Source: Eximiradius proteiniborus (GTDB lineage Bacteria; Bacteroidota; Ignavibacteria; Kapaibacteriales; UBA2268). From it: a stretch of DNA of 34,973 nt. Where the stretch lies: the NCBI GenBank assembly GCA_026415495.1, contig JAOAGZ010000024.1, forward strand, positions 553 through 35,525, written 5' to 3'. The notes under the pieces are model-generated. The model made no database searches. It saw only the letters and a list, made by a program, of their open reading frames with translations, and was not told the origin of the DNA. This document shows positions 1 through 34,973 of this stretch, one piece after another (within the stretch, counting starts at the first letter, position 1; each line of letters opens with the position of its first letter). Made by a program: the position numbers and the translations under genes.

Positions 1-189
1 TCCAAACTCCATAAATTCGGTAATAAAGTAAGCAATAAATATACCAATAATATCGATTTAACTTGTAAATTCTTTAATATTAGACGTTGAAATTAGAATA
101 AAATTAGCTTTATTAAAAAGAGAGAAGAAGAAATTAGCGATCATTCAATTTTTCGCTTCATTAGAATATAACTTAATAATCACACAAAA

Positions 190-678
190 TTACATAAAAA
201 GAAACTTGTTCCAGCTATCTTCCGACATATCAGCAAACTGTTTTAATAAATGAATATGGCATAGCTTTTTAGGTTTGTTTAAAAGTTTCATTCCAGCTTC
301 TTCAGGTGTTCGATTGCCTTTTTTTGAATTACAAGAATGGCAAGCAGTAACAAGGTTCTCCCAAGTGTCTTTTCCTCCTCGCGAACGTGGCAACACGTGA
401 TCAATAGTAAGGTCAGACTTCGTTTTACCACAATACTGGCATTGATAATTGTCTCGCCTCATAATATTTTTTCGCGAAATTTCTATGAAGTTAGAAGGGC
501 AGCGAACAAAACTAAACAATCTAATGACGCTTGGATACGGAAAAATATTTGAAATTGTATGAATATGCATACCATTTCTAACTTCAATAATTTCAGCTTT
601 CATTAGCAAACTTAGGATAATTGCTTTACGAGGAGAGCAGACACTAATAGGCTCGTAACCTTGATTTAAAACGAGCAC
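190..678 (-). CDS. HNH endonuclease family protein
   Basis: A 162-residue HNH (His-Me finger) nuclease. The N-terminal stretch LVLNQGYEP...KAIILSLL is typical of a widespread bacterial HNH family of unknown role. The nuclease core holds CQYC (Cys80, Cys83), the DH pair (Asp93-His94), Asn108 and CHSC (Cys113, Cys116), so the zinc-knuckle cysteines and the metal-binding His are all present. The start used is a GTG at 678. The frame stays open about 30 codons upstream, and the words NGR just before the GTG resemble the family's usual N-terminus, but no ATG, GTG or TTG is available there. It is divergent from purK. Its substrate is unknown; members are usually chromosomal and are not homing enzymes. 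Confidence 0.85.
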   Translation of the reverse strand: MLVLNQGYEPISVCSPRKAIILSLLMKAEIIEVRNGMHIHTISNIFPYPSVIRLFSFVRCPSNFIEISRKNIMRRDNYQCQYCGKTKSDLTIDHVLPRSRGGKDTWENLVTACHSCNSKKGNRTPEEAGMKLLNKPKKLCHIHLLKQFADMSEDSWNKFLFM

Positions 679-817
679 TCTACCATTAAGAACAGATTTT
701 GTTGAATTGTAACTTTGTGTTTTTTCAGCTATTTGTGATTGATAACTGAATTTTTCAACTCCTAAAAAAAATTAATAATATTCTAAAATACAAATAATAT
801 TTTTGTAAAAAAAGTGT

Positions 818-847
818 TTGACAAAAAATTAATTATTTTAATAATAA
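818..847 (+). promoter_or_regulatory. possible promoter of purK
   Basis: TTGACA at 818-823 is followed 18 bases later by TAATAA at 842-847, upstream of the purK ATG at 864. A Bacteroidota-style TAnnTTTG box (TATTTTTG) also lies at 798-805, without a clear partner. Either would serve purK, but both are weak matches in AT-rich DNA. Confidence 0.3.
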
Positions 848-863
848 ATTAACGGAATAATTT

Positions 864-2024
864 ATGCTTAAATCGAAAAAACACAAAAAAACATTTACAG
901 TAGGAATACTTGGCGGCGGACAACTTGCAAAGATGATGGCACTTGATGTTTATCGCTTGGGTTTAGAAGTAGCAATTATTGAAAATGGCTCGAATTCACC
1001 AGCCGGAGATATGACAAAACTCGAGTTTACTGAAGGATGGCATAACAAACGGAATCTCGATGATTTCATAAAGGTCTCCGATATTATTACATTAGAAAAT
1101 GAATTTATTGAACCAGAAATACTTGAATATATATCAAACTTTGTAGATGTCTTCCCTTCAGCAAAAACTATGCGGTTAGTCCAAGACAAATTTAATCAAA
1201 AAACTGTGTTTTCTGAAAATCATATTCCGGTGCCTGATTTTGCATCAATTGATACGATAGAGGAGGCTTATCAATTTGGAGAGCGTTTCGGCTATCCATT
1301 CCTTATTAAAACAAGGACACTTGGATACGATGGATATGGCAATTATACAGTAAAAAATACTGATGATATTAGCACTGCTTTTGCTAAATTTACTTCAAAC
1401 GGCAAGCAAAGAAAACTTATGGCTGAACGCTTTATTAATTTTAAGCGTGAACTCGCAGTAATGGTTGCACGTAGCCTGTCTGGAGAAATTGCTGTTTATC
1501 CCGTAGTTGAAACTATCCAAGAAAATCATATTTGCAAAGTCGTATTAGCTCCGGCTGATATTTCAGAAGAACAACAAAGTACTGCACAGAAAATCGCAAT
1601 AAAATGTGTTGAAAGTATTGATGGTGTTGGTGTTTTCGGAATAGAAATGTTCGAAGACAGTAATGGGAAAATACTTGTCAATGAAATTGCTCCAAGACCA
1701 CACAATTCAGGTCATTATACAATAGAAGCGTGCAGAACATCACAATACGAGAATGCAATTCGTGCAATCACTGGTCTGCCACTCGGATCCACCGAAATGA
1801 TTACACCAGCTGCCTGTATGGTAAATTTGCTTGGCGAAAGAGATGGGATAGGCATCCCGACAGATATTTCAAAAGTATTAAGTTACGGTAATATCAAATT
1901 ACATCTATATAACAAGAAAACCTCAAGAAAAGGAAGAAAGATGGGACACGTTACTGCACTTAGGAAAACAACAAAAGAAGCTTATGATATAGCAATGTCA
2001 GCAGCTCAATCAATAATTTGGTAG
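864..2024 (+). CDS. purK: N5-carboxyaminoimidazole ribonucleotide synthase PurK
   Basis: An ATP-grasp enzyme of de novo purine synthesis that converts AIR, bicarbonate and ATP to N5-CAIR, the substrate of PurE. The N-terminal nucleotide-binding motif GILGGGQLAKMM is near residue 14. The ATP-grasp core follows, with PFLIKTRTLGYDGYGN, an FKRELAVMVAR strand and the metal-binding stretch VNEIAPRPHNSGHYTIEA. The length of 386 residues is normal for the family. An ACGGA ribosome-binding site lies about 8 bases before the ATG. No purE is adjacent, so the pathway genes are scattered. It converges on the small membrane protein gene, with 13 bases between the stops. Confidence 0.95.
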   Translation: MLKSKKHKKTFTVGILGGGQLAKMMALDVYRLGLEVAIIENGSNSPAGDMTKLEFTEGWHNKRNLDDFIKVSDIITLENEFIEPEILEYISNFVDVFPSAKTMRLVQDKFNQKTVFSENHIPVPDFASIDTIEEAYQFGERFGYPFLIKTRTLGYDGYGNYTVKNTDDISTAFAKFTSNGKQRKLMAERFINFKRELAVMVARSLSGEIAVYPVVETIQENHICKVVLAPADISEEQQSTAQKIAIKCVESIDGVGVFGIEMFEDSNGKILVNEIAPRPHNSGHYTIEACRTSQYENAIRAITGLPLGSTEMITPAACMVNLLGERDGIGIPTDISKVLSYGNIKLHLYNKKTSRKGRKMGHVTALRKTTKEAYDIAMSAAQSIIW

Positions 2025-2037
2025 AAAGTCAAAAGAA

Positions 2038-2250
2038 TTATTGCTCACTATTTTTTTCAATTTTTTTTAGCATTCTTTGCATAATAAATTTGAATGCTAT
2101 ACCAGCACATATAACAAAAATACCGCCAACCATCAATATTGTTTCATTGATGATTATTCCTGCAACAATAAACGCTAAGCCTGCAATTACATTAGAAACA
2201 AGTATCATTATTGATGCAGAGCTGATTTTCTTTTGAACATAATTAACCAT
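2038..2250 (-). CDS. small two-helix membrane protein
   Basis: A 70-residue protein with two predicted membrane helices, at roughly residues 13-35 and 38-57, and a Lys/Arg-rich C-terminal tail. The ATG at 2250 is preferred over a TTG 12 bases upstream because GGAC sits just ahead of it. This start overlaps the last 8 bases of mltG, so translational coupling is likely and it closes that operon. No family was recognised and no catalytic residue is visible. A role in the envelope next to MltG is inferred only from position. Confidence 0.7.
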   Translation of the reverse strand: MVNYVQKKISSASIMILVSNVIAGLAFIVAGIIINETILMVGGIFVICAGIAFKFIMQRMLKKIEKNSEQ

Positions 2251-3247
2251 TTTTTCGTCCAATATTTTTTCTATATAAAGAGACGTTTTTCAAGTGTTCA
2301 TCATAATTTCGAGCAAAATTATGCGTCCCAGAACCATCACCTTTTGCAACAAAGAAAATGAAATTATGCTTTTCATAATTAATAACAGCATCAATTGAAC
2401 TTTTGCTTGGAGAATTAATCGGACTGGGTGGTAAACCAATATTTTTATAAGTATTATAGGGGTTCTCGTAATTCAAATCGGAATATGTTAAACGTGAAAA
2501 CTTATTCAAAGCGTACTGAACAGTTGGATCTGCCTGTAGAGGCATACTTTTTTTTAATCTATTAATATATACACCAGCAACTTTTGGTCTTTCTTCAGAA
2601 ACTGGAGTTTCTGCTTCGACAACTGAAGCAAGAGTAATTACTTGATGTCGGTTCATTTCAAGTGGCAGGGCTTTTCCAGCAAAACTTTTTTGCCAAACTT
2701 TTTCAAATTGATTAACCAAAAAATCTATGATGTCTTCTTCACTTTTACCATAATCGATAAAATACGTATTAGGGAATAAATATCCTTCTAATGTAGTTGC
2801 TGGGATATTATATTTCTGAATGATTTGTGAAGAGTTGGCTAAATGTACAAACTTTGCACTATCAATATCAAGCTCTTTTTTAAAAATTGAAGCATACTGT
2901 TTTATATTCATACCTTCGGGCATAGTTATTTTTTTCTTAAAAACAAATTCCCCGGTATATAGCCCGAAAAAAAGCTTGAAATTACTTGTATTGGGTGGAA
3001 CAATAATAGTTCCTTGATTAATAGTTTTATTTTTTGGAATTACCACACGTGCAATAATCAAATAGAATTCTTTAGGCTTTAAATAATCTTGCTTATTCAA
3101 TTCATCAATAATTTTTGAAATAGAATAACCTTTGTTGATCTTAACAACAACGCTTTCACTTTTATTGGGAAAATAGAAAAGCGAGTACAAAAAATAAATT
3201 GTAGTAATTAATAATAAAGCGAACACTATCAGAATGAATTTTTTCAT
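2243..3247 (-). CDS. mltG: endolytic transglycosylase MltG
   Basis: A membrane-anchored lytic transglycosylase of the YceG family that cuts nascent peptidoglycan and releases strands of set length. An N-terminal membrane helix spans about residues 4-24, followed by the LysM-like region. The catalytic domain carries EGYLFPNTYF near 154-163 and ASVVEAET, in which Glu211 matches the catalytic Glu of the family. The conserved INRLKKSMPLQADPTVQY stretch follows. The length of 334 residues is normal. It lies 3 bases downstream of the sigma-54-type activator gene and overlaps the small membrane protein gene by 8 bases, so it sits inside a minus-strand operon. Confidence 0.95.
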   Translation of the reverse strand: MKKFILIVFALLLITTIYFLYSLFYFPNKSESVVVKINKGYSISKIIDELNKQDYLKPKEFYLIIARVVIPKNKTINQGTIIVPPNTSNFKLFFGLYTGEFVFKKKITMPEGMNIKQYASIFKKELDIDSAKFVHLANSSQIIQKYNIPATTLEGYLFPNTYFIDYGKSEEDIIDFLVNQFEKVWQKSFAGKALPLEMNRHQVITLASVVEAETPVSEERPKVAGVYINRLKKSMPLQADPTVQYALNKFSRLTYSDLNYENPYNTYKNIGLPPSPINSPSKSSIDAVINYEKHNFIFFVAKGDGSGTHNFARNYDEHLKNVSLYRKNIGRKNG

Positions 3248-3250
3248 ATA

Positions 3251-4441
3251 TTATTTTATACCGTATTCGATAAGTTTTCTATAAAGCGTTCTTTCGCTAA
3301 TTCCCAACGCACGAGCAGCCATTCTACGATTATTGGAAAATTTATTTAAAGCGGCGATTATCATTTCTTTTTCAATTAATTCTAATGGTTTTATTGTGAT
3401 TTCATTTTCAGAAATTTCATTCTGAAAATTTAAATTTTGTTTTAAAGAATGAATTTCTTCAAACAACAAATCAAAATTACCCGCAATTCTTCCTAAAAAA
3501 TGCTTAATGTCTGCAATATCGCTTTTAATTTCTAAAATTGATTTGAAAATTATGCTTGTTTCATTATCAGGCAAATCTTTAGAAATAGCAACGATTGAGT
3601 TTGTTTTAGGAATTTCCCCGGGTCTATGCTCCGGAAGAGCTGGAGGAATATATTTAAGTAATACTTCCCGAGTAATAAAAGCACCCTTTTCTAATGTAAC
3701 TATTGTTTCTACCAAATTTTTTAATTGTCTGATATTTCCAGGCCAAGGAAGCGATTTTAATATCGTAATCGCTTCATAAGAAATGCCTTCAAATTTGAAT
3801 TTATATTTTTCAGCAATACGTTCAGCAAAAAATTCAACAAGCAAAGGAATATCCTGAACGTGTTCTCTTAATGGAGGAAGTTCTATTTGAACGGCATTTA
3901 GCCTGAAAAATAAATCCTGTCGGAAATTTCCTTTCGAAACTTCATCTTCAAGGTTACGATTTGTAGCAGCAATTACACGCACATCAACTTTTCTTATTTC
4001 AGGTGAGCCAAGCCGAGAGAATTGCCCTGTTTCGAGCACACGTAATAATTTCACCTGCGTTCCAATTGGCATCTCTCCAATTTCATCGAGAAAAATTGTT
4101 CCCTTGTCCGCTGTTTCAAAAAAACCCTTTCGTGTTTCGACTGCACCAGTATAAGCTCCTTTTTCACTCCCAAAAAGTTCAGATTCAAGCAAAGTTTCAG
4201 GAATAGCTCCGCAATTGACACTAACAAAGGGAAATTTTTTACGGTTACTTAATGAATGAATTGCTTTCGCAAAAACTTCTTTGCCTGTCCCAGTTTCACC
4301 TGTGATAAGAACAGTCAAGTCAGTAGGAGCAACCATTTCCAATGCTTCTATGGCTTTTTGAATTTCAGGCGAATCGCCAATAATACCGTATCTTAATTGC
4401 AGTAAATATCTGAAATCACGCTTAATATTTGTATCATCCAT
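3251..4441 (-). CDS. sigma-54-interacting AAA+ transcriptional activator without a receiver domain
   Basis: An enhancer-binding protein that would remodel sigma-54 RNA polymerase by ATP hydrolysis. The AAA+ domain begins almost at once: Walker A GETGTGKE (48-55), the sigma-54 contact loop GAYTGA (95-100), Walker B TIFLDE (115-120) and the arginine-finger region FRQDLFFRLN. A Fis-type helix-turn-helix (NRRMAARALGISERTLYRKL) ends the protein. Only about 20 residues precede the AAA+ domain, so there is no receiver, GAF or PAS input. Instead, some 80 residues between AAA+ and Fis include a probable coiled coil near 300-345. The PspF type is the closest architecture. It is in an operon with mltG (3-base gap) and the rhodanese gene (4-base gap). 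Confidence 0.92.
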   Translation of the reverse strand: MDDTNIKRDFRYLLQLRYGIIGDSPEIQKAIEALEMVAPTDLTVLITGETGTGKEVFAKAIHSLSNRKKFPFVSVNCGAIPETLLESELFGSEKGAYTGAVETRKGFFETADKGTIFLDEIGEMPIGTQVKLLRVLETGQFSRLGSPEIRKVDVRVIAATNRNLEDEVSKGNFRQDLFFRLNAVQIELPPLREHVQDIPLLVEFFAERIAEKYKFKFEGISYEAITILKSLPWPGNIRQLKNLVETIVTLEKGAFITREVLLKYIPPALPEHRPGEIPKTNSIVAISKDLPDNETSIIFKSILEIKSDIADIKHFLGRIAGNFDLLFEEIHSLKQNLNFQNEISENEITIKPLELIEKEMIIAALNKFSNNRRMAARALGISERTLYRKLIEYGIK

Positions 4442-4445
4442 TAAT

Positions 4446-5072
4446 TTAACTCCTTACCTTGGCACTCCATTCTTCCCAACCACCTTCGTATAGAAACACT
4501 CTTTTAAAACCGAATGAAAACATCAATTTTTCAGCCAGATGATGGCTGATATCACAAGAACCACCATCACAATACACAATAATTGTTTTATCTTTAGGAA
4601 GTGATAAAATTTTAGGAATTAGAGTTGATTCTTCCTCATAAGCAAAAATGTTTATTGAATTTGGTATATGAGCTGTTTGATAAGCTTCAGGCTGGCGTGC
4701 ATCAATAATGATAAACTTATCAGATTCTACAATTCTTTTCATCTGCTCAAAAGAGACAATTTTAAAATTCCCTTTGCTCTTTGCAGTGATTTCATCATTA
4801 TCATTCGTGATATTTTTATTATTTTCAGAAAGGCTATCTTTAACAATTGCTTTAACTGTATCTGTTTTTAAAATAGGTTGATTAAAAATTGTATCATTCT
4901 TGGTTTGTTCAATAATACCTGTATCGTTAAACAAAAGAGAATCTGCCACAATTTCACTTTTTTGCCGGAACCAGCCAAGACCATTTGGATTTAAAGCATT
5001 ATAAATGATGGCAATTACAATTGAAAATGAAATAATAATTAATGATTCATAAATGACTTTTTTACTTAACAT
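4446..5072 (-). CDS. membrane-anchored rhodanese-domain protein
   Basis: The 208-residue product has an N-terminal membrane helix (about residues 8-27), a polar linker and a C-terminal rhodanese domain (about 103-206). The domain shows the IIDARQPEAYQTAHIPNSINI entry region and an active-site loop whose nucleophile would be Cys168 in YCDGGSC. A second cysteine in the loop (Cys173) could form a disulfide. Rhodaneses carry persulfide sulfur; the actual substrate is not evident. The ATG overlaps the stop of the J-domain gene by one base (TAATG), a sign of translational coupling. The domain is probably on the outer side of the inner membrane. Confidence 0.88.
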   Translation of the reverse strand: MLSKKVIYESLIIISFSIVIAIIYNALNPNGLGWFRQKSEIVADSLLFNDTGIIEQTKNDTIFNQPILKTDTVKAIVKDSLSENNKNITNDNDEITAKSKGNFKIVSFEQMKRIVESDKFIIIDARQPEAYQTAHIPNSINIFAYEEESTLIPKILSLPKDKTIIVYCDGGSCDISHHLAEKLMFSFGFKRVFLYEGGWEEWSAKVRS

Positions 5073-5440
5073 TAAAAACCTCTTTTCTTCCTCAACAAGT
5101 TATAAGCTTCATTAATTTCCTTAGTCTTTTGTTCTGCCAATAATCGAATTTCTTTTCCTAAATTTTCGACTTTGTCTGGATGATACTCTTTCATTTTAGA
5201 TAAATATGCTCTTTTAATTTCATCGTTCGAAACTTCAGATGAAATTTCTAAAATAGCAAAAGCTTTTTTTTCATCTAAATCAATAGTAAAATTATTTTCC
5301 CAATTATTTTTATTATCAGATAAATTATCGAATTCTTTCTTTAAGTTATCATCGATATCAATATCTAAAAAATCACTGCTATCAGCTGAATTTAATTCTG
5401 CTTTCAAAATATTTTTAATTCTATCAAAAATCTGCTTCAT
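5072..5440 (-). CDS. C-terminal J-domain protein
   Basis: A 122-residue protein with an acidic N-terminal half (many Asp residues at about 20-55) and a J domain at the extreme C-terminus (about 58-122). The diagnostic HPD tripeptide at 87-89 is intact (EYHPDKV), followed by the helix-III pattern EINEAYNLLRK. It lacks the Gly/Phe and zinc-finger regions of DnaJ, so it is a class C co-chaperone expected to stimulate a DnaK partner. It is coupled to the rhodanese gene by a one-base overlap and lies 4 bases after the LOG-family gene. Confidence 0.87.
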   Translation of the reverse strand: MKQIFDRIKNILKAELNSADSSDFLDIDIDDNLKKEFDNLSDNKNNWENNFTIDLDEKKAFAILEISSEVSNDEIKRAYLSKMKEYHPDKVENLGKEIRLLAEQKTKEINEAYNLLRKKRGF

Positions 5441-5444
5441 TTAG

Positions 5445-5975
5445 TTATCCAAAGTATTTGCATACATTATCAATAACATCATCTATTGTTTCGGCATAAT
5501 CAATTAAATAAGAACGTTCAAGAAGAGCTTCCGAATAAAAAGACATAGTCTGAATAACTTCATTCCATTGGTCACCGTAACAAACAATAGGCTTATTTTC
5601 CTTCATTACTCCCTTTTCTTTCAATGCCCATACGGCAGCGAACTCAAGAAGTGTACCTGTTTCCCCCGGCATCACAATATATGCATCACCTATTTCGATT
5701 AATTTATTAAGTCTATCAAAATAATCATTCAATCTTATTTCTTCATTTATGTATTCATTAGGTTGCCTATTTTTAAAAAAGTCAGTTGTAACTCCAATAC
5801 GTCTGATATTATAATCTTTTGCTCCTCGCAGCACAGCTTCCATTATACCTGAATATCCACCAGTAGCGATATGAAAATTCTTTTCTCCGAGTAGTTTACC
5901 TAATTCCATACCACTACAATATTCCGGCATGTTTTCAGTATAAGTACCACCGCCAAAAACAGTAATAATTGGCAT
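5445..5975 (-). CDS. LOG-family (lysine decarboxylase-like Rossmann) protein
   Basis: A 176-residue Rossmann protein related to the LOG/TIGR00725 group, which includes cytokinin-type nucleoside 5'-monophosphate phosphoribohydrolases. Visible hallmarks are the N-terminal FGGGTYTE loop, ATGGYSGIMEAVLRGA near 37-52 and PGETGTLLE at 103-111. The canonical motif is PGGxGTxxE; here the second Gly is Glu, while the catalytic Glu and the GT pair remain. The substrate is therefore uncertain. GAGGTG precedes the ATG at a good distance. It is the first gene of the minus-strand run that reads through to 2038 and is divergent from ribH. Confidence 0.85.
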   Translation of the reverse strand: MPIITVFGGGTYTENMPEYCSGMELGKLLGEKNFHIATGGYSGIMEAVLRGAKDYNIRRIGVTTDFFKNRQPNEYINEEIRLNDYFDRLNKLIEIGDAYIVMPGETGTLLEFAAVWALKEKGVMKENKPIVCYGDQWNEVIQTMSFYSEALLERSYLIDYAETIDDVIDNVCKYFG

Positions 5976-6049
5976 AATAACACCTCAAAAAAAATACAAT
6001 TTATTAGACGTAATTGTATATTCTTTATTAACAAAGATAAATAACATAG

Positions 6050-6081
6050 TTGAAAAATTAGGCTATTTTTTTATATATTTG
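6050..6081 (+). promoter_or_regulatory. possible Bacteroidota-type promoter of ribH
   Basis: TATATTTG (6074-6081) fits the TAnnTTTG -7 box of Bacteroidota sigma-70 promoters. TTGA at 6050-6053, 20 bases upstream, fits the -33 box. It lies 28 bases ahead of the ribH ATG in the divergent 134-base spacer. The match is by eye only. Confidence 0.35.
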
Positions 6082-6109
6082 TAAATATGAATTAAGAGGA
6101 AATATCAAA

Positions 6110-6583
6110 ATGGCTAAAATACTTGAAGGCTTTTTTAGCGCAAAAGGTAAAAAGTTCGCAATTGTTGTTTCTCGCTGGAATCAGTTTATTGTTGCCAAAA
6201 TGCTTGATGGAGCTTTAGATGCTCTTAAAAGAAATGAGGTTAATGAAGAAGATATAACAATTGCATACGTTCCTGGTGCATTCGAAATACCTCTTGCTGT
6301 CAAGAAATTCGCTGCAACAAAAAAGTATGATGCAGTAATTGCAATTGGTGCTGTAATACGTGGTGCCACTCCACATTTTGAATACATAGCTTCGGAGGTT
6401 ACAAAAGGAATTGCTATTAGTTCATTAGAAACAGGTATTCCCTGTATTTACGGGGTATTAACTACAGATTCAATAGAACAGGCAATTGAACGTGCTGGTT
6501 CAAAATCTGGGAATAAAGGCTTCGATGCAGCAATGAGTGCAATCGAAATGGTTTCACTTTTTGATAATCCTGAATTCAAATAA
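6110..6583 (+). CDS. ribH: 6,7-dimethyl-8-ribityllumazine synthase RibH
   Basis: The penultimate enzyme of riboflavin synthesis, joining 5-amino-6-ribitylamino-uracil and 3,4-dihydroxy-2-butanone 4-phosphate. The 157-residue length is usual. Substrate-site motifs are present: SRWNQFI (21-27), [10 protein letters not shown] (54-63), and [15 protein letters not shown] around His89, the conserved general-base histidine. IYGVLTTDS and the C-terminal NKGFDAA helix complete the fold. AGAGGA precedes the ATG. The next gene starts one base after the stop, so the two are probably co-transcribed although functionally unrelated. Confidence 0.97.
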
Positions 6584-6584
6584 A

Positions 6585-8819
6585 ATGTCAAAAAAATATC
6601 TTTTTTTAGTTTTTTTATTATTTTGCAAATCAAGCATATTTTCACAAGATCTTCTTTTGTTTGATTGGCAACTATACACTTCATTTAAAAACATTACTGC
6701 TTCAACAGTTGATGATTCTGGTAATCTATGGTGTGGTACGAATGGTGGAATTTTTGTATATAAGTCGTTAGATAAAAGTTTTAAAACTCTCAATTCGATG
6801 AATGGGATATTGAGTAACAATGTTTCAGCTATTCATTTCGATCCCGTTTCTAAGCTGATTTTTGCTGGTTTTTCCAATGGAATAATTGAAATTTTAACAA
6901 AAGATTTTAAAATTCAGCACATTACTAGTATTTCAACAAGTGACTTTCCTAACTTAAAAATAAACAAGATTATTTCGCATAATGGCTTTTTATACATTGC
7001 AACTGGCTTCGGAATAGCTGTATATGATATTAATAGAGAAATTTTCACTACAAGTGTTGTCAAAATCGCTAATTGGGATAGAACAGAAAATATCAACACT
7101 ATTCACATTGTCAATAATAAAATTTGGGCAGCCTCAAAAAGTGGAATTGCTTCTTGCGACCTTACCAAATTCATTGAAATACCAAACAACTGGGAAATTA
7201 TTGAATTCCCATCAACTAACAAAAATATTGTAGGGATAACATCTTATCATAATCAGCTACTTTTTTGTAATCCACAAGAAGTATTTGCAATTGATAATAA
7301 TTCAATACAAAGTATTGCTCAAGTAAATAGCGAAATACTTGAACTAATTTCGAATGAATATTCCTGTTGGATTATCACACGAAATGGCATTATTGACATA
7401 GATGGCAAATATTTCTACACTAATGAATGCAATGGCGGATTTATCAATAATAGTTTAATGCTTGCTAATACAACCTCTGGTGTAGTAATTATTCAAAATG
7501 GAAATTCAAGTGAGCCAATTTCACCAAATTCACCATCAAATAATACTTTTTCGAGCCTTGCTATTGATGAAAACGGAGTTTTATGGTCTACAAGTGCCCA
7601 CTTGCAAGCACTTTTTTATAAAGGTGGGCTCACCAAATTTGAAAACGGAGTTTGGGAAAACTATTCGTCCAAGGAATTCCCAATTTTTATAACTGATAAT
7701 TTTTATAACGTTGCTATTATCAACGGTATCCTTTATAGTAGCAGTGTCGGTGGAGGTGTTGCTTATTGCAACCCTTACCAAAGACCCTTGCAATTTTCAT
7801 TTCTTTCCGAAAGAAATGAAAAATTTGTCGGAACAAGAACAGAAAGTGACACATTTCTATTTGTTGGAGATTTCAAATCTGACTCTAAAGGAAATGTTTG
7901 GTTCACTAACTGGGGACAGCAAAGTGCTGGACCAATTCTTTTAGCAAGAACGAATGACGGGAAATCTTATCCTTTTTCCAATTGTTATAAATCAGATGAA
8001 CGGCGTATTTTAAAGCTTGAAATTGATAACTTTGGGACAAAGTGGATAGGTTCATATCCGGGAGAAGGTATCGGAATCTTTTACTTTAACGAAAAAAATA
8101 CATTTGAAAATAATTCCGATGATGTTTGCGGAATGATTTCAACTTCAACATTTTCATCGCTGCCTGATAATTCACCTACTGTTATCAAAAAAGACCCAAA
8201 TGGTTGCTTATGGCTGGGATTCAGACAAGGTTTGAGTATTATTTTCAATCCTTCTGCTGTATTATCGAAAAATCAACTAATTATACGACAAATAAATCAT
8301 TTAAACAATCAGTATATTAACGATATATTGATGGACCCAACTGGCAATGCTTGGATTGTAACACAAAACGGAATTTACATAGTTTCGTATAATACTTTTG
8401 AATTAGTTAAAATAATAAACACGAGCAATTCTCCGTTAAAAACAAACAATATTTACTCTATTTGTGGAAATTTTGAAAATGGAACGATTTATTTTGGTTC
8501 TGATAACGGGCTATATTCTGTTAAAACTAATATAATTGAACCAAAAGATAAATACGATATACTATGCTATCCTCAACCATTTAAATTAAATAAAGACGAA
8601 TATTTGTCTATTGACGGGCTTGCGTCTAACACAGAATTAAAAATTATCACCGTTAATGGTGAATTTGTGCGTTCATTGCAAACAACCAGTAGAAAGACTT
8701 ATTGGGATGGAAGGGATGCAAATAATAAAAAAGTATCAAGTGGCGTCTATTTTGTTATTGGTACATCCGAAACAACAAATTCAACAGGTGTTCAGAAAAT
8801 TATTGTAATAAATGAATAA
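6585..8819 (+). CDS. secreted two-component-regulator-propeller-like protein with C-terminal sorting domain
   Basis: A 744-residue exported protein. The start at 6585 gives a clean signal peptide (about residues 1-21, ending near FSQ). Starting at an ATG 48 bases upstream would add a charged extension inside ribH. The body is a series of beta-propeller blades with repeated phrases such as GNLWCGTNGGIF, NKIWAASKSGI, GVLWSTSAH, GNVWFTNWG and GNAWIVTQNGIY, as in the sensor domains of hybrid two-component systems. No membrane helix or kinase follows. It ends with a FlgD-Ig/T9SS type A-like domain (TYWDGRDANNKKVSSGVYF...KIIVINE), so it is predicted to leave by type IX secretion. Its ligand is unknown. 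Confidence 0.85.
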   Translation: MSKKYLFLVFLLFCKSSIFSQDLLLFDWQLYTSFKNITASTVDDSGNLWCGTNGGIFVYKSLDKSFKTLNSMNGILSNNVSAIHFDPVSKLIFAGFSNGIIEILTKDFKIQHITSISTSDFPNLKINKIISHNGFLYIATGFGIAVYDINREIFTTSVVKIANWDRTENINTIHIVNNKIWAASKSGIASCDLTKFIEIPNNWEIIEFPSTNKNIVGITSYHNQLLFCNPQEVFAIDNNSIQSIAQVNSEILELISNEYSCWIITRNGIIDIDGKYFYTNECNGGFINNSLMLANTTSGVVIIQNGNSSEPISPNSPSNNTFSSLAIDENGVLWSTSAHLQALFYKGGLTKFENGVWENYSSKEFPIFITDNFYNVAIINGILYSSSVGGGVAYCNPYQRPLQFSFLSERNEKFVGTRTESDTFLFVGDFKSDSKGNVWFTNWGQQSAGPILLARTNDGKSYPFSNCYKSDERRILKLEIDNFGTKWIGSYPGEGIGIFYFNEKNTFENNSDDVCGMISTSTFSSLPDNSPTVIKKDPNGCLWLGFRQGLSIIFNPSAVLSKNQLIIRQINHLNNQYINDILMDPTGNAWIVTQNGIYIVSYNTFELVKIINTSNSPLKTNNIYSICGNFENGTIYFGSDNGLYSVKTNIIEPKDKYDILCYPQPFKLNKDEYLSIDGLASNTELKIITVNGEFVRSLQTTSRKTYWDGRDANNKKVSSGVYFVIGTSETTNSTGVQKIIVINE

Positions 8820-8832
8820 TATTGGAGGCTGA

Positions 8833-9189
8833 ATGGGAAACTTATGGTACAAATGTAAGGGTGAGGTTTGGTGCGACCTTTTTAAATTAGATATGGAACA
8901 TCCAGTTCTTAAAACAGCTGAGGGAGTATATATTATCTGGACAGGTATTAACGAAAGGAAAGTATTGAAAGTCGGCTCTGGATTAATTCGTTCACAGTTG
9001 ATGACAGCGCGTCAAGATGTAACAATTAATGCTTTTGCTACTCGCGGAGTATTTGTTACCTGGAGCGAAGTAGGTAAAGTTAAAAGAGATGGCGTAGAAG
9101 CATATTTAATTAATTCACTTTCTCCATTATTTGTTGCATACAAGCCAAAGGCGATACCAATCAAAATAAAACTTCCTTGGGAAGAATAG
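8833..9189 (+). CDS. small GIY-YIG-like protein
   Basis: A 118-residue protein that starts after a strong GGAGG ribosome-binding site. Its core resembles the GIY-YIG fold: GVYII (31-35) in place of GIY, KVLKVGSG (43-50) in place of YIG, arginines at 53 and 60, and a later Glu (GVEAYLI, Glu89) where the metal-binding Glu of the family would lie. The tyrosine of the second motif is absent, so nuclease activity is doubtful. It lies 13 bases after the propeller gene. The fold assignment rests on motif order only. Confidence 0.55.
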   Translation: MGNLWYKCKGEVWCDLFKLDMEHPVLKTAEGVYIIWTGINERKVLKVGSGLIRSQLMTARQDVTINAFATRGVFVTWSEVGKVKRDGVEAYLINSLSPLFVAYKPKAIPIKIKLPWEE

Positions 9190-9238
9190 TTTTTTTCTAT
9201 AATATTTTTTTCAACCGAAAATCTTTCTTCGGAATGTT

Positions 9239-11128
9239 ATGGTATTGTTTACAGTAAATAATTTGACAAAAAAGTTCGATAAAATTACACTTTTCGAAAA
9301 CATTTCGTTTGGAATGAATTTGTCCGATAGAATTGGATTAATTGGAAGAAATGGAATTGGTAAATCTACTTTGTTGAATATAATTGTTGGAAACGAAGAT
9401 GCTGACGAAGGAGAAGTGATTTTTAATAAAAACATATCTTATGGCTTTCTTGAACAAAATCCATTGTTTAATTCAAAACTAACAGTAATTGAAGAAGTAT
9501 TAGATGGAAGAAAGCAAGATTTTGAATTATTAGAGAGATATAATGTCCTATGTAGCAAAAAACTACTTCCTAACTCAAACGAACATAATGAATTGCAACA
9601 TATTTCTCAAAAAATTGATGAACTTGGCATTTGGAATTTAGAAAGCGAAGCAAAGTCTATTGTTTCAGCACTTGGAATTTCTGATTATTACAAACTTTGT
9701 TCAGAACTTTCCGGTGGACAACGTAAACGTGTAGCATTGGCAAAATTGCTTTTTTCTAATGCTGAATTACTAATAATGGACGAACCAACAAACCACTTAG
9801 ATACTGATAGCATTCAATGGTTGCAGGATTTTATTATTAAAAAATCAAAATCTTTATTATTTATTACACACGACAGATATTTTTTAGATGCAGTTGCAAC
9901 TAAAATATTAGAATTAGATGAACAAAAAATATTCTGGTATGATGGTGATTACGAAGATTATCTTGAAAAGAAAACAAATTACATAGATACTATAAACTCA
10001 ACTGCTGAACATACAAGAAGTAAATTAATCAAGGAACTCGAATGGTTAAAGAAAAGCGCTCCCGCACGCAGAAAGAAACAAAAAAGCCGACAAGATTGGA
10101 TTAGCAAAATCTCTGCTGAAATCAAAAAAATAGAAGAGAAAAAAATAAAAATCGAGTTGGGAAAAACCTATTTAGGTAACAGAATTATCGAAGCTCACTA
10201 TATTTCAAAATCAATAAATGGCAAACTTCTGTTCGAAAATTTCTCATATATTGCAAAGCCGGGTGATAGGATTGGTCTAATCGGTCCAAATGGCTGTGGT
10301 AAATCAACTTTACTGAATATTTTAGCCGGAATTGCCAAACCTGACAGTGGAACAATAAAAATTGGCGACACTATTAAAATTGGCTACTACAAACAAGAAC
10401 TAACTGAACTTGATGAGAATAAAACTGTATTAGCCACTTTGCGCGAAATTGCTGAATATATCGATTGCGGAGTTGGACGCGATAGGTATCTAACAGCCCG
10501 TGATTTGCTCAATAAGTTTCTATTTCCTCCTGAACAACATAACGCATTTGTTTCTACACTCTCGGGAGGAGAACGTCGAAGACTGTCATTATTGAAAGTT
10601 CTTATGCAAAACCCAAATGTAATCTTGTTGGATGAACCTACTAACGATTTAGATATTCAAACTTTAAATTCATTAGAAGAATATTTAGAAGATTTTTATG
10701 GTGTTCTTCTTATTGTTTCTCACGATAGAGCTTTTTTAGATAAAACAGTTCAATTCATTTTTGCTTTCGAACAAAATGGCAAAATAAAAGAATATCCGGG
10801 AAATTACTCCTATTACTTGGAAAACCGTGAAATACCGGCTACTGAAAAAGCATTGAAAGAAAACATTTCTAATAAGCCTAAATCAGAACTAAAATCAAAA
10901 AAAGTAAGCTACAAAGACAAAAAGGAACACGAAAGTTTATTTTCTGAAATCGAAGAACTTGAAAAGAATAAATCTTCAATTGAACTTAAAATTGCTTCGT
11001 TAAGTAGCAGTAATTTTCAGGAAATGAACCAACTATATTCTGAATTAAACAATATAGTTCAACAAATCAATCAGAAAACTGAACGATGGTTGGAACTCGA
11101 TGAATTAATTAATTCCGAAAAAAAATGA
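9239..11128 (+). CDS. ABC-F ATPase (Uup-like)
   Basis: A 629-residue soluble protein with two ABC cassettes and no membrane segments. Cassette 1 has Walker A GRNGIGKS (36-43), signature LSGGQRKRVALAK and Walker B LLIMDEPTNHLD. Cassette 2 has GPNGCGKST, LSGGERRRLSLLK and VILLDEPTNDLD. Between them lies the basic linker with KKSAPARRKKQKSR. A C-terminal coiled coil (about 560-629) follows a Lys-rich stretch, the mark of Uup-type ABC-F proteins, which act on ribosomes or branched DNA. It is convergent with, and directly abuts, the small HicB-like gene. Confidence 0.9.
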   Translation: MVLFTVNNLTKKFDKITLFENISFGMNLSDRIGLIGRNGIGKSTLLNIIVGNEDADEGEVIFNKNISYGFLEQNPLFNSKLTVIEEVLDGRKQDFELLERYNVLCSKKLLPNSNEHNELQHISQKIDELGIWNLESEAKSIVSALGISDYYKLCSELSGGQRKRVALAKLLFSNAELLIMDEPTNHLDTDSIQWLQDFIIKKSKSLLFITHDRYFLDAVATKILELDEQKIFWYDGDYEDYLEKKTNYIDTINSTAEHTRSKLIKELEWLKKSAPARRKKQKSRQDWISKISAEIKKIEEKKIKIELGKTYLGNRIIEAHYISKSINGKLLFENFSYIAKPGDRIGLIGPNGCGKSTLLNILAGIAKPDSGTIKIGDTIKIGYYKQELTELDENKTVLATLREIAEYIDCGVGRDRYLTARDLLNKFLFPPEQHNAFVSTLSGGERRRLSLLKVLMQNPNVILLDEPTNDLDIQTLNSLEEYLEDFYGVLLIVSHDRAFLDKTVQFIFAFEQNGKIKEYPGNYSYYLENREIPATEKALKENISNKPKSELKSKKVSYKDKKEHESLFSEIEELEKNKSSIELKIASLSSSNFQEMNQLYSELNNIVQQINQKTERWLELDELINSEKK

Positions 11129-11323
11129 TTATTGTTCCTGCTCTTGCATCAGTTGCTCAATGTGTTTACGAATCGTTTCTTCCATTTTGTCCTGAACTTC
11201 CTGGTGCTCTTCACCTTTTATTACTAAACCAAGTTGTGGACAGTAAGATGAATAGTCGTTTTCTCCTCGGCGTCTGATCAACAGTTCGTAATCTTTTCTA
11301 TTAATACTATTAGATTTTTCCAT
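11129..11323 (-). CDS. HicB-like small protein
   Basis: A 64-residue protein with the pattern of the HicB-like fold: a beta strand YELLIRRRGEN, YSSYCPQLGLVIKG as the 'yCPdLpG' hairpin equivalent, then a helix EVQDKMEETIRKHIEQL. In HicAB modules this domain neutralises a HicA toxin, but no HicA gene is next to it, and many stand-alone members have no known role. Its stop codon abuts that of the ABC-F gene. The coding call is supported by composition and by the family pattern. Confidence 0.6.
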   Translation of the reverse strand: MEKSNSINRKDYELLIRRRGENDYSSYCPQLGLVIKGEEHQEVQDKMEETIRKHIEQLMQEQEQ

Positions 11324-11410
11324 ATCTTTTAATAAATTATATTACAAAATAATTGGCAAAATTATGATTTTTTTACTTATTTTGTGAGAAAAAAATAGTA
11401 TAGGATAAAT

Positions 11411-12100
11411 ATGAAAAAATTGCTGCTTACTTCATTGATTTTTATTCTTATTATTAATGGCATTAAAGCAGAACAAACAAAAGTATTTAGCATAGGACCA
11501 TATCTTGGTTACAAAGCAGGGGTGAGTGCAATTAATACTCCGTTAGGAAGAAAAAATGGATTAAGCTTCAATAATATTCCTGATTTTGGTGTTTGTTCGT
11601 ACTTTCCGCTTTCAAAAAACGAGAACATTGGATTTAAATTTGATATTTCGTATTCATCATATTCATATATGATGATTTCGGCGCATAAAGATAAAACTGA
11701 GTACAAACTGTCGCATAATTATTTATCTTTTGCACCCAACTTTTATTTTAATAACTTTCTATTAGGATTCTCATATCTGGTTCCTTTGAATTCAGAAGTT
11801 GAGGGTTCAGACATAAAAACAAAAATCCAGAATAATGCTTTGGAACTCAAAATTGGATATGAATTCCCAATTTATGTAGATAATTCAGGTGAATTAAATG
11901 GATTTGTAAGTGGTGGATATTTCTTAAGTGGAGTGTACAATAATTTTCCCAAAAATGATCCACTAAAATCTTTGCTTCCTGCTGACGAAAAAGTTACTAA
12001 TATTCATAATCCAAGAATTGCTTCTATTCAAATTGGATTTAATTTTATGTTTAACTTAATAGAAAAGCCAAAACCTGAAATACCTGAAGATATTTATTAA
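11411..12100 (+). CDS. exported outer-membrane beta-barrel-like protein
   Basis: A 229-residue protein with a clear signal peptide (KKLLLTSLIFILIINGIKA, about residues 2-20). The rest alternates hydrophobic and polar residues in strand-like segments rich in Tyr and Phe and separated by Gly/Asn turns, as in small porin-like or OmpA-like barrels. Strands such as IGFKFDISYSSYSY and LELKIGYEFPIYV, and a final IQIGFNFMF, are typical. A short Pro/Glu tail follows the last strand. No specific family was recognised; no partner gene is in the neighbourhood. Confidence 0.65.
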   Translation: MKKLLLTSLIFILIINGIKAEQTKVFSIGPYLGYKAGVSAINTPLGRKNGLSFNNIPDFGVCSYFPLSKNENIGFKFDISYSSYSYMMISAHKDKTEYKLSHNYLSFAPNFYFNNFLLGFSYLVPLNSEVEGSDIKTKIQNNALELKIGYEFPIYVDNSGELNGFVSGGYFLSGVYNNFPKNDPLKSLLPADEKVTNIHNPRIASIQIGFNFMFNLIEKPKPEIPEDIY

Positions 12101-12181
12101 TTATTAATAAGAATTCCACAATTACTATTCATTCTTTATTTGCAGAAAAAACAAGAGAATAAGTATGCAATAATTATTTCA

Positions 12182-14773
12182 TTAATACATTGGTAAAGAA
12201 AAATATACTGTTGTTCCAACTCCAGCTTTACTTTCTATCCAAATTTCGCCATTTTGCTTTTCCACAAATTCTTTGACAATAATTAACCCTAATCCTGACC
12301 CTTTCTCGTTAGCTGTCCCTTTTGTTGCTTCAATATCAGAAATACTAAATAATTTTTCTAATTTATCCTCTTCAATTCCAACTCCGTAATCTTTTACGAA
12401 GAAAACTGAATACGGTATCTTTTTATCGTTAGAATGCTTGAAAATTACCTCAGATATTCCGATTTCAATTTTACTATCGTTACTTGAAAATTTAATTGCA
12501 TTGGTCAATAAGTTGCGTAAAATAGTAGAAGTCATTTCAAAATCACAGAGGACAAAAGACTTGTCAGGAATACTATTGACTATTTGAATATTTTTATTCT
12601 GAGCAAGAGGATGCACAAGAGAAACAACTTTATGAGCAATTTCTGTAATATCAAGAAGTTCTGAATGAACTTGAAGATGCCCCATTTGAGCCCGTGACCA
12701 TTGAAGGAGATTTTCAAGAAGATTGTATGTTGATTGCGATGCTTGCTTCATATTTGTAATCAATTCAATTTTCTTGGTTTCACTAATTCTGTCGTAATAA
12801 CGAATTAGCATTTCAGAATTATTTAAAAGTGTTAAAAAAGGATTTTTCAAATCGTGTGCAATGATTGAGAAAAATTTGTCCCGAGAAGCAATTGCATCTT
12901 GAAGCTCTTCATTCAATCGAATAATTTTTTCAGCATCTTGCTGCATTTGCTGATTAAGCAATTGCAGTTCGTAATTGGAATTGCTTAGGTTTTGCAACGC
13001 CTTGTTTAATTCTTCAGTTCTATTTTCAATAATTTGTTCTAATTCATTGTTAATTTCTCTTAACTTATCTTCTGCGATTTTTCTTTCTGTAATATCAAGT
13101 AGAGAAAATATTAAGTGCTCAGTTCCTCTAATAATAATTTGATCACAAAATACCAGTATATTTCTAATTTCTCCATTAGGAAGTTTCATAATTGTTTCAA
13201 AATTTCTAACAAAACCATCTCTATTCAATTTATCAACTATTGTATAATAATCAGAGGGATTGCACCAAAAAGAAAGTTCATCAACTCGCTTTCTGATTAC
13301 ATTTTGATTCGAATTAAAAACTTGAATAAATGTTTCATTAATATCTTTAACAATATTAGTCCCCTTTTCAACTAAAAATTTTATTAAAGGACTTGAATGA
13401 AAAATGGTTTTGAAAATTTCTTGACTTTCTTGCAGTTTTTCAGTAATAATTTTTAAAGGAGTAATATCTCTTCCAACACACAGATATTGCAAACCTCCGT
13501 TATTGCCTTTTATTACTCTAATTTTCCATAGTATGAATGTTGTTGAACCATCCAACTCAATTTCTTGCTCATACGATATTTCAGTTTTCTCTCCCAAATT
13601 AGCAAATAACTTTGAAATCTGTTCCTTATCAGAAAAAATTGATAAAAAAGAATTAGTAAACTCTTTTTTGTTAAAAAATTTAGTGAAAGAATCACTTCGA
13701 TAAATATAATTAAAAGAGCTATCGATTTTAACAATAAAATCAGTGATATTGTTTACTAACAGACGATATTTTTCTTCTCTTTCTCTAATTTCTTCTTCAA
13801 TAAGATATTTTTCTGTAATATCACGGGTTATCCCCATGATTCCAATTGGCTTAAGATTTGAATCTCTGATGAAAGTAACAACTGCTTCAGTAATAACTAT
13901 TTTGCCATCCTTCCGTATTTCTTTGAAGCGAACATCCACATATCTATCTCTATTATCCGGATACTTTGCCTCTATTTCGAATTGTTCCTCTAATAGTTTC
14001 ATAGCATAATTGTAAGATTCAGGAGTAAGCAAGTCTGTAGCTTTCTTATTTTTTCTTTCTTCTATCGTATAACCATAGATTCGTTCAACTGATGGAGATA
14101 AGAAAATGTAATTCAATTTTAAATCTGTCATCCAAATAAAATCTTTGGAATAATCAGTAATTAGTTTAAACTTATATTCAGATTCTTTTAATTCTCTAAG
14201 CAATTTACGTAATTCTATTTGATATAGAATTATTTTTCCAATCAGTACAGTAGCTAACGGATAAAATACAATAACCGTAATTGAAATAGTTTTAAGAGTA
14301 TCAATAGCTAATTTTGACGGAAGGGTAAACATCAAGATTAGCATAGCAAGATGAACTAATATGCCAAAAAAATAGAGGTTTTTTAGATTTAGTTTTATTT
14401 TCCTCTTTTCCACTAAATGATAAAAAATAAATCCAATAAGAAAAGAAGAGGTGATAACAGATACACCTGTAATTGCACCAATCCCACCGATATAAATTCT
14501 ACCTATTGCAGTAATTATTGCAGAAATTAATCCTGCTAATGGACCATAAAAAAGAGCACACAAACTAATAATAACGGACCGACCATCAAAAATTAATCCC
14601 GGCTGCAAGACAAAAGGATAAAAAACCCCAAGCAGAGCTACTATACCAAATATTATTCCTTGAACAACTTTACCAGGTTTAGTATTTGTCTTCCAAATTG
14701 AATCTACAAATCCGGAAACAATACTCGCCGCAATCAATAAACTTAGATTAAATATTATTTGTATGATTATCAA
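12182..14773 (-). CDS. membrane sensor histidine kinase with LytS-type 5TM domain and PAS domains
   Basis: An 863-residue sensor kinase. Residues 1-185 hold several membrane helices with the 5TMR-LYT signature (GLIFDGRSVIISLCALFYGPLAGLISA). Three PAS modules follow; the first two end in GITRDITEK and VGRDITPLK, the third in LLDITERK. After a coiled coil comes the HisKA domain, with the phospho-acceptor His640 in HDLKNPF. The HATPase has N box RNLLTNAIKFS, G1 DYGVGI and G2 GSGLGL. The start is a TTG at 14773; an in-frame stop lies six codons upstream and no ATG is available. No response regulator is adjacent, so it is an orphan kinase with an unknown signal. Confidence 0.92.
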   Translation of the reverse strand: MIIIQIIFNLSLLIAASIVSGFVDSIWKTNTKPGKVVQGIIFGIVALLGVFYPFVLQPGLIFDGRSVIISLCALFYGPLAGLISAIITAIGRIYIGGIGAITGVSVITSSFLIGFIFYHLVEKRKIKLNLKNLYFFGILVHLAMLILMFTLPSKLAIDTLKTISITVIVFYPLATVLIGKIILYQIELRKLLRELKESEYKFKLITDYSKDFIWMTDLKLNYIFLSPSVERIYGYTIEERKNKKATDLLTPESYNYAMKLLEEQFEIEAKYPDNRDRYVDVRFKEIRKDGKIVITEAVVTFIRDSNLKPIGIMGITRDITEKYLIEEEIREREEKYRLLVNNITDFIVKIDSSFNYIYRSDSFTKFFNKKEFTNSFLSIFSDKEQISKLFANLGEKTEISYEQEIELDGSTTFILWKIRVIKGNNGGLQYLCVGRDITPLKIITEKLQESQEIFKTIFHSSPLIKFLVEKGTNIVKDINETFIQVFNSNQNVIRKRVDELSFWCNPSDYYTIVDKLNRDGFVRNFETIMKLPNGEIRNILVFCDQIIIRGTEHLIFSLLDITERKIAEDKLREINNELEQIIENRTEELNKALQNLSNSNYELQLLNQQMQQDAEKIIRLNEELQDAIASRDKFFSIIAHDLKNPFLTLLNNSEMLIRYYDRISETKKIELITNMKQASQSTYNLLENLLQWSRAQMGHLQVHSELLDITEIAHKVVSLVHPLAQNKNIQIVNSIPDKSFVLCDFEMTSTILRNLLTNAIKFSSNDSKIEIGISEVIFKHSNDKKIPYSVFFVKDYGVGIEEDKLEKLFSISDIEATKGTANEKGSGLGLIIVKEFVEKQNGEIWIESKAGVGTTVYFSLPMY

Positions 14774-14862
14774 ATGTAAATTCCCATTTCATTAATACTA
14801 ACTGCTATTTTTAATATACTTATTATTCAATTAATAGTAAATAAAGCTAAGATTAATATTTT

Positions 14863-15105
14863 TTAAATATTATTATGTGTTCCATCACAATATGGTGGCC
14901 TCTTGGTTTTCTTACAGCCACATAAATAATACTCTTTTTCAGCAAATACTTCGAATGGCACAGAACGGAACTCTCCTTTTTCTTTATGAGAGCCATCACA
15001 AAATGGTTGTGTTTTTGATTCTCCACACTTGCACCAATAGTATTTTTTGCCAGGTTCTAATTTTACACGGTAGGGCGATTTCTGAGATACTTTCGGTTCT
15101 TCCAT
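14863..15105 (-). CDS. double CDGSH iron-sulfur protein
   Basis: An 80-residue protein with two CDGSH zinc-finger-like motifs, each binding one [2Fe-2S] cluster through three Cys and one His: CKCGESKTQPFCDGSH and CGCKKTKRPPYCDGTH. Such small tandem proteins are soluble electron or cluster carriers of unclear partner. The ATG at 15105 is chosen because AGGAG (15112-15116) is 6 bases before it; the ATG at 15111 would have no spacing at all. It is divergent from hrcA and shares a 181-base regulatory spacer with it. Confidence 0.92.
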   Translation of the reverse strand: MEEPKVSQKSPYRVKLEPGKKYYWCKCGESKTQPFCDGSHKEKGEFRSVPFEVFAEKEYYLCGCKKTKRPPYCDGTHNNI

Positions 15106-15163
15106 TTTCATCTCCTGATATTTTGTTAAATAAGGGAAAATGTCTACTTAATATTAACTAATC

Positions 15164-15188
15164 TTACTGCTAAATATTGTAGCAATAA
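15164..15188. promoter_or_regulatory. 9-bp inverted repeat, possible HrcA-type operator
   Basis: TTACTGCTA, a 7-base spacer, then TAGCAATAA: arms of 9 bp with one mismatch, in the spacer between the divergent CDGSH and hrcA genes. It shares the TTA...TAA ends and GCTA/TAGC letters of CIRCE (TTAGCACTC-N9-GAGTGCTAA) but is not a canonical CIRCE. Autoregulation of hrcA is a possibility, not shown. Confidence 0.35.
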
Positions 15189-15286
15189 ATAACATTTAAT
15201 TTGATTTATTACTAATAATCATAAAATAAAAGTTTATTCGTTACTTAATATTATAGGTATGTTATGATATTTTGCAGCTTTAAAAT

Positions 15287-16315
15287 ATGAATGAGATTGG
15301 AAAAGAACTTTCAGAACGTGAACGTGAAATATTAATGCAAATTGTTAGGCTATATATATTAAAAGCTTCTCCTATTGGTTCACGAACACTTTCGAAATAT
15401 CTGGAAGGTGAGTTAAATTTAAGTCCCGCCACTATAAGAAATGTGATGGCAGACCTTGAGGAATTAGAATATATTACCCATCCCCACACTTCTGCTGGTA
15501 GAATCCCTACTGATAAGGGATATAGATTTTACGTTGATTCGATTAATGATTACATTCAAGTAAACGAAACAGAAATAAACAAAGTCAAAGAAAATCTTTC
15601 AAGCACAGATACATCTAACATTTTACGAGATACTTCTAAAATTTTAGGGATGCTAAGCAATTATCTAAGCTTAGTGAAAATACCTAAAATCATTGACTGT
15701 AAAGTGGTAAAGCTCGATATTATTAAAATAAGTTCAAATAGATTATTAATTGTATTAGCTCTTGATTCAAATATAGTAAGAACCATTTCTTTAGAAGTAG
15801 ATTATGAGATCGATGAAAAGCATCTATTTCAGATAAATCAATACATTAATGAAAAAATTTCAGATAAAACAATTAAGTTTATTAAAGACAATTTTCATAA
15901 TTGGATTTCCGATTACCCCTCGAAAAATATTCCTTTATTGAGATTATTCACCGAATCATTAGATGATATCTTTACCACAAAAAATCAGGATCAATTACTT
16001 GTAGCTGGAACTCAAAATTTGTTACAATATCCAGAATTTGAATCAAAAGAACGTATTAAAAGTATTATTGAATTGATTGAAAATCAGGATATTGTCATTC
16101 ACTTGCTCGATGAATACGAAGAACCAGGCAACGTAAAAGTACTAATTGGAAGTGAAATGAACGATAGTATCTTAGATGAATACGCATTAGTAATAAGTTC
16201 TTATAAATTAGGTTCAAGCTATGGTTCAATTGGGCTTATTGGACCGAAAAGAATGAATTATCCCAAAATCATTTCGTTAGTCAAGGCTGTATCTGCTGCT
16301 CTTTCCTCAACTTAG
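15287..16315 (+). CDS. hrcA: heat-inducible transcription repressor HrcA
   Basis: The repressor of class I heat-shock genes, which binds CIRCE operators and is kept active by GroEL. At 342 residues it has the normal length. The N-terminal winged helix-turn-helix (about residues 1-80) shows the hallmarks ILMQIVRLYILKASPIGSRTLSKYL, LSPATIRNVMADLEELEYI and THPHTSAGRIPTDKGYRFYVD. The GAF-like domain and the C-terminal dimerisation part (GSYGSIGLIGPKRMNYPKIISLV) follow. In many genomes hrcA heads a grpE-dnaK-dnaJ operon. Here it stands alone, followed by a strong hairpin and a convergent gene. Confidence 0.95.
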   Translation: MNEIGKELSEREREILMQIVRLYILKASPIGSRTLSKYLEGELNLSPATIRNVMADLEELEYITHPHTSAGRIPTDKGYRFYVDSINDYIQVNETEINKVKENLSSTDTSNILRDTSKILGMLSNYLSLVKIPKIIDCKVVKLDIIKISSNRLLIVLALDSNIVRTISLEVDYEIDEKHLFQINQYINEKISDKTIKFIKDNFHNWISDYPSKNIPLLRLFTESLDDIFTTKNQDQLLVAGTQNLLQYPEFESKERIKSIIELIENQDIVIHLLDEYEEPGNVKVLIGSEMNDSILDEYALVISSYKLGSSYGSIGLIGPKRMNYPKIISLVKAVSAALSST

Positions 16316-16357
16316 TTACTTATTGAGTATTAAGGTATATTTATTTACCTATTGAAC

Positions 16358-16387
16358 ATTTGGGGCGTAATAACATACGCCCCAAAT
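16358..16387. terminator. strong hairpin between convergent genes, likely bidirectional terminator
   Basis: A perfect 12-bp stem (ATTTGGGGCGTA / TACGCCCCAAAT) with a 6-base loop lies between the end of hrcA (+) and the end of the secreted-protein gene (-). No long T run follows on either strand, so termination efficiency is uncertain, but the position is right for both genes. Confidence 0.65.
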
Positions 16388-16406
16388 ATATATAATCCCA
16401 ATAAAA

Positions 16407-17297
16407 TCAATTTGATAAGTTAATCTTTGTTACACCGATTTGCTTGTTAGATTTTGCAATGACTATATACATCCCATTTATGAAACTACTGAAAGGAACA
16501 TATACATTCTCTTGCTGTCCATTAGAGACAATAGATTTTGAAAAAACACTTTTACCATCTAATGAAAAGACATTAATTTCAATATTTTGAAGGACTTCAT
16601 CGGAAGAAAATATTAAATAGTCCCCGTTTCTTACAATATTAATCCCATCAAAAGCAAACTTCTTGTCTTGATTAGACGTGATTAGATAATTACAAAAAGT
16701 TTGACGAGTTTCAATATTGACAGCAGGAGAGATAAAACCACGATTACCGGAGAGCTGAATATATGCTGACCACATTGGGATATTAAGTGGCAACTCATCG
16801 AAATCAGAATTATAAAAAAGTCCAAGATTGAAAGATTCAGGTTCTTCGCCAGAATTCGCAAAATCGAGATATGGTTGGCAAGTTTTGAAATAAATATTAG
16901 CACTATCGCTATCGAACCATTCAAGGTTATCAAAATAATGTTCACTTATATAAGGAAAATCTTCTGGATCAATTTCATTTGGAGTAAAAATCTGGGACAA
17001 ATAAACAAACATTTTAACAGTTCCAACAACAACTTTTTTTGTTGTATCTTGACCATCAATAAACCCATAAATCCAGAAATTAGCTTTGCCAGTAGTTAAA
17101 TCATATTTTAATTGACCAAAAATTTGATTGTACGTAAACATAGAGCCTATAAAAAACAATTTTGGTTCAGTAAGAACAGTTGAAGCCTCATCATAAGCCG
17201 AATTATAACCTTCTTTTGCAGTAAAATACTCTGTTATTGGCTGAGCGTTTACTAATGGTGTAAAAAACAAAAATAAAATAAGTAATAACTTTCTCAT
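16407..17297 (-). CDS. secreted protein with T9SS type A-like sorting domain
   Basis: A 296-residue exported protein. It has a signal peptide RKLLLILFLFFTPLVNAQ (about 2-19), a central region of unknown fold with several aromatic-rich strands, and a C-terminal domain (about 215-296). That domain has the pattern of T9SS cargo signals: NGDYLIFSSDE, IEINVFSLDGKSVFSK, FINGMYIVIAKSN and a final KINLSN. The body was not recognised. GGAGG at 17304-17308 precedes the ATG by 6 bases. A terminator of the upstream peptidase gene lies just before it, so it has its own transcript. Confidence 0.8.
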   Translation of the reverse strand: MRKLLLILFLFFTPLVNAQPITEYFTAKEGYNSAYDEASTVLTEPKLFFIGSMFTYNQIFGQLKYDLTTGKANFWIYGFIDGQDTTKKVVVGTVKMFVYLSQIFTPNEIDPEDFPYISEHYFDNLEWFDSDSANIYFKTCQPYLDFANSGEEPESFNLGLFYNSDFDELPLNIPMWSAYIQLSGNRGFISPAVNIETRQTFCNYLITSNQDKKFAFDGINIVRNGDYLIFSSDEVLQNIEINVFSLDGKSVFSKSIVSNGQQENVYVPFSSFINGMYIVIAKSNKQIGVTKINLSN

Positions 17298-17363
17298 TTT
17301 TGACCTCCAATAAGAAAAACATATTGTTAATATACGATAAAGAATTAATAATGTTTTATTAAT

Positions 17364-17388
17364 AAAAAAGGGCTGAAAATCAGCCCTT
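17364..17388 (-). terminator. rho-independent terminator of the M2 peptidase gene
   Basis: A 9-bp perfect stem (AAGGGCTGA / TCAGCCCTT) with a 3-base loop. Read on the minus strand it is followed by a T-rich tract, as in an intrinsic terminator. It lies 23 bases after the stop of the minus-strand metallopeptidase gene. Confidence 0.85.
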
Positions 17389-17410
17389 CATAGTTTATGA
17401 AAAATAAAAA

Positions 17411-19123
17411 TTAATGAACAAACTGCTTAGCATAATATTTCGGAGTTAATTTTTCACCTGTTGCTTTTTCTATCATATCGTTCCATTCGAACTTTGCTCC
17501 AACAGAAAAAACTTTGTCTATAAGGAACTTACCAACCTCCTGATGACCAGTGAAGCTTAATACTTTAAATGGGTCATCTTTTAGAATTTTTTCAGCGATT
17601 GTGAAATATAGCTGCGAAGCAAATAATTCACCTAAATGATAGTTGTGATAATAACAAGGGCTGGTAGCAATATGAATTTTAGTAGCCCAGTCTGGAGAAT
17701 TACGGTTTTCGGGACGTTTAATCATCTGGTATTTCTCCACTAAATCCCACCAAAGCTTATTCAAGTCTTGGTCTGGATTTTCATACATTGATTTTTCGAA
17801 GCGATACATAACCTGCGACCAACGGCTAAATACAAGTTGTTGTAATTTAAGTCGTTTATTCGCAATATCAAAGATTTTAGTTTTTTCTTCATCAGAAATC
17901 CCGGCCATGTCTTGAATCCACTGAGCTTCAGCACCTTTGCGTCCAAAAAGCATAGCAATAGCTTCGGTAGTAAATATATGCGCCGGAGTTCTCAGTAAAT
18001 AAGGCAAATCTTTTGCATAATGCTTTTCATATAGAGCGTGTCCATATTCGTGAAGCATTGTTTCCATCCAACGAGCATTAGGACGAACGTTGCAGAGCAC
18101 TCTAATATCGTTTTCTCTATCAATATTAATACAGTAAGCATGTTGATTCTTATTCGGTTTTTCGAATAAATCACTTCGAACAATAATGTCGTCAATTGGA
18201 AGTCCAATACTTGCATAGTATTGTTGGGTCAATTTGACAATATCTTTGTCTTTAAAATATTTGTCGAAATCTATTTCAAATACTTGTGGTGCTTCCTGGA
18301 AAAATCTATTTTGATAATGCCAAGGCATTAGCTGTTCTGGCTTTATTTTAACACGAGCAGCAAGAAACTCATCTACCTCAGATTTCATTTTTTTGAATTC
18401 ATCGCGAGTTAAATTATCAAGTTCATCGAATAATCGGCTAATTTCTTCAGGATCTTGGTCAGAAAGTTTCAAACTCATTTCGTGATAATTTTTGAAACCG
18501 AGTTCACGAGCAATTTCATTACGTAATTTTACTACTGCAATGATACTATCGGCAACAATTGGTCCAATTTCTTTATGTGCAAGCCAAACTTTTTTCAATT
18601 CTTCATTGTTAGTTGAATTTTTCAGAATATCCTCTACATCATTATCAGTTAGCAGTTTGTTTCCGACTTTAGCACGGAATTTAGAATACATTTGCTCGAT
18701 ATTCGAAACCATATCGGTCAGACGGTTGATTTTAGCAGTATCTGCTTGCTTCGATAAATAAGTATTGTATAGAATATCCAGTTGTCGTTTTAAAAGTGGG
18801 TCTTTGACAGCATTAGATTCTTTGATTTGCTTTAAAGTGTTGAAATCATCTTTATTGAAGAAAATTGTGTTGTATTCTTTTTCGAGCTTTGCAACTTTAC
18901 CCCAATTTTCTTCATTGCTATTAATGGATGCGTCGAAATAAGCAGTATTAAGAGCTTTTTCTAATGGTTTTACTTTTTCAACATACTTGTTGATAAATTC
19001 AGTCAGTTTCTTTTCCATTTCAGATGTCTCTCCTGTTTTTTCTGCTTTTTTGCAAGAAGACGTAAACATAATAATTACCAAAAAGACAGCAATTGTCAGA
19101 AATGATAATGATTTTTTGTACAT
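17411..19123 (-). CDS. M2/M3-type zinc metallopeptidase lipoprotein (ACE-like)
   Basis: A 570-residue peptidyl-dipeptidase-like enzyme. The signal peptide ends in a lipobox (FTSSC, lipidated Cys24), so it is membrane-anchored and periplasmic or surface-exposed. The zinc site is HEYGH (His358, Glu359, His362) with the third ligand Glu387 in TTEAIAM, the spacing of the gluzincin families M2 (angiotensin-converting enzyme) and M3. The helical N-terminal half and features such as NPNARWMETMLHEYGHA-like wording favour M2. The substrate is probably oligopeptides. It stands alone on the minus strand with its own terminator. Confidence 0.85.
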   Translation of the reverse strand: MYKKSLSFLTIAVFLVIIMFTSSCKKAEKTGETSEMEKKLTEFINKYVEKVKPLEKALNTAYFDASINSNEENWGKVAKLEKEYNTIFFNKDDFNTLKQIKESNAVKDPLLKRQLDILYNTYLSKQADTAKINRLTDMVSNIEQMYSKFRAKVGNKLLTDNDVEDILKNSTNNEELKKVWLAHKEIGPIVADSIIAVVKLRNEIARELGFKNYHEMSLKLSDQDPEEISRLFDELDNLTRDEFKKMKSEVDEFLAARVKIKPEQLMPWHYQNRFFQEAPQVFEIDFDKYFKDKDIVKLTQQYYASIGLPIDDIIVRSDLFEKPNKNQHAYCINIDRENDIRVLCNVRPNARWMETMLHEYGHALYEKHYAKDLPYLLRTPAHIFTTEAIAMLFGRKGAEAQWIQDMAGISDEEKTKIFDIANKRLKLQQLVFSRWSQVMYRFEKSMYENPDQDLNKLWWDLVEKYQMIKRPENRNSPDWATKIHIATSPCYYHNYHLGELFASQLYFTIAEKILKDDPFKVLSFTGHQEVGKFLIDKVFSVGAKFEWNDMIEKATGEKLTPKYYAKQFVH

Positions 19124-19198
19124 TTTAATTCATCAAATAATTGAACATATTAATTAAGGATATTTAGATACGTATAAAATTATCAAAAAGTTTCAAAA

Positions 19199-20101
19199 TT
19201 AAAAAGGCGTCCAAACAAAACTAACAAATGGGAATGCTAAAGGTTCAGTAACAAAAGCCAGCCCAAAATCAGCGGAAAATTTAGTGTTGGCAAGCCGAAC
19301 ACCAAGTAAAATCAATGTATTGGACGGATTATTGACATCGCTATTCCAAAGTTCGCCAATGAAATGCAAATCGTTTCTCGAAGAAAATTTTGTATCAAGC
19401 CCTAAAGCTACTCCAAAAGACCCATTAGGATAGGTAAGTTCGTATAGTTCATTTTTAAATCTAATTGGGTATATGTCTTTATTTCCGTTTTTAAAGAAAA
19501 AAATTGCAGAAACAGAAGATACGTTACCTTGATATGTGGCGTTGGCGTAATAATGCATAAATTTATTCCCAGAATTAATAAAAGCAAGATTTGCTCCGCC
19601 TCCAAACCAAATATCAGCAGGCAAATCTCTAATAGACATAACGGGATAGGAAAATTTAACATTAAATGAATTTATTTCCTGATTTGGATAAACAAAAGGT
19701 AAAATACTTTGACCAGCACAAACAGAGAAATAATCTCCAATCCCAGCACCGGCATAAAAGAAACCTAACTCAAAGTTTCCTACAAAATGGTTATTGGAAA
19801 TTGGTAATGCTGTAGGAAGTAGATAAATTCTATGACTATGGCGATATTTTTCAAATATTTTTCTAATTTCAACAATTTCATTTTCAAAAACAATTGCAGT
19901 TCCTATTACCGTATTTAATTTTAAAGAAATTTGCATACTATCGATATTTTTCTCTATCACCTTAGCTGTAATGATATCTCCATTAATAAGACGAAAATAA
20001 TATGATTGTTCGATTTCAACATCCTGAATATTTATTCCTGATGAAATCAAATTAATATTTACAACAATAAAAACAATAATTATGCAAAGAATATATTTCA
20101 T
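19199..20101 (-). CDS. exported outer-membrane barrel-like protein
   Basis: A 300-residue protein with a signal peptide (about residues 1-21). An N-terminal stretch, YYFRLINGDIITAKVIEKN followed by IVFENEIVEIRKI, resembles the small SH3-like domain seen at the start of some Bacteroidota/Ignavibacteria surface proteins. The remainder is Gly- and aromatic-rich alternating strands ending in Phe (SFVWTPF), as expected of an outer-membrane beta barrel. No specific family was recognised. It borders the accessory region; the next 355 bases hold no convincing gene. Confidence 0.6.
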   Translation of the reverse strand: MKYILCIIIVFIVVNINLISSGINIQDVEIEQSYYFRLINGDIITAKVIEKNIDSMQISLKLNTVIGTAIVFENEIVEIRKIFEKYRHSHRIYLLPTALPISNNHFVGNFELGFFYAGAGIGDYFSVCAGQSILPFVYPNQEINSFNVKFSYPVMSIRDLPADIWFGGGANLAFINSGNKFMHYYANATYQGNVSSVSAIFFFKNGNKDIYPIRFKNELYELTYPNGSFGVALGLDTKFSSRNDLHFIGELWNSDVNNPSNTLILLGVRLANTKFSADFGLAFVTEPLAFPFVSFVWTPF

Positions 20102-20446
20102 AAAATATAATTGAAATCAAATACAAGAGAAATACAACAATGGAAATTTACAAAATTTTCAGGAATAATATTATTTTTTTAAGGTAATTATTTTCGCTAC
20201 AATTATACAACAAAGAATTATTTTCAAAATCAGTCACTAAAACGCCTTCTCTTCCCTACTTCTAAGCTATGCAGTTCCTACCATAGCTTGCCCCCTCGCC
20301 ATAAATACAATCTTCTCCAACAATTACATTTGCATTTAGATTTTTCATAATTATTTAAACGTGCAATTCTCCCGCTACCGTTCAATTTCCCATTTGCTTT
20401 TTAAACTCGGCTAACTTATTTTTAATATTATCTGTAAATACCTTTG
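20102..20446. other. intergenic stretch with a hairpin and possible minus-strand gene relics
   Basis: No complete gene is convincing here. A hairpin at 20264-20289 has an 8-bp perfect stem (AAGCTATG / CATAGCTT) and a 10-base loop, without a T run. On the minus strand, 20262-20348 reads as a 28-codon ORF (MKNLNANVIVGEDC...). A Lys-rich open frame that ends with a stop near 20382 continues into repeat A. These may be relics of small genes at the edge of the restriction-modification island. Confidence 0.4.
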
Positions 20447-20666
20447 GGTTAATTTTATGTCTCGCATATTTGATGAACTCGTCGAGCTTGCCTGGATGAT
20501 TTTTAAATTCATTATGTGGGTTCTAATTGTTATGTTTGCTATTGGTAGCTTATACTCTCTTATTCGCGATTTTATCAATTCCTTTTGAGTGGCGTTCGGC
20601 AACAGCAGATTTTTGGTTCAATGCAACAAACCATTGAAATTAAAGAATTATTTATTAATTTTGGGG
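20447..20666 (+). repeat. spacer repeat copy A (220 bp)
   Basis: It is homologous to the right half of copies B and C, from GGTTAATTTTATG to TTATTAATTTTGGGG, with scattered mismatches and a single-base indel after the small ORF. It lies directly upstream of R-M module 1. It lacks the left half and the DUF1648 fragment present in B and C. Its left boundary is 10 bases before the ATG of the 43-codon ORF. Confidence 0.85.
20457..20588 (+). CDS. possible 43-residue membrane micropeptide, copy A
   Basis: ATG to TGA gives 43 residues: an acidic amphipathic start (MSRIFDELVELAW), a hydrophobic helix at about 13-36 and a charged tail (SLIRDFINSF). The same ORF is intact with the same length in repeats B and C, while the DNA just after it carries an indel relative to them. 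The ribosome-binding site is poor (GGG 8 bases upstream). Caution: the opposite strand is open here in a Lys/Glu-rich frame, and the antisense of such a frame is automatically hydrophobic, so the coding strand is unsettled. Confidence 0.35.
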   Translation: MSRIFDELVELAWMIFKFIMWVLIVMFAIGSLYSLIRDFINSF

Positions 20667-20802
20667 GAATAATTTTATTTATTTTATTGTAAATATACAA
20701 GCGCTAATAGTAACAAAAAAGGCATCAAACTATAAATAAATGCAATAAAGAAAGTAATATAAAATTAATAATATTTCTGAATAATTACAAAAAGAAACAG
20801 CA

Positions 20803-21987
20803 ATGGAAAAACTCGGAGTACTAGAACTTAATAAGATTCACCAAGGGGACTGCATTGAACTTTTAAAACAAATACCCGACAATTCAATAGACTTAATTTT
20901 TGCAGATCCTCCTTATAACCTTCAATTAAATGGTGAATTATATAGACCAAATCAAACAAAAGTTGAAGCTGTTAATGATGCTTGGGATAAATTTGAGTCA
21001 AATGAAGAATATGATAAATTCACATCATTATGGATGAAAGAGTGTTACAGAATTCTAAAAAATTCAGGTAGTTTTTGGGTTATTGGAACTTATCATAACA
21101 TTTTTAGAGTTGGGACTATATTGCAGAATATTGGTTTTTGGGTGTTAAATGATATTATTTGGATCAAGACAAACCCAATGCCTAACTTTAAAGGAACAAG
21201 ATTTAACAATGCACACGAAACATTGATTTGGGCAACTAAATCAAAATCTTCAAACTATACCTTTCATTATCATTCGATGAAAGTGATGAATGATGATCTA
21301 CAGATGAGAAGTGATTGGTTAATACCCATCTGCCAAGGAGATGAAAGAATAAAAGTAAATGGACAGAAAGCTCATTCAACACAAAAACCTGCGGAATTAC
21401 TTTATAGAATTATCATCTCAACATCCAACCCTGGCGATATTGTTTTAGACCCTTTCTCTGGAAGTGGAACAACTGCTGCTGTTGCAAAAAGGCTTGGTAG
21501 AAAATTTATTGCCTTCGACCGTGAAGAATTTTATGTCAGAATAGCAACAGAACGTGTTGAAAAAATTAAACCTATTGAGAAACCTTTACTTGAGTACAAA
21601 ATTGAAAAAAGAAAACCCAAAGTTCCTTTTGGAAATTTAATTGAAAAAGGTTTTGTAAAAATTGGAGAATTTCTATATTCAAAAGATGGTAAATTCTCTG
21701 CACAAGTTTTAGCAGATGCTTCATTAGAAGGAAATGGTATTGTTGGTTCCATACATAAGGTTTGTGCATCTTTTTTAAAAAAAGAAAACCATAATGGATG
21801 GACTTTTTGGTATGTTAAAAGACAAAATAATCTTGTTAGCATAGATCAACTAAGACATGATTATGAAAAAAAATACTTGAAAAATGAAAATAAATCTGAC
21901 AAATTAGAATTTGAATCAATTAATATTTTTTATGAACCAGAAGAAAGTTTTTTAAATTATGGCGATAATGGAATACAATCTGTTTAA
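20803..21987 (+). CDS. HinfI/CcrM-like N6-adenine DNA methyltransferase (module 1)
   Basis: A 394-residue beta-class methylase. Motif IV DPPYNL (35-40) precedes the AdoMet-binding motif I DPFSGSGTT (216-224). The body shows phrases characteristic of the HinfI/CcrM group (WVIGTYHNIFRVG, NPMPNFKGTRFNNAHETLIWA, NDDLQMRSDWL, HSTQKPAELL). The C-terminal 100 residues (about 275-360) look like the RAMA-type specificity domain of CcrM. The group methylates adenine in GANTC, so that specificity is inferred. It protects host DNA from the nuclease encoded next, whose start lies inside its last 29 bases. Confidence 0.9.
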   Translation: MEKLGVLELNKIHQGDCIELLKQIPDNSIDLIFADPPYNLQLNGELYRPNQTKVEAVNDAWDKFESNEEYDKFTSLWMKECYRILKNSGSFWVIGTYHNIFRVGTILQNIGFWVLNDIIWIKTNPMPNFKGTRFNNAHETLIWATKSKSSNYTFHYHSMKVMNDDLQMRSDWLIPICQGDERIKVNGQKAHSTQKPAELLYRIIISTSNPGDIVLDPFSGSGTTAAVAKRLGRKFIAFDREEFYVRIATERVEKIKPIEKPLLEYKIEKRKPKVPFGNLIEKGFVKIGEFLYSKDGKFSAQVLADASLEGNGIVGSIHKVCASFLKKENHNGWTFWYVKRQNNLVSIDQLRHDYEKKYLKNENKSDKLEFESINIFYEPEESFLNYGDNGIQSV

Positions 21988-22900
21988 ACAGATTTTAAAT
22001 GAAACGATTTTTGAAAAATCAAAAGCAGATTTATTGGAGAAAATTTCAATTTCTCCAAACAGATATGTTGGTTTGTTTAGACCCACCAAACCTAAAGCTA
22101 AAATTCTTCAAAATCTTCTTCAATCCCATGAAATCCGATTTGGAGATGCTTTTGAAATTATTATTGAAGAATATTTAAAAATAATAGAATGCAATATTCT
22201 TCCTAAGCAATTTATTAATAACAACGGCGAAGTATTAAAGATTGACCAGTGTTTTAGAAAAAAAGATAAAGTTTTCTTTATAGAACAAAAGATTAGAGAT
22301 GACCACGACTCTACTAAAAAAAGAGGCCAAATTCAAAATTTTGAAAAAAAGTTAAATGTAATGCTTACTAAATATGAAGAAAATAAATTGGTAGGAGTTT
22401 TTTATTTCATAGACCCTGTATTAGTTAAAAACAAAAACTATTATTCAAAGGAACTTTCTAAAATTACTAATGACTACAATGTGGAAACTCATATATTTTA
22501 TGGCAAAGCCCTCTTTGATTATTTAGGTTATTCAGATATCTGGGATGAAATATTGGAATATTTAGCAACTTGGAAAGAAGAAATTCCTGACTTACCTGAA
22601 ATCAGTTTTGATTTAGATGCTCTTCATACTTTTGAAGAAATAAAAGACTTAAAGCCATTAGTTTTTAGGAAACTTTTAGAAAATGACGAAGTTTATAATG
22701 AAATAGTACTAACACTATTTCCAGAAAAGGAAACATTAAAATTATTACATCAATATTACTCTCAAAAACAAGAAACCATTTACAAAACAATATTAACAAA
22801 ATTAAATGAACGATTAAAATCGAATATTGATGACAATAAAAAATTGCCGGAAACAAACGTTTTGCGTGATGAACATAATAATGCAAACTCCAATAGTTGA
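21959..22900 (+). CDS. type II restriction endonuclease of module 1 (probable GANTC nuclease)
   Basis: A 313-residue protein translated from an ATG inside the methylase gene. A PD-(D/E)xK-like site is visible: Asp96 in LKIDQCF and Glu109-x-Lys111 in FFIEQK, with an upstream acidic helix (FGDAFEIIIEEYL). The function is inferred from this motif and from pairing with a HinfI-like methylase; the sequence itself was not matched to a family with certainty. The last 15 codons (from 22853) are read out of repeat B, so the native C-terminus may have been replaced at the repeat junction. Confidence 0.75.
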   Translation: MAIMEYNLFKQILNETIFEKSKADLLEKISISPNRYVGLFRPTKPKAKILQNLLQSHEIRFGDAFEIIIEEYLKIIECNILPKQFINNNGEVLKIDQCFRKKDKVFFIEQKIRDDHDSTKKRGQIQNFEKKLNVMLTKYEENKLVGVFYFIDPVLVKNKNYYSKELSKITNDYNVETHIFYGKALFDYLGYSDIWDEILEYLATWKEEIPDLPEISFDLDALHTFEEIKDLKPLVFRKLLENDEVYNEIVLTLFPEKETLKLLHQYYSQKQETIYKTILTKLNERLKSNIDDNKKLPETNVLRDEHNNANSNS

Positions 22901-23308
22901 AACAATTGATATATTTGCAACAAATGGCTTTAATTTTCCACACTCCAACAGCACTGTATGATAAAAAATATCCAAAACAAAATATAAAAATTGACTGTGG
23001 AAGTAAAACCAAAAATAACATTACGTCTCACAACAGCCGACAAGATACTTGAAGTTTTTGGTTGGATATTATCTTTAAGGTTAATTTTATGTCTCGCATA
23101 TTTGGTGAACTCGTCGAGCTTGCCTGGATGATTTTTAAATTTATTATGTGGGTTCTAATTGTTATGTTTGTTACTGGTGGCTTATACTCTCTTATTCGCG
23201 ACCTTATCAACTCATTTTGAGTTGCAGTCCGGCAATAGCAGATTTTTGGTTCAATGCAACAAATCATTGAAATTAAAGAATTATTTATTAATTTTGGGGT
23301 GAAAGATT
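22852..23308 (+). repeat. spacer repeat copy B (457 bp)
   Basis: It is collinear with copy C over 457 bases with about 11 substitutions and no indels, counted by eye. It runs from AACAAACGTTTTGCG to GGGGTGAAAGATT. The order inside is a left part of unknown origin (about 145 bp), the first 28 or so codons of a DUF1648 gene starting at a GTG (22997), then the part shared with copy A. The left 49 bases are also the end of the module 1 nuclease gene. It separates modules 1 and 2. Confidence 0.95.
23089..23220 (+). CDS. possible 43-residue membrane micropeptide, copy B
   Basis: The frame is the same as in copy A: 43 residues from MSRIFGELVELAW to LIRDLINSF, with a hydrophobic helix at 13-36. AAGG lies 8 bases before the ATG, the best ribosome-binding site of the three copies. 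Differences from copy C: four codons change the residue (Gly/Asp, Glu/Asp, Leu/Phe among them) and several are silent. The coding strand remains uncertain for the reason given for copy A. Confidence 0.35.
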   Translation: MSRIFGELVELAWMIFKFIMWVLIVMFVTGGLYSLIRDLINSF

Positions 23309-23430
23309 ATGTTATATTACAAGTTGGGTATTATTTTTAACGAATAAACTTTACCAAATGAGTACATAAATAAAATCATCGCCAACCCTTTTAAACAAAA
23401 TTATTTTTATCTTAGAAATTAGTAAATTAA

Positions 23431-25023
23431 ATGGAAATTTCAATTAAAAATATTTCAAAAAACAAGTTTGGTCAATATTTCACGCCAAAAGTAGTAGCTG
23501 AATTTATGGTTAGCTTGGCTACTATTACCACAGATTCAAAAATATTAGAACCAGCTTGTGGTAAAGGTATATTCTTAGAAATTTTACAACAAAAAGGTTA
23601 CAAAAATCTAATTGCTTACGAAATTGACCAAGAATTAGCAAAAAAATTCCCTTTTGTTCGTTACGAAAGTTTTGTTTCTGCAAATATTTCAGAACGATTT
23701 GATCTAGTTATCGGTAATCCACCATATATACGTTGGAAAAATTTGGAAGACGATTTAAAATCAGAACTTTTAATTAATCCACTTTGGAATAAATACTTTA
23801 ATTCGCTATGTGACTACCTATATATTTTTATTCTTAAATCTATTGAACTACTTAACGAGAATGGACAACTGATTTTCATTTGCCCGGAATATTGGATGAA
23901 TACAACTCATTCCATGTCGTTACGAAATTATATGGTTCAAAATGGTTATTTTGAGGAAATTTATCATTTCAATGAAACACCGATTTTTGATAAAGTAACT
24001 GTTTCCATAATAATCTTTAAGTATATAAAAAGTAGGGAAAAAGTTGATAAAATTAAGGTCGCAAAATTTTACGCCAATAAAAAACTAAATTCTGAAATAC
24101 TTCAAAAATTACGGTACCAAATTCCGTTTAATGATACAGAATATTTACAAGTTTCACAATTCAAAGCTAATGAACGTTGGTTATTGCAAAGTGATGAAGT
24201 ACGGGAAAAATTACAAAAATTAGAAATAGCATGCCAAAAACAAAACCCAACTTCCTTGCTCAATTTGTTTGAAGCAAATAAAATAGAATATCATACAATT
24301 GGAGAAATTTGCGACATCGGTAACGGTCTTGTAAGTGGTCTTGACAAAGCATTTCAATTGAACGGTCAACAACTAAACGATGCTGAAAAAATGGCAACTA
24401 TTAATGTAGTAAAAGCAAAAGATTTGAAACCCTATTATGCAAAGCAAATTACAAAATACATTTTTATCAATAAAGATTTAGAAGAAGTCGAGTTCAAAAG
24501 ATTATATCCAAACTTTTATTCTCATTTTCTTAGATACAAAAGCGATTTAGAAAAACGTTATCAATATAATCGAAAAATAAATTATTGGGAATGGGCTTTT
24601 TTACGAAACTTTAACTTATTCAGCAAACCAGAAAAACGTATTTTTGTTCCTTGCAAAGAGCGTATTTCAAACAAAAATTACTTTCGTTTTGCATTAGTTG
24701 ATGATGGAGTTTTTCCTACTCAAGACGTAACTGCTATCTTTAGAAAACCTGATACCAAAGAAAGTATTGAATACATCCTGGCTTATCTTAATCAACCCAT
24801 AGTATTTGATTGGCTTAAATGCAACGGAATTGTAAAAGGAAATATTATTGAGTTTTCTGAAAAGCCTATTGCAAGCATCCCGTTCAGAAAAATAAATTGG
24901 AACAACAAAAGTGAAATTTTACTACACGATTCTATTACCCAATTAACCCAAAAATTCCTAACAAGTAAAAATAAAAAAATGCTTAAAGAAATTAATACAT
25001 TATTTAATCACCTATTGAGATAA
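23431..25023 (+). CDS. HincII-type N6-adenine DNA methyltransferase (module 2)
   Basis: A 530-residue gamma-class methylase. The N-terminal motif X FGQYFTP (13-19) and the AdoMet motif I LEPACGKG (39-46) come first, followed by catalytic motif IV NPPYI (96-100), the TaqI/Eco57I order. The C-terminal half should be the target-recognition domain. It precedes a clear HincII nuclease by 3 bases, so it is taken as the cognate adenine methylase for GTYRAC, inferred from that pairing. The whole module lies between the two 457-bp repeats. Confidence 0.9.
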   Translation: MEISIKNISKNKFGQYFTPKVVAEFMVSLATITTDSKILEPACGKGIFLEILQQKGYKNLIAYEIDQELAKKFPFVRYESFVSANISERFDLVIGNPPYIRWKNLEDDLKSELLINPLWNKYFNSLCDYLYIFILKSIELLNENGQLIFICPEYWMNTTHSMSLRNYMVQNGYFEEIYHFNETPIFDKVTVSIIIFKYIKSREKVDKIKVAKFYANKKLNSEILQKLRYQIPFNDTEYLQVSQFKANERWLLQSDEVREKLQKLEIACQKQNPTSLLNLFEANKIEYHTIGEICDIGNGLVSGLDKAFQLNGQQLNDAEKMATINVVKAKDLKPYYAKQITKYIFINKDLEEVEFKRLYPNFYSHFLRYKSDLEKRYQYNRKINYWEWAFLRNFNLFSKPEKRIFVPCKERISNKNYFRFALVDDGVFPTQDVTAIFRKPDTKESIEYILAYLNQPIVFDWLKCNGIVKGNIIEFSEKPIASIPFRKINWNNKSEILLHDSITQLTQKFLTSKNKKMLKEINTLFNHLLR

Positions 25024-25026
25024 AAA

Positions 25027-25794
25027 ATGTTTGTAGATTATAATAAGTTAGCAAAGAAAATTAAAGGTACTTCCGTCCCCAAGCCACTTTCAGGAACATT
25101 GTCTGGACATGCGGCAGGTGAACCATTTGACAAACACGTTTACAACGAAATCAAAAAGCAATTTCCAAAGAATACTTTTCGCCAATATGAATATTTGAAT
25201 GATTTATTCAGCAAAAACCCGAATGTAATCGGCTTTGAGGCGAGACAAGCATTATTCAATTCTCCTACTGTTATGTTTTTGCTAAGTCGTGGTAAAAATG
25301 CTATGGATAAATGGAGTATTGAAAATCCTTTTGATGAAAAACAAAACGATACTGCAGATATCTTAGTTGTTAAAGATAATTTTTATGAAATTATAGATAT
25401 AAAAACTCGTAATGTTTCCAAATCAGCACAACCACCAAATATTATTTCTGCATTCAAATTAGCTCAAGTTTGTGCAAAAATGTTAGACAATCAAGAATTT
25501 GACAATTTTACCATTAATTATTTTGAAATTGACTGGTTTCTTAATGATGACAAATTAATTTGTCAAGACACCCATTTCGCTTGTTTATTTAAAGCAAATC
25601 CCGAAAACTTATACATTAATTGGGCAGCAGCAATGCAAATTCAGTTTCACGTTAGTGACTTAGACCAATCATTTGACGGATCAATGGAAATTTGGGCGAA
25701 ATCTTATTTGAAGCATTTTGTAACTCAAGCTAAAAAAAGGGCGAACGATATGATTAAAAAGTTTGTGAAGCCATTTGAGAAATATATAAAATAG
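25027..25794 (+). CDS. hincIIR: HincII-type restriction endonuclease
   Basis: A 255-residue type II nuclease that reads as a close relative of Haemophilus HincII (258 residues) along its whole length, for example SGTLSGHAAGEPF, QYEYLNDLF, WSIENPF, INWAAAMQIQFHV and WAKSYLKHFVTQA. The catalytic triad is conserved: Asp111, Asp124 and Lys126 (NDTAD...IIDIKTRN), matching Asp114, Asp127 and Lys129 of HincII with a constant offset of three. It is expected to cut GTY/RAC with blunt ends. The stop lies 10 bases before repeat C. Close identity to an enzyme from a distant phylum suggests horizontal transfer. Confidence 0.96.
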   Translation: MFVDYNKLAKKIKGTSVPKPLSGTLSGHAAGEPFDKHVYNEIKKQFPKNTFRQYEYLNDLFSKNPNVIGFEARQALFNSPTVMFLLSRGKNAMDKWSIENPFDEKQNDTADILVVKDNFYEIIDIKTRNVSKSAQPPNIISAFKLAQVCAKMLDNQEFDNFTINYFEIDWFLNDDKLICQDTHFACLFKANPENLYINWAAAMQIQFHVSDLDQSFDGSMEIWAKSYLKHFVTQAKKRANDMIKKFVKPFEKYIK

Positions 25795-25804
25795 TACGGT
25801 ATAC

Positions 25805-26261
25805 AACAAACGTTTTGCGTGATGAACACAATAATGCATACTCCAATAGTTGAAACAATCGATATATTTGCAACAAATGGCTTTAATTTTCCACACTCCG
25901 ACAGCACTGTATGATAAAAAATATCCAAAACAAAATATAAAAATTGACTGTGGAAGTAAAACCAAAAATAACATTACGTCTCACAACAGCCGACAAGATA
26001 CTTGAAGTTTTTGGTTGGATATTATCTTTATGGTTAATTTTATGTCTCGCATATTTGATGAACTCGTCGATCTTGCCTGGATGATTTTTAAATTTATTAT
26101 GTGGGTTCTAATTGTTATGTTTGTTACTGGTGGCTTATACTCTCTTATTCGCGATTTTATCAATTCTTTTTGAGTTGCAGTCCGGCAATAGCAGATTTTT
26201 GGTTCAATGCAACAAATCATTGAAATTAAAGAATTATTTATTAATTTTGGGGTGAAAGATT
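25805..26261 (+). repeat. spacer repeat copy C (457 bp)
   Basis: It is the direct repeat of copy B, same length and orientation, offset by exactly 2953 bases. It contains the same DUF1648 5' fragment (GTG at 25950), the 43-codon ORF, and an inverted pair GTTGCA (26174-26179) / TGCAAC (26208-26213) downstream of the ORF. It separates modules 2 and 3. A single crossover between B and C would delete the HincII module cleanly. Confidence 0.95.
26042..26173 (+). CDS. possible 43-residue membrane micropeptide, copy C
   Basis: The same 43-residue frame as in A and B, from MSRIFDELVDLAW to LIRDFINSF, is intact from ATG to TGA. No clear ribosome-binding site is present (TATGG upstream). The hydrophobic core MIFKFIMWVLIVMF is identical in all three copies. 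Coding status is unproven. Confidence 0.35.
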   Translation: MSRIFDELVDLAWMIFKFIMWVLIVMFVTGGLYSLIRDFINSF

Positions 26262-26427
26262 GTATGTAACTTTACAACTTATCAGCAACCTAATTTTTGC
26301 GATAAAGTAAGAGCAAAATTGAGCGAAGGGAAATTAAAAAATGCTCACAGATAGAAGTAATTAGTCAAGTGTTTTAACGTCTAAATTTAAATAGAAACTT
26401 CGAAAAAAATTAATGATAAACTAAAGA

Positions 26428-27804
26428 ATGATGTTGACAAAGGAATATATAAAAGAGTTGAAAAGCAAAGGCAATGGTGCTATTGGAAATCTCATTAAAA
26501 GATTTAGTGATAGTAGTTCTTTGATTTTTATTCTTGAAAACTTAGGACAACTCCCTGAAGACTTTGACGGAAGATTTCTTCTCGACTTACTTAGTCATAA
26601 ACACTCTACCGTAAGACTGTGGGCTATTAAATCCATTGGTAAATTAGGGAAAGAAGAATACTTGCCAATTCTTAAACAGATTGCCACTAATGACAGCGAC
26701 ACAAACGTTAGACGTGAAGCCGTTTCATCAATAGGACGAATGAGAACTAAAATGGGACAAAGTATCTTGATAGAAATTCTGCAAGACAATGACCCTAAAA
26801 TTGTATGCCAAGCTATACGAGGACTACTCGTTTTTAAAGGAGAAAGCATAATTGATGACAGCTTAAAACCTTTGGTAAATCACGAAAATGAAATGGTAAG
26901 AACTATTATTTACAAGGAATATTTCGCTGAAAGAATAAATAAAAACAATCAACCACATATCGAGAGCTATGACTATTTGAAAAATGTGGTAGTTAATGCC
27001 GACACCATTGAAACTATGAAATTACTTAAAGACGAGAGTATCCATTTAACATTCACATCCCCGCCATATTATAATGCAAGAGATTATTCAATTTACCCAA
27101 GCTACAAAGCGTATTTAGAATTTCTTGCTAACGTGTTTAGAGAAGTTCACCGTATAACAAAAGAAGGTAGATTTTTAATTGTGAATACTTCACCGATAAT
27201 AATTCCGAGAATTAGTAGAGCACACAGCAGTAAACGCTATCCTATTCCTTTTGATATTCACCCATATTTAATTGAAATGGGGTGGGAATTTATTGACGAT
27301 ATTGTATGGATGAAACCAGAAGCAAGTGTAAAAAATCGCATTGGTGGTTTTCAACAACATAGGAAACCCCTTGCTTACAAACCAAATTCAGTTACAGAGT
27401 ATTTAATGGTGTACAGAAAATCAACAGATAAACTATTAGATTGGAATATCCGCCAATATGATCGGCAAACCGTTCAAGACAGTAAAGTTCCTGAAGGATA
27501 TGAAACTACAAATGTTTGGAAGATAGATCCGTGTTTTGATAAAGTACATTCTGCTGTATTTCCGGTTGAACTGTGTAAACGCGTTATTCAGTATTACTCT
27601 TACAAAGGCGATTTAATTTTTGACCCGTTTGCTGGTAGCGGAACGGTTGGGAAAACTGCAAAAAGCTTAGGTCGTTACTTCTTTCTTACCGAAAAAGATA
27701 AAACTTACTTCGATTATATGAGATCAAAAAAATCGAAGGAGATGTTTGATGCTATTGAAACAAAATTTTTAACTCTTGAAGAATTCAAACAAACTATAAA
27801 ATAA
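26428..27804 (+). CDS. HEAT-repeat/SPPY DNA methyltransferase fusion (module 3)
   Basis: The 458-residue protein has two parts. Residues about 50-165 are HEAT-like helical repeats (DLLSHKHSTVRLWAIKSIGKLG, IATNDSDTNVRREAVSSIGRM, ILQDNDPKIVCQAIRGLL). Residues about 183-430 are a beta-class methylase with motif IV SPPYYNA (211-217) before motif I DPFAGSGTVG (399-408). SPPY is typical of N4-cytosine methylases. The HEAT part may replace or assist a target-recognition domain. It is followed after 2 bases by its probable nuclease. The start lies in an ATGATG; the ribosome-binding site is weak. Confidence 0.88.
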   Translation: MMLTKEYIKELKSKGNGAIGNLIKRFSDSSSLIFILENLGQLPEDFDGRFLLDLLSHKHSTVRLWAIKSIGKLGKEEYLPILKQIATNDSDTNVRREAVSSIGRMRTKMGQSILIEILQDNDPKIVCQAIRGLLVFKGESIIDDSLKPLVNHENEMVRTIIYKEYFAERINKNNQPHIESYDYLKNVVVNADTIETMKLLKDESIHLTFTSPPYYNARDYSIYPSYKAYLEFLANVFREVHRITKEGRFLIVNTSPIIIPRISRAHSSKRYPIPFDIHPYLIEMGWEFIDDIVWMKPEASVKNRIGGFQQHRKPLAYKPNSVTEYLMVYRKSTDKLLDWNIRQYDRQTVQDSKVPEGYETTNVWKIDPCFDKVHSAVFPVELCKRVIQYYSYKGDLIFDPFAGSGTVGKTAKSLGRYFFLTEKDKTYFDYMRSKKSKEMFDAIETKFLTLEEFKQTIK

Positions 27805-27806
27805 TT

Positions 27807-28709
27807 ATGCCATTAAATATAGACGCAAAGAAAAATATCATCAAAAAAGTAATTTCAAATCAAGATTACAGAGATGAAGTTTTAATGATAATTGATGAAA
27901 TTTTTTTAGACTACTGCATTAGTTTCTTAAAGCAAGTCATTTACGCGAAGATAGATACACTAGGTGAAAACTCTGACTGGTATAAAAAAGTATTTCTCAA
28001 TCCTGATTTACCAAAAGAGCAGCTCGCTATCAACTCAGGATTGAATATGAAATCAATAACTAATGCTTTCAATTCTTCGAAAAAAGAAGTAGTTGTTCAA
28101 GCATCATACGACAACTATAGTAGGTTACAAAAAACTATCAATGATTTAGTTTCTAACAGCAATAATTTTGAAATTAAATTATCAATCAAATTCAAAGATG
28201 TTTCAGTGGATTTAACAGTAGCTGAAAGCTTAATTGTAATCAATACCATTGCAGTTAAACGAGCCGAAATACGTGGAGGTATGTGGAGTACGGTAGGTAA
28301 ACAAATTGAAAAGCCTTTAATGACAACACTTTGTATGCTTTTCAATGTTCCATTTGAATATCATACTCAAGTAGATAATCCAGAAAGTTTTAGAGAAGTT
28401 GATTTCTATGTTCTTTCAAAAGATGGTAAAAAACTTAGAACTGAAGTAAAACTTATGGGAAAAGGTAATCCTGAAAGTGCAGATGCAATTTTTGCAAGAG
28501 AGCCAGCAATATTTTTAGCTGATAAACTGTCTGATAAGAACAAACAGCAAGCTGAAATGTTAGGAATTCATTGGATTGAATTACGTGCCCAAAATGGTTA
28601 TAAACGTTTTCAAGAAGTTCTCAATACTCTCGATGTTCCTAACAGTAACTTTAATGGAGATTTAAGCATCCGATTAGATGAAATATTAAAAGAAATATAT
28701 GGCAAATAG
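27807..28709 (+). CDS. probable CfrBI-type restriction endonuclease (module 3)
   Basis: A 300-residue protein with a PD-(D/E)xK nuclease site: Asp199 in REVDFYV and Glu213-x-Lys215 in RTEVKLMGKGNPESAD. An Asn/Lys-rich helical N-terminus precedes it. The stretches INTIAVKRAEIRGGMWSTVG, EKPLMTTLC and VKLMGKGNPESADA recall the CfrBI family, which cuts CCWWGG and pairs with N4-cytosine methylases, in agreement with the SPPY methylase upstream. The family name is from memory of these motifs and less sure than the nuclease call itself. It starts 2 bases after the methylase stop. Confidence 0.72.
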   Translation: MPLNIDAKKNIIKKVISNQDYRDEVLMIIDEIFLDYCISFLKQVIYAKIDTLGENSDWYKKVFLNPDLPKEQLAINSGLNMKSITNAFNSSKKEVVVQASYDNYSRLQKTINDLVSNSNNFEIKLSIKFKDVSVDLTVAESLIVINTIAVKRAEIRGGMWSTVGKQIEKPLMTTLCMLFNVPFEYHTQVDNPESFREVDFYVLSKDGKKLRTEVKLMGKGNPESADAIFAREPAIFLADKLSDKNKQQAEMLGIHWIELRAQNGYKRFQEVLNTLDVPNSNFNGDLSIRLDEILKEIYGK

Positions 28710-28735
28710 GAAAATAAAAGACAGAAAGATAGCCG

Positions 28736-28759
28736 AATCACAGAATCACAGAATCTCAG
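28736..28759 (+). repeat. 8-bp tandem repeat (3 copies) at the edge of repeat D
   Basis: AATCACAG, AATCACAG and AATCTCAG are three adjacent octamers, the third with one change, ending exactly where homology to repeats B and C begins. They replace the start of the DUF1648 gene. They could be slipped-strand scars at a recombination junction. Confidence 0.75.
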
Positions 28760-28810
28760 AACATTACCTCTCACAACAGCCGACAAGATACTTGAAATTA
28801 TTGGTTGGAT
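28760..28810 (+). repeat. spacer repeat copy D (51 bp)
   Basis: From AACATTAC to TTGGTTGGAT it matches 23017-23067 in copy B and 25970-26020 in copy C with a few mismatches, and then diverges. The shared part encodes the DUF1648 segment LTTADKILE. It separates modules 3 and 4. Confidence 0.8.
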
Positions 28811-29270
28811 TTCATTATTGGCGATCTGGGCTTTGATCTTTGCAAACTATCGAAATTTACCAGAAATTATTCCGACACACTTCAACGGTGTTTGAATTGC
28901 AGATGGTTTTGGGGATAAATGGATGATTTTTTCTTTACCTATAATAGCTACAATTCTTGTTGTTGGGCTGACAATTTTAAATAAGTTTATTATTCGCACA
29001 ATTTTGAATAAGTTCATTGACTATAACAATAACTCAAACAAAATAATTCAGGAACACTCAATAAAGCAATACAATCATGTAACAAGATTAATCAGATATT
29101 TAAAGTTAATTATCGTTGTTTTATTTGGAGTAATTGTATCCCAAACGATTAGATATATCAATGGGCAAACAGACGGACTTGGAGTTTGGTTTTTACCGTT
29201 TGCACTCGGAATTATTTTTCTCCCACTAATATACTTTGTAGCGAAATCAATTAAAGCAACTAAACAGTGA
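28760..29270 (+). pseudogene. broken DUF1648-family membrane protein gene
   Basis: One frame runs from 28761 to the stop at 29270 and encodes a DUF1648 protein: LTTADKILEIIGWISLLAIW, NLPEIIPTHFN, ADGFGDKW, then membrane helices with LRYLK-like motifs (HVTRLIRYLKLIIVV) and GLGVWFLPFALGII. Two defects are visible. There is no start codon, because the 5' end is replaced by the octamer repeat. A TGA at 28893-28895 interrupts the conserved FNxxGxADG region where a Gly codon (GGA) is expected. An ATG at 28923 opens the remaining 115 codons but would lack the family's N-terminal half, so the locus is best called a pseudogene. Function in other bacteria is poorly defined. Confidence 0.8.
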
Positions 29271-29445
29271 TGATCGTAAAATAAGATGCAATTAATTGAT
29301 TTAACATCAAGTAGGTTTTCTTGAAAATTTGTTTTTTCTCAAAAATCTCTCAACTCACAAAGCATGAAAATATCCGCTGTTAAGGCACAAAAAAACTGAT
29401 ATAAAAATCTAAGAAAATAATTATTTTTGGAATGAGGAAAATACT

Positions 29446-30306
29446 ATGACACTCTGGAATAATGATATTGAAATTCTTTTCTTTCAAGAAGCACTAAAAA
29501 ATTTTGCTTCACCAGAACAATTGTTTTATAAGCTTAAGAATGAATATTTTGCTTATATTCCAAAGGGTTTTGATGCAGAAGGAAAAACTTTGCAAAGTAG
29601 AAACGCACTTATCGGACAATTTACTGAAAAATGGTGTAAAACACTTTTTGAACCAATAGCAAAAAAATTGGGTCTTTATGCAGTAAACAGCGTTGTATGT
29701 GATGAAATAGGGCTTTCAAGACAATCGAATGCCGATCTTGCCTTTTGCACAACAAATAATATAATTCAAAAACCTGAAAATATCAAACTGCTGTTTGAAA
29801 TTAAAATGAGTATAGTTTCAAATTACAAATACATTCCTCCTGATAAACTTGAATTTATTGGTGATTACAAACAGCATAAAGGCAACCCTGCATTGCTTCG
29901 TTCTGATTCAATGCTTAAAGCTATTGGGAAATCGATAAATATTCGTGTTTCAGGCATTAATTCAACAAAAATACCCATAGTTGTTTTAGGTAATAGCCCT
30001 ATTACCGACAGCTATGTCAATAAGGTTGATTTTCTTAAAACCTCAGGAGTAATACAAGGATTCTGGTCATTAAATCCTCAGCCTACAAACTCGGAGTATA
30101 TAAAAACAACACCCAATTTAGGTTTTCAAACTATTTTAAACTTGGAACAACTTTATAATAAATGCAAAGAACTAGTAGAAAATGAAATGAATTATTTTTC
30201 TTCAATGATTTCAAAAAAGAAACTGGGAAAAATTATTAGAATTGCAAGTAGAGAGAACTCTGATAATGCAAAGGCAGAAAAATTTCTTACACTAATCCGG
30301 AGCTAA
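29446..30306 (+). CDS. probable restriction endonuclease of module 4, family not recognised
   Basis: A 286-residue protein with a PD-(D/E)xK-like site: Asp97 in SNADLAF and Glu118-x-Lys120 in LLFEIKMS, with an earlier Glu61 in the helix GQFTEKWC. It contains no other recognised domain. A GAGGA ribosome-binding site precedes the ATG. The methylase gene starts one base after its stop, so a restriction role is inferred from motif and pairing. The gene order, nuclease before methylase, is the reverse of modules 1-3. The recognition sequence cannot be read from the protein. Confidence 0.72.
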   Translation: MTLWNNDIEILFFQEALKNFASPEQLFYKLKNEYFAYIPKGFDAEGKTLQSRNALIGQFTEKWCKTLFEPIAKKLGLYAVNSVVCDEIGLSRQSNADLAFCTTNNIIQKPENIKLLFEIKMSIVSNYKYIPPDKLEFIGDYKQHKGNPALLRSDSMLKAIGKSINIRVSGINSTKIPIVVLGNSPITDSYVNKVDFLKTSGVIQGFWSLNPQPTNSEYIKTTPNLGFQTILNLEQLYNKCKELVENEMNYFSSMISKKKLGKIIRIASRENSDNAKAEKFLTLIRS

Positions 30307-30307
30307 A

Positions 30308-31225
30308 ATGAAAAGGTCTAAAGGAACAGAAACAAGTGCTTTCGGAACAAATGGAAGAATTAACCACGATAGTTCAAAGTTTTACAATTCAAAACTCTAC
30401 AAAGAACTTGAAGTAAGTAAAGTAATTGATAAAAGTGAAAATGATTTCCCAGTTGAACTTGAGAACCAAATTATTCAAGGCTCAGCCGAAAATATGAATG
30501 AGATACCCAACAATTCGGTTCATTTAATGATCACATCACCGCCTTACAATGTTTCAAAAGAATATGATGAAGATTTATCACTTAATGAATATCTACAACT
30601 ATTAGAAAATTCATTTAGAGAAACATATAGAGTTCTTGTAAACGGAGGTCGTGCTTGTATAAATGTAGCTAATCTGGGAAGAAAGCCTTATATCCCTCTA
30701 TCAGATTATATTTCAAAAATGATGATAGATATAGGTTTTAATATGCGAGGCGAAATCATCTGGAACAAAGCAGCAAGTGCAAGCCCATCGACTGCTTGGG
30801 GTAGTTGGCAAAGTGCAGCAAACCCTATTCTTAGAGATGTTCACGAATATATATTAGTTTTTTCAAAAGGAGAGTATAAAAGAGAAAAGAGGCAAAAGGA
30901 AGATACAATTACCAAAGAACAATTTATGGAATGGACAAAGTCAATCTGGACATTCAATGCTGAAAGCGCTAAAAAAATTGGGCATCCAGCTCCATTTCCT
31001 GAAGAACTCCCATATAGACTAATTCAACTTTATTCTTTTAAGAACGACATTATTCTTGACCCTTTTATAGGTAGTGGAACAACCGCCGTTGCTGCTTTAA
31101 AAGCAGACAGAAAATTTATTGGTTATGATATTAACAAAGAATATATAGAATTAGCAAGAAAAAGGATTGAACCTTTTTTAAAACAAACTAAATTAATGTT
31201 TGACGCAACAAAGTCGTTAGAATAG
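30308..31225 (+). CDS. SPPY-type DNA methyltransferase of module 4 (probable N4-cytosine)
   Basis: A 305-residue beta-class methylase with motif IV SPPYNVSKEYD (77-87) before motif I DPFIGSGTT (251-259). Long conserved phrases such as GGRACINVANLGRKPYIPL, MRGEIIWNKAASASPSTAWGSW and RDVHEYILVFSKG belong to a widespread N4-cytosine/N6-adenine group; the SPPY signature favours cytosine N4. The first 50 residues are polar and variable. It is coupled to the nuclease gene by a one-base gap. No controller protein gene is present in any of the four modules. Confidence 0.9.
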   Translation: MKRSKGTETSAFGTNGRINHDSSKFYNSKLYKELEVSKVIDKSENDFPVELENQIIQGSAENMNEIPNNSVHLMITSPPYNVSKEYDEDLSLNEYLQLLENSFRETYRVLVNGGRACINVANLGRKPYIPLSDYISKMMIDIGFNMRGEIIWNKAASASPSTAWGSWQSAANPILRDVHEYILVFSKGEYKREKRQKEDTITKEQFMEWTKSIWTFNAESAKKIGHPAPFPEELPYRLIQLYSFKNDIILDPFIGSGTTAVAALKADRKFIGYDINKEYIELARKRIEPFLKQTKLMFDATKSLE

Positions 31226-31301
31226 ACATTAATTCCAGAAAAAATCTATATTTGCTAAATAATGATTTATAATATTTACCTTAAAATATGGAGAAAACAT
31301 T

Positions 31302-32066
31302 ATGAAGATTATTACAATTGATGCAACTAATATCGACCAAGAGCATATTTGTTGTGCTATTGGAAATGACAAACAAAATCAAAATAGGGCACAGTCAAAA
31401 AAAGCTTGGATGAAAGAACGCTTTAAAGATGGATTAGTGTTTAAAAGATTTGATGAACGTGGTAAAATATTCATTGAATATATGCCGATTGAAAAAGTAT
31501 GGAAACCGATTTGTGGAAAAAACTATATGGTCATTAATTGTCTTTGGGTTTCTGGACAGTTTAAAGGAAAGGGTTTATCAACACAGTTACTTAATGAATG
31601 CATTGAGGACGCAAAATCAAAAAAAATGGATGGGATTGCTGTCGTAAGTAGCTCAAAAGTGAGACCGTACTTGACTGACAAAAAATTCTACATAAAACAT
31701 AATTTTGAAGTTGTTGATTCAGCACCTCCATATTTCGAATTATTGGCACTCAAATTTAATAAAAATGCAAATAACCCCACTTTTTCTGAAAATGCTAAAA
31801 AAGGCACCTGTTCAAATAAAAATGGATTTACTATTACTTATTCAAATCAATGCCCTTTTATGGAAGAGTATGTTGGACGATTATCAGAAGTTCTTAAAAA
31901 CAAAAAAATACCTTTTGAGACTCAAAAATTAGAAAATTATCAAGAAGCCCAACAAATAGGCAGTCCATTTGGGACACTTGGAATTTATTTTCAGGGCGAG
32001 TTTAAAACTCACGAGCTTATGTCAGAAAATAAGTTTGAAAAATTCATCGAAGAATTATTGAAATAA
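31302..32066 (+). CDS. GNAT acetyltransferase with C-terminal YoaP-like domain
   Basis: A 254-residue two-domain protein. Residues about 1-155 form a GNAT fold with the acetyl-CoA loop region GQFKGKGLSTQL (85-96). Residues about 170-254 resemble the thioredoxin-like YoaP domain (FTITYSNQCPFMEEYVGRL, Cys184, then GTLGIYFQGEFKTHELM). The pair is known as the GNAT-YoaP architecture in many bacteria, with unknown substrate. GGAGA precedes the ATG. It lies 76 bases downstream of module 4 on the same strand, but nothing links it to restriction. Confidence 0.82.
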   Translation: MKIITIDATNIDQEHICCAIGNDKQNQNRAQSKKAWMKERFKDGLVFKRFDERGKIFIEYMPIEKVWKPICGKNYMVINCLWVSGQFKGKGLSTQLLNECIEDAKSKKMDGIAVVSSSKVRPYLTDKKFYIKHNFEVVDSAPPYFELLALKFNKNANNPTFSENAKKGTCSNKNGFTITYSNQCPFMEEYVGRLSEVLKNKKIPFETQKLENYQEAQQIGSPFGTLGIYFQGEFKTHELMSENKFEKFIEELLK

Positions 32067-32374
32067 AGAATGATTTTTTGTTACTAATAACTACAACAAT
32101 GCATTAAACATTGTCATAATTTGACTTGCGGATCAGCTAAACTCAAGTGTATCTAATAGAAATATAAGAATAAATTATTACAAAAATGATTACTTAATAA
32201 AAGTTTCGTTTCTTCAAAAATTGATTTGTTTTCAAGCTATTTATATAATTCACAAAATAATGTTGTAAGTTTCGTAACTTTTATTAAATTAACAATGAAT
32301 AATTATATTTTAGTTAAATAAACACTCATTTATAATAATATTATTAAATCTTTTATAATTAATGGAGTAAAAAA
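32067..32374. other. AT-rich spacer before mscL
   Basis: No gene is seen. A small hairpin at 32096-32114 (ACAATG / CATTGT) may end the acetyltransferase transcript but lacks a T run. A perfect 14-bp palindrome (TAATAATATTATTA) at 32333-32346 lies just ahead of the mscL ribosome-binding site GGAGT; at this base composition it may be chance. Confidence 0.4.
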
Positions 32375-32773
32375 ATGAAATTTATTGACGAATTTAAAGC
32401 GTTTGCCATAAGAGGCAATGTTGTAGATATGGCAGTTGGTATTATAATTGGTGCTGCTTTTGGTAAAATTGTCAGCTCTTTAGTAAACGATATAATAATG
32501 CCGCCTCTGGGGTTCCTTATAGGTGGCATAAATTTCACCGACTTAAAATTTGTATTGAAAGCGGCTACTGAAACAACTCCGGCAGTAACACTTAATTATG
32601 GAAATTTTTTGCAGGTATGTTTTGATTTCTTTATAGTGGCTTTAGCTGTTTTTTTAGTTATAAAAGCAATAATTGCCGCTAAGAAAAAACAAGAAGAAAC
32701 TGAGGTCCCGCCTCCTGCAATGTCTAAGGAAGAAATATTGCTGACTGAGATACGAGATTTATTGAAAAAATAA
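32375..32773 (+). CDS. mscL: large-conductance mechanosensitive channel MscL
   Basis: A 132-residue inner-membrane channel that opens under membrane tension to release solutes during osmotic down-shock. The N-terminal amphipathic helix and pore helix TM1 are unmistakable ([40 protein letters not shown]). A periplasmic loop with NYGNF leads into TM2 (about 73-95), and the C-terminal bundle carries [13 protein letters not shown]. The length is typical. A GGAGT ribosome-binding site precedes the ATG. Monocistronic. Confidence 0.97.
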
Positions 32774-32953
32774 ATAACTGCTGGTAACTTACTGAATTAC
32801 TCAATAGCGAATCACTGGAATGTGAAGGATTATAGTTCGCCTTATTTATTATTGTAAATTTTGAGGAAATCACCTGCAATTACATAAGGGCAATTCACTG
32901 AAACGAGACAGGGCATTTTAAAAATTCAAAATTTACTATTTCATCCTAGAACT

Positions 32954-33925
32954 TTAATTCACAGTTACATCTTCAACATTTCTTCTGAAAGAATAAGGCA
33001 TTTTTTCTGCGTAACCATATCTGATAAGTAGTAATGGATGTTTGTCTCCTAATTCTAAGAGATTTGCAAGTTTTTGTCTTACAGATATTTCTTCGCAAGG
33101 CATATTTAGGTGAGCATGACAAAGACTTAATTTGGTAGCAGTAAGCCCAAAACGTTGAAAAGCACGTCCAACATTTATCCAAGATGTTACATCATTTTTC
33201 TCACTGAAAAAAATGGCAATGCCTGCGGTGTGTTGTAAAATCTCGTTTATACGTTTTGCTTCACTTTTAGCTGAAACTATATTTTTCATTACAAAATTGC
33301 CGATAAATCGCCACATACTGGGTAATCCCATCGTAGCAGTCCACAGCCCATCTTTTGTCTTTTCAGCTTCAGCTTTTGAATAACGAAACCAATCAGTGAG
33401 TTCACTGACGAACTGTTTGTTTTGAAACTGCATATTATTTGCTTCAATAATTAGTGGAATAACCTTTTCAAAGTTTTCTTTTCCATTTAGAAGAACCAAC
33501 GAAATCCCATCATAGTTAAAGCAGTTCCTTAGCCTTTCAAGTTCAGTGTTATTTACCATCTTATCTGTATATTTACTTCTATTTACTTGTCTTGATTTAA
33601 TAAAATCAAATAATTCCTCATCAGAAGGATTGATTTCGCCTGATAGATGAAGTTTTATAGTAATTGAGGAATTCGGATTGTTAGGGTAATCCACTATACT
33701 TTTGTATCCTATTTTTGATGCGGCAATAACTAAGTTCTCTAAGGCACACCCCAAACTAATGTATAGGGCATGGTTATCTGAATCAACAATTGGCAAAGCT
33801 CTTGTGAAATCCGGGTGAATGATAATACCATCTTGAATTTTTTCAAATTTCCAAGCTTGTGTATTATGTCCAGATGGTGCTTTTGTAGCACACTCAACTA
33901 AATAATTAAAATCATTGGTATCCAT
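32954..33925 (-). CDS. Acg-type nitroreductase family protein
   Basis: A 323-residue FMN-binding-fold protein of the nitroreductase superfamily, Acg-like branch. Signs are the N-terminal ATKAPSGHNTQAWKF (FMN phosphate-site pattern), DSDNHALYISLGCALENLVIAA, SRQVNRSKY near the middle and the C-terminal HLNMPCEEISVRQKLANLL...LLIRYGYAE. Acg-type proteins are longer than classical nitroreductases and may lack activity or sequester flavin. Substrate unknown. It stands alone on the minus strand, convergent with mscL. Confidence 0.85.
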   Translation of the reverse strand: MDTNDFNYLVECATKAPSGHNTQAWKFEKIQDGIIIHPDFTRALPIVDSDNHALYISLGCALENLVIAASKIGYKSIVDYPNNPNSSITIKLHLSGEINPSDEELFDFIKSRQVNRSKYTDKMVNNTELERLRNCFNYDGISLVLLNGKENFEKVIPLIIEANNMQFQNKQFVSELTDWFRYSKAEAEKTKDGLWTATMGLPSMWRFIGNFVMKNIVSAKSEAKRINEILQHTAGIAIFFSEKNDVTSWINVGRAFQRFGLTATKLSLCHAHLNMPCEEISVRQKLANLLELGDKHPLLLIRYGYAEKMPYSFRRNVEDVTVN

Positions 33926-34167
33926 ATAATTCCCTAACTGTATTGTATTTATTTGTCTTGTGGTTTGATATGGTGAAAAATATTAATCAAAAAGGTGAAG
34001 CAAGTAATAATCTTGAAATCATCCTTTTTCATTACAAGAGGTTAGAGTAATGAGGTCTCTTATTATCTCAGAATATTTACCACTTTACCAAACTTCAAAA
34101 GTATTTTTCAAATTTTCAGCATTTAGTTATTATTAACGTTGCTTTTCATCAAATATTATTTCTACTA

Positions 34168-34236
34168 AAAGATGGGCTCCACCTCAAAGGTGGAGACCAT
34201 CTTTGTGCTTATTTTTACCCTTCTAAAGGTTTAGAA
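34168..34236. repeat. hairpin-rich intergenic element, copy 1
   Basis: Two stems in series. The first pairs AAAGATGG and CTCCACCT with AGGTGGAG and CCATCTTT (8 + 8 bp, 34168-34204, CAA loop, single-base bulges). The second pairs TTCTAAA with TTTAGAA (34221-34236). The same order of words (CTCCACCT, CATCTTT, TACCCTTC, AAGGTTT) recurs at 34883-34955. It lies 211 bases upstream of the lipoprotein gene. Confidence 0.75.
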
Positions 34237-34414
34237 CAATTTATTATTTTTAATAATTATTTGACAAATATACGTATTTGACTAACGAACATATTTTTTA
34301 TTTGTTTATCTTCTGAATGATTTTTATTCTAGTATAGAATTAGAAAATATTTTACTTTTCTAAAGTATTTTCTATCTTATATAATCTTACCACACAATCA
34401 TAATGGAGGTTTTT

Positions 34415-34807
34415 ATGTTTAAAATTAATCCAATTTATTTCAAAAAGTTTTTTGTTTTTTCTTTAATTATTTTAATAACGGGATGCGCAACAATATTTAA
34501 AGGTACCAGAGAAAATGTATCTTTCAATTCCGAACCAAGTGGAGCAAAAGTTTTTGTAAATGGTGCCTTTGTTGGCGAAACACCCATCAAAGTTGAACTT
34601 AAATCTAATCAAACGCATATCATAGAATTTAAAAAAGAAGGATATGCAACTAGAACTTATCAATTGTCCAATAGCTTAGGAGCAGGCTACGTAATTTTTG
34701 ATATTTTGGGTGGTTTAGTACCTGTTATTATCGATGCAGCAACTGGTTCCTGGTACGTCTTAGACCAAGATAATATTTATATGTCTTTAGAAAAAGAAAA
34801 AAAATAA
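34415..34807 (+). CDS. PEGA-domain lipoprotein
   Basis: A 130-residue exported lipoprotein. The signal peptide ends in the lipobox LITGC, so the mature protein is lipidated. A PEGA domain follows (VSFNSEPSGAKVFVNGAFVGETPIKVEL, then IIEFKKEGYATRTYQL), a small beta fold common in surface proteins. A Gly-rich hydrophobic stretch (GAGYVIFDILGGLVPVIIDAATG) follows it. The ATG at 34415 is preferred to the one at 34403, because GGAGG at 34405-34409 is then 5 bases upstream. Its partner is unknown. It is flanked on both sides by related hairpin elements. Confidence 0.88.
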   Translation: MFKINPIYFKKFFVFSLIILITGCATIFKGTRENVSFNSEPSGAKVFVNGAFVGETPIKVELKSNQTHIIEFKKEGYATRTYQLSNSLGAGYVIFDILGGLVPVIIDAATGSWYVLDQDNIYMSLEKEKK

Positions 34808-34842
34808 TATCTTATTTATTATCTTAATAAAGGCATATGCAC

Positions 34843-34863
34843 CCGATGACCTCAAGTCATCGG
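34843..34863 (+). terminator. hairpin after the PEGA lipoprotein gene
   Basis: A perfect 8-bp stem (CCGATGAC / GTCATCGG) with a 5-base loop lies 35 bases after the lipoprotein stop. No T run follows, so terminator function is only suggested by position. Confidence 0.4.
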
Positions 34864-34882
34864 ATGAATTGGTAGGTACCGT

Positions 34883-34955
34883 TGTGCTCCACCTTAGAGG
34901 TAGAGCACATCTTTACAGCATTACCCTTCCGAAGGTTTTAAACCTTCGGAAGGGT
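34883..34955. repeat. hairpin-rich intergenic element, copy 2
   Basis: It has the same layout as 34168-34236. The first stem is TGTGCTC-x-ACCT / AGGT-x-GAGCACA (34883-34909). The second is a perfect 15-bp stem with a 3-base loop (34923-34955, ACCCTTCCGAAGGTT and its complement). An A run follows on the plus strand, so this is not a classical intrinsic terminator for the upstream gene. Confidence 0.75.
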
Positions 34956-34973
34956 TAAAAAAAATATTAATTT

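Follow-up and report, generated by a model that had tools for sequence, protein, structure and literature searches.

What does an array of HEAT repeats do at the front of a DNA methyltransferase? The question is raised by a gene at 26428..27804 (forward strand) in the 34,973-nucleotide stretch of Eximiradius proteiniborus DNA that we analyzed, which as a whole is called the window here. A preliminary description had suggested that the repeats might act as a target reader, as a dock for the neighboring nuclease, or as a clamp on duplex DNA.

Architecture of the methylase

The open reading frame encodes a protein of 458 residues in which Pfam and AlphaFold2 identified HEAT repeats followed by a beta-class SPPY methylase. 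Its start may be the second ATG (26431), since in most relatives the alignment begins at residue 2. The N-terminal part matched the Pfam profiles HEAT_2 (3.1e-15, 56.7 bits, cut-off 27.7), HEAT (2.7e-10, 39.9 bits, cut-off 23.5) and HEAT_PBS (7.6e-7, 29.5 bits, cut-off 20.9). Residues 205-430 matched N6_N4_Mtase (PF01555; 1.9e-39, 136.4 bits) over profile positions 1-218 of 221.

An AlphaFold2 model built from 69 rows had a mean pLDDT of 88.9 and a pTM of 0.76. Together with the Pfam matches and conservation, its helices delimit a solenoid of 11 helices at residues 5-165 (26440..26922, forward strand), with the blocks at 51-160 reaching pLDDT 89-98. It is followed by a linker, residues 166-183 (26923..26976, forward strand), which is poorly conserved in the alignment and includes the least confident part of the model; pLDDT fell below 50 only at 169-172, before the full methylase core. 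An earlier model from 54 close rows (mean pLDDT 71.4) was poor in the core and good in the HEAT part, where the repeat helices were identical; its linker was below 50 at 169-178.

The methylase core spans residues 184-435 (26977..27732, forward strand), as defined by Pfam and by structural matches to TTHA0409 and CcrM. It follows the beta-class motif order, with SPPY first and FxGxG last. The catalytic SPPY motif (residues 211-214; 27058..27069, forward strand) was invariant in the 69 rows, and FDPFAGSG, the AdoMet-binding motif I, was recognized from sequence and alignment at residues 398-405 (27619..27642, forward strand). The presumed target-recognition region (residues 297-375; 27316..27552, forward strand) was placed by the beta-class layout and by alignment with HEAT-less relatives. 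SPPY is typical of N4-cytosine methylases, and going by this motif the product is probably one of them.

Using the earlier, weaker model, VIA-align matched the core to TTHA0409 (2zig/2zie; Z 21.1, 4.1 Å over 227 residues) and to CcrM (6pbd; Z 20.0), and the HEAT arm to designed alphaRep HEAT proteins (Z 17.2, 2.3 Å over 151 residues). Foldseek with the 69-row model agreed with these matches. TTHA0409 and CcrM thus resemble the window methylase in the fold of their core, but the aligned structures lack a HEAT arm.

The product is therefore a real HEAT solenoid joined by a linker to a complete beta-class SPPY methylase, as the preliminary description had proposed. In the model of the methylase, the helical region came out as HEAT repeats and not as a linker. 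The array itself stands, although it measures about 160 residues (helices 5-165) and not the 115 or so first estimated. The target-recognition region had been thought short; it is in fact 79 residues long, and HEAT-less relatives have one of the same length save for a small insertion (two or a few residues).

A CfrBI-like system and its relatives

The next gene, in tandem and 2 nt downstream, encodes a CfrBI-family restriction endonuclease of 300 residues (27807..28709, forward strand; PF09516, E 2.6e-24; PADLOC REase_II PDLC03496, 4.8e-89). In a 34-row alignment E213 and K215 were invariant and D199 was present in at least 90% of the rows; on this conservation D199 and E213-x-K215 (28401..28451, forward strand) likely form a PD-(D/E)XK site. 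Since its neighbor is a PF09516 endonuclease, the methylase belongs to a CfrBI-like type II restriction-modification (R-M) system that carries a HEAT module.

The CfrBI-type genes of pO26_3-like enterobacterial plasmids offer the closest comparison among characterized systems. Their methylase core is 51.6% identical to that of the window over residues 184-431, the CfrBI endonuclease belongs to PF09516 too, and the plasmid neighbor gene is annotated as a CfrBI family endonuclease. On the other hand, the plasmid methylase has 376 residues and an N-terminal region with neither a Pfam match nor HEAT repeats, its genes are divergent whereas those of the window are in tandem, and its recognition region is of another type (a 23-residue stretch as against EASVKNRIGGFQQHRKPLAYK). 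According to PMC12707154, the divergent CfrBI genes have overlapping, methylation-controlled promoters. Inspection by eye of 25750-26480, upstream of the window methylase, revealed no CCWWGG.

The PADLOC profile PDLC03276 (404 positions) matched residues 66-430 of the window methylase at 251 bits and also matched the divergent relatives L100 and L102. It has a shorter N-terminal part, apparently extends over some of the HEAT repeats, and is described as nothing beyond a Type II methyltransferase. This kind of protein thus seems to be covered already in a defense database. In the literature searched, which lacked most subscription papers, we found no description of HEAT-fused type II methylases. 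Plasmid records contained no match to the endonuclease, plasmid and phage records none covering 80% of the methylase, and a nucleotide search of phages gave no match.

HEAT-bearing methylases are widespread. A protein scan of genome contigs left 80 of 101 relatives, at 59-90% identity, which by record title come from Bacteroidota, Ignavibacteriota, Elusimicrobiota, Spirochaetota, Planctomycetota, Pseudomonadota and others; many are metagenome-assembled genomes, so that some of the labels are perhaps binning errors, and isolates (Hydrotalea, Raineya, Vaginella) are included, among them Hydrotalea sandarakina DSM 23241 (L071) and Vaginella massiliensis (L027). Of the 80 loci, 78 covered 100 or more of the 130 residues at 36-165, a count biased toward HEAT because half of the six peptide patterns used fall within that part; at the remaining two (L075, L081) the matches begin at a contig end. 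Two other scans did not favor HEAT. Searching the phylum for the endonuclease family gave eight hits in 395 genomes, and all seven methylase partners that could be read, that of the own genome included, had HEAT repeats (in a shorter form in G270); around the eighth hit, G341, the sequence covered was just 2 kb, ending with the contig. Patterns confined to the core found 20 loci on viral contigs, three of them (L206, L207, L208) with HEAT; L206 and L088 are one contig. As to the alignments, A1 comprised 53 of the 80 loci plus the window (27 were omitted as cut, frame-shifted, redundant or for size), A2 comprised 33 loci plus the window, and A3 omitted the viral loci L206, L213, L220, L222, L224 and L225.

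The system lies in an island of four R-M-like pairs (20803-31225): a CcrM-like methylase with an HpyAIV-family endonuclease, a HincII pair, the HEAT pair, and 29446-30306 with 30308-31225. A single repeat is present in four full or partial copies, 82-100% alike per family, at 20447-20686, 22852-23319, 25805-26272 and 28760-28815, that is before, between and after three of the units (HpyAIV-type GANTC, HincII and HEAT), and a 303-base piece of the repeat was found in these four places only within the genome sample searched. It looks as if the units were inserted with long target duplications or exchanged as cassettes through the repeat. The 286-residue protein of 29446-30306, directly before an SPPY methylase, had no Pfam match above the cut-off and, with the limits applied, matched nothing in NCBIfam or PADLOC; it is possibly an endonuclease of an unlisted family. 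The same pair is found, 81-86% identical, on the 137 kb viral contig L088. There, at 3665-8098, a HEAT methylase, preceded in frame by an XRE-like HTH, is followed by the start of a CfrBI-type endonuclease, which loses likeness after about 30 codons, and then by the 29446/30308-type pair.

Other loci vary around the methylase as well. An XRE-like HTH lies about 40 nt before it at L011, L015, L016, L058 and L068, and a weaker one lies farther away at L066; the window and its closest relatives gave no match, and this is likely a controller gene that comes and goes. At L052 (2990-3961), L058 (6119-7192) and L068 (6228-7193) an extra ORF of about 320 residues stands between methylase and endonuclease, and the methylase stops short at residue 372-407. 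At L062 (4824-8200) the place of the endonuclease is taken by a 353-residue protein that matched no Pfam profile, an AAA ATPase that narrowly passes the cut-off for BrxC/BrxD, and an ORF of 342 codons; here the HEAT methylase has perhaps been reused in another defense system.

We looked for the target by site avoidance, as observed over expected counts in a 391 kb sample of the own genome. The method flagged known systems there: HincII GTYRAC (21/142, O/E 0.15), GANTC (492/960, O/E 0.51) and AccI GTMKAC (39/119, O/E 0.33), an AccI-type endonuclease gene (PF09545, 724 bits) being present in the genome. CCWWGG, the CfrBI site, was not depleted in that sample (69/72), nor was CCAAGG (31 observed, 33.4 expected). 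Summed over five carriers (G000, G294, G369, G019, G031), CCWWGG stood at 286/329, with 41/40.8 in the same-genus control G287. We found no motif strongly low in all five carriers yet normal in G287; the lowest in all five (CTAG, GGCC, GTATAC, CATATG, GTMKAC) were low in the control too. As the recognition region differs from the CfrBI type, CCWWGG is a doubtful target for the window system. In the same 391 kb the genome also very strongly avoids CATG (84/751), CTAG (45/476), GGCC (34/415) and GATC (284/1003), as does the same-genus control.

Conserved inner face of the HEAT arm

HEAT arrays as a rule have their inner face lined by the second helices of the repeats, and it is by this general layout, not by reading the model, that we assigned the inner face of the window protein. 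Polar positions on the inner helices were almost invariant, with a mean entropy of 0.63 bits compared to 2.47 on the outer or first helices (54 rows), a contrast matched in none of 20000 permutations. Their mean charge was +0.32, compared to -0.03 outside (54 rows). The control was one unrelated HEAT protein of the same genome with 29 relatives, treated by the same kind of register rule; it gave 1.39 versus 2.82 bits and an inner charge of -0.02, compared to +0.31 for the methylase in this comparison. Because the inner/outer entropy ratio is 0.49 in this control family, compared to 0.29 in the methylase, some of the conservation bias is generic to HEAT repeats; the basic charge is not.

The conserved inner-face residues include K68, K72, R96, E97, S100, R104, K124, Q128, R131, K163 and E164. 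K68, R131 and K163 occupy one register in repeats two, four and five, with S100 in that place in repeat three, and K72 and R104 occupy the next, so that a basic strip runs along the array. Acidic residues are found on the same face: E97 and E155 are invariant, and E164 is almost invariant. Taken as a whole, moreover, the domain carries just a small positive net charge (mean +2.9, s.d. 2.9). For both reasons a protein or intramolecular partner for this face is possible. Among the most divergent members, as judged by eye, L100 lacks R131 and K163 and L102 lacks the first repeats.

AlkC and AlkD are helical-repeat solenoids too, but they are glycosylases, whereas the HEAT array of the window is fused to a methylase. 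PMC4433238 describes AlkD-type proteins as holding the DNA backbone with a positively charged concave HEAT-like surface; the same is only proposed here for the methylase. That paper also states that DNA affinity is absent from HEAT-repeat proteins with a similar architecture. VIA-align and Foldseek returned other HEAT structures, and neither AlkD nor AlkC was among the best 50 matches listed in either.

Possible roles of the arm

The suggestion that the arm reads the target, made in the preliminary description, draws on the fact that AlkD-type HEAT-like solenoids do bind DNA; the contact in AlkD, according to PMC4433238, is mainly through the backbone. The reading fared poorly against the viral methylase L209, which is 70% identical to the window core from residue 174 onward and whose start codon comes after an overlapping upstream frame. 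We searched the L209 locus for HEAT repeats and found none. On a 72-row core tree (HEAT branch support 93/95, several deep branches long) it takes two changes to explain the distribution of the 58 HEAT rows, and L209 is nested among them, below a starred branch with 98/98 support. On this tree, then, the arm was gained a single time and L209 has lost it. The recognition region of L209 nevertheless shows no less conservation than the remaining core, with 61 of 79 residues identical to the window in the former and 124 of 173 in the latter. Since a HEAT-less enzyme keeps this region, base reading most likely sits in the methylase core and not in the HEAT part, and a target-reading arm appears very improbable.

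Binding of the cognate endonuclease, which the arm would tune or carry, has more in its favor. CfrBI-family endonuclease similarity of at least 750 nt was found in the same locus at 64 of the 80 loci, every readable partner in the phylum scan had the arm, and the stretch around the HEAT-less viral locus L209 contained no endonuclease that we could find. Against it stands the exchange of the endonuclease in the window's own clade. The endonucleases of the window, L006, L007 and L010 are 87-94% alike. Between this clade and L011-L020 they are 48-52% identical, with cores at 86-94% and HEAT parts at 61-81%; for L011, L014 and L016 the values are 49-52% for the endonuclease, 72-81% for HEAT and 88-94% for the core. 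At the stop codon of the methylase, DNA identity between the window and L011 drops to 57%, having been about 80% before it; the endonuclease was therefore exchanged at the gene boundary, the HEAT part not following. Given the core, HEAT and endonuclease identities correlated at only 0.15 (31 rows). Endonuclease fragments were found at 4 of the 80 loci and the stretch was too short at 8; at another four (L029, L033, L062, L074) 3.6-5 kb of downstream DNA contained no endonuclease, and their methylases keep all 13 conserved HEAT face residues, as does that of the viral locus L208, in whose stretch we found no endonuclease either. Enterobacterial CfrBI relatives, conversely, combine a CfrBI endonuclease with a non-HEAT methylase. 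Retention of the HEAT arm is thus independent of the endonuclease, and a dock for the neighboring nuclease is disfavored; we consider this role unlikely.

The main rival to a DNA-holding arm is an arm with a stabilizing or regulatory role, either folded back on the core of the methylase or forming a dimer. The mixture of invariant basic and acidic residues on the inner face, the shortness of the linker (18 residues) and the parallel divergence of HEAT and core (r 0.87) would fit such a role. However, HEAT-less cores that stand alone (250-283 residues, 59-71% identical) do occur, so the core can do without the arm, and the linker contains the least confident and least conserved part of the protein; we regard this explanation as rather unlikely, if less so than endonuclease binding. 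It could also be speculated that the arm regulates transcription of the R-M system, as an N-terminal region does in some methylases (M.SsoII; PMC3978073). This has little to recommend it here: the arm occurs with or without an upstream XRE-like sequence (found just before the methylase at five bacterial loci and on one viral contig), and in a comparison with five close relatives the 400 nt preceding the window methylase matched none of their upstream stretches. To our knowledge, moreover, HEAT is not an operator-binding fold. A part in transcription control seems remote.

Among the three earlier readings, then, a clamp on duplex DNA is the one we favor. It is compatible with the conserved basic inner face, which we infer to touch DNA, raising affinity or processivity. 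The N-terminal solenoid would be an accessory module tethered by a short linker; with its basic inner face it would hold the DNA backbone without reading sequence and keep the methylase on the duplex near its site, with base recognition and catalysis left to the C-terminal core. We give such a sequence-blind, DNA-holding arm about an even chance of being correct. A broader proposal is more tentative and in our view somewhat short of probable: that the widespread methylase family carries a detachable HEAT clamp, kept by bacteria with or without the endonuclease and strippable by viruses, as a module for processivity or chromosome coverage that is separable from target choice.

The window thus carries a CfrBI-like R-M system with a HEAT arm. 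In this system each of the three components, methylase, endonuclease and controller gene, can be exchanged or lost without the others, and the HEAT-bearing enzymes and HEAT-less L209, with almost the same recognition region, form a natural matched pair. If the clamp is real, it would explain how a small methylase can mark a whole chromosome fast enough to keep it safe from its own nuclease.
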